NCBI GenBank assembly: GCA_012719175.1
Contig: JAAYAX010000011.1
Location: forward strand, 186,001 to 250,000
DNA length: 64,000 nt
Reading direction: 5' to 3'
Origin: Methanomassiliicoccus sp.
GTDB lineage: Archaea > Thermoplasmatota > Thermoplasmata > Methanomassiliicoccales > Methanomassiliicoccaceae
Shown here: piece after piece, positions 1 through 64,000 of the stretch
How positions within the stretch are numbered: position 1 is the first letter of the stretch
Layout: each line of letters opens with the position of its first letter
Notes under the pieces: model-generated
Told to the model about the DNA's origin: nothing
What the model saw: only the letters and a program-made list of their open reading frames with translations
Database searches by the model: none
Program-made: the position numbers and the translations under genes

Positions 1-436
1 CGGTGCCCAAGGGATCTATGTCTCCACCCGCGACGAGGAACTGGAGCGGAGCGTGAGATCGGTGGTCAAGCGTTTCGGAGGGGACTTCTGCATCACCACC
101 GGGGTTAAGTGGAAGGAGCTGCTGCGCAACTTCGAGGGTACAATGGTCCACCTCACCATGTACGGCACTCACATCGACGACGCCCTCCCCCATATACGCA
201 ACGCGATGACCGAGAGATTGCTCATCGTGGTGGGAGCGGAGAAGGTACCCCCGGAGGTATATCAGGCCGCCACCTTCAACGTCGGCATGGGAAACCAGCC
301 GCACTCCGAGGTCGCCGCCCTGGCAGTTTTCCTGGACCGCCTCAAGCAAGGGGAGGGGCTCAGGGCCGATTTCCAGGGGCACATGAAGGTGATCCCCTGC
401 GCACGGGGGAAGAAGGTTGTCACCGATACCGAATGA
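1..436 (+). CDS. trm56: tRNA (cytidine-56-2'-O)-methyltransferase Trm56, 3' part
   Basis: This is the C-terminal part of archaeal Trm56, the SPOUT-class enzyme that methylates the ribose of C56 in the tRNA T-loop using S-adenosylmethionine. The frame is open from base 2 (GAQGIYVSTRDEE) and the start lies outside the window. The segment GTMVHLTMYG followed by LLIVVGAEKVP and then YNVGMGNQPHSEVAALAVFLDR-type residues (here FNVGMGNQPHSEVAALAVFL) is the conserved SPOUT cofactor-binding knot of the family. The gene overlaps the next gene by 20 bp, so the two are probably co-transcribed and translationally coupled. Identity is confident, and only the amino end is missing. Confidence 0.93.
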   Translation, partial: GAQGIYVSTRDEELERSVRSVVKRFGGDFCITTGVKWKELLRNFEGTMVHLTMYGTHIDDALPHIRNAMTERLLIVVGAEKVPPEVYQAATFNVGMGNQPHSEVAALAVFLDRLKQGEGLRADFQGHMKVIPCARGKKVVTDTE

Positions 437-1016
437 GCAACAGTGCCTCGATCTTCTCAGGGCCCAGGGGACGACCGACAGGGTGATGAAGCACGTGTGC
501 ACGGTCACCCGGTTGGCCGTGGCCATAGCCCGGAGCTGCAGAGCCGATATGGACCTGGTCCGGGCGGGGGCGTTGCTACACGATATCGGAAGGTCGAGGA
601 CGCACGGCATCCAGCACGGTGTGGTGGGGGAAGATATCGCCCGTTCCTTGTCGCTTCCGGAACCTCTTGTCCTGATCATCCGCAAGCACGTGGGCGCCGG
701 GATCCTGCCGGGGGAGGCCGTAGCGCTGGGGCTGCCGGACCGGGACTACATGCCTTCGACGTTGGAGGAGAAGATCGTGTGCCACGCCGACAACCTGGTG
801 GGGGATGATCGCTACTTATCCTCCCAAGAATCGTACCAGGACTTCCTACGCAAGGGGTTGGACGATGCCGGGAGGAGGATGTTGGACATGCATCGGGAGC
901 TCTCCGAGGTGTGTGGCGGGGACATAAACAAGATCGTTCTGGAGCTTACGTCCACAGCAGAACATGGCCCGTGCTCGAAATATCTGGAGATGAGGATACA
1001 GAAATGGTCCGAGTGA
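417..1016 (+). CDS. HD-domain metal-dependent phosphohydrolase (TIGR00295-like)
   Basis: A 199-aa HD-superfamily protein, a class of metal-dependent phosphohydrolases that act on nucleotides or nucleic acid ends. The metal-binding motif LLHDIGRSRTHG is near residue 55. Two later conserved pieces, IIRKHVGAG and EEKIVCHADNLVGDD, supply the other expected His/Asp ligands. The start is TTG at 417: no ATG or GTG lies between the upstream stop and the conserved N-terminal helix, and a GGGGGAAG ribosome-binding stretch sits just before it. The gene overlaps the end of trm56, a pairing that suggests RNA or nucleotide metabolism. The substrate is unknown. Confidence 0.88.
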   Translation: MSPIPNEQQCLDLLRAQGTTDRVMKHVCTVTRLAVAIARSCRADMDLVRAGALLHDIGRSRTHGIQHGVVGEDIARSLSLPEPLVLIIRKHVGAGILPGEAVALGLPDRDYMPSTLEEKIVCHADNLVGDDRYLSSQESYQDFLRKGLDDAGRRMLDMHRELSEVCGGDINKIVLELTSTAEHGPCSKYLEMRIQKWSE

Positions 1017-1127
1017 ACCGCTAACCGTTCCAAATATATTCAAGGTCGGGACATATCAACGGCAACCCTCGGTCCCGGTAACGAGAAAAACGCTCTCCCT
1101 TTGGGGAAGCCCGTCCGAAGGAGAAGC

Positions 1128-1391
1128 TCAGATCTTGGCGGCCGGCTTCTTCGTGGTGACCCTCTTGGGGAAGTACTTCAACAAGATGATGTCGCCTACC
1201 GACTGGATCCATCGGAAGGGAACGTTCACGGCCCTTGACTCTTCGACCAACAAGGGGTTTGTCTCGCTGACGAACAAACCATCCACACGCTTGTTCTCGA
1301 GATCTATAACGAGGTTGTTGACGTTTCCCAAGAATATCCCGTTCGACGTGTAGACCTGCAATCCGATCAGTTCAGACGCTTCCTCTAGCAT
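1128..1391 (-). CDS. PRC-barrel domain protein
   Basis: An 87-aa protein that is a single PRC-barrel, a small beta-barrel fold found in photosynthetic reaction centre H subunit, RimM and many short archaeal proteins. The sequence runs LIGLQVYTSNGIFLGNVNNLVIDLENKRVDG in spirit (ligand-free beta strands with a central GxxLGxV turn), then an FxWIQSVGDIILLK strand. The C-terminus is Lys-rich. A TATA-like CTATTAAAATG lies about 30 bp upstream on the minus strand, so it is probably transcribed alone and divergently from thioredoxin. The function is unknown. A second PRC-barrel gene is at 9328-9573. Confidence 0.8.
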   Translation of the reverse strand: MLEEASELIGLQVYTSNGIFLGNVNNLVIDLENKRVDGLFVSETNPLLVEESRAVNVPFRWIQSVGDIILLKYFPKRVTTKKPAAKI

Positions 1392-1566
1392 GAGTCATCC
1401 CATCGTGGTATCCTCTTCCTCATTTTAATAGCTTATGTACCCATAACGCTGCTGGAAGAGTAAGACCCTCCGTTTTTTTGATAACCTGACCTTGTTTTGG
1501 AAATGTATTTATGACAGAAATCGTAATACGGTTTTTCATATTATTTGCATAACCGATGGTGGACAC

Positions 1567-1962
1567 ATGGATGATCTTGATGAGATAAGGGAGAGGAAGA
1601 GGCAGGAACTGATGAGAGAGGCAGAGGCTGTCGAGGATTGGCCCTCGCAGCCCATGGATGTCAGTGACGCCTCCTTCAACGACTTCATAAAAAGATACAG
1701 AGTGGTGCTCGTGGACTGCTGGGCCCCGTGGTGCGGACCGTGCCGCATGGTGGCGCCGATTATCGACGCCCTGGCCCATGAACTGAAAGGGAAGATAGCA
1801 TTCGGCAAGCTCAACACCGACCTGAACCCCCGGACCTCCATGCGGTTCCAGATCGAGGCCATACCCACGATGCTTGTGTTCAAGGACGAGGAGATGGTGG
1901 ACAGGATAGTGGGGGCCAAGCCCAAGGACGACCTCGCCAGACGCCTTAAGGCGTTCCTCTGA
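1567..1962 (+). CDS. trxA: thioredoxin
   Basis: A thioredoxin of 131 aa that carries a WCGPC active site in the segment VDCWAPWCGPCRMVAP, followed by the cis-proline loop AIPTML and the usual C-terminal helix. It reduces protein disulfides in the cytoplasm. I chose ATG 1567, preceded by GGTGG. The frame is open further upstream to 1492, but that part looks like leader and includes AT-rich promoter sequence. The 30-residue acidic and basic N-terminal extension (DDLDEIRERKRQELMREAE) goes beyond the thioredoxin core and probably forms a helix. The next gene is a thioredoxin-reductase-like flavoprotein, so the two likely work as a pair. Confidence 0.93.
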   Translation: MDDLDEIRERKRQELMREAEAVEDWPSQPMDVSDASFNDFIKRYRVVLVDCWAPWCGPCRMVAPIIDALAHELKGKIAFGKLNTDLNPRTSMRFQIEAIPTMLVFKDEEMVDRIVGAKPKDDLARRLKAFL

Positions 1963-2042
1963 GGAAACCCCTTCAATTTCTACATATCGGTCTGCGGAGG
2001 CACGAAGGTATTAGAACCCGTCCAGCCCATTGATGGTGGGGG

Positions 2043-2933
2043 ATGCGATTGGACGCTGATATCACCATCATAGGGATCGGCCCGGCTGGCCTGCAGGCGG
2101 CCATCCACGCCGCGCGGAAAAAGGTCAAGGTCGTGGCGGTAGGGAAGACAGAGAACTCTGCACTGATGAAGGCCGAGGTCGAGAACTATCTTGGCCTGGA
2201 GTCGATGTCCGGGAGGGACATACTTCGTGTGGGCAGAGAACAAGCTATAAGGTTCGGTGCCGAGGTCCTGGAGGAGGACGTCATCAAGCTCACAAAGGAG
2301 CAGGACATCTTCTTGACCGTAACCGACAGTGACCGTGAGATACGGTCTAAGGCAGTAATACTGGCAATGGGCATATCGCGGGCCAAGCTGAACATACCTG
2401 GAGAGAAGGAGCTTCTCGGCAAGGGGGTCAGCTACTGTGCCTCCTGCGATGCTGGTTTCTTCAAGGGGCGTCCGGTGGCGGTAATTGGCGAGGAGAGCGA
2501 GGCCGCGGAGTCCGCCATCCTATTGTCGGAGATAGCCTCCCAGGTCTACTGGGTGCATAGAGAGCTCAAGGCTTCCCAGCACATGCTGGAAAAGGTTAAA
2601 AGGACTAAGGTGGAGATGGTGCCGGGCAAAGCGCTGCGCATCGTCGGCGACCCCACCGTCAACAGCCTGGAGGTGGAGGGCGGAAGGACACTAGAGGTCA
2701 ACGGCGTGTTCATCGCTCTCGGCGCAAAAGGATCGATCGAGCTGGCCCTGGACCTGGGGGTCATGCCAGATCCCAGCGGAATGATAGCCGTGGACGGAGA
2801 CTGTCGCACGGAGATGGAGATGGTCTACGCCTGCGGTGACGTCACGGGAAACCCTTGGCAGCTCGCCCGGGCGGTCGGCCAGGGGTGTGTCGCGGGGGAG
2901 AACGCCGCCAAGGCCATCCGTCAGGGGAAGTGA
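2043..2933 (+). CDS. thioredoxin reductase-like flavoprotein, possibly F420H2-dependent
   Basis: A 296-aa FAD disulfide reductase of the low-molecular-weight thioredoxin reductase type. Visible parts are the FAD Rossmann motif GIGPAGLQ near residue 11, the redox motif CASCD near 132, and the C-terminal FAD motif YACGDVTGN. The second nucleotide-binding domain is abnormal. Where NADPH enzymes carry GGGDSA-type and HRRxxxR motifs, this protein has GEESEAAESA and HRELKAS. The methanogen enzyme DFTR, which takes electrons from reduced coenzyme F420, is also known to lack these motifs, so an electron donor other than NADPH is likely. It follows thioredoxin by 80 bp and is 4 bp from the next regulator gene. 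Confidence 0.85.
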   Translation: MRLDADITIIGIGPAGLQAAIHAARKKVKVVAVGKTENSALMKAEVENYLGLESMSGRDILRVGREQAIRFGAEVLEEDVIKLTKEQDIFLTVTDSDREIRSKAVILAMGISRAKLNIPGEKELLGKGVSYCASCDAGFFKGRPVAVIGEESEAAESAILLSEIASQVYWVHRELKASQHMLEKVKRTKVEMVPGKALRIVGDPTVNSLEVEGGRTLEVNGVFIALGAKGSIELALDLGVMPDPSGMIAVDGDCRTEMEMVYACGDVTGNPWQLARAVGQGCVAGENAAKAIRQGK

Positions 2934-2937
2934 TCCC

Positions 2938-3459
2938 GTGTCCCTGGAGAACGAGCTGGTGGCCGGCATCCTGCGTGAGGAAGGGGGTTTCCGCGAGGCA
3001 TTGAGAAAGGTACTGGAGGAGGACCTGAAGATGAGCATCCATGAGTTCTGCTCCCAGACCGGCCTGTCGCCATCCACGATCTATAAGATCATGCAGGACC
3101 AGCGTGAGCCCAACCTACGGACGGTGAGGGACATCATACGCGCCGTCCGCAGGATGGAGACCAAACCTCACGGCAACTTCATCGCTGTGATCGCCGCCCG
3201 CCCGGTCCTCAGCAGGATCGAGGAGCGGACCGTCAGGCTCAACAACCGCGACATACGCGTCAAGGAGTATCCCGCCAACAGCATGGAGGATGCCATCGTG
3301 GCTGCGGTCATGGCCGAGAAGGACGGGGCGCTGGCCATAGTCTGCGCACCAATCGTGGCGCCGACGATACAGAAGATCCTGACCATCCCGGTATCTATCG
3401 TCATACCGAGGGACAGCATCCTCCACGCCATAGAGGTGGCCGCTCAGAAAACGCTTTAG
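2938..3459 (+). CDS. XRE-family regulator with a PrpR_N-like sensor domain
   Basis: A 173-aa DNA-binding protein. Residues about 20-65 form a helix-turn-helix (MSIHEFCSQTGLSPSTIYKI). The C-terminal 95 residues form an alpha/beta domain containing VKEYPANSMEDAIVAAV, a GALAIVCAP strand and IPVSIVIPRDSILHAI. In pattern this resembles the N-terminal sensor domain of PrpR-type regulators, which bind a small ligand. I chose GTG 2938, which begins 4 bp after the reductase stop and is preceded by GGGGAAG; the frame is open further upstream only inside the reductase gene. The 3' end overlaps the convergent ABC transporter gene by 4 bp, with the two stop codons nested. The ligand and targets are unknown. 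Confidence 0.78.
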   Translation: MSLENELVAGILREEGGFREALRKVLEEDLKMSIHEFCSQTGLSPSTIYKIMQDQREPNLRTVRDIIRAVRRMETKPHGNFIAVIAARPVLSRIEERTVRLNNRDIRVKEYPANSMEDAIVAAVMAEKDGALAIVCAPIVAPTIQKILTIPVSIVIPRDSILHAIEVAAQKTL

Positions 3460-4211
3460 TTCCCCTGCCTTTGCTGCTCCAGCTCGTCCAGGATGGTCTT
3501 CCTGAGGTTGATGAAATCTGGATGGGCACGGTCCCGGGGTCGGGGCAATGAGACCTTATAGATCTCCTTCACCTTGCCTGGCCGCCCGGTCATGACCACG
3601 ATCCGGTCAGAAAGATACACGGCCTCGTCCACCGAGTGCGTGACGAAGATGACCGTCTTCTTGGTCTCTTCCCAGATGCGCAACAGCTCCTTTTGCATGA
3701 GGTTCCTGGTCTGAGCATCCAGCGCACCGAAGGGCTCATCCATGAGGAGGATCTCCGGATTGGACGCCAGCGCCCGAGCGATACCGACACGCTGCTTCAT
3801 CCCTCCAGAGAGCTGGTTGGGGTGGGAGTTCTCGAAACCAGTGAGACCAACAAGGTCGATGAACCTTTTTGAGATCTCGTTCTTTTTCGCATCATCCATC
3901 TTTTGGACCTCTAGTCCGAACTCCACATTCTTCTTCACCGATCGCCAAGGTAACAGGCCGAACTCCTGGAACACCATGCCTCGGTCGGACCCCGGTCCGG
4001 TTATGGGGTTGCCCCTGAGAGTGAGCTCTCCAGAGGTGGGGGACTGCAGCCCTGCAATGATCCTCAGCACTGTGGTCTTGCCGCATCCTGAAGGTCCCAG
4101 GAGGCAGATGAACTCCCCCTCCTTGACATCAAGTTGGAAACCCGAGACCGCAATCATCTCGGTGTCGTCCTTGGGAAAGGTCTTGATCAGGTTCTTGATA
4201 GAGAGGATCAT
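3456..4211 (-). CDS. ABC transporter ATP-binding protein (SsuB/TauB/NrtD type)
   Basis: The ATPase of a nitrate/sulfonate/taurine-type importer, 251 aa from ATG 4211. It has Walker A GPSGCGKTT, a Q-loop with VFQEFGLLPW, signature LSGGMKQR, Walker B EILLMDEPFGALD and the H-loop FVTHSVDEA. I preferred ATG 4211, which forms an ATGA overlap with the permease stop and has GGGG five bases upstream, over ATG 4226, which has no ribosome binding site. It would energise the permease at 4208-5032. The order binding protein, permease, ATPase on the minus strand indicates one operon. The substrate cannot be read from the ATPase. Confidence 0.93.
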   Translation of the reverse strand: MILSIKNLIKTFPKDDTEMIAVSGFQLDVKEGEFICLLGPSGCGKTTVLRIIAGLQSPTSGELTLRGNPITGPGSDRGMVFQEFGLLPWRSVKKNVEFGLEVQKMDDAKKNEISKRFIDLVGLTGFENSHPNQLSGGMKQRVGIARALASNPEILLMDEPFGALDAQTRNLMQKELLRIWEETKKTVIFVTHSVDEAVYLSDRIVVMTGRPGKVKEIYKVSLPRPRDRAHPDFINLRKTILDELEQQRQGN

Positions 4212-5032
4212 TCCATCCCCATCCATTTTTTCACTCGGCCCTCGATTAGCGTGCCAGCTACCAATGTCAGAATTCCGAGGATCGCCACTGCGATCATTCC
4301 AGCGAACATGATATCATATCTTCCCACGGTCTGACCTCCTACGATTATGGCACCCACTCCACCACCTTGGGCTGCCAGCATCTCGGCGGCCACTATACAC
4401 ATCCAGCCGACCCCCAGACCTATCTTCACTCCAGCCATCATGTAGGGGATGGAGGAAGGGAACATCACCTTGCTGAACACCTGCCATCGGTTCGCCCCTT
4501 GGGTCTTGGCAGCATCGATAATAAGGGGATCTACGCTGCGCACTCCGAAGATGACGTTGGATAGGACCGGGAAGAACACACCTATGAATATTGTCAGGAT
4601 AGGTCCCCAGAAGAACCCTGCCGCCAGCAGCAAGAAAGGAACCCATGCTATCGGAGGTATGGGCCGTAGTACCTCCACTGTCGGCCAGGCCAGGGCATTT
4701 GCATACTCAGAATACCCGATTATTAGTCCTAGCGGCACAGCGATTACCATTGCTAAGATGAAACCAAGCAGGAAACGCACTAAGCTCGCATAGATGTTAG
4801 CTAAGAGAGAAACGCGTGTAGCAGGGTCCTGCGTCCATGATTGGACCAATGCCTCCCAGACCTCCGGGGGCGTCGGCAGGAATTGATATCCCTGCCCCTG
4901 GAAGTATAGCGCCAGCATCCACCAGATCGCCAGGAAGATGGGGAGGGAGATGATCGATAGGGATGTTTTAATAAGGTTCTCCCTCGTGAGAAAGCGTTTT
5001 CTTAGGACCCTCATGTCTAACAAAGATGACAT
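4208..5032 (-). CDS. ABC transporter permease (SsuC/TauC type)
   Basis: A 274-aa inner-membrane permease with about six transmembrane segments. It has the BPD_transp_1 coupling loop to the ATPase, visible as IDAAKTQGANRWQVFSKVMFP (EAA-like loop) near residues 170-190. An early segment, FLPTPPEVWEAL, is typical of the SsuC/TauC family. The start ATG 5032 has GGAG eight bases upstream. It overlaps the ATPase gene by 4 bp and lies 50 bp downstream of the binding protein gene. The family imports nitrate, sulfonates, taurine, bicarbonate or thiamine precursors, and nothing in the sequence picks one of these. Confidence 0.92.
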   Translation of the reverse strand: MSSLLDMRVLRKRFLTRENLIKTSLSIISLPIFLAIWWMLALYFQGQGYQFLPTPPEVWEALVQSWTQDPATRVSLLANIYASLVRFLLGFILAMVIAVPLGLIIGYSEYANALAWPTVEVLRPIPPIAWVPFLLLAAGFFWGPILTIFIGVFFPVLSNVIFGVRSVDPLIIDAAKTQGANRWQVFSKVMFPSSIPYMMAGVKIGLGVGWMCIVAAEMLAAQGGGVGAIIVGGQTVGRYDIMFAGMIAVAILGILTLVAGTLIEGRVKKWMGME

Positions 5033-5082
5033 CGTTTCTTCTCCTTCAGATGGATAATAATAAAAAAAGGTTTGGAGGTGGT

Positions 5083-6204
5083 TTAGGATTTTACCACTTC
5101 ATATCCATAGCGATCCGCTATCTCTAAAAGAAGCAGATACTGGATGGAGGATATGCCCGGTTCTCCGATCGTCGTACCATCAAGATCATCGATGCTCTTG
5201 ATATCGTTGTTGACGATGAGAGCCGAACCCTCGGTGTTCGCGAGAGCGACTATGGAAACGTCCAGCTTCTGGTTGGCGACGTTGAGAATGGTCGGGGGCG
5301 CTCCCAGATAGCCGACATCCATGTCATTTCCAGCAAAGCCGGTCATGACCGCGCCACCGTTGGCATAACCGCTGCCCGGCATGGCGGAGGGAGCCACGGC
5401 GTTTATTCCGTAGGCGGCGAACACGCTGCGGTCGCCAAGGCCGAGTAGGCTTCCCACCTCTGCGCTCATCGCCACTACCCTGGAGAATTGGTGCAGGTCA
5501 CCGTTAAGGTAGCCGATCCTGACGGTCGTCAGGGGAGAACCGGAAGCCACGGGCATCACCGAGCTGACCTCGGCCAGGAGAGAGGTATCGACCAGTCCAT
5601 TCACGAAGGCATCCACATCGGGAACATCGGATGCCTTGATGAGGCTGGAGGAGACATAGGAGTTGGTGAAGTTCTTGAAGTAATTCTCCTGTGCGGCCGT
5701 CAGGTCGTACTCGATGGTCATATGCTCGAGAGCGGAGGCCACAACGGTGGTGTTGCGGTTACTGAACGACGCTCCCAGGGTGAGCAACAAGCTGTAGTTT
5801 GCCTGACCCTCTGTCGTGTTCTTGTTCGCAACAGTCTCCACTATCCAGTTGTTGGCCTCGATATGGGCCTTGAGGACGGCTAGGGCAGCGTCCCTGTCGG
5901 AGTTGATGAACGTCTGGTCCATGGCAACGACACAGCATGGATGGTCCGGCCATATATCTCCGGACCACAGAAGGGCATGGCCAGTTCCGTTGGTGATGGA
6001 GTCAGAACAGTATGGTTCCCAGCTCACTCCACCATCTATTTGGCCTGATTGTATGTACGCTTGCTGATTAACAGGTGCCACATCGAGATACTTGATCGTC
6101 TTGGTGGTAGCAGTGGGATTCAAAACTCCCGATAGTGCTACACCAGCTACGACAATAATCGCGGCGATGGCGACCACGGCGGCTATGAGGTAACTTTTCT
6201 TCAA
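5083..6204 (-). CDS. circularly permuted NitT/TauT-family substrate-binding protein
   Basis: The 373-aa extracellular binding protein of the importer. After an N-terminal hydrophobic signal/anchor (residues 5-27), residues 35-215 match what is normally the C-terminal half of the family: the hinge-crossing strand KYLDVAP, QSGQIDGGVSWEPYCSD, then SGDIWPDHPCCVVA. Residues 228-373 match the normal N-terminal half: VRIGYLNGDLHQF, DVGYLGAPPTIL, EGSALIV, GTTIGEPGISSIQYLLL. The halves are therefore swapped, with the break just after the IQYLLLLEIADRYGYE helix. It starts at TTG 6204 with AGGTG upstream, and a TATA-like TTTATAAC lies about 35 bp upstream. Many Asn-x-Thr/Ser sites fit a secreted archaeal protein. 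Confidence 0.9.
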   Translation of the reverse strand: MKKSYLIAAVVAIAAIIVVAGVALSGVLNPTATTKTIKYLDVAPVNQQAYIQSGQIDGGVSWEPYCSDSITNGTGHALLWSGDIWPDHPCCVVAMDQTFINSDRDAALAVLKAHIEANNWIVETVANKNTTEGQANYSLLLTLGASFSNRNTTVVASALEHMTIEYDLTAAQENYFKNFTNSYVSSSLIKASDVPDVDAFVNGLVDTSLLAEVSSVMPVASGSPLTTVRIGYLNGDLHQFSRVVAMSAEVGSLLGLGDRSVFAAYGINAVAPSAMPGSGYANGGAVMTGFAGNDMDVGYLGAPPTILNVANQKLDVSIVALANTEGSALIVNNDIKSIDDLDGTTIGEPGISSIQYLLLLEIADRYGYEVVKS

Positions 6205-6523
6205 TTGTACACCTAGGTCGTCAACCGAAGTTTTGTTATAAATGATTTATGTATAGTTAGGAAATAATTAACCCAAAGGTGTAAAAGATTCTGACATTTC
6301 TACAATTGTATCTTCATCTGGCTATGTTCTATTCTTATTAGAATTGATAATGAGATATTTCATGAACTAAATAATAAATTTTAAAATATTAATTTGAAAG
6401 CACTATAAATATTAAATCATTTAAAGCAATTATTCAGTGTTAAACGTTAGCTACTTGGTTTTTTAGACACTTACTATAACAAAAAAAGCTAATAGTTTAA
6501 TTTAATATTGCTGGCCGACACTA
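6205..6523. promoter_or_regulatory. AT-rich divergent promoter region
   Basis: A 319-bp gene-free stretch far richer in A+T than its surroundings, between the ABC importer operon (left) and a regulator gene (right). On the minus strand, CATTTATAAC near 6236-6244 is a likely TATA box for the binding-protein gene. On the plus strand, TTTAATTTAATATT at 6496-6509 lies 15-28 bp before ATG 6524, which suggests a leaderless transcript. I saw no open frame in it and no clear palindromic operator. Confidence 0.6.
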
Positions 6524-6985
6524 ATGTTCGAGCTCAACGTGGAAAGCAACACCCCTCTCACACCTTTGACGGATGTTGATGAGATCGCCCTGCAGTTCCT
6601 CACCCACATAGGGTACATTCCCAAGGGGTACAACCCCAAGACCAGCGTGGTCGACACCCAGGACAGTGTCCCCTACCGCCTGTTCATGGACTGTTTCGTT
6701 CGGAACATGAAGAGGCCATGGCTGGTGGAGGAGCTGGCCGCGCAGCTGAGGACCACCAAGCCCACCATATACCGTCACCTCAACAAGCTCAAGGCAGTCG
6801 ACATACTGGAAGAGGTGGAGACGGAGCGTGACGGGTCCTTAAAGAAGGGCTATCGCATCCGCTATGGGGACCTGCGCAAGGCATGGAGCTTCACCGAAGC
6901 TAACGTGGAAATGGCCATGCAGAACTATCGGCAAACGGTGGACCACCTGCAGAAGCTGATCGAGGAGGAGAACAAATGGCAGTGA
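6524..6985 (+). CDS. helix-turn-helix transcriptional regulator
   Basis: A 153-aa protein whose middle (residues about 50-110) is a winged helix-turn-helix: RPWLVEELAAQLRTTKPTIYRHLNKLKAVDILE, followed by a wing (ETERDGSLKKGYRIRYGDL). The C-terminus is a predicted helix or coiled coil (residues 115-150) that could dimerise. It resembles the ArsR/TrmB type of archaeal regulators, but I cannot assign a family member or ligand. The next gene starts inside its last codons (10-bp overlap), and elp3 follows, so it may regulate or simply be co-transcribed with these genes. It could also control the divergent ABC importer. Confidence 0.75.
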   Translation: MFELNVESNTPLTPLTDVDEIALQFLTHIGYIPKGYNPKTSVVDTQDSVPYRLFMDCFVRNMKRPWLVEELAAQLRTTKPTIYRHLNKLKAVDILEEVETERDGSLKKGYRIRYGDLRKAWSFTEANVEMAMQNYRQTVDHLQKLIEEENKWQ

Positions 6986-7260
6986 AAGATAACGAGCAGT
7001 TGATAACCATTGGTTCCAAGTACCGGATAATGAGCATCGGTGGCAAGGACGATACGATGACCTCCACAGGAGAGTTCCGTGGCTACGCTGCCTTCGCCAA
7101 CGAGACCGCGTTGGTCCTCAAGCTGGACGCTTCAGACGGACAGGAGGAGGGGCGCATCCGTTTCCTTCCCTACCGCGCGGTCATGTGCATCGACGTCCTG
7201 GAGATGGCCTCCAAGGAAGTGAAGGAGAAGAAGGAAGACAATCAGGTCTACTATCGATGA
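6976..7260 (+). CDS. small protein, possibly Sm-like fold
   Basis: A 94-aa protein that I do not recognise by name. The arrangement of strands suggests an Sm/LSm-type RNA-binding barrel: TGEFRGYAAFANETALVLKL looks like an Sm1-type motif, followed after a loop by IRFLPYRAVMCIDVLE in the place of Sm2. The C-terminus is charged (SKEVKEKKEDN). It overlaps the preceding regulator by 10 bp and lies 15 bp before the elp3 start, so it is probably in the same transcript. The Sm-like reading is my inference from pattern alone; a simple beta-barrel of another family is equally possible. Confidence 0.6.
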   Translation: MAVKDNEQLITIGSKYRIMSIGGKDDTMTSTGEFRGYAAFANETALVLKLDASDGQEEGRIRFLPYRAVMCIDVLEMASKEVKEKKEDNQVYYR

Positions 7261-7275
7261 TCATAAGGTGCTTTA

Positions 7276-8811
7276 TTGGGCTATCATGAGGACCTCGTCA
7301 GGATGATCCTGGATGGGGAGATAGAGGACAAGGAGGGGCTGCAGCGGGCCAAGATCTCCCTGTGCCGGAAATATTCTCTACCAGGAGTGCCGCGCAACTC
7401 CGAGATATTGGCATCGGTCAGCGATAAGGACCGGCCAAGGGTTCAGGAGCTGCTGCGTCGCAAGCCCGTACGCACGCTATCCGGAGTGGCGGTGGTGGCG
7501 GTGATGACCTCCCCCGCCCCATGTCCCCATGGGAAGTGCATATACTGCCCTGGAGGGGTGGAGAGCGGGTCCCCGCAATCGTATACTGGCAAGGAGCCTG
7601 CGGCCCGCAGGGGGGCGTCCTTCGACTTCGACCCTTACGAACAGGTGCGGGGACGCATAGAGCAGTTGGAGGCCATAGGCCATGGTACGGACAAGATAGA
7701 CCTGATAATCATGGGCGGCACCTTCACCTCCCGCCCCCAAGATTACCAAACAGACTTCGTCAAGCGCTGCTTCGACGCCATGAACCGATCTCGGTCCGAT
7801 GGTCTAGAGGAGGCCCAGCTCCTCAACGAGCAGGCGCCGCACCGCTGTATAGGCATGACCATCGAGACCAGGCCAGATGCTCTCACGGAGCAGCAGGTGG
7901 AAATGTCCATGTCCATGGGCATGACGCGGGTGGAGATGGGCGTCCAGATACTGGACGAGGACATCCTGAGAGAGGTGAACCGCGGCCATGGTCTGCAGGC
8001 GGTGATCGACGGCACCCGTATGGCGAAGCGACACGGGCTCAAGGTCTGCTACCATCTCATGCCCGGCCTCCCCGGTTCGTCCCCTGAGAAGGACCTGGCC
8101 AGTTTCCGACGGGTGTTCGAGGACCCAGACTTCCGTCCGGACATGCTGAAGCTGTACCCTACTCTGGTGGTCAAGGGGACCAAGCTGTTCGACATGTGGT
8201 CCAAGGATGAGTACCGACCGTACACCACGGAGGAGGCGGTAGAGGTCATGGCGGAGATGAAAAGGATCGTACCGCCGTGGGTGAGGATCCAACGCATCCA
8301 GAGGGACATACCGGTACCGCTCATCCACGCGGGGGTGGACAAGGGGCACCTGCGAGAGCTGATAAAGGAGCGCATGAGGTCCCAGGGCCACGGGTGCCGG
8401 TGCATCCGCTGCCGAGAGGTCGGCCTCATGGGCATCAGGAACTACGGCCCCGAGGACGTATCGATCAATGAGACCTACTACGATGCTTCTGGCGGCCAGG
8501 AGCACTTCATATCCCTGGACATCAAGGACCGGGACGCTCTAATCGGTTACGTTCGCCTGCGCACCGGGAATAGTCCCCTGGCCAGCATAAGGGAGCTGAA
8601 GGTCTTCGGACGCATGGCGCCCATCAGCCAGAAGGGAGATGGATGGCAGCACCACGGCCACGGGAAGGAGCTCGTGTCCCTGGCCGAGGAGAGAGCGCGG
8701 GAGGAGGGATGCAGGTCGATCAGGGTCACGAGCGGGGTCGGCGTGCGTAACTACTACCGGGCTATCGGCTACCAGAGGGTCGGAGCGTACATGGAAAAGC
8801 GATTGTTCTGA
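7276..8811 (+). CDS. elp3: tRNA uridine-34 acetyltransferase Elp3
   Basis: A 511-aa Elp3, which adds the carboxymethyl group to the wobble uridine of tRNAs using a radical SAM domain and an acetyl-CoA-binding GNAT domain. The radical SAM cluster is CPHGKCIYC (Cys83, Cys88, Cys91). The TIM-barrel segments MGGTFTSRP, MTIETRPD and YHLMPGLPGSSPEKD follow, then a second cysteine group CRCIRCRE near residue 376. The C-terminal GNAT domain ends with VTSGVGVRNYYRAIGYQRVG. It starts at TTG 7276 with AAGGTG five bases upstream; the N-terminal helix fits the family length. Archaeal Elp3 acts without the other Elongator subunits. Confidence 0.96.
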   Translation: MGYHEDLVRMILDGEIEDKEGLQRAKISLCRKYSLPGVPRNSEILASVSDKDRPRVQELLRRKPVRTLSGVAVVAVMTSPAPCPHGKCIYCPGGVESGSPQSYTGKEPAARRGASFDFDPYEQVRGRIEQLEAIGHGTDKIDLIIMGGTFTSRPQDYQTDFVKRCFDAMNRSRSDGLEEAQLLNEQAPHRCIGMTIETRPDALTEQQVEMSMSMGMTRVEMGVQILDEDILREVNRGHGLQAVIDGTRMAKRHGLKVCYHLMPGLPGSSPEKDLASFRRVFEDPDFRPDMLKLYPTLVVKGTKLFDMWSKDEYRPYTTEEAVEVMAEMKRIVPPWVRIQRIQRDIPVPLIHAGVDKGHLRELIKERMRSQGHGCRCIRCREVGLMGIRNYGPEDVSINETYYDASGGQEHFISLDIKDRDALIGYVRLRTGNSPLASIRELKVFGRMAPISQKGDGWQHHGHGKELVSLAEERAREEGCRSIRVTSGVGVRNYYRAIGYQRVGAYMEKRLF

Positions 8812-8849
8812 GGGTAAAGATGAATAGGTGAAGACCCCGTACCCCCTCA

Positions 8850-9284
8850 ATGTATACAGGCTCCAGGGGAAGGATAGTAAGGTCTGTAGAGGAATGGAGG
8901 GAGAGCCTGACCGCAGATCAGTTTCGCATACTGCGGCAGAACGGCACCGAGAGACCTTTTGTGAACCAGTATTGGAACAACCATGACATCGGGACCTACG
9001 CATGCGCGGGATGCGGAAATGAGCTGTTCCTGTCCGAGAACCAGTTCGACTCCGGCACGGGTTGGCCTTGCTTCTCCTCTCCCTGCGGAGGGGATTCGGT
9101 GGAGACCAGCCTGGAGGTGCGGTTCGGAAGGAGACGCATCGCCGTGTCCTGTGCTCATTGCGGAGGGCATCTCGGCCACGTGTGCGATGACAGCTCTCAG
9201 ATGACCGGACTAAGGTACTGCATCAACTCCGGCGCCATGACATTCTTCCCGAACAGGAAGCTGAAGAAACTGAAGAGAAAATAA
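8850..9284 (+). CDS. msrB: peptide-methionine (R)-S-oxide reductase MsrB
   Basis: A 144-aa MsrB that reduces methionine-R-sulfoxide in proteins, normally with thioredoxin as electron donor. The zinc site is CAGCG plus CAHCGGHLGHV, the substrate loop is FDSGTGWPCF, and the catalytic cysteine lies in RYCINSGAM near the C-terminus. ATG 8850 is the only ATG in frame before the conserved core, and it has no clear ribosome binding site, so the mRNA may have a short leader. The thioredoxin/reductase pair at 1567-2933 could supply electrons. It lies 38 bp after elp3 on the same strand. Confidence 0.95.
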   Translation: MYTGSRGRIVRSVEEWRESLTADQFRILRQNGTERPFVNQYWNNHDIGTYACAGCGNELFLSENQFDSGTGWPCFSSPCGGDSVETSLEVRFGRRRIAVSCAHCGGHLGHVCDDSSQMTGLRYCINSGAMTFFPNRKLKKLKRK

Positions 9285-9327
9285 GGTTCGGAGGGGATCT
9301 TACCCGGTCCCCGACGGGCATTCTCCT

Positions 9328-9573
9328 TCAGGCGTTGGAAACGGACATGACCACGACGTCTCGGACCGCCCTCATCTCGCTGAACGGGAGGACCAGGCGT
9401 CCCTGGGGATCGGTCTTGTAAAGCCTGGTCTCTACCTCTTCGGCAGGTACTACCAGCACGTTCTGGATATCTCCGGATGAGGTGTTCACCAAAAAGTTCT
9501 CGATCATGCCGAGGATCTGCCCATCGTTGGTCATTACGGTCTTTCCCTTGAGCTCTGTAATGAATTTTCGCAT
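9328..9573 (-). CDS. PRC-barrel domain protein
   Basis: An 81-aa PRC-barrel protein. The pattern LKGKTVMTNDGQILGMIEN followed by a strand VLVVPAEEVETRL and RLVLPFSEMRAVRDVVVM is typical of the short archaeal PRC-barrel proteins of unknown role. It is convergent with msrB (43-bp gap). A TATA-like TTATATTG is about 55 bp upstream on the minus strand. It is related in fold, but not closely in sequence, to the protein at 1128-1391. Confidence 0.82.
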   Translation of the reverse strand: MRKFITELKGKTVMTNDGQILGMIENFLVNTSSGDIQNVLVVPAEEVETRLYKTDPQGRLVLPFSEMRAVRDVVVMSVSNA

Positions 9574-9974
9574 TCAACCATCCCATCTGAGCATTAGTGC
9601 GACTGGTATATGCAATAGGTTGTCAATATAATAATCTATCGCGCTGTGCTCGAGCATTGGCCAGCATCCTCTGCGAGAGACGGAGATCTTACAGCCCGCC
9701 CCCCTTCAAACGATCCTCCCGGGGGATCGCCGCACCAAATGACAGAGTGTAGCTAAGGGCCCTTCGAAGACCATGGGACCGGCTCGGTCCATCACCGATG
9801 GAAGCAGCACTCCGGTGACCTCATGGATGCTGGAAGTAGGATAGGGAAACAAATGTGTTCATCCAGAATCGGTAATCGAGCTGGAAGGGATGGTGAGAAG
9901 TTATTAGGCCGTGAGAAATGGTCGGCCTAGGAGAGCGGCAGCGCCTTCGTCAACATTATGGGCGACACATGTGA
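9574..9974. other. gene-free stretch
   Basis: About 400 bp without a convincing gene. It holds the promoter side of the PRC-barrel gene (TATA-like sequence near 9627-9636, minus strand) and a GATCC/GGATC near-palindrome at 9711-9727. I saw no tRNA, no repeat family and no long open frame. It precedes a decayed gene, so part of it may be old coding sequence that can no longer be read. Confidence 0.5.
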
Positions 9975-10172
9975 GTGATGGGGACCGCGACCTGCGACGC
10001 CGTGCATGACATCGCGGGCAAGGTGTGGGACCTGTTCCATCTTCTCATATGCAACATCCGCGTGATCGAGGATGACAGGATGATCCTCAGCCCCATCACA
10101 TCATGCTCAATACACGAGCTTGGCTCCAGGGAGCTTAAGCTGCTGAGGAAGGCGAACGAATGGCAGATATAG
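9975..10172 (+). CDS. short hypothetical protein upstream of the RimK-like pseudogene
   Basis: A 65-codon open frame (start ATG 9975 or 9978) that I do not recognise. It reads CDAVHDIAGKVWDLFHLLIC then an SPITSCSIHELGSRELKLL stretch, giving a helical, fairly ordinary composition. Its stop overlaps the presumed start of the following RimK-like gene (ATGGCAGATATAG), an arrangement typical of a coupled operon. As the partner is a pseudogene, this may also be a truncated remnant. Confidence 0.35.
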   Translation: MMGTATCDAVHDIAGKVWDLFHLLICNIRVIEDDRMILSPITSCSIHELGSRELKLLRKANEWQI

Positions 10173-11050
10173 CCTGTTTCGTAGTGCGCAACACCACCTC
10201 CAGGGCCGAGGAGATGACCGCCCCGGTCAACTTCAAATTGGCCGCCCAGCAGCTGGGCCACCGGATGAAGTACCGGATGAAGTATGTGTACCGCCAGGAT
10301 ATAGATCGCAACCCCCTCCTTCGATGCCCTCTTCATATGTCCCCTCACGGATCCCCTCAACGCCACCTACGTGGCCTCCAGGATGGCGGAGCTTCATGGC
10401 ATGAAGGTCATCGACGATCCCGATTTCATCATCATCCGCTGCGATAGTATCAACATGTTCATGCATCTTCTCCGTGCCGGCATCAAGATCCCCGAGACCC
10501 GGTTCGTCGAGAAGAAGGAGCTGGACAGACGTACGATGGAGAGCCTCTTCGAGGAGCTGGGAACGCCCTTGATCCTGAACGCACCGCACGCCTAGTTCTC
10601 CATGCACGTGGACAAAGTGGAAAGCGTGCCAGCTTCCAGGAGACCGCGAAGAAGTACTTCCGCAGGGCGGATAAGATCGTGGTGCAGCGCTTCATTTACT
10701 CACGCTTCAACTGGAGGGTGACCACGCTCAACGGCAAAGTGCTCTCCGTCTGCAAGTACGTGATGCCCGGGGACTCCTGAAAGATTCAGCGCAACGACAA
10801 CGGGTACATTGTCTGGGCTAAGATAGAGGCCGTGGACCCTGATCTGGCGGACCCGAGGCTGCTGGACGTCGGCGTAAAGGCCTCCAGGGTCATTGGGAAC
10901 GTCCTTTACGGTGTGGACATCAAGGAGGTCGATGGTGAGTATGTCGTCATCGAGGTTAACGACAATCCCAACGTCGATGCCGGGGGCGAGGACGCTCGCA
11001 ACCCTGAGGTCTACGAGAGGATCGTATGCTATCTGGCCAGTGAGGTTTGA
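10160..11050 (+). pseudogene. decayed RimK-like ATP-grasp ligase
   Basis: Joined across three frames this reads as one RimK/glutathione-synthase-type ATP-grasp protein of about 295 aa. Pieces are an N-terminal part from ATG 10160; LTDPLNATYVASRMAELHG and KIPETRFVEKKELDRR; then ADKIVVQRFIYSRFNWRV, LNGKVLSVCKYVMPGDS; and a C-terminal metal-binding part YGVDIKEVDGEYVVIEVNDN. Lesions I can place are a frameshift at the C-run near 10311-10316, a TAG stop at 10593, a second frameshift near 10630 and a TGA at 10778 where tryptophan is expected. There is also a 12-bp tandem duplication at 10261-10284. Intact relatives ligate amino acids to proteins or cofactors. With this many lesions it is not functional. 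Confidence 0.85.
10261..10284. repeat. 12-bp exact tandem duplication
   Basis: The unit CCGGATGAAGTA occurs twice in direct succession inside the decayed RimK-like gene and duplicates the codons for RMKY. It keeps frame, so it is not the cause of a frameshift, but it fits relaxed selection on a dead gene. Confidence 0.85.
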
Positions 11051-11096
11051 TGTGTTCTGGGCATCATCCTTAAGTGATACAAAACCCTAGAGATGC

Positions 11097-12062
11097 GTGG
11101 CGATGAAGCTTAGGCGCCTTGCCCCCTCACCTGTCATTTCCGCTCCGGTAGCTGGTTCCACTTCACATAGGTTCTGGACCACAGCCTTGGTGCTGGCTCT
11201 CCTCTTGTTGTTTGCATCGGCCTTGGCGGTGTATCTGGAGAGGGGAGGCTCGTCCGGCGGAACACATGAGGCTTTGAGCGAGGACGAGAGATGGGCGCTG
11301 GCCGCGACCTACTCCCCCGTGCTGCGGTTCTCGATAGATGAGAGGACCTTCCCAACTGACGTGGGGTATTTCATCGAGAGGTCCCACCTGATCGACCGTT
11401 CGCGTGCGATCATAGCGGAGCACCCCCGCTCTGATGACCTGTCCTTGGCCGGCCTGGGCATGTATCTCGACAACTACTTGGGATCGGGCGATGACCTGGG
11501 GGTGATCACCGCATATGAGAATGATATATCGATCGTCCAGTCCACGGTTTACATACGCATCGTGGAAGGGGACGGCAGAGTCGCCTTGCAGTACTGGATG
11601 TTCTATGTATTCAACCTCGGGACCTTCAACTCCCACGAGGGGGACTGGGAGATGGTTCAGGTGGTTCTCGACAGGGAAGACCTCTCACTCCATAGCGTGG
11701 TCCTGAGCCAGCACCATGGTTACGGGCAGGTTGATTGGGCCAAGGGCGTGGAAGCGGAGAACGGGACACATCCTGTGGTGATCGTCTCCTGCGGTAGCCA
11801 CGCGAACTATTTCCCCGGCACCATGAACATCCTCGCGGGGGACATTATAGACGGGTCGGGGGAACGGTGGGAGCCCCAAGACTATGTTCTCATCCCCATA
11901 GGGGAGGAATGGAGCGGTCACGTTCCTGAGTGGCTCCTATTCCAGGGCCACTGGGGTGAGCCCGGGGGCATATGGGCAGGCATTCTGGGCACGGAAGGGC
12001 CTCGTGGCCCCATGTACCGCGAGGACGGGTTGATGTGGGATGCCCTGTCCTGGGGCTCGTGA
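11097..12062 (+). CDS. exported Vps62-like protein
   Basis: A 321-aa protein with a basic N-terminus and one hydrophobic segment (residues about 26-47) that would anchor or export it, leaving a large extracytoplasmic domain. The domain carries the Vps62 family pattern: VALQYWMFYVFN, NSHEGDWEMVQVVLD, VVLSQHHGYGQVDW, HPVVIVSCGSHANYFPG, and a late LLFQGHWGEPGG with GPRGPMYR. These proteins are known mainly from fungi, plants and bacteria, and their biochemical role is unclear. The start is GTG 11097 or ATG 11103; neither has a strong ribosome binding site. It converges on cdc48 with a 4-bp gap. Confidence 0.82.
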   Translation: MAMKLRRLAPSPVISAPVAGSTSHRFWTTALVLALLLLFASALAVYLERGGSSGGTHEALSEDERWALAATYSPVLRFSIDERTFPTDVGYFIERSHLIDRSRAIIAEHPRSDDLSLAGLGMYLDNYLGSGDDLGVITAYENDISIVQSTVYIRIVEGDGRVALQYWMFYVFNLGTFNSHEGDWEMVQVVLDREDLSLHSVVLSQHHGYGQVDWAKGVEAENGTHPVVIVSCGSHANYFPGTMNILAGDIIDGSGERWEPQDYVLIPIGEEWSGHVPEWLLFQGHWGEPGGIWAGILGTEGPRGPMYREDGLMWDALSWGS

Positions 12063-12066
12063 CCGC

Positions 12067-14271
12067 TCAGCGGTACACGCCGGGGTCATGCCACTTTTGG
12101 GGAAGCCGGTCCATCGAGCGCGCGAAGTCCTCGTACCACTTCATCACATCCTTGCTGGACGATGGACGTATGGTCTTCAGGGCGGCATCGAAGTGCTTCA
12201 TGGTGATCCTGTCAGCGTCACGTGACTCCCTCATGGCCACCATGGCCGCCTCCCGGCAAAGGGCCTCCAGGTCAGCACCAACGTAGCCTTCGGTACGAGC
12301 CACCACGTTCTCCAGGTCCACACCCACCAGGGGCATTGTCCTGGTGTTTATCTTTAGAATGCTCCTCCGCGCCTCAGCATCCGGTACCGGGACCAGGGCC
12401 AGGCGGTCGAACCTTCCCGGCCTCAGGAGCGCGGGGTCCACTATGTCCGGACGGTTGGTGGCGGCCACCACCGTGACCCGGCCAAGGGACTCGAATCCGT
12501 CCATGGACGTGAGCAATTGGTTAACCACCCTCTCGGTGACGTTGGACTCGTTGGACAAGCCTCTCCTCGGAGCGACCGCATCCAGCTCGTCCAGGAACAC
12601 TATGGCCGGAGCCACCTGCTTGGCCTTCTTGAAGATCTGGCGGATGGCCTTTTCGGACTCGCCCACCCACTTGGACATGATCTCGGGACCTTTGACGTTG
12701 ATGAAGTTGACCTTGCACTCGTTGGCCACCGCCCTGGCCAGAAGGGTCTTACCAGTACCGGGAGGGCCATACAGCAGCACTCCCCGCCCCGGTTTGATGC
12801 CCAGCCGGGTAAAGCACTGAGGGTCCTGCAGGGGAAGCTCGATCATCTCCTTCAGCATCCTCTTCACGTCCTCCAGGCCGCCCACGTCGTCCCAGGTCAC
12901 GTTAGGTATCTCCACTGACACCTCCCTCATCGCCGAGGGCTCGACCTCCAGGAGCGCCTCCTTGAAATCCTGTTGGGTGACCTTCATCCTCTCCAGCACC
13001 ACCGGCGGCACGGGCTTGTCAAGCTCGAACTCGGGCACATGGCGCCTGAGGCATTTCATTGCCGCCTCCCTGGCCAGGGACGCCAGGTCCGCCCCCACGT
13101 AGCCGTGGGTGCTGTTGGCCAACATGTCCAGGTCCACATCGGAGAGGAGAGGCATCCCTCGAGTGTGGATCTGCAGGATCTCCTTGCGTCCGCTGAGGGT
13201 GGGCACCCCGATCTCGATCTCCCGGTCGAAGCGTCCTGGTCTCCGGAGCGCGGGGTCAATGGCGTCCTCGCGGTTGGTGGCCCCTATGACGATGACCTGC
13301 CCCCTTCCCCCTAGCCCGTCCATTAAGGTGAGCATCTGGGCAACGACCCTGCGCTCGGTCTCGCCCATGACCTCCTCACGCTTCGGAGCTATGGAATCGA
13401 TCTCATCGATGAAGATTATGGAGGGGGCGGTCTTCTCCGCCTCCTCGAACTTCTCTCGGAGCTTCTCCTCGCTTTGCCCATAGTACTTGGACATGATCTC
13501 CGGACCCTGGATGGAATAGAAGTTGGCACCCGATTCGCTGGCCACGGCCTTGGCGATAAGCGTCTTGCCGGTGCCGGGGGGGCCGTACAGCAGAACGCCC
13601 TTGGGGGCGTCGATGCCAAGTCGGTCGAATAGCTCGGGGTGCTTGAGGGGCAGCTCGATGATCTCCCGTACCCGCTTCAGCTCCTCCTCCAGGCCGCCCA
13701 CGTCATCATAGGTGACCGATGTCGTGGTAACCTCTGCGGCCTCTATAGGCTCGGTCTTAACCACCAGCTCAGTATGCCCGCCGACCACCACAACGCCGGT
13801 GGGAGCGGTGCTTATGACCACGAAGGGCAGGAAACCCCCCATGAGGGCTATGTTGGGGATGATCATGGCGTCCCCCTTGACCAGCGGGCGGTTGGTGAGC
13901 CCCTTCTTGAACAGCTCCTCCACACCTTGACCGAACCGCACTCTCTTTCCAGGAGGTATCTTGGGTGCCACCACGACCTTGGCCGCGGGCTGGGTGTCGG
14001 CCTTCATCACCGCCACCTTCTCCCCGATGCTGACCCCCGCGTTGGAGCGGATCATGCCATCGATGGAGATGATGCCCCTGCCCTCATCCTCGTTCGAGGC
14101 CCGGAAGACCTTGGCTGCGGTCCTCCTCTTCCCCACTATCTCAATGAAATCCCCCATGTCGACATTGAGATCCTTCCTCGTTTGGGTGTCTATCCGAGCT
14201 CGTCCCAGCCCGACCTCTGATTGGTGCTGAGCGCTCTCCACCTTAAGGGTCACTGATTCTACCAAAACCAT
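12067..14271 (-). CDS. cdc48: CDC48/VCP-like AAA+ ATPase
   Basis: A 734-aa double-ring AAA ATPase that unfolds proteins, often for the archaeal proteasome. An N-terminal double-psi-barrel and 4-beta domain (residues 1-185) is followed by D1, with Walker A GPPGTGKT at 230-237 and Walker B IIFIDE at 285-290. D2 has Walker A at 502-509 and Walker B IVFLDE at 557-562. I chose ATG 14271 ([14 protein letters not shown]), which matches the family start. The frame stays open 126 bp further, but a TATA-like GGATTAATATC at 14299-14310 fits a short leader to 14271. The C-terminus ends in GVYR and has no HbYX proteasome-docking motif. Confidence 0.95.
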
Positions 14272-14298
14272 CCCCCGCGACCCTGAAATTTCCCCTTT

Positions 14299-14310
14299 GA
14301 TATTAATCCT
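14299..14310 (-). promoter_or_regulatory. TATA box of cdc48
   Basis: AGGATTAATATC on the minus strand lies about 30-37 bp before ATG 14271. With archaeal transcription starting some 25 bp downstream, the mRNA would have only a few bases of leader. This supports the shorter start for cdc48. Confidence 0.55.
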
Positions 14311-14380
14311 ATGTTCATGAAATACACCGGCCGAAAGCGAAAGTCTAATCTTGGTCATACCATTGGCGTGGAGCATGGAA

Positions 14381-15265
14381 ATGGCCCCCGAATGCATACC
14401 TTGTCTCCTTAACCGGGTCCTCTATGAGGTCGAACAATGCGATCCGAGCCGTAACGGGGCGGCCATGAGGGACTCCCTGCGAATTTTGAAGGAAGGGTAC
14501 GTCCCCGGGGCCAACTCCGCAGAGGTGGCCACCCGGGTCCACGAGCGTGCCTATAAGGTCATGGGCTGCGAGGACCCCTACCTCGGCCTAAAGATAAAGA
14601 GCCAGGAGGTAGCCCGGGAGCTCTACCCGAGGGCCCAGTGCCTGGTGGAATCCTCCCGCGATCGGCTGGAGGCGGCTACGCTGGCGGCGATCGCCGGGAA
14701 CGTCATGGACTTCGGCATCGCCGGCCTGGACGATCCCACCGCGCTCAGCAGGCAGTTCGACTCCCTCATCCGCCAGGGGCTAAACGTGAACGACCTGGAC
14801 AGGATGCGTGCCATCCTATCCAAGGCCCGTAGGGTTCTGTATCTCCTGGACAACTGCGGAGAGGACATCCTGGACACCCTCCTGGTGCAGGAGATAAAGG
14901 CCTTCGGTCCGAAGGTCATCGGCGTCGTCAAGGGGGAGGCCATTCTGACCGACGTGACCATGGAGGATGCCCGCCGCTCGGGAACGATGAGAGCATTCGA
15001 CGAGGTACTGACCACCGGCATGTTCGCTGTGGGTATCGACGTGGACCGCATGGGCGACCGTCTCCGCAGGGAGATGGAGGGGGCGGACCTGATAATATCG
15101 AAGGGCATGGCCAACTTCGAGTCCCTGTCCGATTCCCAGTTCGGACCCATAGCATACCTCATGAGGGCCAAGTGCCGCCCCGTGGCCGAGGCCGTGGGGG
15201 CGAAACGGGGCGACAACGTCCTCCGAGTGGTGGAAAGGGGTTCGAAGCCCAGTGTCCTCTCGTGA
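14381..15265 (+). CDS. DUF89 (ARMT1-like) metal-dependent phosphatase
   Basis: A 294-aa archaeal DUF89 protein. The N-terminal ECIPCLLNR cysteine pair is typical of the archaeal branch. The core motifs are LYLLDNCGEDILDTLL (metal-binding Asp/Asn), VKGEAILTDVTMEDA and ADLIISKGMANFESLSD. Family members hydrolyse phosphorylated metabolites with Mn or Ni/Co, and are proposed to act as damage-control phosphatases. ATG 14381 has GGAG seven bases upstream, better than the in-frame ATG 14375. It is divergent from cdc48 with about 110 bp between them. Confidence 0.88.
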   Translation: MAPECIPCLLNRVLYEVEQCDPSRNGAAMRDSLRILKEGYVPGANSAEVATRVHERAYKVMGCEDPYLGLKIKSQEVARELYPRAQCLVESSRDRLEAATLAAIAGNVMDFGIAGLDDPTALSRQFDSLIRQGLNVNDLDRMRAILSKARRVLYLLDNCGEDILDTLLVQEIKAFGPKVIGVVKGEAILTDVTMEDARRSGTMRAFDEVLTTGMFAVGIDVDRMGDRLRREMEGADLIISKGMANFESLSDSQFGPIAYLMRAKCRPVAEAVGAKRGDNVLRVVERGSKPSVLS

Positions 15266-15448
15266 CATGTCGGAAGACCTTATAGAGAACGGTGAGGTTC
15301 TGACGTAGGGCGCCTGTTCTCAACAATCGCTCTTGCAGGAAAAACGGTTATAATGACCAGTATAATCTGGGGGCGTCATGACCGGTTCACCGCTCACGCT
15401 TCGCATGACAACTCCTGAAGTTGCGACCATAGCTTCGAGGTCGATCGC

Positions 15449-16525
15449 GTGATGGGCGAGATGACCGCGGTGATCCTCGCCGGCGGAGAGGGGACCCGCT
15501 TGCGGCCGCTCACCAACACCCGGCCCAAACCTCTGCTTCCGGTTCTGGGGAGACCGTGCCTGGAGTACGTGATACGCGCCCTGGTGGACGCCAACGTGGG
15601 CACCGCATATCTGACATGTGGCTACCGCTCCCGGGATATGGTCGACGCTCTGGGCAGCGGCAGGCAGTTCGGCATCGACCTCCGTTTCACATTCGAGGAC
15701 CACCCTGCAGGAACGGCCGGCGCGGTGAAGCTGTTGCAGAGCAAGCTCAGCGGCACGATTGTGGTGGTCAGCGGGGACGTGCTCGCCGACGTCGACATCC
15801 GCTCCCTGGTGGAGTACCATCAGCAGAAGGGAGCCCTGGCTACCATGGCCTTGACCACCGTGGACAGGCCTGAGGAGTTCGGCATCGTGGGGCTTGACGA
15901 TGATGGCCGTATTGTACGCTTCAAGGAGAAGCCACGGACCGAGGAGGTGTTCTCCAACCTCATTAACGCTGGCATATATGTTCTCGAGGCCAGGGTGCTT
16001 GAGGACATCCCGCCGGGGGAGAAGTTCGACTTTTCCAAACAGCTGTTCCCCAAACTCCTGGATCGTTCTGAACGGCTGTACGGCATGCCGCTGACCGGCC
16101 TGTGGAAGGACATAGGCAGGCCCCGTGACCTTCTGGAGGCCAACATCAGGATGGCCGCAGGGAAGGGGCAGGAGATCGATGTGGAAGGGGCCTGCACGAG
16201 CGGCCCCATCGTAGCCACCCGCTTCCGGGCCTACGGCTGCAGGATCGAGGGCCCGTCCTATGTGGGCGAGGGAGTCTCCATCGGCACAGGGGCCACCCTC
16301 TCCTGCTGTGCCATCGGGAACGGCGCGGAGGTAGGAGAGGATGCGATCATCACCGACTCCATGCTCATGGACGGCTGCACCGTGGGGAAAGGGTCGAAGA
16401 TCGCCGGTTGCGTTATAGGAAAGGATTGCTGCATTGGCGATGACGTTCACCTGACGAATATCCTCATGGGGGACCACGTGCACCTGGACGGACCCATGGA
16501 GGTCAGGGACAGGACCTTGGAGTAG
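15449..16525 (+). CDS. NDP-sugar pyrophosphorylase with left-handed beta-helix domain
   Basis: A 358-aa sugar-1-phosphate nucleotidyltransferase. The N-terminal Rossmann part has LAGGEGTRLRPLTNTRPKPL near residue 10, the VVSGDVLADVDI metal site and FKEKPRTEEVFSNLINAGIY. From about residue 240 the sequence becomes hexapeptide-like (VGEGVSIGTGA, IGNGAEVGEDA, VGKGSKIAG), giving a GMPP/GlmU-like beta-helix. The nucleotide (GTP, UTP or dTTP) and sugar are not fixed by sequence alone. Mannose- or heptose-1-phosphate guanylyltransferase is a reasonable guess given the glycan locus downstream. The start is GTG 15449 with GAGGT seven bases upstream, or ATG 15452/15461. Confidence 0.88.
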   Translation: MMGEMTAVILAGGEGTRLRPLTNTRPKPLLPVLGRPCLEYVIRALVDANVGTAYLTCGYRSRDMVDALGSGRQFGIDLRFTFEDHPAGTAGAVKLLQSKLSGTIVVVSGDVLADVDIRSLVEYHQQKGALATMALTTVDRPEEFGIVGLDDDGRIVRFKEKPRTEEVFSNLINAGIYVLEARVLEDIPPGEKFDFSKQLFPKLLDRSERLYGMPLTGLWKDIGRPRDLLEANIRMAAGKGQEIDVEGACTSGPIVATRFRAYGCRIEGPSYVGEGVSIGTGATLSCCAIGNGAEVGEDAIITDSMLMDGCTVGKGSKIAGCVIGKDCCIGDDVHLTNILMGDHVHLDGPMEVRDRTLE

Positions 16526-16563
16526 GACGACCAATTGAAATATTTAGAGCTGAATGGGCTCGC

Positions 16564-17469
16564 ATGAAGGTGACTCTCGGCAAACACGAGCTGATGCTCT
16601 TCGCCTCCGGCGTTCTCTGGGGGACGTCGTTCGTCACCATCAAGATCGCCCTCAACAGCGAGGTCGACCCCGTCTACTTTGCTCTCCTGCGGTTCATAGT
16701 GGGTACCGCGGCCATAATGACCATTGTGATCTGGTTGAGACGCTTCGATGCCAAGGTTCTGCTGTACCCACCGATCATCTTCAACTCCTTCCTCAACGCC
16801 CTCTCCTTCGCCCTGCAGAACGTGGGCATGGAGTCCACCTCCGCCACCAACTCGGTGCTGTTGATGAACACCAATATCGGAGTGGTGGCCATACTGGCCG
16901 CGATCTTCCTGGCGGAAGCTATCACTCCGCGCATCATCCTGGGCATAGCCCTGGGGTTGGTTGGGGTGCTGTTCATCTCCACCGATGGGGACCTCTCCGC
17001 GATCTACAGCGGAACCTTCTGGGGCAACCTCCTGGTTCTAACCGCAGGATGGGTATGGGCCTTCTACATCATCATTCAGAAGAAGGTTCTGAATCGGAAG
17101 ACCGACGTCCTCATGGTCACCGCGGCCATAATGGCCAACACCACGCTGTTCCTCGTGCCCATGACCATGCTGTACACTGCCAGCTATGCCATCCCTACAA
17201 CGGGATGGATAGCGGTGGTGTACATCGGGTTGGTCTGTACCTTCGGAGCCAATCTCCTGTATAACGCCGGTCTCAAAGGCGTCAAGGCCAGCATATCCTC
17301 TGTGATACTGCTCATGGAGGTGGTGTCTGGCATGTTCTTCGCCATACTTATCCTGGGGGAGATGCCTACCATCATTACCGCCATGGGAGGGACACTGGTG
17401 CTCATATCCATCCTGATCATCTCCCTCGCCACCAGCGGGCCCATCAGGAGACCGAAGCCTAGCTCTTGA
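16564..17469 (+). CDS. EamA/DMT-family transporter
   Basis: A 301-aa membrane protein with ten hydrophobic helices arranged as two EamA repeats (residues about 8-145 and 155-290). Motifs include SGVLWGTSFVTIKIAL in the first helix, VGMESTSATNSVLLMNTN after helix 3 and the matching GLKGVKASISSVILLMEVVSG in the second repeat. The family exports metabolites such as amino acids or nucleotide sugars; the substrate is unknown. The 3' end overlaps the convergent ACT gene by 11 bp. A TATA-like AAATATTTAG lies about 20 bp before ATG 16564. Confidence 0.9.
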   Translation: MKVTLGKHELMLFASGVLWGTSFVTIKIALNSEVDPVYFALLRFIVGTAAIMTIVIWLRRFDAKVLLYPPIIFNSFLNALSFALQNVGMESTSATNSVLLMNTNIGVVAILAAIFLAEAITPRIILGIALGLVGVLFISTDGDLSAIYSGTFWGNLLVLTAGWVWAFYIIIQKKVLNRKTDVLMVTAAIMANTTLFLVPMTMLYTASYAIPTTGWIAVVYIGLVCTFGANLLYNAGLKGVKASISSVILLMEVVSGMFFAILILGEMPTIITAMGGTLVLISILIISLATSGPIRRPKPSS

Positions 17470-17854
17470 ACTTACCCAGCACTTCCTTGGCCCGTTCAGG
17501 GACATCGGCCGCTATCGCGATCTCCTCCACGTTAGAGCCCTTATTGCCTAGGATGTACAGCGATTCTATGTTCACGCCGGACTTCGAAAGCAGCTTCGTG
17601 ACCTTGGCCAGCTCCCCCGGTCGATCGGGCAGGGCCACGATCTCGATCTCTCGTTCGGCGAAATCCATCTTCGCCGCCTTCAAGGCGCTTCTGGCGCTAG
17701 CCTCGTCGTCGGTGACCACACGGATCATCGGCCGCGAGGAGCCCAGGTCGGTCGATATGCCTCGAATGTTGACCGCGTTCTTGGACAACACCTCGGCGAT
17801 CCAGGCAACGTCGCCAGGCTTGTTCTGGACGTAGACCTCGAACTCATGCGTCAT
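17459..17854 (-). CDS. double ACT-domain protein
   Basis: A 131-aa protein made of two ACT domains, small ligand-binding modules that usually sense amino acids. The first runs EVYVQNKPGDVAWIAEVLS with VNIRGISTD. The second runs EIVALPDRPGELAKVTKLLS with VNIESLYIL. No catalytic domain is attached. I chose ATG 17854 (MTHEFEVY), because a TATA box CTATTATAACT at 17879-17889 lies 25-35 bp upstream and would give a leaderless mRNA; in-frame ATGs at 17869 and 17863 lie too close to it. It may act as a stand-alone regulator of an amino acid enzyme. The target is unknown. Confidence 0.88.
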   Translation of the reverse strand: MTHEFEVYVQNKPGDVAWIAEVLSKNAVNIRGISTDLGSSRPMIRVVTDDEASARSALKAAKMDFAEREIEIVALPDRPGELAKVTKLLSKSGVNIESLYILGNKGSNVEEIAIAADVPERAKEVLGKFKS

Positions 17855-17878
17855 TGTCCACATATTCATCGGGCCGGG

Positions 17879-17889
17879 CTATTATAACT
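17879..17889 (-). promoter_or_regulatory. TATA box of the ACT-domain gene
   Basis: AGTTATAATAG on the minus strand lies 25-35 bp before ATG 17854. The spacing implies transcription starting at or next to the start codon. Confidence 0.5.
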
Positions 17890-17956
17890 ATGCAATAGAC
17901 ATTCACAGTCCTTTGAATCAATAGAGAATGCAAGCCCCCTCGCATCCGCCTCCAGG

Positions 17957-18964
17957 TCACCGGGCGTAGTACCTCACGGCACACGATTGGACCGCATCGT
18001 TCCGGGGTATGACCCCATAGCAGACGTACAGGCCACTATGGGTGAATGAGGCGTTCAGGACGGACTCTATGGCGCTCCCGTCAGAATAGACGATATGATA
18101 GGTAAGGTCCCCTGTCCACCAGGGAACGTTGAGGGCAAGCACCTTCTCCAGGTCCCAGGCGAGGACCTCCTCGCTGGTGGAGAGAGGTGGCGGGCCCATG
18201 TTCCCGCCCATCACCATCACTGAACCTTGACCGATAGGGATTATGCCCACGGTCCCCAGCCAGCTACCCCGCTCGTACTCGAAGCCGATGGAACGGCCTC
18301 CCAGGGCCTCCAGGTCTGACAGCTCGAACGCGTTGTCGGGGGCGACATATCGGAACCCCAGGGCATCGGCAATAGGGGTGGACCTGCTGTTCACGCCGCT
18401 GTCGTATGAAAGCTCGGTGAAGTCTAGCCTCATGGTGGTGTTGGGGCTGCTTTCGTTGGACCGGGAGTAAATGAACGGTACAGAGTTCTCCCCTATCCCT
18501 ATCCAGAGCCCTCCTTTCTCCACCCAGTTCAGGGCCGGGGCGGCGTAGAAGTCCGGGAGGGAGGTCGAGGGCCCACATATGAGCACCGCCTGGGGATCGG
18601 AGAACACCTTCGGCAGGCTGTCTGTGCTGATGATGGAGGACACCGTGCTCGCACCACAGAATCGCAGCTCGTTGTTGAGATGGTCAACCAGGGTGTACTG
18701 GGACACCTTGACATCGAAGTCCAAGCTCTCGGTGACCAGTACGTAAATATCGCCGTCCCCTGCTCTATTGGTCCCCAGCATAAAAGCCGAATAGCTCTGA
18801 TCATGGCTAGATGAAGGGATGCGGTAGTCCAGGACCATCTGGCCCGAGCCGACCTCCTCAAAGGAGAGGGCCGGTCTGGGCGGCGGTCCTCCGGAGAGGG
18901 CGACGCTGCTGACAGCGAGGACGGCTACCAGAGCTGTCAGCGCCACCACGAGGTTATTGCGCAT
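17957..18964 (-). CDS. exported protein of unknown function
   Basis: A 335-aa protein with a signal peptide or anchor (residues 5-25, NLVVALTALVAVLAVSSVAL). The rest is extracytoplasmic, with two cysteines in the middle and three near the end. Segments AVLICGPSTSLPDF and WVEKGGLWIGIGENSVPFIY look like an alpha/beta fold of the class-I glutamine-amidotransferase-like type used as a binding domain. I do not recognise a family. The gene starts 1 bp after the stop of the GT87-like gene upstream, so it is co-expressed with it and probably works on the same surface glycan or sits beside the membrane enzyme. Confidence 0.72.
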   Translation of the reverse strand: MRNNLVVALTALVAVLAVSSVALSGGPPPRPALSFEEVGSGQMVLDYRIPSSSHDQSYSAFMLGTNRAGDGDIYVLVTESLDFDVKVSQYTLVDHLNNELRFCGASTVSSIISTDSLPKVFSDPQAVLICGPSTSLPDFYAAPALNWVEKGGLWIGIGENSVPFIYSRSNESSPNTTMRLDFTELSYDSGVNSRSTPIADALGFRYVAPDNAFELSDLEALGGRSIGFEYERGSWLGTVGIIPIGQGSVMVMGGNMGPPPLSTSEEVLAWDLEKVLALNVPWWTGDLTYHIVYSDGSAIESVLNASFTHSGLYVCYGVIPRNDAVQSCAVRYYAR

Positions 18965-18965
18965 G

Positions 18966-20393
18966 TTACCGCCTCCTGAGCAACGTCGTTAGCCTCTTCA
19001 CCGGGTCCAACCTCTCAGGGAGCAGGGCTAACATCAAGGCCCCGACCCCTATGACCGTGGGGATGATGCGAGCACCCTCTGCGCTAATGCCCCCGGATCC
19101 AGTGTAATAATCCACGACCACCTGGTTGATCAGATCCGTTGGCACCGCCCCCGTGTAAACGGAAAGTGGGTAGAGAAATGCCATGTAGGATTGGAGGGCT
19201 ATCCAGAAGACCACTCCTACCACCGAAAGGGCGAACACTATGTGCTCGAAGCGGTGTTGATAGACGGAACATAGCAGGAGGAACGGAAGGGCCCACAGCA
19301 GATAATGAGCATGAGTCACTGGCTGGAACAGCAATAGCACCAAGAATACCGACATCGAGCCGAATATCATCTGTTCCTCGTGCCGTTCGTGGGACGACCT
19401 CAACATGATGAAGACCCGGAGAAGTATGAGGAAAAGTATCAGGAACATCAGGTAGCTGGTGACTGTATTCACAAGAGCGAACTCGTCCTGGGGAAGGGTG
19501 GAGCTCTCGTTCAAGAGCACGTTCCCGGTGCGAAGCAGGCCCCAGATATTGATGCCTCCCATGTCGTTGTTGCTCATGCGGCCGTTGATGAAGACCATCA
19601 GGGAAGGGTTCAGGAAAATGGAGATGACAATGCTTGATGCTCCACCGATAGCGCCAATCATGAACAGGATGGGGCTCTTCAGCCGGTCCCTGAGGTCATC
19701 TCGTGATGCGAGGTTGATGATCAGTTGACCGACAAGGTAGGCGAAGCAGAATAGACCCAGGTAGAGCGGGTAGAGCTTGATCGCAACTCCAAGGCCCACG
19801 GCGAGGCCTGCACTTAGATACCTGTGGCTATACATGGCGTAGAGGGCCAGCAGGGTCAGGAAGACAGCCAGAACATCGAAGTTACCGTAGATCGAAGACA
19901 CGAAGATTACAAACGGGTTGAGGAACCAGAGTATGAACACCCGCCTTCCACTTTCCTCGTCCCTTATTTTCCGAACGAACTGGTACAGAATGACCGCGCA
20001 GAGATAGTCGGCCAGGATGAGGGGGAGTTTGTAGGTGAGGTTGAAACCGGGGGAAGTGACCGCGGGCACCACCATGTTGGTGACCCGTCCCACCTCCACC
20101 ATGGAAGGAACGAACGTTACCCACTGGGTGGGGTCAGAGAACAATGACAATATGATGCTGAAGGGATACTCGATGAAGTTGAAGGCGGGGGGGTAGGAAT
20201 ATACCATGTGGCCATAGGGCCCCAGTCCGGCCAGTTGATCGACGATTCCCTGATAGAAGGGATAGGTGTCGTAGGTCCAACTGGTCCAGGGAGCCACAGC
20301 GATTCTGATGGCGAAACCTGCGATGATGACCCAGAGGAGCTTGCGATCTGGGTAGAGAACATCCTTGATCCTGAGTAGCAAGTTACCTGACAT
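18966..20393 (-). CDS. GT87-like membrane glycosyltransferase (GT-C)
   Basis: A membrane protein of about 475 aa with roughly ten to twelve helices. It resembles GT-C polyprenyl-phosphate-mannose-dependent transferases of the GT87/DUF2029 class. The first extracytoplasmic loop has SWTYDTYPFYQG (acidic residue in the catalytic loop), then YSYPPAFNFIEYPF. GLAVGLGVAIKLYPLYLG is the typical AIALKxYP-like helix of the class. I prefer ATG 20393 because a TATA-like ATATATC lies near 20437-20446; ATG 20426 is also in frame. It would use lipid-linked sugars made by the DPM1-like enzyme encoded just upstream at 20475-21290. Confidence 0.82.
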   Translation of the reverse strand: MSGNLLLRIKDVLYPDRKLLWVIIAGFAIRIAVAPWTSWTYDTYPFYQGIVDQLAGLGPYGHMVYSYPPAFNFIEYPFSIILSLFSDPTQWVTFVPSMVEVGRVTNMVVPAVTSPGFNLTYKLPLILADYLCAVILYQFVRKIRDEESGRRVFILWFLNPFVIFVSSIYGNFDVLAVFLTLLALYAMYSHRYLSAGLAVGLGVAIKLYPLYLGLFCFAYLVGQLIINLASRDDLRDRLKSPILFMIGAIGGASSIVISIFLNPSLMVFINGRMSNNDMGGINIWGLLRTGNVLLNESSTLPQDEFALVNTVTSYLMFLILFLILLRVFIMLRSSHERHEEQMIFGSMSVFLVLLLFQPVTHAHYLLWALPFLLLCSVYQHRFEHIVFALSVVGVVFWIALQSYMAFLYPLSVYTGAVPTDLINQVVVDYYTGSGGISAEGARIIPTVIGVGALMLALLPERLDPVKRLTTLLRRR

Positions 20394-20474
20394 GCTCAGC
20401 TCGCTTCCTGGCCGGCCCCCCTCCATATTCTAGCATAGTAGATATATGAAACGGCCCGCCGTGCCGGGCAAGCC

Positions 20475-21290
20475 TCAGGCAGAGATGAAAACCGCGGCGA
20501 CGAGGAGCAGGACGAACATGCTTAACAGCATTACCTGGCCAGACCTTTTAAGGATGAACGTATTTGCCAGGGCCGCTGCCATCTTCCCCAGGACACCGCA
20601 CTGGCGAAGGATCGAGGTTATGACGAGGGGGCTCAGTTTGGAGGCGCCATCCCTACGGTTGCCGAACTGGTATTCGACCTCCTTGACCGTACAATCCTTC
20701 GGGACGAACTTTAGGAGGTCGAACAGAACCTTATAGCCCTTACTTTCGAAAGACTTCCCATGCTTCTCGATGATCTCCTGGGAGCTTTTCGTATGGCTTC
20801 CGAACAGCCCGCTCATGATGTCCTGAGGGTGCGGTTGCCGGTGAAGCCGTAGGTAGAGATGTGCCATTGTTTGGGCGGCATCCGAGGAGACCCTTCTCGA
20901 ACCTTTTAGAGCCTGCTTGTGATGCCTCTTCCCTATGACCATCCCCGCCCCTCTATCGAGCTCCAACATCATGTCCTTCAATACCTCGGGAGGATGCTGG
21001 AAATCAGCGTCCATGACCAGGTAGAAGGGCGTTGTGGTGATGAGTATGCCATCGACCACGCTCGCAGTGAGGCCCCTAACCCTTCCATCACGCACCACGA
21101 TCCTGACGTGTGGATCTCTACTGGCGATATCCTCCACCGCCTGTACGGTGCCATCCTTGGAACCATCGTCCATGACGAGGATGTTCATACCAGAGTATAG
21201 CTCAGAGAGGCGACCTATCATCTGACCTATGTTCTTTACTTCTTCGTAGGTTGGGATGATAGTAGTAAAAAGTTCATTAGCTGTCGACAT
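20475..21290 (-). CDS. DPM1-like polyprenyl-phosphate glycosyltransferase (GT2)
   Basis: A 271-aa GT2 enzyme of the dolichol-phosphate mannosyltransferase type. Motifs are TIIPTYEEVKNIGQMI, VMDDGSKDGT, the DxD-type site VMDADFQHPPEVL and MVIGKRHHKQ. The C-terminal part has VEYQFGNRRDGASKL followed by two hydrophobic segments (residues about 225-270), giving a membrane anchor. It should transfer a sugar from a nucleotide donor to polyprenyl phosphate on the cytoplasmic face. The neighbouring GT87-like enzyme could use the product. A TATA-like GATATATAACG is near 21333-21343. Start ATG 21290; GTG 21296 is possible. Confidence 0.9.
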   Translation of the reverse strand: MSTANELFTTIIPTYEEVKNIGQMIGRLSELYSGMNILVMDDGSKDGTVQAVEDIASRDPHVRIVVRDGRVRGLTASVVDGILITTTPFYLVMDADFQHPPEVLKDMMLELDRGAGMVIGKRHHKQALKGSRRVSSDAAQTMAHLYLRLHRQPHPQDIMSGLFGSHTKSSQEIIEKHGKSFESKGYKVLFDLLKFVPKDCTVKEVEYQFGNRRDGASKLSPLVITSILRQCGVLGKMAAALANTFILKRSGQVMLLSMFVLLLVAAVFISA

Positions 21291-21296
21291 CACCAC

Positions 21297-21752
21297 GTTC
21301 TCTGCCGCCCGTAAATCCTCTAGCGGTTGTCGTTATATATCCTTTTCGACAATATCGCCCCCGCTCCTTGTCTGGGAGGGAACAAAGACAACGCCTGGAT
21401 GACCGTGCTCAGATGATGTTTTAATCCCTTTTTCCAATCATATCCGCTAAGCTGGCCCTATATATCAGAGGATAAGGACACACCGAACAAGGGTTTTCGA
21501 TGAAAGCCTCTGCCATTTGACCGAAAGTCCTATAATAACAACCCCATTTCTCTTCCAGATGGCTCATCCCATATGCCCGTCATCCGCAGCAATATTTCCT
21601 GTCCATATTGTGCAGAGGGAGGAGGCGGTCTCCAGTGAGGGGGAAAAGGACCGAAATTCTGAGGAAAACGCCGTGCCCGGATATGGTGGGCCGGCCCTCC
21701 CGTGGGGGTCCATTGTAGCAAGAAAAGGCTGCATCAAGGGGTGCGGGGCTCC
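21297..21752. other. gene-free stretch with divergent promoters
   Basis: About 450 bp between two divergent glycosyltransferase genes. It holds TATA-like sequences (GATATATAACG on the minus strand near 21333-21343, CTATATATC on the plus strand near 21459-21467). A short plus-strand frame from 21573 with SCPYCAEGGGG is closed by stops and I could not support it as a gene. No repeats or RNA genes were seen. Confidence 0.5.
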
Positions 21753-22814
21753 ATGAGGGTTGCGGTCCTGTGCAGAAGGCTGGATGGAAAACCGAGGAAC
21801 GGGTTCGAGAGGTATGCGCACAATCTCGTTGCTGGTCTCAAGGGGGCGGAGGTCGATCCCCTGCTGCCCAACCAGGACGTTCGCCTGCCCATCATGCCCT
21901 CGGGGTCCTTGATATCGCCTCCATATTTTGATATCGTACACCCTTTGATACGGATACTGAAAGGCCAGCTCCGGGCTGACGTCTTCCACGCGGTGACCGA
22001 TTCCCAGGCCATTATGTTCCCCTGGCTCAAGGGGAAGAAGATAGTGACCATGCATCATGTGGACAAGACCCCTGCTGATTCTCTGTCCGAGGCCGTCTTC
22101 AGGGCCTTCTACGGACTCGGCACCAGGATCGCTCTTCGTCAAGCGGACAAGATCATCTGCATCTCCTCCCAGACCGAGCGGGAGGTTAAGGAAGCCTACG
22201 GGGTCGCCGCCGATCGAATAGTGACGATCCCTCAGGCCCTAGCTCCCAGCTTCCGGCCACTTCCAGCTGTGGTCAAGGAAGGAACCATAGGGTACATTGG
22301 CGCTTTGAAGAAGAGGAAGAACGTGGAGTTCCTGATAAGGGCATACGCCCTCTATGTCAGGAAAGATATCGTCTCCCCGTTGAAGCTCGTTATCTGTGGA
22401 GAGGGAACTGACCGTCCCTTCCTGGAGAACCTCTGTACGGAATTGGGGGTCTCCGATCGGGTCGAGTTCAGGGGTGAGGTCAGGGAGGATGACCTGGTGG
22501 CAACGTACAACTCCTTCTCCCTCTTCGTTCTCCCCAGCCATCAAGAGGGATTCGGGTTTCCCATCATCGAAGCGCAGGCATGCGCGGTGCCCGTCCTGAC
22601 CGTAAAAGGGGCTCTGATACCTGATGAGGTCTCCATGACCACCGTCAAGTGCAGCGACGAGAAGGATATGGCCGATAAGATGGAGATGATATTGTCTGAT
22701 CCAGACCTACGAGAGAGGGTGATCGCCGATGGTCTGCGTCATGCCACTTCCTTCTCAGTGGAAGAGCTCGGCGCCCGAACCAAGGCCGTCTACAGATCGG
22801 TCTATGGGGACTGA
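21753..22814 (+). CDS. GT4-type glycosyltransferase
   Basis: A 353-aa GT-B fold, GT4-family glycosyltransferase. The N-terminal domain has RNGFERYAHNLVAGLK (the family's GxxxYxxxL helix), FHAVTDSQAIMFPWLKG and VTMHHVDKT. The C-terminal nucleotide-binding domain has GTIGYIGALKKRKNVEFLI, VICGEGTDRPFLENL and the EX7E motif in SHQEGFGFPIIEAQA. ATG 21753 is preceded by GGGG eight bases away; the frame is open upstream, but without family similarity. The enzyme is soluble and cytosolic, and the donor sugar is unknown. The end overlaps the convergent GT2 gene by 13 bp. Confidence 0.9.
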   Translation: MRVAVLCRRLDGKPRNGFERYAHNLVAGLKGAEVDPLLPNQDVRLPIMPSGSLISPPYFDIVHPLIRILKGQLRADVFHAVTDSQAIMFPWLKGKKIVTMHHVDKTPADSLSEAVFRAFYGLGTRIALRQADKIICISSQTEREVKEAYGVAADRIVTIPQALAPSFRPLPAVVKEGTIGYIGALKKRKNVEFLIRAYALYVRKDIVSPLKLVICGEGTDRPFLENLCTELGVSDRVEFRGEVREDDLVATYNSFSLFVLPSHQEGFGFPIIEAQACAVPVLTVKGALIPDEVSMTTVKCSDEKDMADKMEMILSDPDLRERVIADGLRHATSFSVEELGARTKAVYRSVYGD

Positions 22815-23719
22815 AGGTCCTTGTCGGGGAGCTTCTTTTGAGCGCTGGCCTTGGGTATCCTATCACTGGACTTGTTCAGACGGTGGCGCAGGAAAATATC
22901 CATGGTCTCCGAGAAGATGCTCTTCACAGATCGGAAGCCTATGCGTCCTCCGAGGGGTCTGCTGAAGTTTAGCTCGATAGGGGCCTCGACTATCTTGAAG
23001 CCATCCGCATCGGCGTTCACTAGCAGTTCGAGGTCGAAGGCGTAGCGGTCCACCTTGCTCTTATACATCTCCTTGATGAGGACCTCTCGCTTGGCCAGTT
23101 TGAAGCCTGGCTGGGTGTCCGTGAGCTTCAGGCCGAACAGGGCCCGGACCATTATGTGATAACCGTAGCTGAGGAGCCTCCGCTTCGGAGGGTAGTCCAC
23201 TTTGGAATATGGATGACGCTTGGAACCGATCACCATATCGGCCCCAGTGCGCTCCATGGTTTTTATGAAAGTCGCGGCATGCCGGGGGTGGATCTCCAGG
23301 TCCGCGTCCATGAAAATAATGAGGTCTCCTCTCGCCTTCAGCGTCCCCACCCTTAGAGCATTGCCCTTTCCGGCATTCTTACCGTAGGTTACTGGGACCA
23401 CCTCAGGATGGACCATCGCCAGCCTGTTAAGTTCCTTCAAGGTGTTGTCACTGGAACCATCATTGACGGCGATGATCTCGAAAGGCTTTTTAAGCTCTCC
23501 CAGGGACCTCAGGCACTCCTGAAGGTTCCTGTAGATGCGCTCACCCTCGTTGTAGCAGGGGATGATGACGGAGATGAGGTAAATTTCATTAGAAAGGTAA
23601 CGTCCCCTTTCGGAGACATCGACTGCGTCAATATCGTTCAAAGGCTGATTGGCATCTTCGGAGGGAGCAGGAAATTCCGCTCTCCCTTCGAGGGCTTCAA
23701 TATCATCTTCTACGATCAT
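22802..23719 (-). CDS. ALG5/DPM1-like GT2 glycosyltransferase
   Basis: A 305-aa GT2 enzyme closest in pattern to ALG5-type dolichyl-phosphate glucosyltransferases. After a 45-residue acidic N-terminal extension come ISVIIPCYNEGERIYRNL, IIAVNDGSSDNTLKEL, YGKNAGKGNALRVG, the DxD site IIFMDADLEIHP, VIGSKRHPYSK and the late KSIFSETMDIFLRHRL. There is no transmembrane segment, unlike the second DPM1-like enzyme at 20475. It probably loads a sugar onto polyprenyl phosphate. No internal start codon lies between the extension and the core, so I keep ATG 23719. A TATA-like AATTATAAATGG is about 60 bp upstream. Confidence 0.88.
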   Translation of the reverse strand: MIVEDDIEALEGRAEFPAPSEDANQPLNDIDAVDVSERGRYLSNEIYLISVIIPCYNEGERIYRNLQECLRSLGELKKPFEIIAVNDGSSDNTLKELNRLAMVHPEVVPVTYGKNAGKGNALRVGTLKARGDLIIFMDADLEIHPRHAATFIKTMERTGADMVIGSKRHPYSKVDYPPKRRLLSYGYHIMVRALFGLKLTDTQPGFKLAKREVLIKEMYKSKVDRYAFDLELLVNADADGFKIVEAPIELNFSRPLGGRIGFRSVKSIFSETMDIFLRHRLNKSSDRIPKASAQKKLPDKDLQSP

Positions 23720-23838
23720 GTACGAGGCGTCCGAATTGGCAAATGCGTTTGAAGGGTATCAATGGAGAAGCCCATTTATAATTTGCGGCTGCAAGGTACG
23801 ATTTGTGGATATCATCTAAAAGGGTCGGACGGTTAGGC

Positions 23839-24903
23839 TCATTTCAGCAGGGCCTCGAACTCCTGGGAGCTTTTATCCCAACTGAACCTCCGAGACCACT
23901 CTAGGGCGTTCTCGCTGAGCTTTGTCCTCATGTCCCCTTCGGAAAGCAGCATATGAAGGCCTTTTGCCATTGATGTGGGGTCCGGTTCTACCAGTATGCC
24001 ATTGTATCCATCTTTTATCGAATCCCTCAGGCCAGGTATGTTATAGCCTACTGCGGGGGTCCCCAGGGCGTTGGAGTCGGTCACCACCTGTCCCCATCCC
24101 TCCCTCACGCCCGGGACCGCTATGGTCCAAGACCTGGCCACCAGCTCGTCCCGGACCGCCTTGTCGACATATCCTCTAAATTCCACGTCTGGATACTTCT
24201 CACGCATTCCTTCCAGTAGGTATCCATCACCCACGACTGTTAATCTCAGTGATGGATGAGTGTCCTTAAGGATGCCATATGCCTCCGCCACATCCTGTGG
24301 CCGCTTGGCCTTCTTCAAACGACCTACGAATATGATGGAAGGCTCCGATGTCTTCGTAGGGACCGCGTTCAAGGTGTCCACGTTGAGGCCGTTCGGGACC
24401 ACGTGAACGTCCTTGAAACCAAGTCCCAGGAGCTCGTTCTTCGTGGAATCTGACACAGTGATGGTCATCGTATCTCGATACTTCTTCAGCCAGTGATGTT
24501 CGAAGTAGTGATAACCTGCCCATGCTACAGGATATGGCATCTCATAGTACCAGAACTCCCTGGCGAGCTGATGAATGAGGGTCACTACCTTCTCGCCCCG
24601 CCGTACGTACCGGGGCGTCATGAAGGGGACGGTGTTGATCTCGTCGATTATCACATCGTAACGTTCGGGATCGGTCTCATAGAAACGCTTGGCGCGGCGA
24701 TATACAGAAAACCTATCTCCCTGACGCACCACCCTTATGCCGTCGATCTCCTCTTCGTTCAGCGCCCCGGGGTATCCGCTGGTGAACAACGTGGCCTCGT
24801 GACCCTTGGCGCAAAGGCGTTTCAAGATCTGGTGAGTATACCACTCCGCTCCTCCGCCGGCCGGGTTCCGGATGTCACGCCAATTAAAGCAAAGTATGCG
24901 AAT
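23839..24903 (-). CDS. GT4-type glycosyltransferase, apparent ATT start
   Basis: A 354-aa GT4 glycosyltransferase. The N-terminus RILCFNWRDIRNPAGGGAEW includes the family's GGAE acceptor-binding loop. The rest has VVTLIHQLAREFWYYE, SIIFVGRLKKAKRPQDVAEAY and, in the EX7E place, VPGVREGWGQVVTDSNALG. The conserved N-terminus reads in frame only from an ATT at 24903. The next in-frame ATG/GTG/TTG is TTG 24825, which would delete the GGAE loop, and a TGA lies two codons upstream of ATT. GGTGAG sits five bases before the ATT, a good ribosome binding site. So either AUU is the start codon or one base was read wrongly. Confidence 0.88.
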   Translation of the reverse strand: MRILCFNWRDIRNPAGGGAEWYTHQILKRLCAKGHEATLFTSGYPGALNEEEIDGIRVVRQGDRFSVYRRAKRFYETDPERYDVIIDEINTVPFMTPRYVRRGEKVVTLIHQLAREFWYYEMPYPVAWAGYHYFEHHWLKKYRDTMTITVSDSTKNELLGLGFKDVHVVPNGLNVDTLNAVPTKTSEPSIIFVGRLKKAKRPQDVAEAYGILKDTHPSLRLTVVGDGYLLEGMREKYPDVEFRGYVDKAVRDELVARSWTIAVPGVREGWGQVVTDSNALGTPAVGYNIPGLRDSIKDGYNGILVEPDPTSMAKGLHMLLSEGDMRTKLSENALEWSRRFSWDKSSQEFEALLK

Positions 24904-24992
24904 GTGCGCTCACCGGAAAGGGGATTGGGTCGATGGTCTTATCTCTTTTGGTAGCTAAAGGAGCTGCCAGCAAGCTCTAAAGGTCCGAAGCA

Positions 24993-25005
24993 TATATTAT
25001 AAATA
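24993..25005 (+). promoter_or_regulatory. TATA box of the dideoxyhexose operon
   Basis: TATATTATAAATA is a strong TATA-box match in the 190-bp gap between the divergent GT4 gene and the SDR gene. It is about 95 bp before ATG 25097, which implies a leader of roughly 65 bases. The sequence is nearly symmetric, so it could also serve the minus-strand gene. Confidence 0.55.
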
Positions 25006-25096
25006 CAAATCGCTTTGTCGGTTCGACCAGGCCTAATCAGACTCTTCTGGCTATAAACCATGCAGGGGATAGGTCAGGGCTTTCAGAAGGATGAGC

Positions 25097-26035
25097 ATGC
25101 GAGTATTGGTGGTCGGTTCCAACGGGTTCATCGGGTCGAACCTTGTACGCCGCCTTCGGGACGACGGAAATGAGACCATTGCCATGGTCAGGCCTGGAGG
25201 GAACCTATATCGACTTCAAGCACAGGGCATCCAGGATCACGTTGAGTGCGATATCATGGACCTCTCCAGCATCAGCAAGGTGCTGAGGGAGGAACACCCT
25301 GACATGGTGGTGCATCTGGCGACCAGGTATGTGGTTCAGCACCGTCCAGAGGAGGTGGCAGAGATCACCATGACCAATGTCGGGGGCACCATCAACCTCT
25401 TGGAGGCCGTGAGAGCACAGGGCGACATCGGCCTTATCAATACCAGCAGCTGCTTCGTCTACTCCCCGAAAGTGTCACCGTTGTTGGAGTCAGATCCACT
25501 GGACCCATTCAACCTTTATGCCTTGACAAAGCTGCAGGCGGAGGAGGCTTGCCGCTTCTATTCCAGCCACTATGGGTTAGGTATAGTCAACCTCCGTTTG
25601 TTCCCTCCCTATGGTCCGGGCGATAATGTCAGGAAGATGATCCCCAGCTTCATAAGGTCGATTCAAGCGGGGGCACCTCCCTCGATGACCAGGGGAGAAC
25701 AGAGGTGGGACTACATCTTCATAGATGATGTCATTAACGCTTATGTAAAGGTCCTCGAGGGTTTTGAGGAACTATCGAGAAAGGGCTTCGAGAGTTATAA
25801 TATCGGGACTGGAGATACCACATCAGTGCGATCGATCGGTGAGATGATATTGGAACTGATGGGTTCGAAGATCGAACCACTGTGGGGGGCCCTGCCGGAG
25901 CGGTCAAGGGAGCTAACTTACCTATGCTCAAACATAGATAAGGTTAAAAAGGCGATCGGCTGGGCACCACGCACGACTTTACGGGAGGGGTTGATCTCTA
26001 CGATCGATGATCTCAAGAGAGAGGCAGGGGGCTGA
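25097..26035 (+). CDS. NAD-dependent epimerase/dehydratase (extended SDR)
   Basis: A 312-aa extended short-chain dehydrogenase acting on nucleotide sugars. The cofactor motif is LVVGSNGFIGSNLVRRL, then HLATRYVVQHRPEE, the catalytic Ser/Thr region NTSSCFVYSP and YALTKLQAE (YxxxK). RLFPPYGPGDNVRKMIP and RWDYIFIDDVINAY are typical of sugar epimerases and 4-ketoreductases. It is the first gene of a run leading into rfbF-rfbG-rfbH, so the likely role is reduction of the 4-keto group of the CDP-dideoxyhexose (as in AscF or RfbJ). ATG 25097 has AGAAGGATGA upstream; ATG 25091 is in frame but sits directly against AAGG. Confidence 0.88.
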   Translation: MRVLVVGSNGFIGSNLVRRLRDDGNETIAMVRPGGNLYRLQAQGIQDHVECDIMDLSSISKVLREEHPDMVVHLATRYVVQHRPEEVAEITMTNVGGTINLLEAVRAQGDIGLINTSSCFVYSPKVSPLLESDPLDPFNLYALTKLQAEEACRFYSSHYGLGIVNLRLFPPYGPGDNVRKMIPSFIRSIQAGAPPSMTRGEQRWDYIFIDDVINAYVKVLEGFEELSRKGFESYNIGTGDTTSVRSIGEMILELMGSKIEPLWGALPERSRELTYLCSNIDKVKKAIGWAPRTTLREGLISTIDDLKREAGG

Positions 26036-26040
26036 TACTC

Positions 26041-26496
26041 ATGGCTGAGATAGCGGGAGTGGAGGTTAAGCAGTTAAGACGTATACCAGATGAAAGAGGG
26101 ACGATCTTCCACATGCTGCGCAGTGACGACCCCCTCTTTGAGGCGTTCGGAGAGATATACTTCTCCACAGTCTATCCCGGAGTGATAAAGGGATGGCATC
26201 GCCATAAAAAGATGATACTGAACTATGCTGTCGTCTCCGGGAACATCAAGCTAGTTCTGTACGACGATAGGCCCGGCTCGACGACCGAGGGCAATGTGAT
26301 GCAACTCTTTATCGGGGATAACAATTACTCGCTCGTGAAGATACCTCCCATGATATGGAACGGGTTCAAGGGCGTGGGCACGAACATGGCCATCGTGGCC
26401 AACTGCTCCTCGATCCCCCATGATCCCTCTGAGATCGAGCGCATGGACCCCTTCTCGGAGACGGTACCGTACCAGTGGGACCTGAAGCATGGTTGA
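26041..26496 (+). CDS. RmlC-like cupin sugar epimerase
   Basis: A 151-aa cupin of the dTDP-4-dehydrorhamnose 3,5-epimerase-related group. Features are RIPDERGTIFHML, GEIYFSTVYPGVIKGWHRHKK with the cupin histidines, and LVKIPPMIWNGFKGVG. It begins 5 bp after the SDR stop and precedes rfbF by 24 bp, so it is in the same operon. In CDP-ascarylose synthesis an RmlC-like 5-epimerase (AscE) acts on the 3,6-dideoxy-4-hexulose, and the neighbours make that role plausible. The classical RmlC catalytic His/Asp/Tyr set cannot be confirmed by eye, so isomerase or non-catalytic roles remain open. Confidence 0.82.
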   Translation: MAEIAGVEVKQLRRIPDERGTIFHMLRSDDPLFEAFGEIYFSTVYPGVIKGWHRHKKMILNYAVVSGNIKLVLYDDRPGSTTEGNVMQLFIGDNNYSLVKIPPMIWNGFKGVGTNMAIVANCSSIPHDPSEIERMDPFSETVPYQWDLKHG

Positions 26497-26520
26497 TATG
26501 ACGATCCAAGGGATGACAAC

Positions 26521-27291
26521 ATGAAGGTAGTAATACTGGCTGGAGGCATGGGTACCCGTCTGAGCGAAGAAACGGTCATCAAACCCAAGCCGATGGTGGA
26601 GATTGGGAGCATGCCGATCCTCTGGCACATCATGAAGATCTATTCCTCCTATGGTTATACCGACTTTATCATATGCCTCGGTTACAAGGGGTATATGATA
26701 AAGGAGTTCTTTTCTAATTACATGCTGCACATGTCCGATGTGACCTTTGACCTCCGCAACCGCACCATGGAAGTGTCCAGGGATGAGGTGGAGCCCTGGA
26801 GGGTCTCCTTGGTGGATACCGGAGAGGATACCATGACCGGGGGCCGGATAAAAAGGGTGGAGCATATGGTGGGCGATGGGACCTTCCTATTGACCTACGG
26901 TGATGGTGTGGCGGACATAGACATCACTAAATTGACCGACTTTCACAGGTCCAAGGGCAAACTGGCCACGGTCACAGCGGTGCGGCCACCGGGACGTTTC
27001 GGAGCGCTGGAGATCGGAGAGGGAGATATCGTTAAGAACTTCCATGAGAAACCGTTGGGGGACCGCAGCTACATCAATGGCGGCTTCTTCGTGTTGGAAC
27101 CCGAGGTCTTTGACACCATAAAGGGTGATGCGACCATATGGGAGCGTGAACCCCTGGAATCATTGGCAAAGGACGGACAACTGGCATGCTACAAGCATGA
27201 TGGGTTCTGGTATGCCATGGACACTATGAGGGAGAAGAACCAGCTGGAAAAGCTCTGGTCTGGCGGGGTTGCACCATGGAAGAAATGGTAG
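26521..27291 (+). CDS. rfbF: glucose-1-phosphate cytidylyltransferase RfbF
   Basis: A 256-aa cytidylyltransferase that makes CDP-glucose from CTP and glucose-1-phosphate. The signature region is ILAGGMGTRLSEETVIKPKP (the SEETxxxPKPM form is specific to RfbF), followed by ILWHIMKIYSSYG, TYGDGVADIDI with the metal Asp, and a late GFWYAMDTMREKNQLEKLW. It overlaps rfbG by 16 bp. It carries out the first step of the CDP-3,6-dideoxyhexose pathway. The length matches bacterial RfbF (about 257 aa). Confidence 0.95.
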   Translation: MKVVILAGGMGTRLSEETVIKPKPMVEIGSMPILWHIMKIYSSYGYTDFIICLGYKGYMIKEFFSNYMLHMSDVTFDLRNRTMEVSRDEVEPWRVSLVDTGEDTMTGGRIKRVEHMVGDGTFLLTYGDGVADIDITKLTDFHRSKGKLATVTAVRPPGRFGALEIGEGDIVKNFHEKPLGDRSYINGGFFVLEPEVFDTIKGDATIWEREPLESLAKDGQLACYKHDGFWYAMDTMREKNQLEKLWSGGVAPWKKW

Positions 27292-28382
27292 ACGATAGCC
27301 CACTGGCCATTTTCGATGGCAGGACCGTTCTGGTCACCGGGCATACTGGATTCAAAGGCACCTGGTTGTCCCTTTGGCTGAAGATGCTGGGGGCAAGGGT
27401 TGTGGGTCTATCCCTCGCTCCCCCCCAGGGAGAACCATCTATGTTCGAGAGCGTCCGTCTGGAGGGTAAGATAACCAACATAATAGGGGACATCTGCGAT
27501 CGAGAGATGGTCCGAGAGATCATTCACGAGCACCGCCCTTCAATCGTGATCCACATGGCAGCACAGACCCTGGTGAACCGTTCGTACAGGGAGCCGAGGG
27601 AGACGTTCGACACCAATGTGCTGGGCACGATCAATATTCTTGAAGCCATCCGTATGGAGGGTGGCGTTAAGGCCTGCACCGTGGTCACCAGCGACAAATG
27701 CTATAGCAACGACGGTCGGGACCGGGCTTACGTTGAAGAGGACTGCCTCGGGGGCAAGGACCCGTACAGCGCCAGCAAGGCAGCGGCGGAGATAGTGACC
27801 GCATCTTACCGCTGGTCGTATTTCTCTACTCCGGATAACGCCATGGCCTTGTCCACGGCAAGGGCAGGAAACGTCATCGGAGGAGGGGATTGGGCAGAGG
27901 ACCGCATCGTGCCCGACATTGTTCGAGGCCTCCTCACTGGGAAGTCCATTCCTGTCCGCAATCCCGCCTCTGTCAGGCCCTGGCAGCATGTGCTGGAGCC
28001 TCTGAACGGATACCTCATGTTGACGGCCAAGATGTTTCTGGAGAACGAGACCTTCTCAGGCCCCTGGAACTTTGGACCGGACCACCGCAACTGCACCGTC
28101 CAGGACCTCGTGGAGAGGTTCATCAAATCATGGGGTGAAGGTTCCTGGGTTTATTCTGGCAAGGCCTCGGACAGGCAGAAGGAAGCGCGAACGCTCCGAT
28201 TGGACAGCACCAAGGCCAAGAGAGGTCTGGGCTGGCGGCCCCAACTGCTCCTCGATCAGGCGGTTGACCTGACCGTGGATTGGTACAAGGCCGACACATC
28301 AGAAAGCTACGACATGGGCGAGTTCTCGGAGCAGCAGATCAGAGAATATTCCTCCATGTCCACCACTGAGAGCAGGGAGTAG
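27276..28382 (+). CDS. rfbG: CDP-glucose 4,6-dehydratase RfbG
   Basis: A 368-aa extended SDR that converts CDP-glucose to CDP-4-keto-6-deoxyglucose. The NAD-binding motif is VLVTGHTGFKGTWLSLWL (the GHTGFKG form typical of RfbG), then HMAAQTLVNRSYREP, VVTSDKCYSN, YSASKAAAE (YxxxK), and GNVIGGGDWAEDRIVPD. VRPWQHVLEPLNGYL is another family hallmark. ATG 27276 lies inside the end of rfbF, so translation is probably coupled. The gene order rfbF-rfbG-rfbH is the same as in bacterial O-antigen loci. Confidence 0.95.
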   Translation: MEEMVDDSPLAIFDGRTVLVTGHTGFKGTWLSLWLKMLGARVVGLSLAPPQGEPSMFESVRLEGKITNIIGDICDREMVREIIHEHRPSIVIHMAAQTLVNRSYREPRETFDTNVLGTINILEAIRMEGGVKACTVVTSDKCYSNDGRDRAYVEEDCLGGKDPYSASKAAAEIVTASYRWSYFSTPDNAMALSTARAGNVIGGGDWAEDRIVPDIVRGLLTGKSIPVRNPASVRPWQHVLEPLNGYLMLTAKMFLENETFSGPWNFGPDHRNCTVQDLVERFIKSWGEGSWVYSGKASDRQKEARTLRLDSTKAKRGLGWRPQLLLDQAVDLTVDWYKADTSESYDMGEFSEQQIREYSSMSTTESRE

Positions 28383-28386
28383 GACC

Positions 28387-29748
28387 ATGGATGAGCTTCC
28401 CTTTGACCCCTTGGTCAATCATAACGCCGACACCACTGCTGCGGCGCAGGAGCTTCGCAGCTCCATCCTAGAGCTGGTAGGAAGATACTTCGATAGCGTG
28501 AACGGTGGCCGTAGGTTCGAGCCCGGGAAGACCTACCTCCCGGCGGCCCAGAAGGTCCTTGACGCCGATGATATCCGATCCCTGGTCTCGGCCAGCTTGG
28601 ATTCTTGGCTGACAACGGGACGCTTCAACGATGAGTTCGAAAGGCGCTTGGCGGAAGCTGTGGGCGCCAGGCACGCCCGAACGGTCAACTCCGGTTCCTC
28701 CGCAAATCTACTGGCAATATCGTGTCTGACCTCCCCGGCGTTGAAGGAGAGGAGATTGCAGAAGGGCGATGAGGTGATCACGGTCGCGGCCGGATTCCCC
28801 ACCACTGTTAACCCCATAGTCCAGAACGGCCTGGTCCCTTCCTTTGTGGACGTGGGACTGCCGAGCTACAACATCGACACCGAAGCTATGGAGGACGCTA
28901 TCTCGGAAAGGACCAGGGCGGTGATGGTCGCCCATACTCTGGGGAACCCGTTCGACGTGACGAAGGTTAAGAGCATTTGCAGGAAGCATTCCCTGTGGCT
29001 TATCGAGGACTGCTGCGATGCTCTCGGATCGCGTTTCGAAGGACACCCCGTAGGCTCGTACGGGGACATCGGGACCTTCAGTTTCTACCCTGCCCACCAC
29101 ATCACCATGGGCGAGGGGGGTGCCGTGTCCACGACCAACGACCAGTTGGCCGTCCTGCTGGAGTCGTTCCGGGACTGGGGCCGGGATTGCCGCTGCCCTC
29201 CCGGTAGGGAGAACGTCTGCGGGAACAGGTTCGGCCACAAGTTCGCGAGCCTCCCCGAGGGATACGATCATAAGTATGTCTACTCCCACCTGGGTTACAA
29301 TCTTAAGATAACGGATATGCAGGCGGCCATCGGTCTCTCCCAGTTAGGGAAGCTACCGGAGTTCGTGAAGAGGAGGAAAGAGAACTTTTCTAGAATGAGG
29401 GATGCTCTCTTCGATCTAGAGGAGGACATTATTCTGCCTGAGGCCACCCCCGGCAGCGAACCTTCCTGGTTCGGTTTCCCTATTACCGTAAAGGACACAG
29501 GGGGCAAGGGGGCCAAGAGGCACACCCTGATCGAGCACCTGGATAGGAAGAGAGTGGGGACCCGCCTTCTATTTGCGGGCAACATGACCAAGCAGCCATG
29601 CATGGAGGGGGTAGTGCACCGTGTTCATGGAAACCTAATCAATACCGACAGGATAATGTACGACACCTTCTGGATCGGTGTCCATCCCGGTCTTACGGAT
29701 GAGATGGTGGACTATATGGCGGAGGCCTTGAAAGGGTTTTTCCGCTGA
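28387..29748 (+). CDS. rfbH: CDP-4-keto-6-deoxyglucose 3-dehydrase RfbH (E1)
   Basis: A 453-aa PLP-dependent dehydrase that removes the C3 hydroxyl group, the key step to 3,6-dideoxyhexoses. It belongs to the DegT/aminotransferase fold, but the lysine that would bind PLP is replaced by histidine in FYPAHHITMGEGG (near residue 237). That replacement defines E1 as opposed to aminotransferases. Cysteines for the [2Fe-2S] cluster are in EDCCDALGS (209/210) and WGRDCRCPPGRENVCGN (268, 270, 278). The E1 reductase partner (E3, RfbI/AscD) is not in the window, so a general ferredoxin reductase may replace it. The gene starts 4 bp after rfbG. Confidence 0.95.
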   Translation: MDELPFDPLVNHNADTTAAAQELRSSILELVGRYFDSVNGGRRFEPGKTYLPAAQKVLDADDIRSLVSASLDSWLTTGRFNDEFERRLAEAVGARHARTVNSGSSANLLAISCLTSPALKERRLQKGDEVITVAAGFPTTVNPIVQNGLVPSFVDVGLPSYNIDTEAMEDAISERTRAVMVAHTLGNPFDVTKVKSICRKHSLWLIEDCCDALGSRFEGHPVGSYGDIGTFSFYPAHHITMGEGGAVSTTNDQLAVLLESFRDWGRDCRCPPGRENVCGNRFGHKFASLPEGYDHKYVYSHLGYNLKITDMQAAIGLSQLGKLPEFVKRRKENFSRMRDALFDLEEDIILPEATPGSEPSWFGFPITVKDTGGKGAKRHTLIEHLDRKRVGTRLLFAGNMTKQPCMEGVVHRVHGNLINTDRIMYDTFWIGVHPGLTDEMVDYMAEALKGFFR

Positions 29749-29830
29749 CCTCACTCCCAGCCAGAGGAGGCTGAAGTAGGCTAATAGACCAACCAATCAG
29801 CTTCTTTAATTAGGGAGCGTTATACGCCGC

Positions 29831-30883
29831 ATGGCCTTCGCGCGCCCACAGGTCGCCTTCCTCATCCTTAATTGGAACAAGTGGGAGATCACCGTAGAGT
29901 GCCTGGAGTCGGTTATCCAGAACAGGTTCCGTGATTATGAGGTGGTCCTCGTCGAGAACGGCTCCAAGAACGACTCTTTTGAAAAGATCCTCTCATATTG
30001 CAGGGGAGAATTGGAGACCAGCTCGCCGTTCTTCAAATACAGCAATGACTCCAAGCCCCTGCCGGTTCGGACCGTGAAGATAAAAGAGGACGGGAGCTTC
30101 CAGATAGAAGAGGGTCATGGGCCTATGCGTGAAGGTCCAGGGCTGACGTTGATCAAGGTCGAGGAGAACCAGGGATATGCCGAGGGCAACAACATTGGCA
30201 TCAGGTTCATCTCCCAGCACGTAGACCCTCAGTATGTACTGTTCATGAACAATGATGTGGTGGTCGATCCCGACTTCCTATCGCCATTAGTGGATAGGAT
30301 GAAGGCCACAGAGGATGTGGCCATGGCTGCGCCGAAGATCAAGTACTACGAACTAAACGGCTCAAGCAACATAATCAATTGCGCAGGGTGCTTCTTAGAT
30401 ATGGCCAGGGTTCGTTCGCAGAGGCGGGGGAGGGACGAGGAGGACCGTGGACAATATGACATCGAAGGAATGGTGGATTTTGCGGACGGGGCCTGCTTCC
30501 TCATGAGGATGTCAGTGCTCAATGTCACTGGTGGCTTCGATAGGTCCTTCTTCACGTACTGGGAGGAAACGGACCTCAGCATACGCACGACGCGACTCGG
30601 TCACAAGATCATCTATGTACCCAGATCGGTAGTGTGGCATCGTGAGACGTACAGCATCGTGACCGAAAGCAAGGAGTATTATATGGTCAGGAACAGGTAC
30701 AAGTTCATACGCAAGAACGGGACTCGTTGGCAGGCCAACAGGTTCATGGCCTATCACCTACTCGTACTTCTGGTCCCGACAGTGTTGGTGTACGTGCGTG
30801 ATGGTGAGACGCAAAGGGTGAGGCCCTTCCTGAAGGGCACTGTGGACGGTGTCCGCACGTTGATGGACCATAGCGAAGGTTAA
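29831..30883 (+). CDS. GT2 glycosyltransferase, rhamnosyltransferase-like
   Basis: A 350-aa GT2-family enzyme. It starts with VAFLILNWNKWEITVECLES and VVLVENGSKNDS, then has ENQGYAEGNNIG and the DxD-type LFMNNDVVVDPDFL. The acceptor part has DFADGACFLMRMSVLNVTGG and FDRSFFTYWEETDLSIR, the ED motif of WbbL/rhamnosyltransferase-like enzymes that transfer deoxyhexoses. An insertion of about 45 residues (60-115) breaks the N-terminal half. A hydrophobic helix near residue 310-325 may bind the membrane. It directly follows rfbH, so the donor could be the CDP-dideoxyhexose. Confidence 0.88.
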   Translation: MAFARPQVAFLILNWNKWEITVECLESVIQNRFRDYEVVLVENGSKNDSFEKILSYCRGELETSSPFFKYSNDSKPLPVRTVKIKEDGSFQIEEGHGPMREGPGLTLIKVEENQGYAEGNNIGIRFISQHVDPQYVLFMNNDVVVDPDFLSPLVDRMKATEDVAMAAPKIKYYELNGSSNIINCAGCFLDMARVRSQRRGRDEEDRGQYDIEGMVDFADGACFLMRMSVLNVTGGFDRSFFTYWEETDLSIRTTRLGHKIIYVPRSVVWHRETYSIVTESKEYYMVRNRYKFIRKNGTRWQANRFMAYHLLVLLVPTVLVYVRDGETQRVRPFLKGTVDGVRTLMDHSEG

Positions 30884-30982
30884 GCATGGGAGCAGCCTAT
30901 CCGATTGCCCCTAACTTGATATATCCCCTAACAGCTGGCCCAATAAACCAATATTGGAAGGTTAATAAGTGGTGGTCTAAAG

Positions 30983-32164
30983 ATGATAACCATGATCGCC
31001 CTGGGTCCGGTCGAGTCGAACTCGAACGGCTACAGCATTCGTATCGGGCACCTCATGGACTCCCTGCTGAGGCATGATGAGGTCACCCTCATCGAGTTCA
31101 ATATCGCTGAACCCCGGGGCGGGGGAGAGACCAGATACCATAGGATAGAGTATGATGCGGTCTACCGGGAACACCGTATCGGGGACCTTCTCAACAGGAC
31201 CATAACCTTCAATCCCTTGGGACAGCTCAAGATGCAGCTCGTGTGTTTGAGGGGGCTGTGGAGGAACAGGGACCTCATAAAGAAGAGCGACGTCGTGTTC
31301 ATAGAGGGAGCGCTGTTCCCCTTTGCTATCGTCCTATGCAAGCTTTTGGGAAAGAAGGTCGTCATGGACACCCACTGCGTCAACCTCAAGCTGGCCATGG
31401 ACTTCAAGGGACATAATCGGACCGCCTATCTTCTCCGCCGAATTGCCTGGGGCCCCCTGGAGTATTTCGCATATCGTTTGTGTGATGTGATCGTTTTCGT
31501 ATCGGAAGAGGAGGTGGGGTTCTCTGAATCCACCCTGCGCATGGATAGGCGAAAGGCCTTGGTGATCCCTAATGTTCTGGACATTCCTCCTCTGTCAGTG
31601 ACTGACGGTGAGCTCGAGGAGTTCAGGGATAAGTACGGGCTCAAGGGCCGAACGGTCGCCACGTTCGTGGGGGACCTGACCTCCGTCCAGAACAAAGATT
31701 GTGTCAATTTCATCGTTGACGAGCTAGCGGACCGGGTGAGGGATGTTCGCGAGGACATCCGTTTCCTCATAGTGGGCAAGGGGGCTGACGCCTTCCCCGA
31801 CCCGCCAGTGAACATGGTGTTCACGGGATATGTGGACAAGATAGATCCAGTGATAGCAGTGACGGACATCTTCGTCGCCCCCATGAGAGTAGGTGCAGGC
31901 ACCAAGACCAAGGTTCTGTTGTTCATGGGATACTCCAAGCCGATACTGACCACTGATGTTGGGATCGAGGGCATCGACGCCCAGGGCAGGGAGGACGTGA
32001 TGGTCCGGGACCTCTCAGGCTTTCCCGAGGCCCTTCGTACCTTCCGGCAGCGTGAGGGCCAGAATATCTCTCAGAGATGCTGCATGAATGCATCTCAGGC
32101 ATATTCCCCCGAGGTAATGCGGTCCAAGGTCGACGAGCTATTGATCAACCTAAAAAAACAATGA
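30983..32164 (+). CDS. GT4-type glycosyltransferase
   Basis: A 393-aa GT-B glycosyltransferase. The N-terminal domain has ALGPVESNSNGYSIRIGHLM (acceptor loop), DVVFIEGALFPFAIVLCKLL and VVMDTHCVNLKLA. The C-terminal domain has RTVATFVGDLTSVQNKDCVNF, FLIVGKGADAFPDPP, FTGYVDKIDPVI and MRVGAGTKTKVLLFMGYSKP, the last typical of GT4 enzymes lacking a full EX7E motif. GGTGGT lies about eight bases before ATG 30983. It ends 16 bp before the first giant GT-C gene and shares its direction, so the two are probably co-transcribed. Confidence 0.88.
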   Translation: MITMIALGPVESNSNGYSIRIGHLMDSLLRHDEVTLIEFNIAEPRGGGETRYHRIEYDAVYREHRIGDLLNRTITFNPLGQLKMQLVCLRGLWRNRDLIKKSDVVFIEGALFPFAIVLCKLLGKKVVMDTHCVNLKLAMDFKGHNRTAYLLRRIAWGPLEYFAYRLCDVIVFVSEEEVGFSESTLRMDRRKALVIPNVLDIPPLSVTDGELEEFRDKYGLKGRTVATFVGDLTSVQNKDCVNFIVDELADRVRDVREDIRFLIVGKGADAFPDPPVNMVFTGYVDKIDPVIAVTDIFVAPMRVGAGTKTKVLLFMGYSKPILTTDVGIEGIDAQGREDVMVRDLSGFPEALRTFRQREGQNISQRCCMNASQAYSPEVMRSKVDELLINLKKQ

Positions 32165-32180
32165 GAGGGGCTCTGTCCAT

Positions 32181-35100
32181 ATGGGAATGAGGAATGTGAT
32201 CTGGACATGGTTGGAGGAGAGGCGGTACATTTTTGCCGCTGCGATCCTCATTTCCCTGGCCCTGACCTGCATCATATTCTTGTCGTTCCTCCTGAAGGCC
32301 GGAGTGGTCAATACCGGCGATCTGACCTGGCCATACTTCAACGAACCCGGCCTGACCGGCCTGTATCTTGACAACACCCAATCGGGCCTCATCCCCAGCC
32401 AGATGCTGGTGTATTCCTGGCTGTTCTATCTCCCCCTGGATACCGCCATCCAGGAGCGGCTCCTGTTGATGGGAGTATTCTTCCTAATGGGTGTTTCCTG
32501 CTACTACGCCACTTTCAGGATACTGCAGCAGGAGGGGGCCGAAAAGAAACTGGCCTATGTGGTGGCAGGGGCCGCCACCGTAGCTTATGTGGTCAATCCC
32601 CTGAACTTCTACTACTTGGTCGACCTGTTCCTCCTCATCGGCTTCGCATTGGTCCCTGCCCTGATCTACGTAGTGCTACGGTTCCTGAGGTCAGAGGGTT
32701 CCATCAAGGACATCGTGGTCCACGGGGTACTGACAGGAATCATAATGACCGCCTCCTCCGGGGACCCCAGATGGCCGATCTGGAACCTTTTCCTGATCAT
32801 GATCATCCTTTTAGTGTACCTGGTCTTGGGACGATTCAAGGGCTTGTCCAAGAGCGTGGGATTCCTCATCATCACTGGCATCTGCTTCACTGCCCTGAGC
32901 GCCTTCTGGATTGTGCCAACGCTAGCGGCATCGGGCCACTCCACCCTCCTTACCCGTTCGAACCTATCCATCAACTTCTACTACGTTCTGAACAAGTACG
33001 CGACGCTGGACAATACCATCATTCTTCAATCAGATTTCTGGACGCCTTCCCGCGAGCTGTTCCTGATCAGCGATACGTTTCTGAACAGCATCTGGAAGAC
33101 CGCGCAGATGGTCCTGCCGGCCTTAGCTTTCATTTCGATCCTGTTCTTCAGGCGGAATCGCACCGTGATATCACTGCTCATCATATCCTTGATCGTCATA
33201 TTGCTGGCCTCCGCCCCATTGTCCCCCCTCCAATTTTTAAAGGACGCTTATCAGTCACTGGTGTTCGAGGCTCCCTTCGGCATCGCCTTCCGTACCTCAT
33301 ACAAGTGGCTGCTCATCCTGGTATACCCATATGTACTCCTGGCATCGTTCACCATCCTTGGCCTCTCCAGACTGCCGTCCAAGTTCAACTTGAAGGTGCC
33401 AAGGTTACGCCTGGACGGCCGGAGGCTGACCAAGGTGGTCGCGGGGTCGTTGGTAACGCTCCTGGTAGCCTCCAGCCTCATCGCGGCATGGCCCCTGGTC
33501 ACTGGGGATTGCAGGGGGGTGATCGCACCGGAGGAGCTTGCTAGCGACTATGTTGAGGCCTTTGACCTCATTCAGGACGCTTCCGGCGGCGACCTCGGCT
33601 TCAAGATACTCTATCTGCCTACCAACCCATACATGGGGTTCGAGGCACCGGGCTTGGCCGACTCCCCCTACCTTCATTACATAATAACGAACCTTGAGAG
33701 CGGAAACGTGACCACTGCAGGAGGGCTGCTGGCCCCCTTGGGGGTGAAGTACATCATCCTGGACAAATTCGATTATTCCAAGGATGTCATGGAATCGTCA
33801 TTGAGGAACCAGACCGATCTCATGATCCGTTTGGACGGGGAGCGGCTCCTGGTCCTTGAGAACGGGGAGTTCGGCGACCTGTTCCGTTTATCAGACCTGG
33901 CCTTGAGCTTCGACGGTATCGAGGGCGGGGCAGCACTGGCAGCCTGGGATGGCTGGGTCCAGACGGACCAAGGTTTCCTGGACCTCGAGGAAGTCTACGA
34001 CCAGGCCCCATATCTGCTGATGGGTTCCGGTTATCCTTACAATCTGATTGCCTCCAGATCTATCACATCATCTCCTTTCAAGTACGTGCCCTACTACGGG
34101 GACCAGTCCTGGACCTGCCTGGTGGCGTACAACCCGTCGAACTACGAATGGTACCAGGCCTTGAAGACCATGGGCCTGGAGAATTGGGACCTGGACTACG
34201 GCGAGGGGCTGGCGTACACCAATGTTAGCTTGACCTATCCCCGAGACCTGCCCATATCCGACACCGCTTTGGTCAAGCAGTTCGACCTTTCGAACAGGTC
34301 CACGGTCCAGGAGTTCATCGATAACAACTACATGGAGCAGTTCGGTGCCCGGATGACCTATACTCCGGAGCTGAGCTACATGAAGGTGAAGCTCCTCGAC
34401 TCCACCGACGGGTGGAAGACCATCTGCTCACCCCTGGTGAACGTCTCCTATGGTCAAACATACGCCATCAAAATGAACATGGCCTCCGATAACGGCTTCG
34501 AGATTCACATCAAGGTCGCCGAGTACGATGAGAACGGCACCCTCCTCTCGTTCAAGCCCATGACGGGACTGGGGAGTGGTAAGATCCCCTGGGGCACGGT
34601 GCCGATGAGCTATGTGTGCAATAACACCGAGGTGAAGAAGATCAGCATCCAGATATGGCACGGTTCCAGTCCCACCACGCCACTGCCTAACGCCATATCG
34701 ATAGCGGACATCTCCATTTATGACACCAGCAAGCTGCTCATCTCTCCCCGCCTGGATGGCAAGATCGAGGTGGCGTCAGGGGGTGAATATCTCCTTAATG
34801 TGAGAACGTTGAGCAGCCCCCAGGGTGGTAACCTGACCGTGGTAATCGACGGGACCACAGTGAGATTGGAGACCAAAGGTAAAGGAACCGTCATGAAATG
34901 GTTCAACTGTGGGACGATGAACCTGTCCGCGGGAACCCATGAAGTGTCTGTATTGAACACGGACGGCCTGAACGCAGTGAACCTCATCTCCCTCATAGAT
35001 GTAGGCGAGTACAACTCCCTTCTGGAGAGATATAACTCCCAGCTTTCAGAGAAGGCCCTGGTCTATGTTCTGGACAACGGCGTGAGGACTGGCGCCACCG

Positions 35101-35780
35101 AGCTCGTGATGAACAACGACACCTCGAAAGGACCCTTAGGCCAATACCTGGCGATGGACACTGAGATCGAAGTGTTCGTGGATGGCTACTATCGCTTCTA
35201 TGTCCAGAGTAACAGCAACGTTTCATTGTGGCTCGATGGTAGTGAGGTGGAGAGCCTGAACGCCCCAACCCACTACGTGACGGTCTATCTGGAAGTAGGA
35301 GCCCATAACATTACATTTCTGGCAGAGGACCCGTCTAACTCTTCAGGCGAGGTTCTCCTGTTCTCCGCCAATGCCGGCGATACCATCGCCTCGCTAAACG
35401 AGTTCGGTAGCACGTTGGGAGGTATCTCGTCAATGGAGAAGGAGAGCGCTTCATCTTACGATCTGAGATTGTCCACCACCGGGCCGTCCTTTCTTATTTT
35501 CAACAACGCCTTCGATTCAGCTTGGTCAGTGACGCCAGAGGGAGGGGAGACGGTCTCCTCGTTCCCGGTCAACACCGCTATGAACGGCTTCATAATGGAG
35601 GGAAGCGGCAACATATCGCTCTCCCTGTCATACTCCCTTGACAGGCATTACATTCTGGGGATGACCATCTCCCTCATCGCACTCGTTACCATCATCGCCG
35701 GTGCCATAATCTATTACTCTGGTGCGGGGACAAGGTTGATCATAAAAGTTCGAGGCAAGCGGAACGGAAGAGGTCAATAG
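32181..35780 (+). CDS. giant GT-C-like membrane protein with extracytoplasmic beta-domains (1)
   Basis: A 1199-aa membrane protein. Residues about 18-440 hold ten or more hydrophobic helices with the pattern of GT-C glycosyltransferases. The first outer loop has GDLTWPYFNEPG (candidate catalytic Asp), and FEAPFGIAFRTSYKWLL precedes a helix, as in AftD-like or YfhO-like enzymes. Residues about 450-1160 are extracytoplasmic with many N-glycosylation sites. Repeated carbohydrate-binding-module-like sheets are visible, for example YLLNVRTLSSPQGGNLTVVI with LSAGTHEVSVLNTDG. Near the end is a conserved FNNAFDSAWSVTPEGG / NGFIM domain, then a C-terminal anchor helix and a basic tail. Two related proteins follow at 35811 and 40104. 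Confidence 0.82.
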   Translation: MGMRNVIWTWLEERRYIFAAAILISLALTCIIFLSFLLKAGVVNTGDLTWPYFNEPGLTGLYLDNTQSGLIPSQMLVYSWLFYLPLDTAIQERLLLMGVFFLMGVSCYYATFRILQQEGAEKKLAYVVAGAATVAYVVNPLNFYYLVDLFLLIGFALVPALIYVVLRFLRSEGSIKDIVVHGVLTGIIMTASSGDPRWPIWNLFLIMIILLVYLVLGRFKGLSKSVGFLIITGICFTALSAFWIVPTLAASGHSTLLTRSNLSINFYYVLNKYATLDNTIILQSDFWTPSRELFLISDTFLNSIWKTAQMVLPALAFISILFFRRNRTVISLLIISLIVILLASAPLSPLQFLKDAYQSLVFEAPFGIAFRTSYKWLLILVYPYVLLASFTILGLSRLPSKFNLKVPRLRLDGRRLTKVVAGSLVTLLVASSLIAAWPLVTGDCRGVIAPEELASDYVEAFDLIQDASGGDLGFKILYLPTNPYMGFEAPGLADSPYLHYIITNLESGNVTTAGGLLAPLGVKYIILDKFDYSKDVMESSLRNQTDLMIRLDGERLLVLENGEFGDLFRLSDLALSFDGIEGGAALAAWDGWVQTDQGFLDLEEVYDQAPYLLMGSGYPYNLIASRSITSSPFKYVPYYGDQSWTCLVAYNPSNYEWYQALKTMGLENWDLDYGEGLAYTNVSLTYPRDLPISDTALVKQFDLSNRSTVQEFIDNNYMEQFGARMTYTPELSYMKVKLLDSTDGWKTICSPLVNVSYGQTYAIKMNMASDNGFEIHIKVAEYDENGTLLSFKPMTGLGSGKIPWGTVPMSYVCNNTEVKKISIQIWHGSSPTTPLPNAISIADISIYDTSKLLISPRLDGKIEVASGGEYLLNVRTLSSPQGGNLTVVIDGTTVRLETKGKGTVMKWFNCGTMNLSAGTHEVSVLNTDGLNAVNLISLIDVGEYNSLLERYNSQLSEKALVYVLDNGVRTGATELVMNNDTSKGPLGQYLAMDTEIEVFVDGYYRFYVQSNSNVSLWLDGSEVESLNAPTHYVTVYLEVGAHNITFLAEDPSNSSGEVLLFSANAGDTIASLNEFGSTLGGISSMEKESASSYDLRLSTTGPSFLIFNNAFDSAWSVTPEGGETVSSFPVNTAMNGFIMEGSGNISLSLSYSLDRHYILGMTISLIALVTIIAGAIIYYSGAGTRLIIKVRGKRNGRGQ

Positions 35781-35810
35781 GCGCTTTACCACTGATGTCT
35801 CAGTGTCGTT

Positions 35811-38800
35811 CTAAACCCCCTTACCCGGGTATTTTCTCTGCCCCCTCCACCCCTTCCAGAGGAATAGGCCTGGAACCAGTAGGGCCGTGCCTATCACAGC
35901 TATCGGGATCCCGGAAGCAAGCCATGATTGTGGTTTGTACTCGACGGTGACGTCGGCATCCCCTGAGACGTTGATGATGAAGCCGTTGAGATATCCCCCC
36001 ACCGGTCGGGATACCACCTCCTGGCCTTCGAAGGAAAGCGCCCAATCCCCATCATAAACGGTCCCTGTTACCACTAGTATCTCTCCGTCCCCGTTCAAGC
36101 GAACCCGGTAGTGGGTAGGGTCGGAAGTGTCTACAGAGGTAACGTTGACACTATCGGTGCCATCATCGAAAATCCCGGACAGCTCTGAGGCGTTCGCGGA
36201 GTGCAACCATAGGGAGTCGAAGATGGCATTCGCACCTCCAGTGTTCCTGACCGCCACCAGGTGCTCTCCGGTGGTCAGATTTACAGTGCCGACATAGGTG
36301 CCGTCGAGGAAGTCGCCGTTCGCCTGGAATGGCGTCCCATCTATCAGCACCTGAATATCGCCATCGCCCACGGCCACCATCCTCAGGACCCTCCCGTCCA
36401 GGACGTTCATTGTGCCCGTGACCTCCTGGCCAGGCGATAGGGAAACGGCCGATCCTTGGCTGTATCGCCCGCTGTAATGCAGGTTTACTTCAGGATCACC
36501 CCCCATGTTCCTCCCCGCTTCCATTACGTACACGTTCTCCGAGGAGGACAGGATCGAGCTTGCCGACGAGAGAGCCGTGTCCCATCCGACCCCATCATTG
36601 ATCATGATCAGATTCACCGCATTGAATCCGCCGATGTTCCTCAATGACAGAATGTGCTCTCCTGCAGCCATGTGAACGTCTTCCAGCGTGGACCAACGGA
36701 ATCGGTTGAGGGAGGAGCCAGCGTCGATGGTGGCCACCTCCTCACCGTCCAGGGCTAGAACGAACGAGCCCCCCTGGACGTTCTCCAGGTACCGCGTGGA
36801 TATCAAGTAGTTACCCTCCGAAGGCACCTTCACGGATAGGTCCAACACCGAACCCGCATCGGTGCTGTTGGCCCACGTCAAGACCAGGCCTCGCCCATAG
36901 TCAAGGTCCCATCCCTCGATCCCCATCTGCAGTAGGTAATCCCTCCAGTTGGCATGCAGCCGGTCCAGGGTGGAGGCCTTTGACCACATGCTGTCGGGAT
37001 CGTGATGGTCGGTGCTGTCGAAGGGAGAGATCACTTGACCTTTGCCTTCCAGAAGCACCAGGTCCTCGGTCTGCGCGTTGGATATCAGCAACGTCCCGGT
37101 GGAGAATGACGATCCTTTTTCCTGCTGGGGGAACAGGATCCCTGTACGAACGGGATCGAAACCATCGACCCAATTCAGGGCGCGAAGATCGTCAAGGCTG
37201 CCCAGGACGGTCACCTTGTTCTCGGTGGCATAGGCTCTCACCGCCTCCCCCATCACCTCGTACACATGAAGTGCCCCATCATCGCGAACAAGGGTCATGT
37301 CCTTCTGCCAGGCCAGGGATGATCTCATATCCTGGGTCAGGTCCAGCAAGGAGGGTATGTCGTCCCTCAGGACGAGGTACTTCACGCCCGCTGTGGACAG
37401 GTACCGCCCGAAGTGATCGGTCTTGTTCTCAGCGAGGGTCTGGCTCAGGAAGGACCGGTAATATGCTCCATAAAGCGAGGTACCCCCGATGTCCGGTTTT
37501 CCAGAGTACATGTTATCGAGGTTGGCGACCATCTTTGTGGTCCAGTTCGTGGCGAGACCGGTCGAGGTGGGCAGCCACAGGACATTGAAATCCCCTTCCA
37601 GACTAGCCAACCAATCATTGGTGTCCAGGTATTCGGACGGTATCTCCACTGGAGCATATATGTCATTGAGGTAACCGTTGACACTGGGTCCCGCGTAAAC
37701 GGCGAAGCAAGAGAGCACCATGGCCACCACAACCCCCGCGGCCACGGCCTCGTTACGCATCTCTGAGCCTAATTTCCACTTACCCTTGAGGCGATCGGTG
37801 AGGCCAAGGATGGTCAGCACCATCAGCATGGAATAGATCAGGAACAAGGGACCGGACCACTTGTCCGGGTCCCTCAAGACCCATCCCAGAAAACCAAATG
37901 GAGAATCGAACGTGAGCCACACGTAGATGCCACCCAGCGGCCAGTTGGTGCCCAGGGATAGAAAAGTGAAGATCAACGCCATTCCCACAAGAAAGAGCGT
38001 GAGTCGGTCCCGCCGGAAGACCAGGGCAGCGTAGGCAACGACCGGCACCACCAGGCTTACGATCTCCCACACGATCTCCAGGCCCCCATGGGCCACTATG
38101 TCCACCCTAGGCCACCAGTAACCCACCCCCCTGATCACATTAAATGGATCGGAATTGAAGCTGAGCATGTCCAGTACCTCAACGGTGAGGACGCTGGAAG
38201 GTCCGCCGGCACCTTCCAGGATGGAGAGGATGTAAGGGACTATCCAGTACATGCTGCTGACAAGGAACACCAGGGTCAGGAGGGACAGCGACTTGAGGGA
38301 CGACGCTCGCTGCTCCCAGGTGGAACGCCCAACCACATGATAGGCGAAGGCTCCTGCGATCAGGATACCTAAGAACAAGGTATAATGGACCGATGTCGAT
38401 CCCACCGTCCACAGCAGGCCTGTGAGCACCAGCGTCTTTACGTCATGGTCACCGAGCCCTTTCATGGCCCCGATGAAGATGATAGGGGCCAGCGCGTATC
38501 CTGTCCACAGGAAGTAATGTTCGATGCGGTTCATCGACCAAGGATTGAACATGTAGACGACGGAGACACACACAGCGGCTAAGACCAAGGCCACGTCCCC
38601 CATTCCTGGCCATGCCTTTCTGCCAATCCATAAGGCGGCCACGTATGAGGCCAGGCCTGCGACGGTCAGGGTGCCCAAGATCATCATCTTGATGAAGGTC
38701 TCAGTAGGAACCCCGATGATCATGGCCAGGTTGATGGGTATGCCAAAACCCAGCAGCCGGTCGGTCTTGTCCAGGTTTGAATATTGGCCATACTCTGTCC

Positions 38801-39035
38801 ACATCGGATAAAGCTCAAAACGATCCAGTTCCCTAGGTGTGTTGAAGTCCCCGTACATGATGGTTCCGGGCGAGAGTATTATGTTAGATCCTACGAAGCA
38901 GACCAGCAAGACAATTAGGGCTGCTCCCAGTAGCACGACCCTATATTTCAGAAGGAACGCTTTGAACCGTCTAGGAATTCCCGAGATATCTAACCAGTTC
39001 ATTCTGAGCGAGGAGGATATATCCGATTCAGTCAT
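35811..39035 (-). CDS. giant GT-C-like membrane protein with extracytoplasmic beta-domains (2)
   Basis: A protein of about 1,074 aa, paralogous to the one at 32181. The membrane half (residues about 25-450) has MYGDFNTPRELDRFELYPMW in the first outer loop and FDSPFGFLGWVLRDPDKWSG before a later helix. The outer half has at least two CBM-like repeats, FVLALDGEEVATIDAG with MAAGEHILSLRNIGG, and IQVLIDGTPF with LTTGEHLVAVRNTGG. It ends with the shared GTVYDGDWALSFEGQEVV / GYLNGFI domain, a helix and a basic tail. The motif GWDLDYGRGL matches WDLDYGEGL in paralogue 1. ATG 39035 has AGAGG just upstream; GTG 39050 is an alternative. Confidence 0.82.
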   Translation of the reverse strand: MTESDISSSLRMNWLDISGIPRRFKAFLLKYRVVLLGAALIVLLVCFVGSNIILSPGTIMYGDFNTPRELDRFELYPMWTEYGQYSNLDKTDRLLGFGIPINLAMIIGVPTETFIKMMILGTLTVAGLASYVAALWIGRKAWPGMGDVALVLAAVCVSVVYMFNPWSMNRIEHYFLWTGYALAPIIFIGAMKGLGDHDVKTLVLTGLLWTVGSTSVHYTLFLGILIAGAFAYHVVGRSTWEQRASSLKSLSLLTLVFLVSSMYWIVPYILSILEGAGGPSSVLTVEVLDMLSFNSDPFNVIRGVGYWWPRVDIVAHGGLEIVWEIVSLVVPVVAYAALVFRRDRLTLFLVGMALIFTFLSLGTNWPLGGIYVWLTFDSPFGFLGWVLRDPDKWSGPLFLIYSMLMVLTILGLTDRLKGKWKLGSEMRNEAVAAGVVVAMVLSCFAVYAGPSVNGYLNDIYAPVEIPSEYLDTNDWLASLEGDFNVLWLPTSTGLATNWTTKMVANLDNMYSGKPDIGGTSLYGAYYRSFLSQTLAENKTDHFGRYLSTAGVKYLVLRDDIPSLLDLTQDMRSSLAWQKDMTLVRDDGALHVYEVMGEAVRAYATENKVTVLGSLDDLRALNWVDGFDPVRTGILFPQQEKGSSFSTGTLLISNAQTEDLVLLEGKGQVISPFDSTDHHDPDSMWSKASTLDRLHANWRDYLLQMGIEGWDLDYGRGLVLTWANSTDAGSVLDLSVKVPSEGNYLISTRYLENVQGGSFVLALDGEEVATIDAGSSLNRFRWSTLEDVHMAAGEHILSLRNIGGFNAVNLIMINDGVGWDTALSSASSILSSSENVYVMEAGRNMGGDPEVNLHYSGRYSQGSAVSLSPGQEVTGTMNVLDGRVLRMVAVGDGDIQVLIDGTPFQANGDFLDGTYVGTVNLTTGEHLVAVRNTGGANAIFDSLWLHSANASELSGIFDDGTDSVNVTSVDTSDPTHYRVRLNGDGEILVVTGTVYDGDWALSFEGQEVVSRPVGGYLNGFIINVSGDADVTVEYKPQSWLASGIPIAVIGTALLVPGLFLWKGWRGQRKYPGKGV

Positions 39036-39091
39036 AAACCTCTTCTTCACAGCGTTGTGGAGGACAGAAGGATGCCCTGCCCTCTTAGCTC

Positions 39092-39910
39092 CTATCTCTT
39101 AGGACGACCGAAGGCATAACCTAGCTTGTACGGGACACCTTTCAGTACCAACAGCAGATTCGCCTTAAGGGACCTCATAGGTTCCTGAGGATCGAACCGG
39201 CGAAAATGTTCCTTCGAGCCCACCAGTTCCTGGTAGCAGTCCGTATCGTGCATCCGGCGAACATCCATGCCGTACTTGTAGTTCTTCTTCCACAGCTCCC
39301 TCAGGTCCTTAGGTTCACGATGCCAGATACCTTCCTTGACCAGACCGATGCGGTTGGAGTACTTTGAGGCCTCGTAGAAAATTATCGCGTCCTCATAGGC
39401 ATGTATATCTGACATGCACTCCGGTAGGATGTTGGCGAAGGCCTTGCCCAAGATATCGCTGCGGTAGAAGCGAGGGCACATCACTCCGCTGATGGCATCG
39501 ATGTAAGATTCCATGTTCTTATGCAGAAGGTAACGGTCCGCATCGAACAGGCGTTCCAGCCAGGAAGTGGGAGCATATGATCTCTCCTCAAGGCACAGCA
39601 TGTCGTACCTGTCCGCCAACTGGACGCATCGCTCGATGGTGGTCCGTTCTAGGACCTGATCGGAGTCCATCAGGAGGTGAAAATCACCAGGACGGGCCTG
39701 GAAACCTTCTTTCCTCGCCCCCAGGACCTTGCCCTGGTACTGAATGACATCATCCGTGAACTCCCTGGCTATATCGGCCGTTCCATCCTTCGAAAAACTG
39801 TCGACGACGGTTATCTCTATATCTTGATAAGACTGGTCACGTACTGATTCCAGTGCAACCCGCAATGTATTGGCGGAGTTCAGTGTTGGAATGGTTACGC
39901 TGACCAACAT
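39092..39910 (-). CDS. GT2 glycosyltransferase
   Basis: A 272-aa GT2-family enzyme with VSVTIPTLNSANTLRVALES, ITVVDSFSKDGTADIA and the DxD-type LLMDSDQVLERTTIE. The acceptor region contains DIHAYEDAIIFYEAS, in the place of the ED catalytic motif, and a C-terminal LWKKNYKYGMDVRR stretch. There is no membrane helix. It lies 56 bp upstream of the second giant GT-C gene on the same strand, so it may be expressed with it. The donor and acceptor are unknown. Confidence 0.87.
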   Translation of the reverse strand: MLVSVTIPTLNSANTLRVALESVRDQSYQDIEITVVDSFSKDGTADIAREFTDDVIQYQGKVLGARKEGFQARPGDFHLLMDSDQVLERTTIERCVQLADRYDMLCLEERSYAPTSWLERLFDADRYLLHKNMESYIDAISGVMCPRFYRSDILGKAFANILPECMSDIHAYEDAIIFYEASKYSNRIGLVKEGIWHREPKDLRELWKKNYKYGMDVRRMHDTDCYQELVGSKEHFRRFDPQEPMRSLKANLLLVLKGVPYKLGYAFGRPKR

Positions 39911-40068
39911 AGCTTACGTCCTGGCAACGAAAGCCTCCTATAATAAAAGACTTTGCCAATGTCGTAGAACCAACTGCTGGTGGCCTGTCACGAACTGCTT
40001 TGTGGCCATTGTTGAACTATCTAATTGTGAGCGATATGCCTCCAGAGGTCTGGACCTCCCTGAAGTAG

Positions 40069-40079
40069 AAAAATATTAA
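40069..40079 (+). promoter_or_regulatory. TATA box of giant GT-C gene 3
   Basis: AAAAATATTAA lies 25-35 bp before ATG 40104, giving a leaderless transcript from that start. This argues against the earlier in-frame ATG 40080, which overlaps the box itself. Confidence 0.55.
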
Positions 40080-40103
40080 ATGCCGTCACAATCTGTAGAC
40101 ATT

Positions 40104-43100
40104 ATGGGATGGCAGCCCCGTATCGCTTCTTTGCGGACATACGTCCGCGATCTGAACTGGCGGCGGCACTTGGCGTTCGCTATCGTCCTGACCGCGTTGA
40201 CCGCGGTCCTCTTCTTCGGATATCTCTCAGGTCCCCTCCCCACCGGTACCGACTCCGAGGGGCTGGTCATGACCTGGGACATGGGCCTGTCTTCCGGTGG
40301 TCTGTTCTCTAGCTGGGAACCATACTCCGCTCTAGGATTTCAGAACGACCCCATACCACTTCCATCGGCCATGTTCACATTGGCCTCTTGGATGGGTCTG
40401 TCGGCCTCTGACATGTGCAAGATCATAATGGCAGGCTCCTTCTGGCTTGCGGGCGCAGCCATGTACCTATGCGCACTGAGGATCTCCAGGAGCTACCTGG
40501 GGTCAGGGGTCGCAGCCATTGTTTTCTGCTTCAATCAGGTGTTTCTGTCACAGATCCTTGAAGGACACTACTTCTTTGCCATAGGTTTCGCCCTGTTGCC
40601 TATCGCGTTCCTTACATTGTACCTGGCTATAGTGGAGGAGAATCGCCGGGCAGTTCTCGCGCTACCTATCGTCTTTTTCACTTACGGCGGCAGCTCCGCT
40701 CCCCACATGATACTCATCCTCAGCATATTCATCGTGGTGATGTCAGCCCTCTATTTCATCCAGGACCGGACGCGGCTGCACCGCACCGTGTATCCATTGA
40801 TCGCACTGGTCCTGCTGGTGATCCCAACCGCCCTTTCCCGCTTCTCCTCAGGCACGGGCATCCTTAACGCGTCCTACCGTCTCAGCGAAGCCCAGTTCTG
40901 GAGCTATCGAGACATCTTCTCCGCCCTGGCCCTCCGGTCCACGGAAAATTCGCACATGCGTGGTGGAACGGTCCAGAGCTGGGTCATCGTTGACGGTATG
41001 GACGACGTAATGATGATCATTTCCTTAGCGATCCCCATCCTGGCCGTATTGTCCTTGTATTTCAAGGAGCATCGCCAGCTTAAACTAGCCCTTGCGGGAA
41101 CGGGGCTGGTGATGCTGTTCTTCGCCCTGGGTCCGAACCAGCTTCTGTCCGGGGCGTTCGTCTGGATGTTCCAGAACGTCCCTCTGTTAGATAGCATCAG
41201 GGTCTTCTCCCGCTTCGGCATGTTCTTAGGCCTGGTGTACGCTATTTTGTTGGCCCTCCTGATCGCGGACCTTCAGAAACGTCCCTCGGTGAATCTGAGC
41301 ATCCCCCGATTGCCCAGCCTTCGTGTGCGGCAATCAGATAAGCTAGTGGCCGCTACCGCTGTCATGGTCGTGCTGGTGTCGTCCTCTTCGGTCTTCATCC
41401 AAGGGCCGTCATCCTTCACCCTTCCCAATTCCTACGCTGAACCCTTCGAGCTCATATCGACCATCGATGGCGACTACCGTATCCTCACCCTTCCTTACGG
41501 GGACGTCTACTACGATACATCGCTGGGCAAGTATGATGGGTACCCTCTGACCCTGACCAACGACCCCGGCTCCTACAGCCAGATAGTGACCGGCAAGGAG
41601 GTGGCCTACGGAGATCACAGCGAGGACTACTGGTCTGTGTGGGGAGCAATGATGTCCGAGCACAGGTATGGATACCGTTATCTGCCCATTCTCTTGGGGG
41701 ACACCGCCAGTGTCCGCTACGTGGTGGCACAGGTGCACTCTCCTGCAGGCGAGCTGAGCGACTTCAGGAACATGACCGGCCTCAGCGAATACGCGGTCCT
41801 TGCCGGAAAATCCACCGTCATGGTCAATGAACATTATGATGGTAGAGCACATACCGCCAACTCCTTGACCCTGACCACCGGTGGAAGGGCCGACATCTTG
41901 ACCGCGATTGCAGGCGGTGTCGTCAACCTCACGGATACAGATCTGGTATTGCTCGGGCAGATCGATGACAGCGCCGTACTTAACGCTCTCTGGGCCACCT
42001 CGCCCCATATCATAGTTCAGGAGGGCGATCTCCTGCAGCTTCTCGTCGAGAACGGTGCCTTTAACGAGGGCCAGCTTGTACATCTTGGTGAGTATGCGGA
42101 AGATACCTTGGACGACAGCAGCAGGTATTGGATCACCTCTTCCGATACCGTGAGGGACGGGTCATCGCTCCATGACAGTGCATACACCGATGGTCAAAAT
42201 GTCATGGAGGCCCCATTGACGGCAGGTGGAGCTGGCAGCTACGATGTCTACCTGAGGCATAGGACCGGTCCTGGGTCAGGAAACCTCTCGGTGACCGTTG
42301 ACGGTCAGGGTGCGGTCGCAGTACCTACCTACTCGCCCTTGTCCAGGGAGATCTGGACCAAGGTAGATACGTATGGTTTGAGCTCTTCTAAAATAACAGT
42401 TAAACTATCCTGCGACGGCTCCGGATGGTGCAGTGTGAGCGACATGCTCGTCGTGCCATCAGGGAATGTGGATGAGAAAACATCGGAGATCTCCGAACTG
42501 TTGGAGAACAGCTCCAGTTCGGTAACCTTTGTCTATGGGCCGGATGACCTGGCCATGGGGGTACAGGATTGGGGTTTGATGGAAGGCATGGAGGGTTGGG
42601 GCCTATCCTACAATGGTTCAGAGGACCCTTCCTTGGCAGTGAACGCGCTGATCCCTTTCGACGGCCTCTGGAGGATAACCCTGAGGACCATGAACGCCTC
42701 CACCGCTCCTTCGGCCATGATCGAGGGCGTTCCTATCGACGCCACCGACCTGGGGGACGGCTCTTTCGCCTTTGAGGTCAACCTCATAAAAGGGCTAAAG
42801 ACCATCGAGCTGAGAACATCCAGTGCGTACTCCGTGACCATCGGGAGCGACGGCCGCGATACCGGGGACGATCTGGCGGAAGCGGTCGTGACATATGAGA
42901 GAAAGAGCCCATGGAGCTACGTGGTCAATGTGAGCACGACCTCTCCCACCTTCCTGAAGCTGTCTGAAAGCTTCAGTGATCAGTGGACCGCACACAATGG
43001 TTCGGAGGCACTTCTCCACTATCAGTCCGGCTCCCAGGTCAACGGTTATTATTTGCCTTCAGCAGGTAACTACTCCATTACCATCGACTACGACTGGCAG

Positions 43101-43211
43101 GAGAGATACCAGACGAATCAGGTGGTCTTCATAGCCGCCACCTTAACAGCGACGGTAGTGCTGGCCGCGGCCTTATGGTGGAAAAAGGGACGGAACAATG
43201 CCCGTCAGTAA
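40104..43211 (+). CDS. giant GT-C-like membrane protein with extracytoplasmic beta-domains (3)
   Basis: A protein of 1,035 aa, third member of the giant family. The membrane half (residues about 15-440) has GTDSEGLVMTWDMGLSSGG in the first outer loop and a late DSIRVFSRFGMFLGLVYAIL, corresponding to the FRTSYKW and RDPDKWSG regions of the paralogues. The outer half has CBM-like units (SYDVYLRHRTGPGSGNLSVT; LWRITLRTMNASTAPSAMI) and a GMEGWGLSYNG motif matching the paralogues. The terminal domain FLKLSESFSDQWTAHNGSEA / QVNGYYLP precedes an anchor helix. It lacks the double aspartate of paralogue 1's first loop but keeps acidic residues there. Confidence 0.82.
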   Translation: MGWQPRIASLRTYVRDLNWRRHLAFAIVLTALTAVLFFGYLSGPLPTGTDSEGLVMTWDMGLSSGGLFSSWEPYSALGFQNDPIPLPSAMFTLASWMGLSASDMCKIIMAGSFWLAGAAMYLCALRISRSYLGSGVAAIVFCFNQVFLSQILEGHYFFAIGFALLPIAFLTLYLAIVEENRRAVLALPIVFFTYGGSSAPHMILILSIFIVVMSALYFIQDRTRLHRTVYPLIALVLLVIPTALSRFSSGTGILNASYRLSEAQFWSYRDIFSALALRSTENSHMRGGTVQSWVIVDGMDDVMMIISLAIPILAVLSLYFKEHRQLKLALAGTGLVMLFFALGPNQLLSGAFVWMFQNVPLLDSIRVFSRFGMFLGLVYAILLALLIADLQKRPSVNLSIPRLPSLRVRQSDKLVAATAVMVVLVSSSSVFIQGPSSFTLPNSYAEPFELISTIDGDYRILTLPYGDVYYDTSLGKYDGYPLTLTNDPGSYSQIVTGKEVAYGDHSEDYWSVWGAMMSEHRYGYRYLPILLGDTASVRYVVAQVHSPAGELSDFRNMTGLSEYAVLAGKSTVMVNEHYDGRAHTANSLTLTTGGRADILTAIAGGVVNLTDTDLVLLGQIDDSAVLNALWATSPHIIVQEGDLLQLLVENGAFNEGQLVHLGEYAEDTLDDSSRYWITSSDTVRDGSSLHDSAYTDGQNVMEAPLTAGGAGSYDVYLRHRTGPGSGNLSVTVDGQGAVAVPTYSPLSREIWTKVDTYGLSSSKITVKLSCDGSGWCSVSDMLVVPSGNVDEKTSEISELLENSSSSVTFVYGPDDLAMGVQDWGLMEGMEGWGLSYNGSEDPSLAVNALIPFDGLWRITLRTMNASTAPSAMIEGVPIDATDLGDGSFAFEVNLIKGLKTIELRTSSAYSVTIGSDGRDTGDDLAEAVVTYERKSPWSYVVNVSTTSPTFLKLSESFSDQWTAHNGSEALLHYQSGSQVNGYYLPSAGNYSITIDYDWQERYQTNQVVFIAATLTATVVLAAALWWKKGRNNARQ

Positions 43212-43240
43212 TATTTACATCAACAGACCTGACACCCAGG

Positions 43241-44125
43241 ATGGCATCGGTCTCCGTCGGGGTTTGCGCGTACAATGAGGAGAAGAACATCCTAAGCTCC
43301 CTTCGTTCGCTCATGGGGCAGAGGGAGGAAGGCTTCTCCTTGAAGGACATCGTCGTCGTGTCCAGCGGCAGCACCGATCGCACTGATGATATGGTCTTAG
43401 AGGTCAGCCGGTCCGATGAGCGCATCCGGCTGCTGAGGCAGGAAAGGAGGGAGGGCAAGAACTCTGCCGTCAATCTCTTCCTCTCCCAGGCTCAAGGGGA
43501 CGTTTGTGTCCTGGTGAACGCTGACAACACTCTGGAGCCGGACTCCCTAACCAAACTCCTCGCGCCTTTCAGCGACCTCACCGTGGGGATGGCTGGTGGA
43601 AGGCCAGTACCCACCAATGACAAGGGCACGGTGTCAGGGTTCGCCGTCCACATGCTCTGGGACATGCACCACCGCCTTTCGCTTCTGTATCCCAAGGTCG
43701 GCGAGCTGGTGGCCTTCCGGAATCTGGGCATCACCCTGCCGACGACGATGCAGTCAGATGAGGACATCATGCGGATGGAGCTGGAGAAGAAGGGGCTGCG
43801 GACGGTGTACGTACCCGAGGCCATCGTGCATAACAAGGGCCCCACGACCGTCCGCGACTTCCTCAAGCAGCGGACCAGGGTGAACATCGGGGAGCAGTAC
43901 ATGAAGCGCATCTACGACTATGATATTCCCACTTGGAACCCCAGGTGGCTTTTCCAGTCTTACTTGGGCTTCCTCAGGGACAACAGCCGGGAGCTCCCGC
44001 GGACCATTGCCGCAATGAGCCTGGAGGCCTATGCCCGGATCTATGCCATGCTGTACGTGAAGATGGACCGTGGTGACAAGGCGGTGTGGAGCCAGGTCAG
44101 CTCAACCAAGGACGTGGGGAAGTGA
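43241..44125 (+). CDS. GT2 glycosyltransferase
   Basis: A 294-aa GT2 enzyme with SVGVCAYNEEKNILSSLRSL, DIVVVSSGSTDRTDDMV, VLVNADNTLEPDSL as the DxD-like site and, in the acceptor half, TTMQSDEDIMRMELEKKG with the ED motif. KQRTRVNIGEQYMKR resembles the QxxRW-like region of processive enzymes, but it is not canonical. I chose ATG 43241 because a TATA-like TAATATTTAC at 43208-43218 lies about 25-30 bp upstream; the longer frame from 43175 would start inside the preceding gene. It converges with the SIS-HAD fusion gene with a 3-bp gap. Confidence 0.86.
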   Translation: MASVSVGVCAYNEEKNILSSLRSLMGQREEGFSLKDIVVVSSGSTDRTDDMVLEVSRSDERIRLLRQERREGKNSAVNLFLSQAQGDVCVLVNADNTLEPDSLTKLLAPFSDLTVGMAGGRPVPTNDKGTVSGFAVHMLWDMHHRLSLLYPKVGELVAFRNLGITLPTTMQSDEDIMRMELEKKGLRTVYVPEAIVHNKGPTTVRDFLKQRTRVNIGEQYMKRIYDYDIPTWNPRWLFQSYLGFLRDNSRELPRTIAAMSLEAYARIYAMLYVKMDRGDKAVWSQVSSTKDVGK

Positions 44126-44128
44126 GCT

Positions 44129-45160
44129 CTACTCCTTCAGTATGGCGTCCACCGCGTCGTTGAAGTCGAAGCCCCCCTTCACTTTGAAGGTCCGGCAGCC
44201 CGCAACCCGCCCCATGGTCACATCGTGGTCCCCGTCCCCTATCACAAAAGAGGAGCGAAGATCTATGTTCAGGTCCCTGACCGCCCTCTCCAGCATCCCC
44301 GTGGCAGGCTTGCGGCAGGAGCAACCCTCTTCCGGGCGGTGGGGGCAATAGTATATGGCATCCAAATGTGCCCCGTCCACGTTCAGGTCAGCCTTCAACT
44401 TCTCATGGATAGCATCAAGAGAGGCCACATCGAAGTAGCCGCGGCCCACCCCTGATTGATTGGTGACCAGGACCACCAGGAATCCCGCATCGTTCAGCCT
44501 CCTGATGGAATGACCGACCCCGGGTAACAGGTGCAGATCCTCTGGTCGGGAGCAATAGGGCACGTCCTTGGCGATGGTGTCATCGCGGTCTACAAATACC
44601 GCCTTGTGTCCGAACATTCCCTTCTCCACCAGGCCACAGATGATGTGACCGGCGCACATGTACGCCTCCTGGATGCGCGGCGTGCTCTGCGTAGGTATGG
44701 TCAACGCGAGGTCCACCATATCCTTTATCGTACCACCCGGCCCGGTGAATCCGACCGTGAAGGCACCCAGTTCCCTCGCCCGTTCCAGGGCCAGGACGAC
44801 GTTCCTAGATGTCCCGCTGGTGCTGAGGCCTACAGCCACATCCCCTTTGCGGATGCATGCCTCCAGCTGGCGCACGAACACCCGCTCGTAACCGTAATCG
44901 TTACCTATGGCGGAGATGGAGGACAGAGAGGTCAGGGCCATTCCATCAAGGGCCGGGCGTTCCATCAGGTACCTTCCTGAAAGCTCGGCGGCCAGGTGCA
45001 TGGCGTCGGCCGCGCTTCCCCCGTTCCCGAAGAACACCACCTTGCACCCCTGTCTGAACGCGCAGATCATGGCCTGGGCGATTGCCTCTATCTGCTGAGG
45101 ATCGACCGTACCGATCACGGAGGCGGATTCCTGAAGCTCATTCTCGATCAGCATGCTCAT
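44129..45160 (-). CDS. GmhA-GmhB fusion: sedoheptulose-7-P isomerase / heptose-bisphosphate phosphatase
   Basis: A 343-aa fusion. Residues 1-180 are a SIS-domain phosphoheptose isomerase (FFGNGGSAADAMHLAAELSG, then SISAIGNDYGYERVFVRQLE and VGLSTSGTSRNVVLALERA). Residues about 185-343 are a HAD phosphatase of the GmhB/histidinol-phosphatase type (AVFVDRDDTIAKDVPYC, LVTNQSGVGRGYF, YYCPHRPEEGCSCRKPATGM with the zinc loop, SFVIGDGDHDVTMG). Together with the kinase encoded just upstream it covers the first three steps from sedoheptulose-7-phosphate to heptose-1-phosphate. ATG 45160 has GGAG eight bases upstream and overlaps the kinase gene by 23 bp. In bacteria these are usually two proteins. Confidence 0.92.
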   Translation of the reverse strand: MSMLIENELQESASVIGTVDPQQIEAIAQAMICAFRQGCKVVFFGNGGSAADAMHLAAELSGRYLMERPALDGMALTSLSSISAIGNDYGYERVFVRQLEACIRKGDVAVGLSTSGTSRNVVLALERARELGAFTVGFTGPGGTIKDMVDLALTIPTQSTPRIQEAYMCAGHIICGLVEKGMFGHKAVFVDRDDTIAKDVPYCSRPEDLHLLPGVGHSIRRLNDAGFLVVLVTNQSGVGRGYFDVASLDAIHEKLKADLNVDGAHLDAIYYCPHRPEEGCSCRKPATGMLERAVRDLNIDLRSSFVIGDGDHDVTMGRVAGCRTFKVKGGFDFNDAVDAILKE

Positions 45161-46184
45161 CGCAATATCTCCAGGTCTGCAAACCGTACTTGTCGAAGTT
45201 GTAATTGACGATATCCACACCCATCTTTGCTAGCTCGTTGGCCACGGTGTGCTTGCGGTCGTACTCACATATGAAGAACATGAACCCTCCTCCTCCCGCT
45301 CCAGAGATCTTCCCTCCCACGGCCCCGTTGGTCAGCGCGGTCTCGTATATCATGTCCAGACGGTCGTTGGATATTTTAGAGGTGAAGCGCTTCTTGTACT
45401 CCCAGGACTCGTTGAGCAGCTCTCCGATGAGCCGAATGTTCCCTCTTAATAGAGCGTCCTTGGTCTCCCGTGCAAGGCGCTTGGTGTTCTCCAATGCGTC
45501 CACCACCTGCTCGTCCCTTCCAACGTACCCGGCGGTCTGGCTCTGGATGATGTTGGAGGATGCACGGGTCTTCCCGGTGTTGCCCAGGAGCAGCTGGTAG
45601 TGCAGCTCGTTCAGGATGTCGGTCTTGACCCGCAAAGGAGTGACGATGTTCTGCTGGCCATTGAACTCCATGAAGTTGAAGCCCCCGAACACTGCCGCAT
45701 ACTGGTCCTGCTTTCCTCCCGCCAATCCCAGCTCCTTGCGCTCCAGCACGTAGGCGAGGTTGGCGATGTCGTACTGGGACAGGGGCTCGTTCAGCCACTC
45801 CGCCATAGCTCCGATTATTGATACGATGACGGTTGAGGAGGAACCCAGGCCGGACCCTGGAGGCGCCTCGCAGTGCAGGAACATATCGAAGCCCCGTGAT
45901 ACCTCGAAGTGGTTCAGAACCGCCTTTATGAGGTCGAGGTTGCCATCATAGGTGAACATATCGCCGTTGGCACGCCACTTCTCCACCACACCGTAGTCCA
46001 GTGACCGGATGGTTATCTCCCGATCGTCCCGCGGGGAGATGGTGCAGTACGCGAAGCGATCGATAGTGGAATTTAGGACCGCACCGCCACGCTCGTCACA
46101 GAAAGGTGGAACATCGGTCCCCCCACCAGCGAAGCTGATCCGCAACGGTGCCTTACTGCGTATCAGCTGCTTCCTGTCGCCCAT
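45138..46184 (-). CDS. hddA: D-glycero-D-manno-heptose-7-phosphate kinase HddA
   Basis: A 348-aa GHMP-family sugar kinase. The N-terminus RSKAPLRISFAGGGTDVPPF is the HddA hallmark, followed by the ATP-binding loop PPGSGLGSSSTVIVSII, LAYVLERKELGLAGGKQDQY and the C-terminal GKISGAGGGGFMFF. It phosphorylates heptose-7-phosphate at C1 in the GDP-heptose route. Its stop lies inside the GmhA-GmhB gene, so the two are coupled. ATG 46184 is 25-35 bp from a TATA box (AATTAAATAAA, 46209-46219), implying a leaderless mRNA. The guanylyltransferase HddC is not adjacent; the pyrophosphorylase at 15449 is a distant candidate. Confidence 0.92.
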   Translation of the reverse strand: MGDRKQLIRSKAPLRISFAGGGTDVPPFCDERGGAVLNSTIDRFAYCTISPRDDREITIRSLDYGVVEKWRANGDMFTYDGNLDLIKAVLNHFEVSRGFDMFLHCEAPPGSGLGSSSTVIVSIIGAMAEWLNEPLSQYDIANLAYVLERKELGLAGGKQDQYAAVFGGFNFMEFNGQQNIVTPLRVKTDILNELHYQLLLGNTGKTRASSNIIQSQTAGYVGRDEQVVDALENTKRLARETKDALLRGNIRLIGELLNESWEYKKRFTSKISNDRLDMIYETALTNGAVGGKISGAGGGGFMFFICEYDRKHTVANELAKMGVDIVNYNFDKYGLQTWRYCDEHADRE

Positions 46185-46650
46185 CAAAACCTGATAAAGG
46201 AGGGAGGATTTATTTAATTGCCTTACTGGTCTGTCGACCCTGACGAAAGCCTCTGGATGCCTCCGGCATTAACGAAATGCAGCTGGACAAAGAGGTTAAC
46301 GGTAATGTCTCACGATCGGATTAAATAGTTCATTACTGCGACCCCAAAAAAGGCGCAAGCCTAAACCTTCACTTTTTTTTTACAATAGGTGAACTTATTA
46401 TCAATATCTGATAATGATCTTGTAAACCTCCAGTTCATTAGTTCTATAGTCTATTCTGGATAGAACAATTCAATAATAATTAACGAATAACGTAGCATGG
46501 GCCAGGATGTTGAAATTATCATTTTTGATATTAGAATTTACGATTATTGGGCTTCTTCATTCGATGAACATCTGTGCTTTTCCATTTTTAGAAATGTGCC
46601 CTAACAAACGATGTCATCTTTAATAGGGATAACAGAACATCGGAAAAAAC
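46185..46650. promoter_or_regulatory. AT-rich gap with divergent promoters
   Basis: About 465 bp without a gene, clearly richer in A+T than the flanks. AATTAAATAAA near 46209-46219 (minus strand) is the likely hddA TATA box. CTTTAATAGG near 46618-46627 (plus strand) is the likely TATA box for the amino acid importer. A nine-T run near 46371-46380 is present, but no gene ends upstream of it in the right direction. I saw no repeats or structured RNA. Confidence 0.5.
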
Positions 46651-47538
46651 ATGTCGGACTCTACGGGCGGTACGCCCCCTTCCCCAATGAAAAAAAAGAG
46701 CAATAAAACAATGATGATAGCCCTTGCGGCCATCATTGTGGCCGTGGCGCTTATCGCTGTGGCTTTTGCTGGTGGTGTCTTTGACGCCAAAGAGCAAACG
46801 GCCTTGGAGAAGATAAAATCTCAGGGTAAGATCGTCATGGCCACCGAGGCCACGTTCATCCCCTTCGAATCCTATGACCCCTTGAACGGAACCTACCTGG
46901 GATTCGACATTGACCTTGCGAACAAGATCGCTGAGAATGTGTCTACTGAGCTTGGCGTGCCGATCACCCTTGAGGTACGTGATGTGGTCTTCAGCACAAT
47001 ACCTGCCAGCTTGGCCAGCAAGCAATATGACATGAGCCTATCGGGCATGACGATCACTGATGAGAGGAACCAGACCGTCTTGTTCAGCACTCCGTACTAT
47101 ATGGCCGAGGCAGGCTTTGGCATGCTTGTCCAGAATGGTACCAACACTCTCAACACAGTGGACGACCTGGTGAACGCAACCAGTATTGTTGTGAACACTG
47201 GAACGACCTCTGAACTATGGATCAAGGAAACATATACTGACACTGGCATTATTCCGGCCAGCAAGGTGAAGAGCCTGCCGACGATCGCAGGCTGTGTTCA
47301 GGACGTCACCATAGGCGCGTCTCAGGTGTTCATCATCGATAAGCCAACAGCAGAGGAGTATGCTGGGCAATCTGACGGAGCCCTCAAGGTTTCCGGGGTC
47401 ATTCCCAGCTACGAGCCCTATGGTGTGGCTCTCAACAAGGAGTCCACCGACCTGAAGGCCATAATCGATGATGTCATCAACACCATGATCGCCAACGGGG
47501 AGATGGAGCAGCTGCGGATAAAGTGGGGTCTGAATTAA
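46651..47538 (+). CDS. polar amino acid ABC transporter substrate-binding protein
   Basis: A 295-aa extracytoplasmic solute-binding protein of the GlnH/ArtI family (SBP_bac_3). A hydrophobic anchor spans residues about 21-43, with no lipobox cysteine, so it may be held by an uncleaved signal anchor. The core has GKIVMATEATFIPFESYDP, LGFDIDLANKIAENVS, YDMSLSGMTITDERNQTVLF with the ligand-contacting TxxR region, and IVVNTGTTSELWIKE. The order of halves is normal, unlike the permuted binding protein at 5083. It is the first gene of an importer operon with the permease and ATPase. The exact amino acid is unknown. Confidence 0.93.
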   Translation: MSDSTGGTPPSPMKKKSNKTMMIALAAIIVAVALIAVAFAGGVFDAKEQTALEKIKSQGKIVMATEATFIPFESYDPLNGTYLGFDIDLANKIAENVSTELGVPITLEVRDVVFSTIPASLASKQYDMSLSGMTITDERNQTVLFSTPYYMAEAGFGMLVQNGTNTLNTVDDLVNATSIVVNTGTTSELWIKETYTDTGIIPASKVKSLPTIAGCVQDVTIGASQVFIIDKPTAEEYAGQSDGALKVSGVIPSYEPYGVALNKESTDLKAIIDDVINTMIANGEMEQLRIKWGLN

Positions 47539-47589
47539 GGCCTCCCCCTCAAATCTTTTCCATATTTTATCATTTAGGCAGGTCACAAT

Positions 47590-48381
47590 ATGGATGTCAA
47601 GGAGCTTAAGGAGCAAATTAAAGCACATAAGTCAGTGTTGAGCAAGATCGCCCTTGTCGTCATCATCATCATTGCATTTTATGTAATGCTCCAGCAACCC
47701 GTGAATAATAACTACATCGGTGGAGGTGGCACCTTCGGATGGATCGATGCCGCTCAGACCACCGTCTTCATCAGCATAATTTCCATAGTGGTCGGGTTCA
47801 GCATAGGTATCGTCGTTGGCCTAGCTCGCATCTCCCGTAACATCATAATCAATGGGATCGCGACCGTTTATGTGGAGATCCTGAGAGGGACCCCTCTACT
47901 CATCCAGATATTCTTTATCTATTATTCTTTAACACCATTGATGGGTCTGGGTGGAGGTTTGGAGTCCGCTACGATATCTGCTATCCTCGCTCTCAGCATC
48001 AATAGCGGAGCATATCAAGCGGAGATCATAAGGGGTGGGATCCAATCGATCCCACGAGGACAGCTGGAAGCTGCAAGATCATCTGGCATGACCTATCTTC
48101 AAGCAATGCGTCATGTGATCTTGCCCCAGGCCTTCCGACTCATCATTCCTCCGATGACGAACGAATATGTTACGGTCATCAAGGACTCATCATTGGCCTA
48201 TGCCATAGGCGTCATGGAGATCACATGGTTCAGCACAAGAGTAGTGGTATGGGATTTCGAACCCATCACAACCTATCTGTTCGTTGCTCTCATCTACTTC
48301 ACCCTGACAACGTTCACATCCAATATCATGAGGTTCGTGGAGCAAAGGTTCAGAATACCCGGGTACATGGTAGGTGAGTGA
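47590..48381 (+). CDS. polar amino acid ABC transporter permease
   Basis: A 263-aa permease of the HisM/GlnP family with about five helices. The conserved segment [20 protein letters not shown] and the EAA loop [23 protein letters not shown] contact the ATPase. [11 protein letters not shown] is typical of the amino acid class. An N-terminal basic segment precedes helix 1. It lies 50 bp after the binding protein and ends at the ATPase start, with GGTGAGTGA serving both as last codons and as ribosome binding site. Confidence 0.93.
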
Positions 48382-48383
48382 AC

Positions 48384-49148
48384 ATGGCCATTCCGGTGAT
48401 CGAAACCAAAGATTTAACAAAGAGCTTTGGAGATAACAAGGTCCTGAAAGGCATATCCATGAAGGTGATGCCTAAAGAGGTCATTGCCATCATCGGAGCA
48501 TCAGGTAGTGGCAAGAGCACTCTGCTCCGGTGCATAAACCGCCTCAATGAACCAGACTCGGGCGACATCCTCTTCGAGGGGAACAGCATAATCGGCAAGG
48601 ACATAGACATCGATATGGTCAGGTCCCAGATGACCATGGTCTTTCAGAGCTTCAACCTCTTCATGCACCTGACCGCAAGGAAGAACATCTCCTTGCCTTT
48701 GCGACAGGTGAAAAAGCTGAGCAAGGAGGAGGCCGATAAATTGGCCATGGAAGCCCTGGAAAAGGTCGGCCTTATCGAAAAGGCGGATGCCTACCCAGGG
48801 GAGATGTCCGGCGGGCAGCAGCAGCGTGTGGCGATCGCGCGTGCATTCGCAATGCACCCCAAGGTCCTGCTGTTCGACGAGCCCACGTCTGCCCTCGATC
48901 CCCAGCTCATCGGGGAGGTACTGGAGGTCATGAAGAAGCTGGCGGACATGGGCATGACCATGGTGGTGGTCACTCATGAGATAAGCTTCGCTAAGGATGT
49001 GGCGGACCACGTCATCTTCATCGATCAAGGTCTGATCCTTGAGGAAGGCCCACCAAAAGATATGCTCATAAACCCCAAGAACGAACGTACCAGACAATTC
49101 CTTAAGAGGGTTCTGCAGGAGGAGAATCTCCCTCCCCTCCCGCAGTAA
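48384..49148 (+). CDS. polar amino acid ABC transporter ATP-binding protein
   Basis: A 254-aa ATPase of the GlnQ family. Walker [21 protein letters not shown] (the CINxLExP form is typical of amino acid importers), Q-loop [12 protein letters not shown], signature [14 protein letters not shown], Walker [14 protein letters not shown] and H-loop [15 protein letters not shown] are all present. I chose ATG 48384, seven bases after GGTGA; GTG 48378 is in frame but overlaps the permease stop. It completes the three-gene importer. Confidence 0.94.
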
Positions 49149-49213
49149 CCACGACCTATTCTTTTTAATAAACGGCGTTATGTAAGTCCCATTTGGAATG
49201 GGGAATAGATAAG

Positions 49214-50143
49214 ATGACAGCGAACGCCACCAAGGTCTGGTTCGATGGAAAATTGTTAAACGAAGAAAAAGTGAAGGTCTCGATCCTGTCATACGGTCTT
49301 CATTACGGCTGGGGTGTGTACGAGGGCCTGAGGGTCTATGATACTCCCAGAGGGAGGGAGGTGTTCCGGCTTCGCGACCACATGGTCCGGTTCCTGAACT
49401 CGGCCAAGGTCCTGCGGCTGGACATTCCCTACTCCGTCGACCAGCTGTGCTCAGCCGTTAAGGCGGTGTGCCGCGCCAACGGCCCCCGGGCCGACTACAT
49501 CCGTCCACTGGCCTTCTACGGCGAGAACGGTGATCTGTCATTGAGCGCCCTCAACGTCCCCACGCACGTGGCCATCATGACCATCCACATGGGCAAGTAC
49601 ATCAAGGGAGGCTCCGCCGGAGCATCTCTCATCACCTCGTCCTGGGAAAAGCCCACCAGCAGATCGACCTCCTTGACCGCCAAGATCTGCGGCAACTACG
49701 TGAACTCCATCATCGCCAAGAAGGAGGCCCTGCGGCAGGGCGCGGACGAAGCGCTGATGCTCAACCACAGCGGCCTGGTGGCCGAGGCGTCGGCGGAGAA
49801 CGTGTTCATGGTCAGAAATGGTAATATTTACACACCCGGTGTGTCCGACGGCCTCCTAGAAGGGATAACCCGGGACTCGGTCATGATCATCGCCCGAGAC
49901 CTTGGCTACCAGGTAGAGGAGAAAAGCATCACCAGGGCGGAGCTGTTGGTCGCGGACGAGGTGTTCATGACCGGCACCGCGGCGGAGATCCAGCCGGTAC
50001 GGACTCTCGACGGCCTGCCCATTGGAAAGAACGTCCCCGGGCCTATCACCAAACGCATCCAGTCCGTTTTCTCCAAGGCGGTCAAGGGACAGGCGGAGCA
50101 ATACTCTCACTGGATGGACCTCATTGATGAGATGCCGATCTAG
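49214..50143 (+). CDS. ilvE: branched-chain amino acid aminotransferase
   Basis: A 309-aa class IV PLP aminotransferase that interconverts branched-chain amino acids and their 2-oxo acids. Motifs are LSYGLHYGWGVYEGLRVYDT, FRLRDHMVRFLNSAKVL, the lysine region SLTAKICGNYVNSIIAKKEA, GADEALMLNHSGLVAEASAEN and the late VFMTGTAAEIQPV. ATG 49214 follows GGGGAATAGATAAG. It could instead act on D-amino acids or 4-amino-4-deoxychorismate, but the GTAAE and SGLVAEASAEN motifs favour IlvE. It follows the amino acid importer on the same strand. Confidence 0.93.
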   Translation: MTANATKVWFDGKLLNEEKVKVSILSYGLHYGWGVYEGLRVYDTPRGREVFRLRDHMVRFLNSAKVLRLDIPYSVDQLCSAVKAVCRANGPRADYIRPLAFYGENGDLSLSALNVPTHVAIMTIHMGKYIKGGSAGASLITSSWEKPTSRSTSLTAKICGNYVNSIIAKKEALRQGADEALMLNHSGLVAEASAENVFMVRNGNIYTPGVSDGLLEGITRDSVMIIARDLGYQVEEKSITRAELLVADEVFMTGTAAEIQPVRTLDGLPIGKNVPGPITKRIQSVFSKAVKGQAEQYSHWMDLIDEMPI

Positions 50144-50176
50144 TTGCATATTGAGTATAATCATCAAATAGGGAGA

Positions 50177-50192
50177 GCACCGTCGATGGTGC
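50177..50192 (+). other. small hairpin in the rubrerythrin leader
   Basis: GCACC-GTCGAT-GGTGC forms a 5-bp stem with a 6-base loop, 10 bp before the rubrerythrin start. A TATA-like GAGTATAATC lies upstream near 50154-50163, so the hairpin would be in a short mRNA leader. It may affect initiation, or may be chance. Confidence 0.35.
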
Positions 50193-50202
50193 CGGTAACA
50201 GA

Positions 50203-50703
50203 ATGGCATCGATGGTAGAGAATCTCCAGGAGGCCTTCGCGGGAGAGTCCAAGGCCAATCGACTGTACCTTGCCTTCGCCCAGAAGGCGGAGGAGGAAGG
50301 GTTCCCACAAGTGGCGAAGCTGTTCCGGGCGGTCGCGGAGGCCGAGACGATACACGCGCTTATGCACCTTTCCGTCCTTAAGGGCGTGAGGTCTACCGCG
50401 GACAACCTCCGGCACTCGATCGATGAGGAGAGGTACGAGCACACCTCAATGTATCCAGGATTCATTGAGCAGGCCAAGAAGGACGGCGACATCAACGCCC
50501 TGCGCTCCTTCACACTCGCGAACAACGTGGAGAAGGTCCACGAAAAGCTGTACCTTTCTGCGGTTCACAGCGTCAGTGCGAACATGGACATCCCGGCGAA
50601 GAGGCTGTACCTGTGCCCCGTCTGCGGAAACATCGAGGAGTATGCACCGGATCGCTGCCCGGTGTGCGGAGCCTCTGGTTCTTCCTTCAAGGAAGTCCTT
50701 TGA
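50203..50703 (+). CDS. rubrerythrin
   Basis: A 166-aa rubrerythrin that reduces hydrogen peroxide in anaerobes. The ferritin-like diiron domain comes first, with ligand-bearing helices NLQEAFAGESKANRLYLAFA and VAEAETIHALMHLSVL. The C-terminal rubredoxin domain has LCPVCGNIEEYAPDRCPVCG with four Cys for one iron. The start is ATG 50203 or ATG 50212. Electrons would come from rubredoxin or a ferredoxin/NAD(P)H reductase, and the pyruvate:ferredoxin oxidoreductase next to it makes reduced ferredoxin. It indicates an anaerobic, oxygen-sensitive host. Confidence 0.95.
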   Translation: MASMVENLQEAFAGESKANRLYLAFAQKAEEEGFPQVAKLFRAVAEAETIHALMHLSVLKGVRSTADNLRHSIDEERYEHTSMYPGFIEQAKKDGDINALRSFTLANNVEKVHEKLYLSAVHSVSANMDIPAKRLYLCPVCGNIEEYAPDRCPVCGASGSSFKEVL

Positions 50704-50774
50704 GGTCCTAGGTGGTATGGTAACAGGCCAACCCCTCTTATCCTTCCATTTCCTTTCTGACCATGGTGTGAGGT

Positions 50775-51683
50775 ATGTACGAGATCAGGTTCCACGGGCG
50801 GGGCGGGCAGGGTGCGGTCATGGCCGCACAGTCCCTTGCGGACGCAGCGGTGAGATCGGGCTTCCATGCGCAGGCCTTCCCCTATTTCGGGGCGGAGCGC
50901 AGGGGCGCGCCAGTTCAGGCGTACGCCCGCATCGACACCAAGAAGGTCCGCACCAAGAGCCAGGTGCACAACCCTGACCTGCTGGTGATCATGGACGAGT
51001 CGCTGTCGGACATGGCCGACATCGCCTCCGGCCTCAAGGTGGAAGGCAGGGTGGTCATGAACACCACCAAGCGCCCCGAGGAGGTGGACCTGGGTAAGGG
51101 AGTGGACGCAATATGCGGCACTGTGGACGCGTCGGCACTGGCGCTGGAAGTACTGAAGATGCCGGTCGTCAACACCTCCATGCTGGGCGCTGTGGCCAAG
51201 GTGTGGGACGTCGTTCCCCTGGAGAGCATCGTGGAGGCCATCGAGGACCGCTTCGGTGAGAAGCTGGGGGCAAGGGCGGGGATGCTCAACGGCGAGGCCG
51301 CACGGGCGGCCTACGACTCTACCGTCATCGGTCGCACACAGGGAAGGAAGGAGTACGGCAAGATCGCGGAATGGGCTCCAGAATGGAACGACATCCCCAT
51401 CGGCAACTCGCTGAGGTCGGACACCTTCGAAGGTGTGGCCATAGGTCCCGCCTCCTCCTCCCAGAACCTCACCGGAAGGTGGAAGTGGTCCACGCCGAGA
51501 TACGACAAGGAGAAGTGCATCCGATGCCTCCGCTGCTGGTGGTCCTGCCCCGATAGCGCGGTCATCAGGCTTGACGACGACTATATGCGCTGGGACATGG
51601 ACCACTGCAAGGGGTGCGGGATCTGTGCGGACATCTGCCCGGTGAACGCCGTCGAGATGGTCCAGGGGGCGCACACATGGTAG
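50775..51683 (+). CDS. porGD: pyruvate:ferredoxin oxidoreductase, fused gamma-delta subunit
   Basis: A 302-aa fusion of two subunits of pyruvate synthase. Residues 1-175 are the gamma subunit (EIRFHGRGGQGAVMAAQSLA, FPYFGAERRGAPVQAY, NTSMLGAVAKVWDVV). Residues about 215-302 are the delta, ferredoxin-like subunit with two [4Fe-4S] motifs, CIRCLRCWWSCP and CKGCGICADICP. They are separate polypeptides in many archaea. It overlaps the alpha gene by 7 bp. A GAGGT box lies directly at the start codon. The complex makes acetyl-CoA from pyruvate, or the reverse, with ferredoxin. Confidence 0.93.
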   Translation: MYEIRFHGRGGQGAVMAAQSLADAAVRSGFHAQAFPYFGAERRGAPVQAYARIDTKKVRTKSQVHNPDLLVIMDESLSDMADIASGLKVEGRVVMNTTKRPEEVDLGKGVDAICGTVDASALALEVLKMPVVNTSMLGAVAKVWDVVPLESIVEAIEDRFGEKLGARAGMLNGEAARAAYDSTVIGRTQGRKEYGKIAEWAPEWNDIPIGNSLRSDTFEGVAIGPASSSQNLTGRWKWSTPRYDKEKCIRCLRCWWSCPDSAVIRLDDDYMRWDMDHCKGCGICADICPVNAVEMVQGAHTW

Positions 51684-52852
51684 TCAGGACCATCACCGGG
51701 GATGCGGCTGTGGCATACGGTGCCATGCTCGCCCGGGCGGAGGTGGTGCCGGGATTCCCGATAACGCCCCAGACCATCATCATCGAGAAGATCACCGAGT
51801 TCATCAACGACGGCCTCATGGACGCTGACTTCATACCTGCGGAGAGCGAGCATTCAGTCATGTCCGTGGCCGTGGGCGCATCGGCGGGAGGGGTCCGTAC
51901 ATTCACCGCCACCTCTTCACAGGGCCTGGCCCTGATGTATGAGATGCTCTTCGCCGCCGCACCTAGCCGTCTGCCGGTGGTGATGGCCGTGGCCAACCGC
52001 AGCCTGGGAGCGGCCTCGGGGATATGGACGGAGCACAACGATTCCCAGCCGGTGCGGGAGAGCGGCTGGCTGCAGGTGTACGTGGAGGACAACCAGGAGG
52101 CGTTGGACATGACCATCCAGGCCTTCCGCATCGCCGAGGACCACCGCGTCATGCTGCCCATCATGGTGTGTCTGGACGGCTTCATCCTCTCGCATGTGGT
52201 CGAGGGCGTGGACATCCCCGAGCGGTCGATAGTGGACAGTTTCCTCCCCAAGTTCGTCCCCGTGAACGTCCTGGACCCCAGGGAACCGTTCATGATCAAC
52301 CCCGTAACCCCGCCGGAGTTCGCCACGGAGATGCGCTACCAGCAGGACCGGACGGTCGAAGCCTCCAAGCCGGTGATAATGGAGGTGGATCGGCAGTACG
52401 CGGCGCTGACCGGCCGCAGTTATGGCGGCCTGTTCGAGGAGTATCGTATGGAGGATGCGGAGATAGCGCTCGTGGGCGCGGGGACATGGGCCGGAATAGC
52501 CCGCGAGGCCGTGGACCAGCTCCGGGCCGAAGGGACGAGGGCGGGGCTGATCAAGCTGCGGTTCATGCGCCCCTTCCCGGGAGAGGAGCTGCGACTGGCG
52601 ACAGCACACCTTAAGGGACTGGGGGTGTTCGACCGCTCTGCCGCCTTCAACGGTTACGGTCCTGTGTTCACCGAGATGCGCAACGCGCTGTACGGGAGCG
52701 GGGTGCCGATAACGGACCATGTCGCCGGGATCGGGGGCAGGGACATCACGGTGGAGATGGTGAGGGAGATGTACGAGATCGTCGAGGGGAACGCCTCCGG
52801 GGAGAAGGTCAGGGAGTGTACCTGGCACGCGCTGAGGGGGGAGCAGAGATGA
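51677..52852 (+). CDS. porA: pyruvate:ferredoxin oxidoreductase alpha subunit
   Basis: A 391-aa alpha subunit, which binds pyruvate and forms the pyrimidine-binding part of the thiamine diphosphate site. It starts VRTITGDAAVAYGAMLARAE and continues with VVPGFPITPQTIIIEKI, FIPAESEHSVMSVAVGASAG, RTFTATSSQGLALMYEMLF and RSLGAASGIWTEHNDS (the domain I/II signature of POR alpha). The C-terminal domain has IALVGAGTWAGIAREAV. ATG 51677 lies inside the gamma-delta stop region and the 3' end has an ATGA overlap with the beta gene, so the three genes are tightly coupled. Confidence 0.94.
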   Translation: MVVRTITGDAAVAYGAMLARAEVVPGFPITPQTIIIEKITEFINDGLMDADFIPAESEHSVMSVAVGASAGGVRTFTATSSQGLALMYEMLFAAAPSRLPVVMAVANRSLGAASGIWTEHNDSQPVRESGWLQVYVEDNQEALDMTIQAFRIAEDHRVMLPIMVCLDGFILSHVVEGVDIPERSIVDSFLPKFVPVNVLDPREPFMINPVTPPEFATEMRYQQDRTVEASKPVIMEVDRQYAALTGRSYGGLFEEYRMEDAEIALVGAGTWAGIAREAVDQLRAEGTRAGLIKLRFMRPFPGEELRLATAHLKGLGVFDRSAAFNGYGPVFTEMRNALYGSGVPITDHVAGIGGRDITVEMVREMYEIVEGNASGEKVRECTWHALRGEQR

Positions 52853-53814
52853 ACCGTATGAGCAGCATGAAGGACGTGCCCCGCGAGGACATGCTCATGC
52901 ACGGCCATGGCGCCTGCCCGGGGTGCGGGTACGCGGCCACGGCCAAGAACATCGCCAAGATGCTGGGCCCCAACACCGTGGTGTACGTCCCCGCCTCCTG
53001 CCTCGTAGTGTTCGGCGCGCTGTACCCCACGTCCTCGTGGAAGATACCGTACTTCTACACTGCCTTTGAGAACACGGGGGCGGTGACCGCGGGCATAAAG
53101 GCCGCGCTGCGCCGCCGGGGCGTGGATGCCACCGTCGTGGGTATGGCCGGCGATGGAGGCACGTTCGACATCGGGCTGCAGGCTTTATCCGGCGCCGCCG
53201 AGCGCAACGAGGACGTCATCTACGTATGCCTGGACAACGAGGCCTACATGAACACCGGGATCCAGAGGTCATCGGCGACACCCTTCGGGGCGTGGACCAC
53301 CACCACGCCCGTGGGCCAGGTGGTCAAGGGCAACCGCTACTTCAAGAAGGACATCGCCCGAATCGTCGCCGATCACGACGTGCCGTACGTGGCCACGTTG
53401 TCGGTGGCGCACTTCACGGATTTCGTACGCAAGGTCCAGAAGGCCAAGGAGACCAAGGGTTTCCGCTTCCTGCACTGCCTCACCCCCTGCATTCCGGGCT
53501 GGAGGATCGAGCCCTCCAAGGGCGTGAGCATAAACCGCCTGGCGGTGGACACTGGCATGTGGACGCTGTACGAGGTGGTGAACGGCGTGCCCAAGGTGAC
53601 GTACAAGCCCAAGAGCATCGCTCCCGTGACCGAGTACCTCAAGCTCCAGGGACGGTTCAAGCACATGAGCGAGGAGGACATACTGACCCTTCAGGGCTGG
53701 CTATGCGAGAAGTGGAGGGCCCACTACGGGGAGGAGCCAGGGAGCCCGCCATGTCCCGTACCAGTGCATGAGGAGGTGCTGGCGCACGACGGTGACCCGC
53801 TGTACGGGATATGA
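52849..53814 (+). CDS. porB: pyruvate:ferredoxin oxidoreductase beta subunit
   Basis: A 321-aa beta subunit, which carries thiamine diphosphate and a [4Fe-4S] cluster. HGACPGCGYAATAKNIAK has the first cysteines. SWKIPYFYTAFENTGAVTAG is the pyruvate-type sequence and separates it from 2-oxoglutarate or 2-oxoisovalerate enzymes. The thiamine site is GMAGDGGTFDIGLQALSGA with DNEAYMNTGIQRS. A late cysteine in HCLTPCIPGWR completes the cluster ligands. ATG 52849 has GGGGAG five bases upstream. The C-terminal extension (residues 285-321) is typical for PorB. Confidence 0.94.
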   Translation: MNRMSSMKDVPREDMLMHGHGACPGCGYAATAKNIAKMLGPNTVVYVPASCLVVFGALYPTSSWKIPYFYTAFENTGAVTAGIKAALRRRGVDATVVGMAGDGGTFDIGLQALSGAAERNEDVIYVCLDNEAYMNTGIQRSSATPFGAWTTTTPVGQVVKGNRYFKKDIARIVADHDVPYVATLSVAHFTDFVRKVQKAKETKGFRFLHCLTPCIPGWRIEPSKGVSINRLAVDTGMWTLYEVVNGVPKVTYKPKSIAPVTEYLKLQGRFKHMSEEDILTLQGWLCEKWRAHYGEEPGSPPCPVPVHEEVLAHDGDPLYGI

Positions 53815-54650
53815 CATGGCAAGGGGCAAGTACTAATTACCGCAACTGTGTCCTGGACCTCATGTCCTTCTCCCTCGGCATGCCCGCGCTCATCGAGATG
53901 CCGGACCTTCACCGTCTGGTCGACCTATGCCAGGAGCTGGAACTATCGTTCATAGAGCTGAACATGAACATGCCCGACAATTGCCCCGAGGTTCTCGACC
54001 CGATGGAGGTGAGGGACATCTCCAGGAGCACGGGCATCGAGTTCACGCTGCATTCCCCGGACGAGCTGGACCTGGGCTCTCTGCACCCGACGGTGCGTGA
54101 CGGCCATCTCAGCCGCATGCGCGAGGCCCTGGGTTGGTCCAGTCAGGCGGGTGTGAGCGTCATCAACATGCATATGAGCCCCGGCATATACTTCACCCTC
54201 CCCGACCGCCGGGTGTGGATCTATGAGAAGTACATCGATGAGTTCACGGCCAACCTTTGGAGGGCCTACAAAGAGATAATCCCCCTGGCCAAGGCCTCGG
54301 GGGTGCAGATATGCACCGAGAACGTGAACAATTTCGATCTCCCGTTCATCGTCCAGGCCATCGACGAGCTGTGCTACATGGACTCCTTCTACCTGACATG
54401 GGACGTAGGCCACGATGCCCGGAGCGATTTCCGTGAGCAAAAGCTGCTGTTCAAGCATGTGGACCGGGTGAAGCATATGCACCTCCATGACTACAACGGC
54501 AAGAGCGACCACCAGGTGCCAGGCACCGGGATACTCGATATCCCTAGCTACCTGTCCTTCGCCCAGAAGCATGACGTCCGTGTGCTTGTGGAAGTGAAGA
54601 CGCCGCAGGCGCTGAGGGATTCGGTAAAGGCCGTCCGAGGGATGTTGTAA
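53811..54650 (+). CDS. sugar phosphate isomerase/epimerase (xylose isomerase-like TIM barrel)
   Basis: A protein of up to 279 aa with a TIM-barrel fold of the AP endonuclease 2 / xylose isomerase-like type. Metal ligands are suggested by FIELNMNMP, INMHMSPGIYF, ICTENVNNFD, LTWDVGHDAR, KHMHLHDYNGKSDHQVPG and VLVEVKT. Members cut abasic DNA or isomerise sugars; the pattern of late HLHD and VPGTG residues fits the sugar isomerase branch. ATG 53811 overlaps the porB stop (ATGACATGG region). The conserved fold begins near ATG 53862, which is a possible start. Substrate unknown. Confidence 0.85.
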   Translation: MTWQGASTNYRNCVLDLMSFSLGMPALIEMPDLHRLVDLCQELELSFIELNMNMPDNCPEVLDPMEVRDISRSTGIEFTLHSPDELDLGSLHPTVRDGHLSRMREALGWSSQAGVSVINMHMSPGIYFTLPDRRVWIYEKYIDEFTANLWRAYKEIIPLAKASGVQICTENVNNFDLPFIVQAIDELCYMDSFYLTWDVGHDARSDFREQKLLFKHVDRVKHMHLHDYNGKSDHQVPGTGILDIPSYLSFAQKHDVRVLVEVKTPQALRDSVKAVRGML

Positions 54651-54729
54651 ATCGCGGGAAAAGCAAGCTGCCGGGACGACACAGCGGCATACGATTACCT
54701 TCTTCTTGAGGGAGCAGGATACTCCAGCG

Positions 54730-55341
54730 ATGAACATACTCGTCGTGCTCGCTCACCCCAGCCCTGAGAGCTTCAATCATGCGATCGCCAGTACCGTGCT
54801 GGAGCAGTTAGGCAAGGACGGTCATGCGGTCAACTTCCATGACCTCTGCGCAGAGGGGTTCGATCCCCTGCTGCCGGCGCAGGAGATCCCCAAGGGCGCG
54901 ACCCTTGATGAAGGCCTCTCCCTGCACTGCCGCCAGCTGGCCGAGGCCGACGGGATAGTGATCATCCACCCCAACTGGTGGGGGCAGCCTCCGGCCGTCC
55001 TAAAGGGATGGGTGGACAGGGTGGTGCGTCCCGGAGTCGCTTACAAGTTCGTGGAGGGTGATGGCGGAGAGGGCGTGCCCGAAGGGCTGCTGAAGGCCAA
55101 GGTTGCGCTGGTGTTCAACACCTCGAACACCCCCATGGACAGGGAGAGGGCGGTGTTCGGCGACCCGTTGGAGGCCATCTGGAAAAGCTGCATCTTCGAT
55201 CTCTGCGGAGTTAGGACGTTCCATCGCCGGATGTTCAGTGTCATCGTTACTAGCACATGCGAGAAGCGTTCCGAGTGGCTGACGGAGGTACGCGAAATGA
55301 CGGGCGAATGCTTCCCTCCCGATAGGTCCATCGGACCATGA
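54730..55341 (+). CDS. flavodoxin-fold NAD(P)H:quinone oxidoreductase
   Basis: A 203-aa protein of the NQO/MdaB-like flavodoxin-2 family. It starts MNILVVLAHPSPESFNHAIA, a standard FMN/FAD phosphate-binding loop, followed by DGIVIIHPNWWGQPPAVLKG and GVAYKFVEGDGG. KSCIFDLCGVRTFHRRMFSV comes later. ATG 54730 starts at the conserved strand; the frame extends back to 54706. It probably performs two-electron reduction of quinones or other electrophiles with NAD(P)H. It stands between the por cluster and the ribosomal cluster, same strand. Confidence 0.88.
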   Translation: MNILVVLAHPSPESFNHAIASTVLEQLGKDGHAVNFHDLCAEGFDPLLPAQEIPKGATLDEGLSLHCRQLAEADGIVIIHPNWWGQPPAVLKGWVDRVVRPGVAYKFVEGDGGEGVPEGLLKAKVALVFNTSNTPMDRERAVFGDPLEAIWKSCIFDLCGVRTFHRRMFSVIVTSTCEKRSEWLTEVREMTGECFPPDRSIGP

Positions 55342-55402
55342 CCAGAGGAGCGACGGCATCTGTACTTCGTCCTGTACTCTGGGCCGCGGGCGATGGTGGA
55401 AG

Positions 55403-55414
55403 TAATTATAAATA
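55403..55414 (+). promoter_or_regulatory. TATA box of the rpl7ae operon
   Basis: TAATTATAAATA is a strong TATA-box match. It lies about 80-90 bp before the L7Ae start. Transcription starting some 25 bp downstream would leave a leader of about 60 bases, long for this genome, in which many genes seem leaderless. Confidence 0.65.
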
Positions 55415-55450
55415 CGGCCGTTTCTTTGGCCTGTTTGCATTCTCGTGCAA

Positions 55451-55490
55451 CCGATGAATGATGAGGATGTGTTACATCCGAATGAGGTGA
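55451..55490 (+). promoter_or_regulatory. kink-turn-like element in the L7Ae mRNA leader
   Basis: The leader contains ATGATGA (55458-55464), an exact box C consensus RUGAUGA. A perfect 6-bp stem GGATGT/ACATCC with a GTT loop follows (55465-55479), then GA (55480-55481). This places two GA steps across from each other, so G55463-A55481 and A55464-G55480 could form the tandem sheared pairs of a kink-turn, with GAT (55460-55462) as the bulge. The outer stem is weak (two pairs visible). The ribosome binding site GAGGTGA (55484-55490) follows at once. L7Ae is a kink-turn-binding protein, and L7Ae binding to its own leader has been reported in archaea, so feedback control of translation is plausible. 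Confidence 0.6.
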
Positions 55491-55494
55491 AAAA

Positions 55495-55866
55495 ATGGCA
55501 AAAGCAATGTTCGTTCGTTTCGAGATGCCCAAGGAGCTATCGGACAAGGCCTACGAGATTGTAGAGGCCGCCCGAGACACCGGAAAGATCCGCAAGGGGA
55601 CCAACGAGGTTACCAAGTTGGTAGAGCGGGGAGATGCCGTCATGGTCGTCATGGCCGAGGACGTTCAGCCCCCAGAGATACTTGCTCACATGCCCCTCCT
55701 GTGCGAGGAGCGCAATGTCATCTACGCTTATGTTCCGTCCAAGGCCGAACTGGGACACGCCGTCGGCCTTGAGAAGCCGACCGCCTCGGTCGCCATACTG
55801 GACGCTGGAAAGGCCAAGCCCCTGCTGGACAACTTCTCCGAGCAGGTGAAGAAGCTGAAGCAGTGA
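55495..55866 (+). CDS. rpl7ae: ribosomal protein L7Ae
   Basis: A 123-aa L7Ae, a protein of the large ribosomal subunit that also binds kink-turns in box C/D and H/ACA RNAs and in RNase P. The RNA-binding signature [21 protein letters not shown] and the loop [19 protein letters not shown] are intact. It has a good ribosome binding site (GAGGTGA, five bases before ATG) and a leader with a kink-turn-like hairpin. It is first in the conserved L7Ae-S28e-L24e-Ndk operon, 16 bp before S28e. Confidence 0.97.
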
Positions 55867-55882
55867 GCCTGGAGGACTTGAC

Positions 55883-56098
55883 ATGCCTGAGGACGAGAGC
55901 AGCATACCTTCGGAAGTGGTGGAGATCATCGGTCGTACTGGTATGACCGGCGAGGCCACCCAGGTCAAGGTGCGTGTGCTCGAGGGCCGTGACAAGGGTA
56001 GAATCATCACCCGCAACATCATGGGCCCCGTGCGCATGGGAGACATACTAATGCTTAGAGAGACCTCCAGAGAGGCCCGCAAGCTATCCATACGGTGA
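55883..56098 (+). CDS. rps28e: ribosomal protein S28e
   Basis: A 71-aa small-subunit protein S28e. The core [20 protein letters not shown] and the end [16 protein letters not shown] are highly typical of the family, and the length is normal. It lies 16 bp after L7Ae and 5 bp before L24e. Confidence 0.97.
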
Positions 56099-56103
56099 TC
56101 TGA

Positions 56104-56412
56104 ATGGTCGAGAGAAGGGTCTGCTCCTTTTGCGGAGCGGAGATGGAACCCGGCACCGGCAAGTTGTTCGTCAAGAAGGACGGCACGGTGCTATCGTTCG
56201 ATACCAACAAGTGCTACAAGAACATGATCGAGCTGGGCAGGATCCCCCGGAGGACCACCTGGACCCGCGCGGCCAAGAGGGAGAAGGAGATCACCCTTGC
56301 CGCCGCCGCGCCCAAGGAAGAGGCCGCCGCCCCTGCTGATGAGAAGATCAAGAAGATCACCGCCAGCAAGGTCCGCCGGAAGAAGGCGTCCGCTCCTAAG
56401 AAGAAGGAGTGA
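56104..56412 (+). CDS. rpl24e: ribosomal protein L24e with long C-terminal tail
   Basis: A 102-aa L24e. The core is VCSFCGAEMEPGTGKLFVKK, then a third cysteine in NKCYKNM and GRIPRRTTWTR. Archaeal L24e normally has four zinc-binding cysteines in a CxxC...CxxxC pattern; here the first cysteine of the second pair is aspartate (SFDTNKC), so only three remain. After residue 55 comes an Ala/Lys/Glu-rich tail of about 45 residues not seen in typical 55-70-aa L24e, ending in KKASAPKKKE. It lies 7 bp before ndk. Confidence 0.95.
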   Translation: MVERRVCSFCGAEMEPGTGKLFVKKDGTVLSFDTNKCYKNMIELGRIPRRTTWTRAAKREKEITLAAAAPKEEAAAPADEKIKKITASKVRRKKASAPKKKE

Positions 56413-56419
56413 GCCTACC

Positions 56420-56869
56420 ATGGAGCGCACTTTCGTGATGCTCAAGCCCGATGCTGTCCAGCGTGGGCTCATGGGCGATATCCTGGCACGCATCGAGGCC
56501 AAGGGTTTCAAGCCCGTGGCTATGAAGTTCATGCGCATACCCAAGGAGCTCGCGGAGCGCCATTACGGTGAGCACAAGGGCAAGCCGTTCTTCCCTGGCC
56601 TCATCGAGTACATGACCTCCGGCCCCGTGCTCGTGATGGTGTGGGAGGGTGAGAACATCATCGCCGCCATGCGGACCATGATGGGCGCCACCAACCCCCA
56701 GAACGCCGCCGTGGGCACCATCCGCGGCGACTACGCCCAGCAGACCGGTAGGAACCTCATCCACGGCTCCGACGGTCCTGAGTCGGCCAGAAGGGAGATC
56801 GAGCTGTTCTTCAACGACTACGAGCTCCAGAACTGGAACCGCAGCCTGGACCCCTGGTATCTAGAGTAA
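56420..56869 (+). CDS. ndk: nucleoside diphosphate kinase
   Basis: A 149-aa NDP kinase that balances nucleoside triphosphates by a phospho-histidine intermediate. The N-terminus RTFVMLKPDAVQRGLMG and the active-site RNLIHGSDGPESARREI with its catalytic histidine are intact, and the length is normal. It begins 7 bp after L24e. In most archaea the next gene in this operon is aIF5B on the same strand; here four opposite-strand genes come between. Confidence 0.97.
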   Translation: MERTFVMLKPDAVQRGLMGDILARIEAKGFKPVAMKFMRIPKELAERHYGEHKGKPFFPGLIEYMTSGPVLVMVWEGENIIAAMRTMMGATNPQNAAVGTIRGDYAQQTGRNLIHGSDGPESARREIELFFNDYELQNWNRSLDPWYLE

Positions 56870-56893
56870 ACCGTTTCCGGGCCACGCCCGAGA

Positions 56894-57106
56894 TCACTTT
56901 ATTTTTTCATCCTCTTCATCGAAGATGTACAGCTCGTCAAGCGTCGTTCCCAGGGCCCTGGCGATCTGGTGCGCGAGCTTCAGTGAGGGATTGTAGGCGT
57001 TCTTCTCCAGGTACACGACGGTCTCACGGCAGATTCCCACCTTACTGGCGAGCTGCTCCTGCGTCATGTCGTACCGCGCCCGGAACTCCTTGATGCGGTT
57101 CCTCAT
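56894..57106 (-). CDS. XRE-family regulator, short
   Basis: A 70-aa helix-turn-helix protein of the minimal XRE type: [20 protein letters not shown], then [20 protein letters not shown] and [13 protein letters not shown]. It is the last gene of a four-gene operon and overlaps the membrane protein gene by 4 bp (ATGA). Such single-domain regulators commonly repress their own operon along with a linked ABC exporter or DUF2178 protein. The 21-bp repeats at 59181-59243 are its likely target. It has a single cysteine at the recognition helix, next to the DNA-contacting residues, which could be redox-sensitive. Confidence 0.9.
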
Positions 57107-57498
57107 GCCACCTCTCCCCTCGCTGAGAGGTACCTCTTGAACAGCCAGTAGGAGCCGATCATGATGAAGAACATGATGGTGGTGAACGACTCGAGGGGGA
57201 TGTCGATCACGTTCGCGATGCTCAGGACGGTCACCACGGCCAGCATGAGGTAGGCGATCCACCATGAGAACGCCATGGCGGAGTTGTGTATCTTTTGCGT
57301 CCTCTCGTCCCTGAAGATCTCCCCGGTCCTCAGTAATCTCCAGCGGAAAATGGCGAAGAACAGGAGGCCGCAACCGATGGAGATCATCAGCGTTATGGCC
57401 GTATCGCCCCCCATTTCCAACACGATCATGGTGATGGTAACTAGTATTAGCATGAACCCGGCGACGAACGTTATCCTGATTGCACGGTCCATAATCAT
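57103..57498 (-). CDS. DUF2178-like membrane protein
   Basis: A 131-aa protein with four hydrophobic helices (residues about 8-28, 32-50, 72-95 and 102-120). Between helices 2 and 3 the charged segment [14 protein letters not shown] is typical of the DUF2178 family of small archaeal and Firmicute membrane proteins, which usually sit next to an XRE regulator. The function is unknown. It overlaps both the ABC permease stop and the regulator start by 4 bp each, so all are coupled. Confidence 0.82.
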
Positions 57499-58163
57499 CC
57501 CTCACTGGTGAGTATGATGCGCTCCTTGCTGAGGCGGTTAACCAGCATTGCCGGCACTGCCAGCAGGCCGGCGGCGGCAACGCCTAACAGGGCGAGGCTC
57601 TGCCACGAGACCTCCGCGCTGTTCTGGGGCAGGGAGATCAACACCGCCAGCATGGAGAAGATCAGCACCATGACGCCCACGCTGACCATCCGGGTCGTGC
57701 GGGCCTCGAAGTTCAGCTGCACGAACCCCATGAGGCCGATGAAGGACGCCACCAGAGCGGGGAGCACGGCCGCGATGTACACCACCGCCGGCAGCCCTAT
57801 GGCCACCGGACCTTCCCCCAGGACTAGGATAACGCTCACGACGGCAGCGAGGTAGGATATGACGACCGCCGGTATGAGCGTTCCCAGAATCTTGCCGGAC
57901 CACAGGTCGCGGATGTCCACCGGTCCGCAGAACTGGGTCTCCAACGTGCCTGACATCTTCTCCTGATTGAACGCCTGCCCCGAGAGGCTGAAGGACGCGT
58001 ACATGCCGATCATGGTGGAAAGGAATATCCACTGGAGCTCGGAGAACGCCGAGGAGTTGAGCCAGGCGAAGAGCATGGCGAATATAGCGATCGATATCAG
58101 CGCCCGCTTGTTGGCCTGCAGCTCCAACAGCTCCTTCCTGGCCACGGTGAGCATTACGCTCAT
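57495..58163 (-). CDS. ABC-2 type transporter permease
   Basis: A 222-aa membrane protein of the ABC-2 family. [20 protein letters not shown] is the typical cytosolic entry segment. It is followed by six hydrophobic helices and an outer loop [19 protein letters not shown] that carries the E-K-x-x-G-T-x-E coupling motif. It would export lipids, drugs or peptides together with the ATPase encoded upstream. I chose ATG 58163, which overlaps the ATPase stop in an ATGA arrangement; the longer frame to 58271 lies inside the ATPase gene. Confidence 0.9.
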
Positions 58164-59074
58164 GCGGTGGCCCCCTGCCCCAGGACCTCGAAGTACACCT
58201 CGTCCAGCGTGCGGCTCCTTATTCTGTACTCCTTGACGTCCCACCCCCACTCCACGAGCTCCTTGACCCATATGGGGCTCTGCAGGGACATGTCCACGGT
58301 GGCGCCTCTGCTCTCTGCTTCCATGACCCTGCTGTCAGTGAGAAGTCGGGACACCGCCTCCCTCGCTGCACCCTCATCGGAGAGCACAACCTCCACCTCC
58401 ATGCTCTTGGGCGAGCGTATCTCCTCCATGGTCCCGCTGAGCCTTACGCTCCCGCGGTCAAGGATGGCCACTCGGCTGCAGATCCTCTGAACCTCGTCGA
58501 GGTTGTGGGTGTTCAGGAACACCGTCATCCTTCTCCTTTGACCGAGGTCCTGTATGATGGTGCGGAAATCCTTCTGGGCCTGGGGGTCCAGGCTGCTCGT
58601 CGGCTCGTCCAGGAACAGCACCTCGGGCTCGCCCAGAAGGGCCCGCGCCAGGCCCGCCCTCCTCTTAAGGCCGGTGGACAGCGTGAACACCGCGTCATCG
58701 CCACGATCCTTTATCCCCACCTCCTCCATGACCTCCTCCACCTTTCTCTGCCGATCACCGATGCCGAAGAGGCGTGCATAATGGTCGAGGTTGTCCCTCA
58801 CCGTCAGGCGCTCGTATAGACCGTGCCTCTCGAACAGCACGCCCACCTTCCGCCTCATCTCCTTGGACGTGGACAGGTCCTCCCCCAATACTAACGCACT
58901 CCCTGCAGTAGCGTTCAGCAGCCCTAGGACGATGCGCATCGTGGTGGTCTTCCCCGCTCCGTTGGGTCCGAGGAAGGCGAAGATGTCGCCCTGTTGGACA
59001 TCCAGGGACACGTCCCTCAGTATCTCATGGCCGGCGATGCTCTTCCCCAGGTGCTCGATCTCTATAGCCTTCAT
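58160..59074 (-). CDS. ABC transporter ATP-binding protein (ABC-2 exporter type)
   Basis: A 304-aa ATPase of the CcmA/DrrA type. Walker A FLGPNGAGKTTTMRIVLGLL, Q-loop LFERHGLYERLTV, signature LSTGLKRRAGLARALLGEP, Walker B VLFLDEPTSSLDPQA and H-loop LNTHNLDEVQ are visible, then a 90-residue C-terminal domain with RTLDEVYFEVLG. The signature reads LSTGLKRR rather than LSGGQ. GGGGGTGGTG lies just before ATG 59074. It heads the operon that interrupts the ribosomal protein/aIF5B cluster. Confidence 0.93.
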   Translation of the reverse strand: MKAIEIEHLGKSIAGHEILRDVSLDVQQGDIFAFLGPNGAGKTTTMRIVLGLLNATAGSALVLGEDLSTSKEMRRKVGVLFERHGLYERLTVRDNLDHYARLFGIGDRQRKVEEVMEEVGIKDRGDDAVFTLSTGLKRRAGLARALLGEPEVLFLDEPTSSLDPQAQKDFRTIIQDLGQRRRMTVFLNTHNLDEVQRICSRVAILDRGSVRLSGTMEEIRSPKSMEVEVVLSDEGAAREAVSRLLTDSRVMEAESRGATVDMSLQSPIWVKELVEWGWDVKEYRIRSRTLDEVYFEVLGQGATA

Positions 59075-59180
59075 CGCACCACCCCCATGGATTGAACGAT
59101 ATGCATCAGAAACCCGATCGACTCGAAACCAGGGCGCACCCAGCGTATAGACATCAGTATCCCTCTTGTGAATGTTCCCT

Positions 59181-59243
59181 CACAAAATGTGAAGTATTTA
59201 CCACAATGTGTGAGGTATCTTCCACAATATTAAACTTATTCCT
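59181..59243. repeat. tandem 21-bp operator-like repeats
   Basis: Two clear copies, CACAAAATGTGAAGTATTTAC- and CACAATGTGTGAGGTATCTTC-type units (59181-59201 and 59202-59222), are followed by a weaker third copy beginning CACAATATTAAAC (59223-59243). The period of 21 bp is two turns of DNA, so bound proteins would line up on one face. A further TTGTGAA lies just left, at 59166-59172. The array is between the divergent ABC operon and aIF5B promoters, where an XRE regulator would be expected to act. Confidence 0.7.
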
Positions 59244-59324
59244 CCTGATCCGTAAAACAGACTCTCAACGGTCCGTCCGGGTGGTGGCAAAGATACTAAT
59301 ATCGATTCCAATATCGGAAGTTCC

Positions 59325-61073
59325 ATGTCGACCAGACAGCCTATCGTGAGCGTCCTGGGTCATGTGGATCACGGCAAGACCTCCTTGCTGGACCGAGTGC
59401 GCGGGAGCGCGGTGGTCCAGCGAGAGGCGGGTCTCATCACTCAGCACATAGGGGCCACTGAGGTTCCGGTGGATCATATCTATAAGGTCTGCCGTCCGCT
59501 CATAGGGGACAAGAAGTTCAACGTCCCCGGCCTTCTGTTCATCGACACCCCCGGCCACCAGTCCTTTACATCGTTGCGGGCGAGGGGCGGGGCGCTCGCC
59601 GACCTGGCCGTACTGGTCATCGACATCAATGAGGGTCTTAAGCCACAGACCATCGAGTCCATCTCCATCCTCAAGCGGTTCAAGACCCCGTTCATCATCG
59701 CCATGAACAAGATCGACCTTCTCGAGGGTTGGCAGACCTCTCCCAACAAGCCGTTCATTCTCAGCTATAAGGAACAGGCCGAGGAGGCGAGGGCCAAGCT
59801 CGATGAGAGGATGTACAAGATCATAGGAGACCTCTACGAGAAAGGATACTCCGCTGACCGCTACGATCGCATCGAGGACTTCACCAAGGCCATCGCCATA
59901 GTGCCCATCTCGGCACGCAACGGTGAGGGTCTACCAGACCTGCTGCTGGTCCTCATCGGCCTAGCCCAGCGCTTCCTGGAGGAACAGCTCGAGACCGAGG
60001 AGGGCCCGGCGCAGGGCACCATCCTCGAGGTGAAAGAGGAGAAGGGGTTAGGCTCCACGCTGGACGTCATCATCTACGGGGGCACCCTCCACCGGGGTGA
60101 TACCGTGATCCTTGGTACCAAGGGGAAGCCGCTCACCACCAAGGTGAAGGCCATCCTCAAGCCTAAGCCGTTAGACGAGATACGCGATCCCAAGGACCGC
60201 TTCGACACCGTGAAGGAGGTATCGGCGGCTATCGGAGTGAAGCTCCTTTGCCAGAGCATCGAGGGCGTGGTCGCCGGAGGTCCCCTCAGGGGAACCGGCG
60301 GCAATATGAACGAAGCGATGGACGAGGTCGTCAACGAGACCAAGGTGAACATCGACATCGTGGATGCGGGCGTTTACATCAAGGCCGACGCCATAGGTTC
60401 CCTGGAGGCGCTGGCCTACGAGTGCAAGAACGCGGAGATCCCCATACGCAAGTACGACACAGGGGCCATCTCCCGCAAGGACATCATCGACGCCGCGGCC
60501 TATGGAGTGCCGCAGCACCGCGTAATACTGGGATTCGGCGTCGACCTTCTTCCAGAGGCCAAGGAGGCCCTGCCGAGCTATCCCATGAAGGTGTTCACCA
60601 ACGATGTGGTCTATCGCCTCATCGAGGATTACCAGAATTGGGTGGAGGAGGAGAAGCGGCGGATGGACATAGAGAAGAGGGCGGAGTATGCCTTCCCCGG
60701 TAAGGTCAAGCTGCTTCCCAACTGCGTGTTCCGTGTGTCCAAACCGGCCATAGTCGGCGTCCGAGTGCTTGCCGGGAGGATACGTCCGAACCAGACGCTC
60801 CTGAACATCGATGGTGTGGACGTCGGTAAGGTCCGCTCGATCCGCTCCGGTGAGGAAGTGGTCAAGGAGGCCATTCAGGGACAGGAGGTCGCTGTGGCCA
60901 TCGAGGGCCCCACGGTCGGTAGGCAGATCAACGTCGAGGACATACTCTACGTGGACCTGCGCGAGACCTCGCTGAAGGAGATGCAGGCCATGGACCTCAA
61001 CCCCGACGACCGCATGGTCCTCGAGGAGCTGAAAGAGGTCAAGAGGAAGACGGACAAGTTCTGGGGAATGTGA
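59325..61073 (+). CDS. infB: translation initiation factor aIF5B (IF2-like)
   Basis: A 582-aa archaeal aIF5B, the GTPase that joins ribosomal subunits at initiation. The G1 motif GHVDHGKT is at residues 12-19, G3 DTPGH at 74-78, and G4 NKID at 128-131. Domain II follows near 220, with LEVKEEKGLGSTLDVIIYGG. FLGVDLLPEAK-like sequence (here FGVDLLPEAKEALPSY) lies in domain III, and domain IV ends KRKTDKFWGM. The length is usual for archaea. A TATA-like ACTAATATC near 59293-59301 gives it its own promoter, needed because it is separated from ndk. Confidence 0.97.
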   Translation: MSTRQPIVSVLGHVDHGKTSLLDRVRGSAVVQREAGLITQHIGATEVPVDHIYKVCRPLIGDKKFNVPGLLFIDTPGHQSFTSLRARGGALADLAVLVIDINEGLKPQTIESISILKRFKTPFIIAMNKIDLLEGWQTSPNKPFILSYKEQAEEARAKLDERMYKIIGDLYEKGYSADRYDRIEDFTKAIAIVPISARNGEGLPDLLLVLIGLAQRFLEEQLETEEGPAQGTILEVKEEKGLGSTLDVIIYGGTLHRGDTVILGTKGKPLTTKVKAILKPKPLDEIRDPKDRFDTVKEVSAAIGVKLLCQSIEGVVAGGPLRGTGGNMNEAMDEVVNETKVNIDIVDAGVYIKADAIGSLEALAYECKNAEIPIRKYDTGAISRKDIIDAAAYGVPQHRVILGFGVDLLPEAKEALPSYPMKVFTNDVVYRLIEDYQNWVEEEKRRMDIEKRAEYAFPGKVKLLPNCVFRVSKPAIVGVRVLAGRIRPNQTLLNIDGVDVGKVRSIRSGEEVVKEAIQGQEVAVAIEGPTVGRQINVEDILYVDLRETSLKEMQAMDLNPDDRMVLEELKEVKRKTDKFWGM

Positions 61074-61135
61074 GGACAGCTAACTATTAAGGGGATCGAT
61101 AGAGGCGGAAAAAAATGGGGAATGGTGCCAACCAC

Positions 61136-61439
61136 TCACCCAATGCCGAACATACCTCTGACCTGATCAATATCCATGACGATCTTCGTCTCTACGCTGT
61201 GATAGCCGAGCCAGGCCATCATCTCTGGTTCCATGGAAAAACCCATGAATGCTTCCATGTTCGGAGCCTCATAGATATTAAAAAATCGTGTGGCCTGGAT
61301 GGTCAGTGAAAGAGTTGATCTTTTTTACACCATGTTTGGCTAGCAACTCTTCGAACCTCTGTAGAAGGGTTACCGTTGGCCTCCTGGTCTGCTCATTAAA
61401 AAGCGGGCAGCTCTCTGGACTATGCCTACTTATCTGCAT
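61136..61439 (-). pseudogene. small conserved protein gene with a single frameshift
   Basis: On the minus strand one frame reads QISRHSPESCPLFNEQTRR, then QRFEELLAKHGVKKINSFTD and HPGHTIF, and stops just after a run of six T (61280-61285 on the plus strand as A). The next frame continues at the same point with NIYEAPNMEAFMGFSMEPEM, then MAWLGYHSVETKIVMDIDQ. Together they give a protein of about 100 aa resembling short archaeal alpha/beta-barrel-type proteins with an HSPESCP start and an EAPNMEAFM motif; I cannot name its function. One T too many in the homopolymer explains the break, by mutation or sequencing error. GGAGGTGA lies 13 bases before ATG 61439. Confidence 0.7.
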
Positions 61440-61879
61440 TATATACGTTTTTTCACCTCCATACCAATGGCGACTTCGAACGAGAGCCGTCAGAAAAGGA
61501 GTCAGTGCCCGGAGATAATCAAACTATCCCTCAACCCCCTTGATCAAAATGCATGATTGTGATGACCGTCCTTAGTCTGGAGCGATATGGTTTCCACTTT
61601 CATAATTTAACTGGATCAGGTCGCTAACAATGACCTAAGTTCTCATTCGCGGGTCGCCCTAAGCTGATACTTAACCTCTGCTTCATGGGGCCGTATGCAG
61701 GCGAAAATCGCCAAAAACGAGTTTCGTTGATGGCTTTCGGTTCGCCACACCATAATTGAGATTTCCAAAGACCAGAACCCCATCTTTAGAACCTCCAAGA
61801 ACCTGACAACCGAACCCTCCCCTAGGGCAGACTGCGGTCAGTAATGTATTACAGCGTCGTTCATCAATTCAGGACCAAC
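61440..61879. other. gene-free stretch
   Basis: About 440 bp with no gene I can support. It holds the ribosome binding site of the frameshifted minus-strand gene (61453-61460), an inverted repeat GGCGA-AAA-TCGCC near 61700-61712, and the promoter side of the MerR gene. AATGTATTA near 61843-61851 lies about 30 bp before ATG 61880. Confidence 0.5.
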
Positions 61880-62713
61880 ATGACTGCTGAGCTTCTAACG
61901 ATTGGGACCCTGTCAGTGCTCACTCGGTTGACACCTAAGACGCTACGTTATTACGAGGAGAAGGGTCTGCTCGTCCCGGCCAAGAAGGAGATAACTGGCT
62001 ACCGCATCTACAGCTTCGAGCAGGTTGCTCGCGGCCTCCTCCTCAATCGCCTGTCCGGCCTCGGGTTCGGCATCCAGGAGATGAAGGCCATCATCGACGT
62101 GGTCGATGGAAGGACCGATCGCTCATCCGTAGAGCCGATCATCGCCGCGAAGGTCATCGAGACCAGGGAACGGGTGGAAGAGCTTGAGCGGATCAGAGAG
62201 GTCCTGGAGACAACGGATCTGGAGAGATTGATAGACATGAGCCAGGAAATACCGAAGATAGTGGAGGTCGCACCGATCAGGATCGTGTCGAAGAGAGGTA
62301 AGGGAGCATGGGCGGTAATAGTCCCTCAGCTGATGGAGGAGGTATACTCCGCCATTGGCTCGCAGCCTCAGGCCCGTATCACGGGCCCGCCCATGTCCAT
62401 ATGCCACGATGAGGAGTATAAGGAGAGAGACCAGGACGTGGAGGTCTGCGTACCGGTCTCCGGTCGGGTGGTGGTGGATGATGACCTGATGGTAAGGACC
62501 ATCGAGGGCGGTCCGGCGGTGTCGGCCATACACAAAGGGCCGTATGACACGGTCGGAGAGGCCTGGGGTAGGGTGTTCAAGTTCGCTCAGGAGAACGGGC
62601 TGAAGCGGAACGGGCCTGACCGGGAGATCTACCTGAACGATCCAATGAAAATACCGGTCAGAGAGGTCCTGACCGAGGTCCAGCTGCCAGTAGAAAGGTC
62701 GGCGACTCCCTGA
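61880..62713 (+). CDS. MerR-family regulator with GyrI-like ligand domain
   Basis: A 277-aa regulator of the BmrR layout. The N-terminal MerR domain (LLTIGTLSVLTRLTPKTLRY, then YYEEKGLLVPAK, TGYRIYSFEQ) recognises DNA. A coiled-coil linker runs about residues 75-125. The C-terminal half is a GyrI-like effector-binding domain (VAPIRIVSKRGKGAW, VCVPVSG, AVSAIHKGPYDTVGEAWGRV), which in BmrR binds cationic drugs. I chose ATG 61880, because a TATA-like element is about 30 bp upstream; GTG/ATG further back would lie in the promoter. It may control the MFS exporter nearby, though an ArsR regulator lies closer. Confidence 0.9.
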   Translation: MTAELLTIGTLSVLTRLTPKTLRYYEEKGLLVPAKKEITGYRIYSFEQVARGLLLNRLSGLGFGIQEMKAIIDVVDGRTDRSSVEPIIAAKVIETRERVEELERIREVLETTDLERLIDMSQEIPKIVEVAPIRIVSKRGKGAWAVIVPQLMEEVYSAIGSQPQARITGPPMSICHDEEYKERDQDVEVCVPVSGRVVVDDDLMVRTIEGGPAVSAIHKGPYDTVGEAWGRVFKFAQENGLKRNGPDREIYLNDPMKIPVREVLTEVQLPVERSATP

Positions 62714-62994
62714 CCTATCCTTCATAAAACTGACCGAGGACGCAAGAGGTAGGAACATCGAAGGGCTGTTGATGACCGCCCTTGCCCGCCATGAATGTGC
62801 TAGGCTGCTCATGCGATATTGGTCCTCGGTATTTTTTGCATGAAGACGCACCCAACAGGCTTTCAAGTCCATATGCTGGGTTCGGTGCATTTTTCCCGAT
62901 TGAGCGATGGAGTGAGGTTACTGACTTTAGCATTTATCCATTCTGGTGAATGTGAGAAAAATTGTTACCGATAGGCTAGTTAGGGAAAGCGACA

Positions 62995-63627
62995 TCATCC
63001 CTGGCCTATCATGGCCTTTAGAGAACGGATGACCTCGATCATCTTCGGATCATCGAGGGCCTGGGCCACGGCGATCGGAGCAATGGTCGCCGCGATTGAG
63101 TTTATCTTGTTCACCTGAGCTTTCGTGAACCCCTCATCGATCTGCGCGAAAAGCCCTTTTCCAATGTCCTCAGCATGTGAGGAGATCAACTGCATTACCT
63201 TGGTCAATCCCTCTTCCAGCTCTTCCTCGTGTCCTTCCTTGATCTTTAGGTCGAAACCCGAGAGGTACTCCTCCATTCCTTCGAACTTGACTATCCATAT
63301 CCTTTCTTCCGGACGTCCCTTTAAAGGGAGAGAGCCTTTCCTTGAGTTCTCCTCCCCCACCACCATGAAACATGCTGACGTCGGTGAGTAGAACTTTTCC
63401 ACGAGGTTATTTCTTACTGTCTCGACCCTTGTAACTGCTATAAGTCCCGCCTTCTCGAGGATCTTGATATGATAATGCACCGCCGCCGGTGAGATCCCCA
63501 GCGTTCTCGAAAGCTGGCTTATCGACCTTGACTGAACGGCCATCTCCTTCATTATTTCACCCCGAGTGGGGCTCATGAAGATCCTGGCTATTTCAACATC
63601 ATCGATAACGCGAATGTCAGGTCGCAA
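62995..63627 (-). CDS. ArsR-family transcriptional regulator
   Basis: A 210-aa regulator with an N-terminal winged helix-turn-helix (IFMSPTRGEIMKEMAVQSRS, ISQLSRTLGISPAAVHYHIK, ILEKAGLIAVTRV). A long C-terminal domain follows, with a KEGHEEELEEGLTKVMQLI helix that could bind a ligand or dimerise. It starts at TTG 63627 with AAGGAGGAT eight bases upstream, a strong ribosome binding site. It is divergent from the MFS transporter gene with a 56-bp gap, the usual layout for a repressor controlling an exporter. Confidence 0.88.
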   Translation of the reverse strand: MRPDIRVIDDVEIARIFMSPTRGEIMKEMAVQSRSISQLSRTLGISPAAVHYHIKILEKAGLIAVTRVETVRNNLVEKFYSPTSACFMVVGEENSRKGSLPLKGRPEERIWIVKFEGMEEYLSGFDLKIKEGHEEELEEGLTKVMQLISSHAEDIGKGLFAQIDEGFTKAQVNKINSIAATIAPIAVAQALDDPKMIEVIRSLKAMIGQG

Positions 63628-63683
63628 TCCTATCCTCCTTTTAAAGAAATGCTTAAAAGGTACAAATAAATTGCTAATTGAAA

Positions 63684-64000
63684 ATGGTCGATAATGCGGC
63701 GAACGGGAGAGGGAATGGCGGTACGAACGGTCCCTGGAAGAGGCGGTTCTTCACGCTATGGGCGGGGCAGGCCGCCTCATTGTTTGGAAGCGCATTGGTC
63801 CAATGGGCCTTGTTCTTCTGGCTTGCCGTGAATGATGGTTCACCTGTCGTTCTGGCGATCGCCGGGGCGATGGGGTTGCTACCTCAGGTCCTCCTTGCTC
63901 CGTTCGCTGGTGTATATGTGGACCGTCTCGACCGCAAGAAGGTGATGCTCCTCGCCGATCTTCTAACGGCGGTCAGCACATCATTGCTCATGCTGCTCTT
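63684..64000 (+). CDS. MFS transporter, 5' part
   Basis: The first 105 codons of a major facilitator protein, cut by the window end. After a Gly/Asn-rich N-terminus (NAANGRGNGGTNG) come KRRFFTLWAGQAASLFGSAL, helix 2, and the loop GVYVDRLDRKKVMLLADLL. The last is the D-R-x-x-R/K-K signature between helices 2 and 3, as in MFS_3/EntS-type exporters. TACAAATAAATT lies about 25 bp before ATG 63684, which suggests a leaderless mRNA. Likely substrates are drugs or small metabolites; the divergent ArsR protein probably represses it. Confidence 0.9.
   Translation, partial: MVDNAANGRGNGGTNGPWKRRFFTLWAGQAASLFGSALVQWALFFWLAVNDGSPVVLAIAGAMGLLPQVLLAPFAGVYVDRLDRKKVMLLADLLTAVSTSLLMLL

Follow-up and report, generated by a model that had tools for sequence, protein, structure and literature searches.

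The gene at 5083-6204(-) of the window (the whole stretch of 64,000 nucleotides analysed) appears from its sequence, with a probability of about 0.9, to encode the membrane-tethered component of a working ABC importer of the NMT1_2/SsuA type, a substrate-binding protein (SBP) whose chain is circularly permuted. Its swapped segment order, the conservation of this order, the operon, the synteny and the purifying selection are seen directly in the sequences compared. The ORF codes for 373 aa, starts with TTG and is uninterrupted. A hydrophobic signal anchor (residues 1-29, 6118-6204(-)), recognised from the sequence and present at the same position in homologues, occupies the new N-terminus. Segment C (residues 36-211, 5572-6099(-)) is the ancestral C-terminal part, now placed first, and is delimited by matches to SsuA_fam 131-221 and SaoX 140-310 and by segment HMMs; it includes an HPCC motif (residues 88-91, 5932-5943(-)) that is kept in the SBP clade in all three segment orders described below. 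A new linker (residues 212-227, 5524-5571(-)) connects the old C-terminus to the old N-terminus and is under relaxed constraint (dN/dS 0.4-0.5). The ancestral N-terminal part, defined by profile matches and segment HMMs, begins with segment N1 (residues 228-314, 5263-5523(-)) and ends with segment N2 (residues 315-373, 5086-5262(-)), which is now the C-terminus, the break lying right after it. The operon continues with an ABC permease of the BPD_transp_1 family, TauC/SaoP-like (4208-5032(-)), found downstream of the SBP whichever of the three orders it has, and an ABC ATPase (3456-4226(-)) whose best NCBIfam match is SaoA (284.7 bits, the cut-off of 360 not being reached). Convergent with the ATPase gene is a candidate regulator, an HTH protein whose C-terminal part shows a weak PrpR_N-like match (2836-3459(+)), which stays beside the operon even in families f8, f20 and f24 despite their differing arrangement. 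Rfam revealed no riboswitch in 15 operon loci, two tRNAs being the only matches.

Along the family profiles, the two halves of the protein come in swapped and not in ordinary order, as the first-pass annotation had proposed. In Pfam, the native SBP matches NMT1_2 (PF13379) at 87.3 bits (gathering cut-off 24.7), through residues 29-128 only and at the end of the model. After an in-silico rotation placing residues 225-373 before residues 36-224, the score is 90.8 bits against the same cut-off, and the profile, whose order along the native protein is swapped, aligns as a single stretch only in this rotated form. NCBIfam behaves likewise: SsuA_fam 131-221 falls on residues 36-126 and TauA 34-119 on residues 280-362 of the native protein. 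Rotation changes the SsuA_fam match (TIGR01728) from 76.5 bits in two pieces to 89.4 bits in one stretch (37-221), the SaoX match (NF040735) from 53.5 to 67.7 bits, also in one stretch (39-310), and the TauA match (TIGR01729) from 34.1 to 44.4 bits, all of them below the curated cut-offs (163.5, 300 and 304.25, respectively). As the scores fall far short of the thresholds for SsuA_fam and TauA, family membership does not reveal the substrate. Solved chains give the same picture, with TauA (6ssy) 37-120 on residues 280-362 and NrtA (2g29) 189-272 on residues 40-123. A profile of 17 native permuted homologues aligns to 6ssy in reversed order (271-354 on chain 35-119, 38-121 on chain 129-212), whereas a profile of five ordinary relatives aligns in one piece (chain 30-212). 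The homologue of genome G005 is naturally in ordinary order, matching SsuA_fam 1-222 at 144 bits; within its single 371-aa frame, residues 207-371 of the window SBP match upstream and residues 38-215 downstream, the two parts matching at 40% and 46% over their whole length. On the TauA chain, the break corresponds to residues ~120-128, where the SIQYLLL helix leads over to the following strand. We take this position to be a turn in lobe 2 of the SBP fold, a better placement than the hinge proper suggested earlier. An AlphaFold2 model of the SBP with two relatives at 92-93% identity (three near-identical rows) reached a pLDDT of 32.9, too low for a structural comparison.

The swapped order is old and occurs widely. 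Each of the 15 genomes in the family harbors a homologue, 14 of these being in swapped order, including a divergent one in G008 (39%), and only G005 has the ordinary order. Among the 14, the SBP gene of G002 (L056 2587-3769(-)) is split over two frames at an unread base (N), probably through an assembly error. Within the Methanomassiliicoccales, a match of some order is present in 131 of 147 genomes. The swapped order also occurs in f8, f20 and f24 of the class, in G455, G473, G619 and G635 elsewhere in the phylum, in single-contig genomes such as G208 and G170, and in two Methanomassiliicoccales MAGs with 92-93% identity to the window SBP. Comparison with these two MAG relatives gives a dN/dS of 0.07 overall, 0.00 in N1 and 0.4-0.5 in the linker. 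No relative was found in the viral contigs searched, and the plasmids searched gave half matches to bacterial SBPs only. In its own genome (G000) the gene is the sole match to itself; another NMT1_2 protein of this genome (L149, G000:C13:34978-35613) has the ordinary order (profile 2-231).

When 3767 ORFs from 147 loci were scanned with HMMs of the segments C, N1 and N2, three arrangements emerged: the ordinary order N1-N2-C, permutation 1 (C-N1-N2, the window gene) and permutation 2 (N2-C-N1). The search for other archaeal proteins with the window's arrangement, advised in the first-pass annotation, was thus rewarded with 54 distinct C-N1-N2 ORFs, next to 25 N2-C-N1 and nine N1-N2-C. All 25 ORFs with permutation 2 belong to family f5, and their break lies after G(S/A)PPAIL and before the strand V.IVAQVN.EGSA. 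Five of the nine ordinary ORFs (G005, G135, G136, G484 and G221) are close relatives with the HxCC motif, and the other four are distant SBPs without it. The motif is found in 53/56 permutation-1, 31/31 permutation-2 and 5/5 close ordinary units; the SBP structure 3un6 has CC at the same place. Fused tandems in one ORF exist for both rotations, C-N1-N2 occurring twice in G144 and N2-C-N1 twice in G077, G080 and G082, and these extant fusions in one reading frame lend indirect support to the tandem-duplication route put forward earlier. Remnants of lost halves were not found beside the genes, apart from a fragment of an additional permutation-2 N1 segment where a contig of G107 ends (L125 4679-4864). 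Permutation-1 SBP domains with long C-terminal extensions and without HPCC are encoded in G126 (L042 4668-7436(-)) and G127 (L043 1-2700(-)); by eye, the extensions contain fibronectin-III-like repeats in L042 and are PKD/beta-helix-like in L043, and no permease or ATPase gene was found beside either domain. In G309, a cytosolic-looking protein (L121 4594-5637(+)) combines an N-terminal winged-helix-like part with an NMT1-like part carrying WEPYFSD and FPCCC, and is perhaps a regulator derived from such an SBP.

These data leave little room for explanations other than a natural permutation in a working importer. That misassembly or a chance fusion of neighbouring genes makes an ordinary protein look permuted is vanishingly improbable and in effect excluded, given the swapped order in 14 of 15 family genomes, across the order and elsewhere in the phylum, upstream of orthologous permease and ATPase genes, and a dN/dS of 0.07. 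The window's genome consists of 16 contigs, and we found no point in favour of this explanation; the same order, collinear over ~360 residues, recurs in numerous independent genomes, both in the family and in the order, among them the single-contig G208 and G170 and the two MAGs at 92-93%. That the permuted gene is decaying or has lost its function is also highly improbable. HPCC is indeed lost in the first copy of the G144 fused tandem and in the long non-operon copies of G126 and G127, but the window gene has a dN/dS of 0.07, no stop, a retained anchor and operon, and no second match in the genome, which agrees with the earlier description of an unbroken, functional-looking gene with the anchor at its new N-terminus and the permease and ATPase following. 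A chimera whose two parts come from two different SBPs is very unlikely too: the half trees are not fully alike, permutation 2 forming a clade in the N-half tree and not in the C-half tree, but both parts match the same ordinary protein, that of G005, over their full length (40% and 46%), and SaoX 39-310 aligns to the rotated protein without interruption. Profiles, more than 50 collinear homologues, synteny and purifying selection thus bear out the proposed natural circular permutation of an SsuA/NMT1-type SBP. Beyond this proposal, the order proves to be ancient and broadly distributed, a second rotation exists, and some relatives appear to have reverted.

The genomic context is shared among the orders. 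In nearly all cases the SBP gene, whichever its order, is directly followed by the genes for the permease (identity of 42-67% within the order, leaving aside the nearest species) and the ATPase (52-77%). The block PRC-Trx-TrxR-HTH-[ATPase-permease-SBP]-wHTH-Sm-Elp3 is common to the window and to the ordinary genes of G005, G135 and G136, whose genera otherwise have permutation 1. It is also present from PRC to Elp3 in several permutation-1 genomes, including G134 from the genus of G135, and largely in the permutation-2 genome G104; in f8 and f24 the operon is inverted inside it. The same block and the orthologous permease and ATPase indicate that the order switches are changes in place and do not reflect unrelated paralogues.

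In a tree of normalised SBP sequences (43 rows), the permutation-2 proteins form a single clade (99/98) to which the permutation-1 protein of G022 is sister (100/99), suggesting that permutation 2 most likely derives from permutation 1. The ordinary proteins of G005, G135 and G136 group weakly (87/39) and sit, together with the permuted genes of the order, in a clade that also holds permutation-1 proteins of f8 and f24 (98/97), while G484 and G221 branch apart from them. AU tests on this tree reject a single clade of all five close ordinary genes (p=7e-5) as well as a position of G005, G135 and G136 outside the clade of f8 and the permuted genes of the order (p=0.004). An independent permease+ATPase tree rejects the same two hypotheses (p=0.001 and p=0.010), but does not reject a sister relationship between the three and the remaining genes of the order (p=0.25). 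These p-values are somewhat optimistic, since the groups were named after the first tree had been seen. The N-half tree agrees with that of the whole SBP, and the C-half tree has lower resolution and splits permutation 2. As outgroups, distant ordinary SBPs gave long branches that were not trusted; rooting with them was dropped, and the root is accordingly uncertain.

The ordinary genes of G005, G135 and G136 are probably reversions from permutation 1. Whereas G484 and G221 have a short turn leading from the SIQ(H/Y) helix into the following strand, as in typical ordinary family members, these three carry ~9 extra residues exactly at the permutation-1 break (VKQSGTPGDANTVYF in G135 and VKLDGTDGDDDTVFY in G136, versus the canonical GIDRADVTI of G484 and GINPSDVDI of G221). 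The extra residues are VKQSGT in G135 and VKLDGT in G136, after which comes a stretch that ends in DANTVYF or DDDTVFY; they resemble the permutation-1 C-terminal tail, which is VKLxGT-like and ends 16 of 24 permutation-1 proteins of f3 and f6, joined to a post-anchor start such as DDDTIYW. The extra loop of G005 does not match the VKLxGT motif, so the scar is indicated there only by its length and position. In model coordinates, the junction at the permutation-1 break measures 14-18 in permutation 2, 14 in G005, G135 and G136, and 3-10 in other ordinary proteins; most simply, both sets of long junctions would come from fused permutation-1 tandems. Alternatively, G005, G135 and G136 would keep the ancestral order and permutation 1 would have arisen several times independently at the same break, without any reversion. 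We consider this unlikely, although a reversion saves only about one step on the trees, outgroup rooting is unreliable, and the permease+ATPase tree is compatible with the three being sister to all other genes of the order (p=0.25). It demands repeated permutation at one site, and the three genes carry extra residues at that very site, which in two of the genes resemble permutation-1 tails, in contrast to the short turn of G484 and G221; moreover, the AU tests reject all close ordinary genes as one group, and the genera concerned otherwise have permutation 1 at the same locus. It is likely that a permutation was undone by a second one at the same locus, leaving the fused permuted termini as a scar, and that, with f5, one orthologous gene passed through all three rotations.

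From these comparisons we infer the fold, function and evolutionary route of the permuted SBP. In SBPs of this family, two lobes close on the ligand, and the protein docks on the permease. The permuted protein should still fold as the usual two-lobed clamp and pass its ligand to the permease encoded just downstream. The old termini would be joined by the short linker and the new ones would lie in the turn after the SIQ(H/Y)LLL helix, so that the anchor would now sit on another part of the fold, in permutation 1 before segment C instead of before N1. An ordinary gene may have been duplicated in tandem, fused and trimmed to give permutation 1; in further rounds, fused permutation-1 tandems would have produced permutation 2 (N2-C-N1) in f5 and returned the genes of G005, G135 and G136 to the ordinary order, with the scar of ~9 residues at the former break. 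Given the conserved HxCC motif and the neighbouring thioredoxin genes, a ligand related to thiols or metals would at most be worth testing.

The window SBP resembles SBPs of the SsuA/TauA/NrtA type (NMT1_2, PF13379) in its Pfam match over the cut-off, its motifs and its TauC-like permease and ATPase, and differs from them in its rotated segment order and in scores far under the SsuA_fam and TauA cut-offs. Rearrangements of segment order during SBP evolution are reportedly known as domain dislocation, exemplified by the order of OpuAC versus ProX/ChoX and said to have been described by Fukami-Kobayashi in 1999. Domain dislocation is ancient and lies between classes, whereas the changes seen here are young enough to be traced at a single syntenic locus. 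SaoX, SaoP and SaoA, which belong to a Sec-assisted organometallic system (NF040735 and others; PMC13188914), are among the best NCBIfam matches for the SBP, permease and ATPase of the window, all under the equivalog cut-offs, and, unlike in the Sao system, no selenoprotein neighbours of the window operon were noticed.

Natural permutation of an SBP is already known from MglB-2 (Tp0684) of Treponema pallidum, a membrane-tethered ABC SBP of 'cluster Bc' whose permutation was established by crystallography and for which tethering was suggested as a reason for it (PMC4990184); by analogy, the same reason could be guessed for the window family. Both are naturally permuted and membrane-tethered, the window family being known here from sequence alone. 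However, MglB-2 has a sugar-binding cluster B fold with one reported rotation, whereas the window family belongs to another SBP class, with two rotations, fused tandems and an apparent reversion; the Pfam search on the native SBP returned NMT1_2 only and showed no homology to the periplasmic sugar-binding (cluster B) family. Permutation by duplication is likewise known, from DNA methyltransferases and saposin/swaposin, and predicts fused tandem intermediates (PMC3320104). Such tandems exist in the window SBP family, which differs from these cases in uniting the putative intermediates with all three rotations. We found no earlier report of permutation in this SBP class or order in the open-licence literature. 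The family also carries a warning that profile searches show permuted SBPs as half matches, and suggests that the membrane tether of an SBP can shift between parts of the fold without loss of the transporter. Natural permutations are usually known as two end states only, whereas here one orthologous gene at one locus displays the ordinary order, two rotations, fused tandems like the predicted intermediates and a probable reversion, so that the duplication model and its reversibility become directly testable. What is new with respect to the known systems is this unusually complete series at a single locus, with three rotations, fused tandems and probable reversion.

Follow-up and report, generated by a model that had tools for sequence, protein, structure and literature searches.

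Three giant, predicted AftD-like GT-C proteins form the core of an apparently exchangeable gene cassette in Methanomassiliicoccus

The window, by which we mean the whole 64,000-nucleotide stretch of Methanomassiliicoccus sp. DNA that was analysed, encodes three giant membrane proteins, P1, P2 and P3, which form the core of a gene cassette at about 22.76–43.25 kb (Table 1). As originally predicted, the three giants lie within 11 kb, with glycosyltransferases between them; further glycosyltransferases lie around them. P2 is encoded on the opposite strand, and the giants thus do not constitute one operon. The two DPM/AglJ/ArnC-like GT2s on the left are candidate makers of polyprenyl-phosphate sugar donors, and the EamA-family transporter may serve as a donor flippase. 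No Wzx-family match over the cut-off was obtained on the contig, and neither a flippase of any family nor a dedicated donor flippase was found inside the cassette. The titles and abstract beginnings listed for Methanomassiliicoccus glycans hold nothing on this locus.

Table 1. Features of the locus, with positions in the window and the basis of each assignment
Feature	Position	Strand	Basis or remark
EamA-family transporter	16564..17469	+	family assignment
Two DPM/AglJ/ArnC-like GT2s, GT4 between	20475..23719 (GT2s at 20478-21296 and 22805-23719)	- (both GT2s)	families far below cut-offs
Exchangeable cassette, roughly 20.5 kb	22763..43251	.	defined against sister genome G003
SDR, RmlC/FdtA-like cupin, RfbF, RfbG, RfbH (CDP-4-keto-3,6-dideoxyhexose genes)	25091..29748	+	RfbF/G/H above NCBIfam cut-offs
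GT2a and GT4 glycosyltransferases	29831..32164	+	Pfam scan
P1, AftD-like GT-C giant	32181..35780	+	1199 aa
P1 Asp47, candidate catalytic	32319..32321	+	alignment; role inferred from GT-CA enzymes (PMC12041299, in part)
P1 CBM35-like unit, residues 862-938	34764..34994	+	CBM_35 24.1 bits, E 4.9e-5, below cut-off 28
P2, AftD-like GT-C giant	35811..39050	-	1079 aa counted from first GTG
P2 C-terminal W...NG domain and last helix, residues 965-1072	35835..36158	-	AftD match, 38.2 bits
P2 second homologous beta unit, residues 868-955	36186..36449	-	hhalign E 5.9e-10 against first unit
P2 CBM6/35/36-like domain, residues 670-820	36591..37043	-	structure match and sub-cut-off Pfam
P2 GT-C core, about residues 36-603	37242..38945	-	matches AftD, OST/AglB, PglB, AftA, ArnT
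P2 Asp68, first outer loop acid	38847..38849	-	alignment
GT2b glycosyltransferase, between P2 and P3	39092..39910	-	Pfam scan
P3, AftD-like GT-C giant	40080..43211	+	1043 aa
P3 Asp58, first outer loop acid	40251..40253	+	alignment
P3 CBM35/36/6-like domain, residues 659-794	42054..42461	+	structure match
GT2c glycosyltransferase, right edge of exchange	43175..44125	+	Pfam scan, genome comparison
GmhA-GmhB fusion and HddA-like kinase (heptose phosphate), conserved right flank	44129..46187	-	below NCBIfam cut-offs

Pairwise BLASTP comparison gives E values of 2e-31 for P1–P2, 3e-21 for P2–P3 and 5e-10 for P1–P3, and judged by these matches the three proteins encoded within 32181–43211 are diverged, real paralogs. 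The lengths first given for P2 and P3, about 1,074 and 1,035 aa, are corrected to 1079 and 1043 aa. P1 carries an additional ~160 residues ahead of the first CBM-like unit, and in the majority of the genomes of the genus P3 is the paralog that adjoins GT2c. The anticipated common layout, in which a multi-helix N-terminal half is followed by a long outer region and a single C-terminal helix, is present in each giant, as seen in the AlphaFold2 secondary structure of P2 and P3 and in the hydropathy profiles of all three (by a rough count, 11, 11 and 15 segments for P1, P2 and P3, respectively).

AlphaFold models were made for P2 (pLDDT 79) and P3 (pLDDT 81). Mycobacterial AftD (PDB 6w98) is the top solved match of both models, with Foldseek E values of 1.2e-21 for P2 and 2.4e-19 for P3, and VIA Z scores of 25.8 (741 aligned) and 25.3 (721 aligned), respectively. 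The match spans nearly the whole chain and comprises the GT-C core, the CBM-like sandwiches, the C-terminal W/NG domain and the last helix. The membrane core of the models assumes a GT-C fold, as in GT-CA glycosyltransferases, and matches AftD, OST, PglB, AglB, AftA and ArnT; by Foldseek and VIA, AftD outranks OST/AglB, PglB, AftA, DPY19 and ArnT, and the cores of OST, AglB and PglB form the second-best structural group, with Z of about 16–22. The GT-C fold recalling AftD, on which the original prediction had staked itself beforehand, is thus found in both models.

The outer region had been expected to hold carbohydrate-binding-like domains, and the models reveal CBM6/35/36-like beta-sandwiches at residues 670–819 of P2 and 659–794 of P3 (Z about 13, rmsd about 2–3). 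No Pfam CBM family passes the cut-off in P2, where CBM_35 reaches 26.7 bits (cut-off 28) and CBM_6 reaches 23.8 bits (cut-off 28.9), and no Pfam CBM matches P3. Repeated units of the form xVxxDGxxV...AGxH had also been proposed. A reading with many repeats is ruled out by a repeat test with hhalign, run on the P2 frame of a nine-ortholog alignment, which yields two homologous units per protein; P2 724–822 is homologous to P2 868–955 with a probability of 96.6 and E of 5.9e-10; neither unit is related to the C-terminal W/NG domain. The proposed WxLDYGxGL motif occupies the same position in P1 and P2, and P3 shows only a degenerate version, WGLSYN, at a later position in the chain.

An acidic residue in the first outer loop, whose absence had been named beforehand as evidence against the proposal, is present in all three giants as Asp47, Asp68 and Asp58 of P1, P2 and P3. 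Among the 34 family members the acid lies within two residues of the alignment column in 30 and in the exact column in 13, and even by the lenient count four members are devoid of it. The first outer loop of the P2 model is of low confidence (pLDDT about 50–60).

The relationship to AftD is also visible in sequence profiles. A 34-member family profile matches AftD in the PDB with E of 4e-24 and meets it in two separate parts, the GT-C region and the C-terminal domain; the second stretch (38.2 bits) covers the C-terminal W...G domain followed by the last helix that P2 and AftD have in common. Nine orthologs of P1, P2 and P3 align with a four-protein bridge set with an hhalign E of 6e-30 over 570 columns, and two of the bridge proteins, more distant members of the family, pass the Pfam GT-C_AftD profile (PF11847) at 61.5 and 52.4 bits against a cut-off of 26. 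The profile made from the nine orthologs only finds AftD in the PDB at E of 1.6, in the C-terminal part, and the bridge profile alone has no PDB match, so the sequence link to AftD is transitive. P1–P3 match neither PF11847 nor any other GT-C family of Pfam, even at E of 0.1, and a PF11847 scan of G000 found none. This suggests a diverged archaeal branch that by this test does not belong to GT53. YfhO, which we take to be Pfam PF09586, is not among the matches of P1–P3 at E of 0.1 and has no match in the scanned relatives; in the absence of direct matches to GT-C_AftD and YfhO, we refer to the giants as AftD-like rather than AftD. Naming them directly by Pfam or NCBIfam was abandoned, as these return only sub-threshold CBM and PA14 matches and a spurious SecF match. 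A scan of genome contigs with the family alignment yielded no conserved stretch. The family tree was built quickly and contains unsettled forks and long branches; only its well-supported groups were used. None of the titles listed for AftD and archaea reports an archaeal AftD.

Comparison with the sister genome G003 delimits the cassette. DNA identity amounts to 86% on the left, as far as 22762, and to 88.5% on the right, starting at 43252; nothing comparable lies between. At the same flanks G003 holds another cassette, 12 kb long, which is related to the one in G001, a more distant genome. All six ORFs of this cassette match G001 more closely than they match the window. In the left flank of G003, by contrast, the 15 ORFs that could be compared in both are without exception closer to the window; two further ORFs matched one genome only (L103:2952 in G001, L103:4919 in the window). 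Two G003 ORFs are closer to the window than to G001 at 89 versus 73% and 92 versus 81% identity. In the right flank six of eight are closer to the window, the exceptions being a binding protein and a permease closer to G001, and HddA has a match in the window only. As far as these sequences tell, the cassette is replaced between conserved flanks in a serotype-like exchange, and related species of the genus appear to swap it as a block, like bacterial O-antigen genes.

We consider it probable that P1–P3 are extracytoplasmic glycosyltransferases of the GT-CA type, which belong to a diverged archaeal branch of the AftD superfamily and reside in a serotype-like cassette. This explanation draws on the paralogy, the fold of P2 and P3, the domain layout, the loop acid and the cassette replacement; for catalysis, donor type, acceptor and division of labour we infer the following. 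The giants are predicted most likely to add sugars from polyprenyl-phosphate donors onto a surface polymer. The membrane core would take the sugar from its polyprenyl-phosphate donor, with the first-outer-loop Asp serving catalysis, and the CBM6/35-like sandwiches of the outer region, together with the C-terminal W/NG domain, would hold the growing acceptor glycan. P1, P2 and P3 probably each form a distinct linkage within a single surface polysaccharide or glycan, for which the nucleotide-sugar genes and the cytosolic glycosyltransferases of the cassette would supply precursors and acceptor. The whole would be a serotype-like module exchanged as a block by species of the genus (Methanomassiliicoccus-like). 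More tentatively, the genus may switch its surface serotype by cassette swap. Giant AftD-like GT-Cs would then set the specificity and, instead of Wzx/Wzy or ABC machinery, build or decorate the extracellular polymer, each GT-C making one linkage; if so, the repeat unit would be predictable from how many giants there are and of which type.

The strongest competitor, which we rate only somewhat below an even chance, is that the giants are YfhO/Gtr-type decorators, each attaching a single side-chain sugar to a completed polymer within a three-component system of polyprenyl-phosphate-sugar synthase, flippase and GT-C, and building no chain. The fold class is identical, neighbouring genes encode DPM-like GT2s and an EamA transporter, and such systems are described in part of PMC11127046 as driving O-antigen seroconversion, in keeping with a serotype-like locus. 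YfhO-type GT-Cs likewise return AftD as the top solved structure (PMC8035078, in part), and hence the AftD match is compatible with a YfhO-like role. They resemble the giants in size, in working outside on a lipid-linked sugar and in possible outer sugar-binding domains (PMC8035078, in part). This is in contrast to the missing Pfam YfhO match of P1–P3, the cassette without a flippase, and the presence of three giants where known examples have a single decorator, although PMC11127046, in part, mentions multi-GT-C systems. Oligosaccharyltransferase- or ligase-like GT-Cs, which would transfer complete glycans from a lipid carrier onto proteins or lipids, are unlikely: the AglB/STT3-type cores are the second-best structural group, yet they match the core only whereas AftD matches the full length. 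STT3 identity is rejected for P1–P3, which PF02516 does not detect; this profile has no match over the cut-off on contig C11 and passes once in the genome, on contig C12. It is very improbable that the giants lack enzymatic activity and are transporters or carbohydrate-binding membrane proteins on a retained GT-C scaffold, a reading that strong divergence and the lack of a known activity would allow, since all three, and most relatives, retain the loop acid, and glycan genes abound in the locus. Arabinofuranosyltransferases in the strict sense of AftD, using decaprenyl-phosphate-arabinose, scarcely come into question despite the best solved match, and are rejected on account of the absent GT-C_AftD match and of the ALO domain (PF04030), presumably part of the DPA enzyme DprE1, which was found in none of seven genomes of the genus.

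Comparison of the giants, as AftD-like glycosyltransferases, with known systems reveals both shared and distinct features. AftD (PDB 6w98/6wbx/6wby), whose biology we draw from parts of PMC12041299, PMC11127046 and PMC8035078, has the GT-C core, the first-outer-loop acid, several outer sugar-binding-like beta domains, the C-terminal W...G domain and the last helix in common with them. In contrast to AftD, to which they are 11–14% identical, P1–P3 fall below PF11847 detection, possess CBM6/35-like units, are archaeal, occur as three paralogs per locus and belong to a genus devoid of an ALO/DprE1-type gene. GT136 (Citrobacter ORF12), which adds a pentofuranose to O-antigen, is similar by description in combining a GT-C with a carbohydrate-binding module in a strain-variable glycan locus, but its pathway includes a MATE flippase and pentofuranose genes (PMC11127046, in part). 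Glycosylation islands of Sulfolobus and haloarchaea are likewise strain-variable archaeal surface-glycan loci (PMC5554439 and PMC6011602, in part), whereas the block exchange here occurs in a methanogen, between precise flanks, and centres on giant AftD-like GT-Cs.

The AftD superfamily, familiar from the cell walls of mycobacteria, would thereby extend to a broad set of large Thermoplasmata proteins, most of which Pfam and NCBIfam leave unnamed. Electron micrographs of M. luminyensis are described in part of PMC4153887 as showing no prominent cell wall; with the AftD-like giants and the block exchange, a surface glycan, and perhaps a virus receptor, becomes open to test in cultured Methanomassiliicoccus. 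We also note that the block exchanged in O-antigen-like fashion in this methanogen lineage contains CDP-dideoxyhexose genes of bacterial type.

Three giant membrane proteins, P1, P2 and P3, are encoded in a genome of 2.42 Mb that is 99.6% complete. All three are paralogs that have diverged from one another (BLASTP E 2e-31 for P1-P2, 5e-10 for P1-P3 and 3e-21 for P2-P3), and a search of the order with the 12-row profile A1 finds no other family member in this genome. A1 matches are present in 11 of the 147 genomes of the order, including all seven of the genus, and family matches occur in 38 of 400 genomes of the class. The extracted members are about 800-1300 aa long, though two may be truncated at the end of a contig. 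In Pfam, P1 and P2 give only sub-threshold CBM_35, CBM_6 and PA14 matches, all within their outer regions, and P3 gives no match; NCBIfam has no name for any of the three. Two more distant family members pass Pfam GT-C_AftD (61.5 and 52.4 bits, cut-off 26), a third is slightly below it (22.7 bits), and another is narrowly under the PMT_2 cut-off (25.3 vs 26.1). PF11847 is over its cut-off in one of 389 sampled genomes of the phylum.

Giant proteins and heptose-pathway genes, in window coordinates
Feature	Position	Strand	Remarks
P1	32181-35780	+	1199 residues, ORF
P2	35811-39050	-	1079 residues, ORF
P3	40080-43211	+	1043 residues, ORF
GmhA-GmhB fusion and HddA-like kinase (heptose phosphate pathway)	44129-46187		conserved right flank; strong, below equivalog cut-offs

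Judged from sequence profiles, the link of P1-P3 to AftD is sound but transitive: A3, a profile of nine P1/P2/P3 orthologs only, reaches AftD at just E 1.6 through its C-terminal part; A4, built from four AftD-like bridge proteins, finds no PDB entry; and A3 and A4 match each other (E 6e-30, 570 columns). In the A3/A4 alignment, P2 D68 faces Asp62, which is invariant among the bridge proteins. The 34-row family profile A2, searched against the PDB, matches AftD (6w98, E 4e-24; 6wbx, E 8e-24) over two stretches that do not adjoin: profile columns 6-482 cover the GT-C domain (chain residues 8-464), and columns 947-1032 cover the C-terminal W...G domain together with the last helix (chain residues 1197-1283).

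AlphaFold2 models of P2 (pLDDT 78.6, pTM 0.76) and P3 (pLDDT 81.1, pTM 0.80) were compared with the PDB by Foldseek and VIA. Foldseek places the three AftD entries on top for both models (best E 1.2e-21 for P2 and 2.4e-19 for P3), and VIA ranks AftD first for P2 (Z 25.8, 741 aligned, rmsd 4.7, residues 36-1067) and for P3 (Z 25.3, 721 aligned, rmsd 5.4, residues 25-1032). Next come OST/AglB/PglB, AftA, DPY19, Pmt and ArnT, whose matches are confined to the core. CBM6/35/36 domains match P2 670-819 and P3 659-794 with Z of about 13. The repeated outer unit of the original prediction is real, but it is present in two copies (hhalign of P2 724-822 vs 868-955, E 5.9e-10), and the C-terminal domain of P2 is no third copy by hhalign. 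In GT-CA enzymes, the first juxtamembrane helix, which lies between TM1 and TM2, bears an essential Asp at its tip (PMC12041299). P1 D47, P2 D68 and P3 D58 lie directly after TM1; by a lenient count, 30 of 34 family members have an acid no more than two residues from that alignment column (13 exactly in it), and four lack one.

The predicted models thus show a GT-CA fold and an AftD-like architecture, not AftD function, since AftD is likewise the best solved match of YfhO-type enzymes in HHpred (PMC8035078). A glycosyltransferase role for P1-P3 is likely. With less confidence in the details, the three would be extracytoplasmic sugar transferases with polyprenyl-phosphate donors, each making a different linkage in one surface glycan. 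Their outer domains may hold the acceptor, a role proposed because such modules of EmbC and AftD bind acceptor polysaccharide (PMC11127046). The main rival is that P1-P3 are YfhO/Gtr-like decorating enzymes, and it differs from the favored reading in which part of the glycan would depend on the giants, backbone or side chains.

GT2 and GT4 enzymes surround the giants. Upstream lie SDR, RmlC/FdtA-like cupin, RfbF, RfbG and RfbH genes, the last three over NCBIfam cut-offs (428, 456 and 692 bits); these genes lead towards a CDP-3,6-dideoxyhexose. Positions 26521-29748 hold a complete archaeal RfbF-RfbG-RfbH set for CDP-4-keto-3,6-dideoxyhexose. Of the 41 genomes searched, 13 have an RfbG match over cut-off. 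Left of the giants are two DPM/AglJ/ArnC-like GT2s, candidate makers of polyprenyl-phosphate sugars, and an EamA transporter that could flip them. The sole STT3 match over cut-off in the genome, and all five for Wzx-type PF01943, sit on other contigs. We also note that 17957-20426 holds a GT87-like GT-C (486 aa) and, adjoining it, a fast-evolving protein of 335 aa that matches nothing in Pfam and is 81% identical in the sister genome G003 and 44-46% in three more distant genus genomes.

Across the genomes, the type of the cassette around P1-P3 does not track how closely the flanks are related, which points to its horizontal exchange as a block. Window DNA matches G003 continuously over 9967-22762 (86% identity) and again over 43252-46230 (88.5%), with only two short patches of 67-70% between. 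The cassette measures 20.5 kb in the window vs about 12 kb in G003, where RfbFGH is missing from the site and there are two other giants (22-31% identity with P1-P3). All six G003 cassette ORFs compared are nearer those of genome G001 than those of the window (65-84% vs 22-61%); in the left flank, by contrast, all 15 ORFs that could be compared with both are nearer the window, as are 6 of 8 on the right. The G003 cassette and both flanks lie on a single 78.5-kb contig; at least two compared genomes are MAGs, and others may be too. G004 has flanks 87-92% identical to the window and the same cassette type (81-83% DNA identity), as does G006 with flanks of about 73-87% and P1-P3 protein identity of 55-57%. 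RfbG is over cut-off in three of seven genus genomes, exactly those with P1, P2 and P3; G002, whose assembly is fragmented and 80% complete, encodes a P3-like protein and a partial P1.

In a quick tree, P1 and P2 cluster (SH-aLRT 97) and P3 groups with giants adjoining GT2c, the glycosyltransferase at the right edge of the cassette, in other genomes (support 100). From these groupings, P3 most likely descends from a position-conserved giant, and P1 and P2 most likely belong to the window's cassette type. Strain-variable glycosyltransferase islands are already known from Sulfolobus (PMC5554439) and haloarchaea (PMC6011602); the variant described here has an AftD-like architecture in an archaeon, in triplicate, within a serotype-like exchangeable cassette. 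The literature search found no publication on archaeal AftD-like proteins or on the P1-P3 locus.

P1 (35778-35780) and P2 (35811-35813) end in TAG and P3 in TAA; read-through at the extreme C-terminus of P1 and P2 is conceivable, because TAG can encode pyrrolysine in Methanomassiliicoccales. The G004 cassette contains, between its P2 and GT2b homologs, a transposase-like ORF of 340 aa (L017:14634-15653), which we take to be IS110-like. A 1359-aa ORF of G009 (L078:898-4974) lies near another giant GT-C. Window 46651-48378 forms a second small mosaic, in which the binding protein and permease of G003 are nearer G001 and the neighbours on both sides are nearer the window.

What the first reader, a model, noticed from the sequence alone, without database searches (positions are those of the whole stretch)
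44129..46184. Archaeal heptose-phosphate module with a GmhA-GmhB fusion
HddA kinase and a single protein combining the isomerase (SIS) and the bisphosphate phosphatase (HAD) are encoded with overlapping genes. This gives three enzymes of the GDP-D-glycero-D-manno-heptose route in two polypeptides. Because the phosphatase step normally follows the kinase, a fusion of the first and third enzymes suggests a complex with HddA. Heptoses are typical of bacterial LPS and S-layer glycans, so their presence here points to acquired surface chemistry.
Basis: partly seen in the sequence, partly recalled or inferred. Interest (0 to 1): 0.65.

Follow-up and report, generated by a model that had tools for sequence, protein, structure and literature searches.

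The report
Archaeal fused GmhA-GmhB heptose enzyme
A methane-producing gut-type archaeon carries the bacterial recipe for a seven-carbon sugar, with two of its enzymes joined into one protein, and this joined form turns out to be inherited across its order rather than being peculiar to this genome.

Summary
Window 44129-45160(-) encodes one 343-aa protein, a GmhA-type isomerase (residues 1-183) joined to a GmhB-type phosphatase (187-343). It overlaps by 23 nt the 348-aa HddA-type kinase gene at 45138-46184(-). The organism belongs to the Methanomassiliicoccales. Matches spanning both domains occur in 47 of 81 genomes (own plus relatives). HddA co-occurs with the fusion and lies directly 5' in 48 of 51 fetched loci. 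Catalytic residues are invariant in 17 of 17 aligned proteins. S7P-forming enzymes are present; the ADP-heptose kinase and GT9 are absent, which fits the HddA/alpha route.

No HddC passes its family cut-off. The 15449 pyrophosphorylase family sits directly 5' of hddA in 17 of 51 relatives' loci, but also occurs in 26 of 28 genomes without the module, so it is a candidate, not a proven HddC. A complex with HddA is not needed: outside the order gmhA and gmhB are adjacent genes (19 of 28 loci with both), once separated only by an in-frame TAA and a short spacer. Heptose is not foreign here: Thermoplasma N-glycan contains it. Unexpected extra: in two relatives the junction Lys codon is TAG, the pyrrolysine codon.

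The parts
44129..45160 (-). gmhA-gmhB fusion gene, 343 aa, ATG start at 45160
   Evidence: start Met invariant in 17 of 17 aligned orthologues
44612..45160 (-). GmhA (SIS) domain, residues 1-183; Zn/active-site residues H55, E59, Q164, H172
   Evidence: ligand spacing as in N. gonorrhoeae GmhA (PMC5387315 passages)
44603..44611 (-). junction residues 184-186 (G-H-K); no linker; Lys186 codon AAG, which is TAG in two relatives
   Evidence: model secondary structure: helix 160-183, next strand 187-190; codons
44129..44602 (-). GmhB (HAD-IIIA) domain, residues 187-343, plus stop; D191-x-D193, zinc loop C272 H274 C280 C282, K284
45138..46184 (-). [quoted passage not shown]
   Evidence: phylogeny
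45138..45160 (-). 23-nt overlap of hddA 3' end with fusion 5' end
   Evidence: sequence
15449..16525 (+). ntpA: GMPP-like sugar-1-phosphate nucleotidyltransferase with C-terminal hexapeptide repeats; candidate for the HddC step, unproven
43175..44125 (+). family-2 glycosyltransferase, convergent with the fusion; conserved neighbour, candidate heptosyltransferase (inference)
   Evidence: directly 3' convergent in 26 of 51 fetched loci

Best explanation
[quoted passage not shown] The GmhA half of the fusion isomerises sedoheptulose 7-phosphate, HddA phosphorylates C1, and the GmhB half removes the 7-phosphate. A GMPP-like nucleotidyltransferase (most likely the 15449 protein) then makes the NDP-heptose (probably GDP), which a local glycosyltransferase adds to a surface glycan, plausibly an N-glycan. 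The fusion most likely arose once, in an ancestor of the Methanomassiliicoccales, by loss of the stop between adjacent gmhA and gmhB genes, and has been inherited with losses. Physically it should be a GmhA tetramer carrying four GmhB lobes right after the last GmhA helix. Shown here: domains, conserved residues, gene order, co-occurrence, distribution. Inferred: substrates, nucleotide, acceptor, oligomer.
For: Domains and solved homologues. Zn ligands and HAD/zinc-loop residues invariant in 17 of 17 (ligand identities from PMC5387315 passages). Confident model, pLDDT 90.5 and pTM 0.84, with no linker. HddA in 51 of 81 genomes, all 51 among the 53 with the fusion or part of it; adjacent in 48 of 51 loci. 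Transketolase and transaldolase present. HldE and GT9 absent. Order monophyletic for HddA (99), SIS (97), HAD (96). Pre-fusion arrangement hddA>gmhA>gmhB with one in-frame TAA plus a short spacer in another Thermoplasmata family (L182). STT3 homologue in the genome.
Against: All three proteins score below the NCBIfam equivalog cut-offs. No HddC equivalog in the genome. ntpA occurs in 26 of 28 genomes that lack the module and is about as close to a solved UTP-glucose enzyme as to mannose-1-phosphate guanylyltransferases, so the nucleotide is open. The HAD half also resembles HisB-N. No biochemical data for this order were found.
Confidence: 0.8

Rival explanations
1. One reading: the fusion of steps 1 and 3 exists because it forms a channeling complex with HddA, which supplies step 2.
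For: The fusion and hddA are genetically almost inseparable (48 of 51 loci) and their genes overlap, so co-translation in one place is plausible.
Against: gmhA and gmhB are already neighbours as separate genes outside the order (19 of 28 loci with both; loci were selected partly for matching both domains, so this is biased upward), and L182 needs only loss of a stop and a short spacer. In one genus the HAD stands alone with a divergent SIS gene nearby (L089, L145), so fusion is dispensable. No interface evidence was sought or found.
Confidence: 0.15
2. The module makes another phosphorylated sugar: the SIS domain acts on a ketose phosphate other than sedoheptulose 7-phosphate, or the HAD is a histidinol-phosphatase-like enzyme.
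For: Scores below equivalog cut-offs; HisB-N among fold neighbours.
Against: All four GmhA metal/active-site residues kept, gmhA outscoring DiaA (161 vs 88 bits), gmhB outscoring HisB-N models (161 vs 94 and 89), and constant partnership with HddA, itself closest to HddA/WcbL structures.
Confidence: 0.1
3. Recent lateral acquisition of bacterial surface chemistry by this genome's lineage.
For: The HddA clade of the order groups with Chloroflexota (83-88 support) rather than with Thermoplasmatales HddA-like proteins.
Against: The order is monophyletic for all three parts, other Thermoplasmata families (f20, f29, f32) fall in the same HddA clade, GmhA/GmhB-like genes occur across the class (223 of 300 genomes with a match), and GC is near the window average (0.601 fusion, 0.569 hddA, 0.565 window). 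Direction and date of any old transfer are unresolved.
Confidence: 0.1

Closest known systems
[quoted passage not shown]
   Same: Same enzyme families, residues and gene neighbourhood (e.g. Dehalococcoidia L117 hddA>gmhA>gmhB at 50/54/60% identity)
   Different: GmhA and GmhB are one protein; no HddC equivalog; archaeal host
M. tuberculosis CDC1551 fused ORF MT0122 (gmhA-gmhB, 420 aa), PMC1501019 (passages read)
   Same: Same order of the same two enzymes in one ORF; authors guessed a bifunctional protein
   Different: One strain, by a T4/T5 frameshift, not fused in H37Rv or M. bovis; authors could not wholly exclude a sequencing artefact. Here the fusion is conserved across an order
Thermoplasmata hddA, gmhA, gmhB as separate genes
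   Same: Same class; hddA-gmhA-gmhB clustered in several families (L182, L183, L186, L187)
   Different: Unfused; Thermoplasmatales HddA-like proteins are only 28-35% identical to HddA here
Thermoplasma acidophilum N-glycan with D-glycero-D-galacto-heptose (Vinogradov 2012, known only as cited in PMC12448462, passages)
   Same: A heptose in the surface glycan of the same class
   Different: galacto, not manno, configuration; biosynthesis not described in the passages read

Membership tests
GmhA (sedoheptulose 7-phosphate isomerase) | SIS fold with Zn ligands H61, E65, H183 and Q175 (N. gonorrhoeae numbering) | tested here: met
   H55, E59, H172, Q164 invariant in 17 of 17 with the same spacings; fold match 2x3y, TM 0.88 normalised by target
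GmhA (sedoheptulose 7-phosphate isomerase) | Over the TIGR00441 equivalog cut-off (209 bits) | tested here: not met
   161 bits, best of the SIS families
GmhA (sedoheptulose 7-phosphate isomerase) | Homotetramer; converts S7P | not testable with these tools
   needs protein
GmhB (heptose 1,7-bisphosphate 7-phosphatase) | DxD nucleophile motif and zinc loop C-x-H...C-x-C (motifs recalled) | tested here: met
   D191, D193, C272, H274, C280, C282 invariant in 17 of 17; 3l8h and 4pnh hits
GmhB (heptose 1,7-bisphosphate 7-phosphatase) | Over the NF006506 equivalog cut-off (178 bits) | tested here: not met
   161 bits
GmhB (heptose 1,7-bisphosphate 7-phosphatase) | Anomer preference (alpha for the HddA route) | tested here: inconclusive
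   The alpha model NF050049 scores 92 of 250 bits; only kinase type argues for alpha
HddA (heptose 7-phosphate 1-kinase) | GHMP kinase closest to HddA/WcbL | tested here: met
   NF049969 is the best family; 4usm/4n3o/3k85 far ahead of other GHMP kinases
HddA (heptose 7-phosphate 1-kinase) | Over the NF049969 cut-off (600 bits) | tested here: not met
   323 bits
HddC (heptose 1-phosphate guanylyltransferase) | Over the NF049965 cut-off (300 bits), about 221 aa | tested here: not met
   best in genome 112 bits; 15449 protein 95 bits and 358 aa
ADP-L,D-heptose pathway (HldE, GT9 transferase) | HldE kinase and GT9 present | tested here: not met
   HldE kinase domain best 28.7 of 345 bits; GT9 none

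The most novel reading that the evidence does not exclude
In two other species of the order (G063; G306 = SUTA01000012.1) the Lys codon at the exact enzyme-enzyme junction is TAG, followed in frame by an intact GmhB half. Both genomes carry PylS. In G306 no ATG/GTG/TTG follows before codon 241, past the catalytic aspartates, so GmhB can only be made by reading TAG, as pyrrolysine or by readthrough. The cell could then make GmhA alone or the fused enzyme depending on pyrrolysine supply.
Probability: 0.25. Interest if true: 0.55.

Novelty: new variant of a known kind. Interest (0 to 1): 0.36.

Why it matters
It shows that a sugar route usually discussed for bacterial LPS and capsules is a standing part of an order of often host-associated methanogens, carried by a conserved two-enzyme fusion not found in the paper searches made here. 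It gives a concrete glycan prediction for organisms whose surface chemistry is little known, and a bifunctional enzyme that can be expressed and assayed. The TAG at the junction in two relatives offers a natural test of pyrrolysine decoding outside methylamine methyltransferases.

Tried and rejected
Rejected: frameshift or chance joining (conserved in 47 of 81 genomes). Rejected: ADP-heptose branch. Rejected as proof: 15449 as dedicated HddC. The neighbourhood looked convincing (33 of 51 loci hold an ntpA-family gene), but the presence count spoke against dedication (75 of 81 genomes, 26 of 28 without the module). Tried without result: paper searches for an archaeal GmhA-GmhB fusion or heptose genes in this order, which gave only the M. 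tuberculosis CDC1551 case. Two searches for pyrrolysine decoding in this order gave listings only; none was read. Stop-codon usage as a test of TAG meaning was inconclusive: TAG ends 11 of 83 long ORFs in the G306 sample, 5 of 90 in G063, 8 of 114 in G065, 25 of 108 in G000. G061's in-frame stops (L084) look like paired frameshifts or assembly error and were not used. Trees are 'quick' searches with long branches; deep nodes in the SIS and HAD trees are weak. The nucleotidyltransferase tree did not join ntpA to bacterial HddC-like proteins. Domain distance in the model was not measured: no coordinates were available.

Full report
OBSERVATION. The two genes are as described. The fusion runs 44129-45160 on the minus strand (343 aa; the mechanical ORF starts at a GTG at 45220, but the ATG at 45160 is the conserved start, invariant in 17 of 17 aligned orthologues). 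The kinase runs 45138-46184 on the same strand (348 aa), so they overlap by 23 nt. Pfam and NCBIfam assign SIS/GmhA, HAD/GmhB and GHMP/HddA. All three scores lie below the curated equivalog cut-offs, which I count against strict membership, but each is the best family for its domain. Solved relatives are GmhA 2xbl, heptose bisphosphate phosphatases 3l8h and 4pnh, and HddA/WcbL-type kinases 4usm, 4n3o and 3k85.

ANATOMY. N. gonorrhoeae GmhA binds zinc through H61, E65 and H183 of one subunit and Q175 of its neighbour (PMC5387315, passages). The fusion has H55, E59, H172 and Q164 with the same spacings, invariant in 17 of 17 sequences. In the HAD half D191, D193, C272, H274, C280, C282 and K284 are invariant (the motif names are recalled). 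The AlphaFold2 model is confident (pLDDT 90.5, pTM 0.84): the last GmhA helix ends at residue 183 and the first HAD strand starts at 187, so there is no linker. Foldseek matches are GmhA structures for one half and heptose bisphosphate phosphatases and HisB-N for the other. If the GmhA half is a tetramer like its bacterial relatives, four phosphatase lobes would start about 15 residues after the active-site histidine; this is inference.

GENOME CONTEXT. The window lies in a 2.42-Mb, 99.6% complete genome. Named relatives are Methanomassiliicoccus and other Methanomassiliicoccales. Transketolase and transaldolase, which can supply sedoheptulose 7-phosphate, are present. The HldE kinase domain (best 28.7 bits, cut-off 345) and GT9 are absent, which points to the HddA/alpha branch. 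The surroundings (about 18-44 kb of the window) are rich in glycosyltransferases and sugar-modifying enzymes, and an STT3-family homologue is encoded elsewhere (62 bits).

DISTRIBUTION. Of 81 genomes (own plus 80 relatives), 53 match the fusion protein; 47 matches span both domains and 45 of these have no internal stop. HddA is found in 51 of 81, every one of them among the 53; the other two are G072 (weak SIS match only) and G080 (piece at a contig edge). In 51 loci fetched from relatives, hddA lies directly 5' in 48; the exceptions are two contig edges (L085, L086) and L074, where it is elsewhere. A scan of one genome per species gave 80 best loci, 22 of which I assign to this order from titles and matches. 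SIS and HAD are in one open frame in 18, all in the order; none of the 58 loci outside it is fused. In 300 genomes of the class 223 match; the best two-domain matches outside the order (G104, G094) are interrupted by stops.

ORIGIN OF THE FUSION. Outside the order, 28 of 58 loci hold both gmhA- and gmhB-like genes and in 19 of 28 they are adjacent in that order by my distance criterion (loci were picked partly for matching both domains). In L182, from another Thermoplasmata family, the order is hddA>gmhA>gmhB and an in-frame TAA plus a few codons separates the last two. So fusion needs only loss of a stop between neighbours, and no special complex with HddA has to be assumed. Trees put the order together for HddA (SH-aLRT 99), SIS (97) and HAD (96) (in the SIS tree L145, from the genus that lost the fusion, falls elsewhere on a long branch). 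The order's HddA groups with Chloroflexota and with Thermoplasmata families f20, f29 and f32, apart from Thermoplasmatales HddA-like proteins. That fits an old exchange between bacteria and archaea, but direction is unresolved. In one genus the fused state was lost: HAD stands alone with a divergent SIS gene nearby (L089; L145).

THE MISSING HddC. No protein in the genome passes the HddC model (best 112 of 300 bits). For it: genes of its family are in 33 of 51 fetched loci, directly 5' of hddA in 17 and 4.2-6.7 kb downstream on the other strand in 13; Hadarchaeum L118 has ntp>hddA>gmhA>gmhB. Against it: the family is in 75 of 81 genomes, including 26 of the 28 without the fusion, so it must have another job too. 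A general GMPP that also accepts heptose 1-phosphate is my best guess; the nucleotide is not shown.

HEPTOSE IN ARCHAEA. A 2025 paper models a D-glycero-D-galacto-heptose in Thermoplasmatales filament glycans after the published T. acidophilum N-glycan (PMC12448462, passages only; the 2012 original not seen). Heptose in this class is therefore known chemistry, which lowers the surprise and suggests an N-glycan as destination. A gmhA-gmhB fused ORF has been noted once, in M. tuberculosis CDC1551, through a T4/T5 frameshift (PMC1501019, passages). My paper searches found no report of the archaeal fusion.

A TAG AT THE JUNCTION. Position 186 is Lys or Arg in 37 of 45 fusions without a stop there. 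In two relatives, G063 (L072) and G306 (L102, SUTA01000012.1), the codon is TAG and the GmhB half continues intact in frame to a TGA. The two proteins are 75% identical to each other. Both genomes have PylS over its cut-off (267-268 bits). In G063 a GTG two codons on could restart; in G306 no ATG, GTG or TTG occurs before codon 241, past the catalytic aspartates (codons counted from zero). Either TAG is read as pyrrolysine (or through), or GmhB is not made there. Stop usage did not settle it.

VERDICT. Real and well conserved; a new architectural variant of a known pathway. It is not a sign of recent acquisition, and the HddA-complex idea is unnecessary. Interest is moderate, raised somewhat by the TAG junction.

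Noticed in passing
window 26521-29748 (+): Glucose-1-phosphate cytidylyltransferase (428 bits, cut-off 300), CDP-glucose 4,6-dehydratase (456, cut-off 278) and RfbH (692, cut-off 423) in a row: a CDP-3,6-dideoxyhexose route, typical of enteric O-antigens (recalled), in an archaeon. A sugar epimerase/dehydratase-like gene lies at 25091-26035.
   Followed up: partly
L072 (G063) junction of fusion; L102 6001-7035 (G306, SUTA01000012.1): In-frame TAG exactly at the GmhA/GmhB border in two PylS-bearing species; in G306 no restart codon before codon 241.
   Followed up: partly
G000:C4:402808-403494 and G000:C14:7385-8098: Two PylS C-terminal-domain matches over the cut-off in the window's own genome.
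   Followed up: no
L162 6582-7838 (Prevotella): A different fusion in the same pathway: one open frame matches both the GmhB domain and a nucleotidyltransferase.
   Followed up: no
L145 5992-7236; L089 8009-9191: HAD alone with a divergent SIS gene (28-29% identity) close by: the GmhA half seems lost and replaced.
   Followed up: partly
L079 and L081: Two hddA-like genes flank the fusion: the adjacent one 40-41% and the convergent one 46-48% identical to the window's HddA.
   Followed up: no
window 32181-35780 (+), 35811-39050 (-), 40080-43211 (+): Three very large proteins (1199, 1079, 1043 aa) beside the module; weak CBM_35 hits in two, no Pfam hit in the third.
   Followed up: no

Follow-up and report, generated by a model that had tools for sequence, protein, structure and literature searches.

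L7Ae is central to archaeal ribosomes, to box C/D and H/ACA sRNPs and to RNase P, and its leader kink-turn (k-turn) is in use as a synthetic-biology switch. The rpl7ae gene of a Methanomassiliicoccus species raises the question of how many k-turns its own leader holds, and how these are placed relative to the ribosome binding site. We analyzed this leader within a stretch of 64,000 nucleotides (the window), where a first-pass annotation had proposed one k-turn beside the Shine-Dalgarno (SD) sequence and autoregulation by L7Ae. Our results indicate that the leader is a tandem (double) k-turn, one nested in the other with a 2-bp spacer between them. We give this explanation as a whole, including L7Ae-dependent closure of the SD, a probability of roughly three in four. 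Single leader k-turns for L7Ae autoregulation are already known; the widespread double form appears to be undescribed.

Layout of the rpl7ae leader

The features of the locus are as follows.

55406..55414, + strand: TATA box TTATAAATA, from sequence, 81-89 bp 5′ of the rpl7ae ATG
55450..55452, + strand: ACC, 5′ strand of the outer k-turn C-helix; pairs with GGU at 55486-55488
55453..55457, + strand: bulged strand of the outer k-turn, GAU bulge (L1-L3) plus GA, from sequence and conservation
55458..55459, + strand: AU, 5′ strand of the spacer; pairs with AU at 55482-55483
55460..55464, + strand: bulged strand of the inner k-turn, GAU bulge plus GA, from sequence and conservation
55465..55479, + strand: inner k-turn NC-helix GGAUGU/ACAUCC with loop GUU, from covariation
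55480..55481, + strand: GA, non-bulged strand of the inner k-turn; GA in 89/93 leaders where not imposed
55482..55483, + strand: AU, 3′ strand of the spacer, from sequence
55484..55488, + strand: GA (outer non-bulged strand) plus GGU (3′ strand of the outer C-helix), which is also the SD, GAGGU(G)
55495..55866, + strand: rpl7ae (eL8/L7Ae), TIGR03677 at 158 bits (cutoff 134.6); presumed ligand and target of the leader element
55883..56866, + strand: S28e, L24e and nucleoside-diphosphate kinase (ndk) genes downstream of rpl7ae

In protein comparison, the best matches of the window's L7Ae are Methanomassiliicoccus MAGs. Judging from close spacing, rpl7ae and S28e-L24e-ndk probably form one operon. 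The TATA box had been put at 80-90 bp upstream, in agreement with its location, and transcription would be expected to start about 25 nt 3′ of it, near 55436-55440. An inverted repeat, GGCC-GTTTCTTT-GGCC (55416-55431), lies between the TATA box and this expected start and comes up as terminator-like; it is probably promoter context or chance. The gene 5′ of rpl7ae (54706-55341) shows a likeness to NAD(P)H quinone oxidoreductase/KefF-type flavoproteins that falls under the curated cut-off.

The leader element (55450-55488) reads 5′-ACC-GAU-GA-AU-GAU-GA, then the hairpin GGAUGU GUU ACAUCC, then GA-AU-GA-GGU-3′. Both units possess the 3-nt bulge followed by tandem G·A and A·G pairs of a standard k-turn: GA at 55456-7 faces GA at 55484-5 in the outer unit, and GA at 55463-4 faces GA at 55480-1 in the inner one. 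Both also possess the two flanking helices. The C-helix has 3 bp in the outer unit (ACC:GGU) and just 2 bp in the inner (AU:AU), where it leads into the outer G·A pairs, while the NC-helix is 6 bp with covariation in the inner unit and in the outer consists of 2 bp and then the inner k-turn. The 2-nt spacer serves both as the start of the outer NC-helix and as the C-helix of the inner k-turn. Previously recognized L7Ae leader elements are k-turns in the l7ae 5′ UTR adjacent to or including the SD, and the element described here includes it. Since the SD GAGGUG forms part of the outer k-turn, folding of the outer k-turn would close the ribosome binding site directly.

All the sequence elements that the first-pass annotation had recorded are in place: ATGATGA (55458-55464), the perfect 6-bp stem GGATGT/ACATCC (55465-55470 and 55474-55479) with its GTT loop, a GA flanking the stem base on both sides (55463-4 and 55480-1), and the SD (GAGGTG from 55484) followed by the L7Ae start at 55495. 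The site it had marked, 55451-55490, is real, with proper bounds of 55450-55488. Its one k-turn beside the SD corresponds to the inner unit, and the second copies were overlooked (GATGA at 55453-55457 as well as 55460-55464, GA at 55484-5 as well as 55480-1, each pair separated by a 2-nt spacer). What it had taken for a weak outer helix, perhaps of a kink-loop-like variant, is instead the 2-bp AU/AU spacer, followed by a second tandem-GA k-turn with its C-helix ACC:GGU.

Free-energy folding of the leader was no better than that of shuffles (z = 0.46), although the 6-bp hairpin alone was predicted to be stable. A folding energy at the level of shuffles is expected of a protein-dependent switch, yet it is no proof of one, and free-energy folding by itself tells us nothing either way.

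Conservation and covariation

The window contains one instance of the pattern GATGA-NN-GATGA-N(6-36)-GA-NN-GAGG, for which 0.01 occurrences are expected. To place this in a wider frame, we collected 199 non-identical L7Ae leaders from genome contigs and from searches of Thermoplasmatota and of groups containing Thermococcales and Archaeoglobi/Methanosarcinales. The tandem with exact 2/2 spacing was present in 151 of these 199 leaders, a set that is not phylogenetically independent, against a mean of 5.7 in dinucleotide shuffles that kept the SD region. When the outer C-helix was also required to have two or more base pairs, 133 leaders were counted against 1.5 in shuffles (maximum of 5 in 50 runs). 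The remaining spacer combinations were mostly near or below chance; the excesses seen at 2/1 (33 leaders), 2/3 (32), 3/2 (20) and 2/4 (11) are attributed to overlapping GA placements. More distant groups contributed another 40 leaders, of which 18 fit the tandem pattern, although L315, L318, L320, L324 and L326 are among odd-register fits that should be discounted.

Conservation was also assessed without imposing the motif being counted. In 93 leaders chosen for their outer k-turn and for four or more base pairs where the NC stem should lie, the inner sites read GA in 91/93 on the bulged strand (b2, the second GAUGA) and in 89/93 on the non-bulged strand. Position L3, likewise not imposed, is U in 99/100 outer and 100/100 inner bulges. 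Positions L1-L2 are variable (the bulge may be GAU, UGU, CGU, AAU, CAU or UAU), and the GA is invariant. Conservation of the 3′ strand has in part another cause, because the second GA (n2) and the GG that follows it double as SD bases.

These patterns bear on whether a simpler element would suffice. A single k-turn (the inner one, the second GAUGA with the first GA, b2·n1) or a k-loop might bind one L7Ae and leave the upstream GAUGA and the GA of the SD as bystanders. The inner NC hairpin is indeed more stable than any other part of the leader and covaries the most, and one k-turn suffices for repression in Sulfolobus. However, conservation is as strict for the first GAUGA, the CC preceding it and the 2-nt spacing as for the inner copy, and a single inner k-turn or k-loop, which leaves all three unexplained, was rejected as quite unlikely.

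It is far less probable that the conservation comes from an upstream ORF, an N-terminal extension of L7Ae or the SD alone. There is an ATG at 55454 that is open into the leader, but it lies 41 nt from the L7Ae start and out of its frame. The leader element is not coding because its length varies by single-nucleotide steps between species, and both the upstream ORF and the extension were rejected on these two grounds. As for the SD alone, the conserved 5′ GAUGANUGAUGA is not an SD.

Pairing in the nested tandem was evaluated on an alignment of 41 diverse leaders. Nesting calls for ten Watson-Crick pairs, and these were formed in 86% of cells, compared with 29-45% when partners were slid by 1-3 columns, and the covariation score was 0.479 versus 0.175 for shuffled alignments (0/500). 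Two-sided changes were seen at all five tested pairs of the inner hairpin, with 89% of its cells paired. In the outer C-helix, CC:GG is nearly invariant and the -1 position is C:G or U:G in 41/41 sequences. RNAalifold, run unguided, recovered the outer CC:GG and the NC stem. In the 151 tandem leaders, the inner -1 pair (-1b:-1n) is U:A in 123, C:G in 24 (the Thermococci form), U:G in 2 and C:A in 2. The first-pass annotation had suggested covariation analysis of the leader in related genomes, and had named loss of the GA steps and stem in relatives as the outcome that would speak against it. Both checks were run; the pairs are kept or covary, and the element is deeply conserved.

The outer 3b:3n pair, which falls in the spacer, is usually A·G or A·A and is Watson-Crick in some lineages only, namely A:U in the window's family and C:G in soil Thermoplasmatota. 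A non-Watson-Crick pair at this position is not disqualifying, because a trans sugar-Hoogsteen A3b:G3n pair occurs in the RAGATH-18 k-turn (PMC8191799).

Register and the Archaeoglobus fulgidus leader

The repeat is symmetric, and either GA could in principle pair with both bulged strands. This leaves room for two alternative registers with one k-turn formed at a time, the repeats letting the hairpin slip or giving one L7Ae two chances. The -1 pairs distinguish the registers. The nested pairs are kept in 97% (outer, b1·n2) and 100% (inner, b2·n1) of Thermoplasmatota leaders, but for the -1 pair of the mixed register b1·n1 (first GAUGA with first GA) the figures are 6% in Thermoplasmatota leaders and 0% in those of Archaeoglobi.

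Leader L228 precedes an L7Ae identical to that of A. fulgidus, and we take it to be the A. fulgidus leader on the basis of an A. fulgidus L7Ae query sequence that matched 100% over 119 residues in one genome. It reads GCC GAU GA AU GAU GA UUUGAU GA AG GA GGU, which is the same tandem, and the nested register gives it a C:G pair at -1. The corresponding loops in its relatives are CCUGGU, UUUAAA, CGAAAG, CGCAAG and CGGAAG, several of which consist of one C-G pair plus a GNRA-type tetraloop. The NC helix of the single-register model is lost with these changes, and the nested model tolerates them.

The published structure of the A. fulgidus l7ae UTR k-turn with L7Ae (PDB 6HCT; Huang, Ashraf and Lilley 2019, PMC6298567) resembles the leader studied here in its GCC-GAU-GA bulged strand, in having the SD in the C-helix and in protein-dependent folding. 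It differs in that it was drawn and crystallized as one k-turn, whereas the natural leader L228 has a second GAUGA and a second GA. In the construct, the bulged strand is GGGCCGAUGAAUGA and the non-bulged strand UCAUGAAGCCC; they are aligned in the mixed register b1·n1, which puts C opposite A at -1, and the crystal has two bases changed (PMC6298567). This structure speaks for alternative registers. However, the published single-k-turn register is not conserved in its relatives at the sequence level and was rejected. In addition, equal 2/2 spacing is a requirement of nesting and not of slippage, and we consider it unlikely that the two registers alternate.

Predicted autoregulation and its distribution

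In Sulfolobus, translation drops when L7Ae binds a k-turn in the leader of its own mRNA, and an E. coli reporter has shown that the leaders of several other archaea are responsive to L7Ae as well (Daume et al. 2017, PMC5539422). The leaders of that study, from Sulfolobus acidocaldarius and other archaea, share with ours the gene, the ligand, an SD-adjacent site and, in their case, GA-dependent translational repression. They differ in that one k-turn per leader is described, with a tandem not mentioned in the portion of the paper available to us, and high leader sequence conservation is reported there in Sulfolobales only (PMC5539422). Leader RNA from A. fulgidus has no structure unless L7Ae is present, and with the protein its SD ceases to be accessible (PMC6298567). 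In that complex, N33 and E34 of L7Ae contact G1b and G2n, together with K37 and R41 (PMC6298567). Mapping by eye gives N37, E38, K41 and R45 as their counterparts in the window's L7Ae.

With the nested tandem as the preferred reading, we predict the following. When L7Ae is absent, the outer part would be too weak to hold, leaving the SD free and translation running. L7Ae in excess of its ribosomal, sRNP and RNase P targets would bind and stabilize the k-turn or k-turns, which would shut the SD inside the outer k-turn and reduce translation of rpl7ae, probably along with that of the linked S28e-L24e-ndk. The inner, hairpin-capped k-turn may nucleate L7Ae binding; this binding, or that of a second L7Ae, would then fold the outer k-turn and close the SD. 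We infer that both k-turns would form together, that L7Ae would bind both and that repression would act by SD occlusion; excess L7Ae probably switches off its own production. The autoregulation proposed by the first-pass annotation is thus retained in part: a k-turn-based leader is well supported by deep conservation of its sequence, and the architecture had been misread as single.

Both k-turns have a Watson-Crick 3b:3n pair (A:U outer, G:C inner). By published folding rules they are therefore predicted not to fold with ions but to depend on L7Ae, although the C:G pair at the outer -1 position points the opposite way, toward ion-driven folding. We know of no structure with two k-turns only 2 bp apart and two L7Ae molecules. 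More tentatively, each leader might bind two L7Ae molecules cooperatively, with a steep (near-quadratic) response to free L7Ae; the tandem might be the ancestral euryarchaeal form, and the A. fulgidus structure might represent a non-native register. Should the natural switch prove to be a tandem whose outer k-turn includes the SD, the published model needs revision in its register, stoichiometry and cooperativity. Nature would then also offer k-turns that sit 2 bp apart on the same strand, and with them a direct test of k-turn folding rules.

Other double k-turns are known. Euryarchaeal RNase P RNA reportedly contains a double kink-turn module, described by Lai and colleagues in 2017. Compared by title only, it is likewise a double k-turn in an archaeal RNA bound by L7Ae, but it resides in RNase P RNA and not in an mRNA. 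The same-strand repeat with 2-nt spacing, TGANNNNTGA, was not found in the RNase P RNA region of this genome, and RNase P P12 as a mimicked target was set aside on that account. Synthetic crystal units (Huang and Lilley 2016, PMC5058347) also carry two k-turns per duplex, each able to bind L7Ae. They are engineered and inverted, with loops on opposite strands, a junction through the NC-helix and ten base pairs between the loops, whereas both bulges of the rpl7ae leader are on the same strand and 2 bp apart. Our literature search on double or tandem k-turns with L7Ae returned no tandem leader; supplements and subscription papers were outside its scope, so an earlier mention is possible.

A covariance model of the tandem (R1) was used to examine specificity. 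It found the L7Ae leader in 14/15 family genomes at 46-53 bits, with the next best match at 22 bits. The sub-threshold matches that were opened (L273-L278 and L284) lie in or across ORFs of other genes, and as candidate tandems at those genes they look like chance. When 120 genomes of the phylum were searched, 32 had a match at E 0.001 or better; 31 of the 32 adjoin L7Ae, and the other is a weak match in G549. Inspection by eye revealed no clear tandem in the Nop5 leaders of the family, and several of their starts could not be placed. In the family and phylum genomes searched, the tandem is tied to rpl7ae and is not common to an L7Ae regulon.

We regard it as very improbable that a box C/D guide RNA or sRNA overlaps the leader. 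RUGAUGA resembles box C, and weak sub-threshold matches to C/D snoRNAs were seen. But Rfam holds no family for the leader element and none reaches threshold, the element always abuts the rpl7ae SD, and there is no CUGA box D downstream or C′/D′ pair at the expected places. The candidate was rejected for want of a box D and an Rfam match.

The tandem is present in Thermoplasmatota, Archaeoglobi, other Halobacteriota and Thermococci, which suggests that the regulator is old and broadly shared. It was absent from the families sampled with R1 that we guess to be Thermoplasmatales and Poseidoniales-like; in these and in the sampled Haloarchaea, several lineages have no tandem or an outer-like k-turn alone. 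The outer-like k-turn is kept and the inner lost in L053 (CAUACC-GAU-GA-AAG-GA-GGUAUG), L058, L060, L065, L078, L157, L218 and L237, with a 4-nt loop in L218 and L237. This is the reverse of what a single inner k-turn predicts. Since some lineages retain the outer-like k-turn alone, the outer k-turn that holds the SD seems to be the constant core, to which the inner one would be an add-on or a stabilizer. Elsewhere, the outer C-helix is weaker in Thermococci, where its -1 position is paired in 65%, and the inner NC stem is all but missing in some Archaeoglobi.

Several variants were observed. In the Thermococci leaders L170-L198, the tandem has the spacer AC/GG and an inner loop of 6-8 nt, and the partner of the outer C-helix is UG(A/U) 3′ of the main SD in place of GGU; SD occlusion would thus differ in detail. 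Other Thermoplasmatota (L013-L048, L098-L132) carry a second hairpin, of the GCUC...GAGC type and of variable length, that abuts the outer k-turn on its 5′ side and shares its first C. An abutting 5′ stem of at least 4 bp was found in 63/75 leaders versus 29.6 in shuffles (maximum 43); in the window's own family the count was 5/13 versus 2.6, which is not clear. This hairpin could compete with the outer C-helix as an anti-sequestering switch. Distant relatives (L289-L300) have L7Ae leaders without the tandem; from their sequence, these may contain a k-turn whose polarity is reversed, its GAUGA lying on the 3′ strand and overlapping the SD (for example, AUCGACCGAGG...GGAUGAGGUGAU). In L154, the inner unit has apparently lost its bulge but still has GA facing GA (CCGAUGAAUGACGGUAACAACCUGAAUGAGGU), which makes this leader a natural intermediate between a single and a double k-turn.
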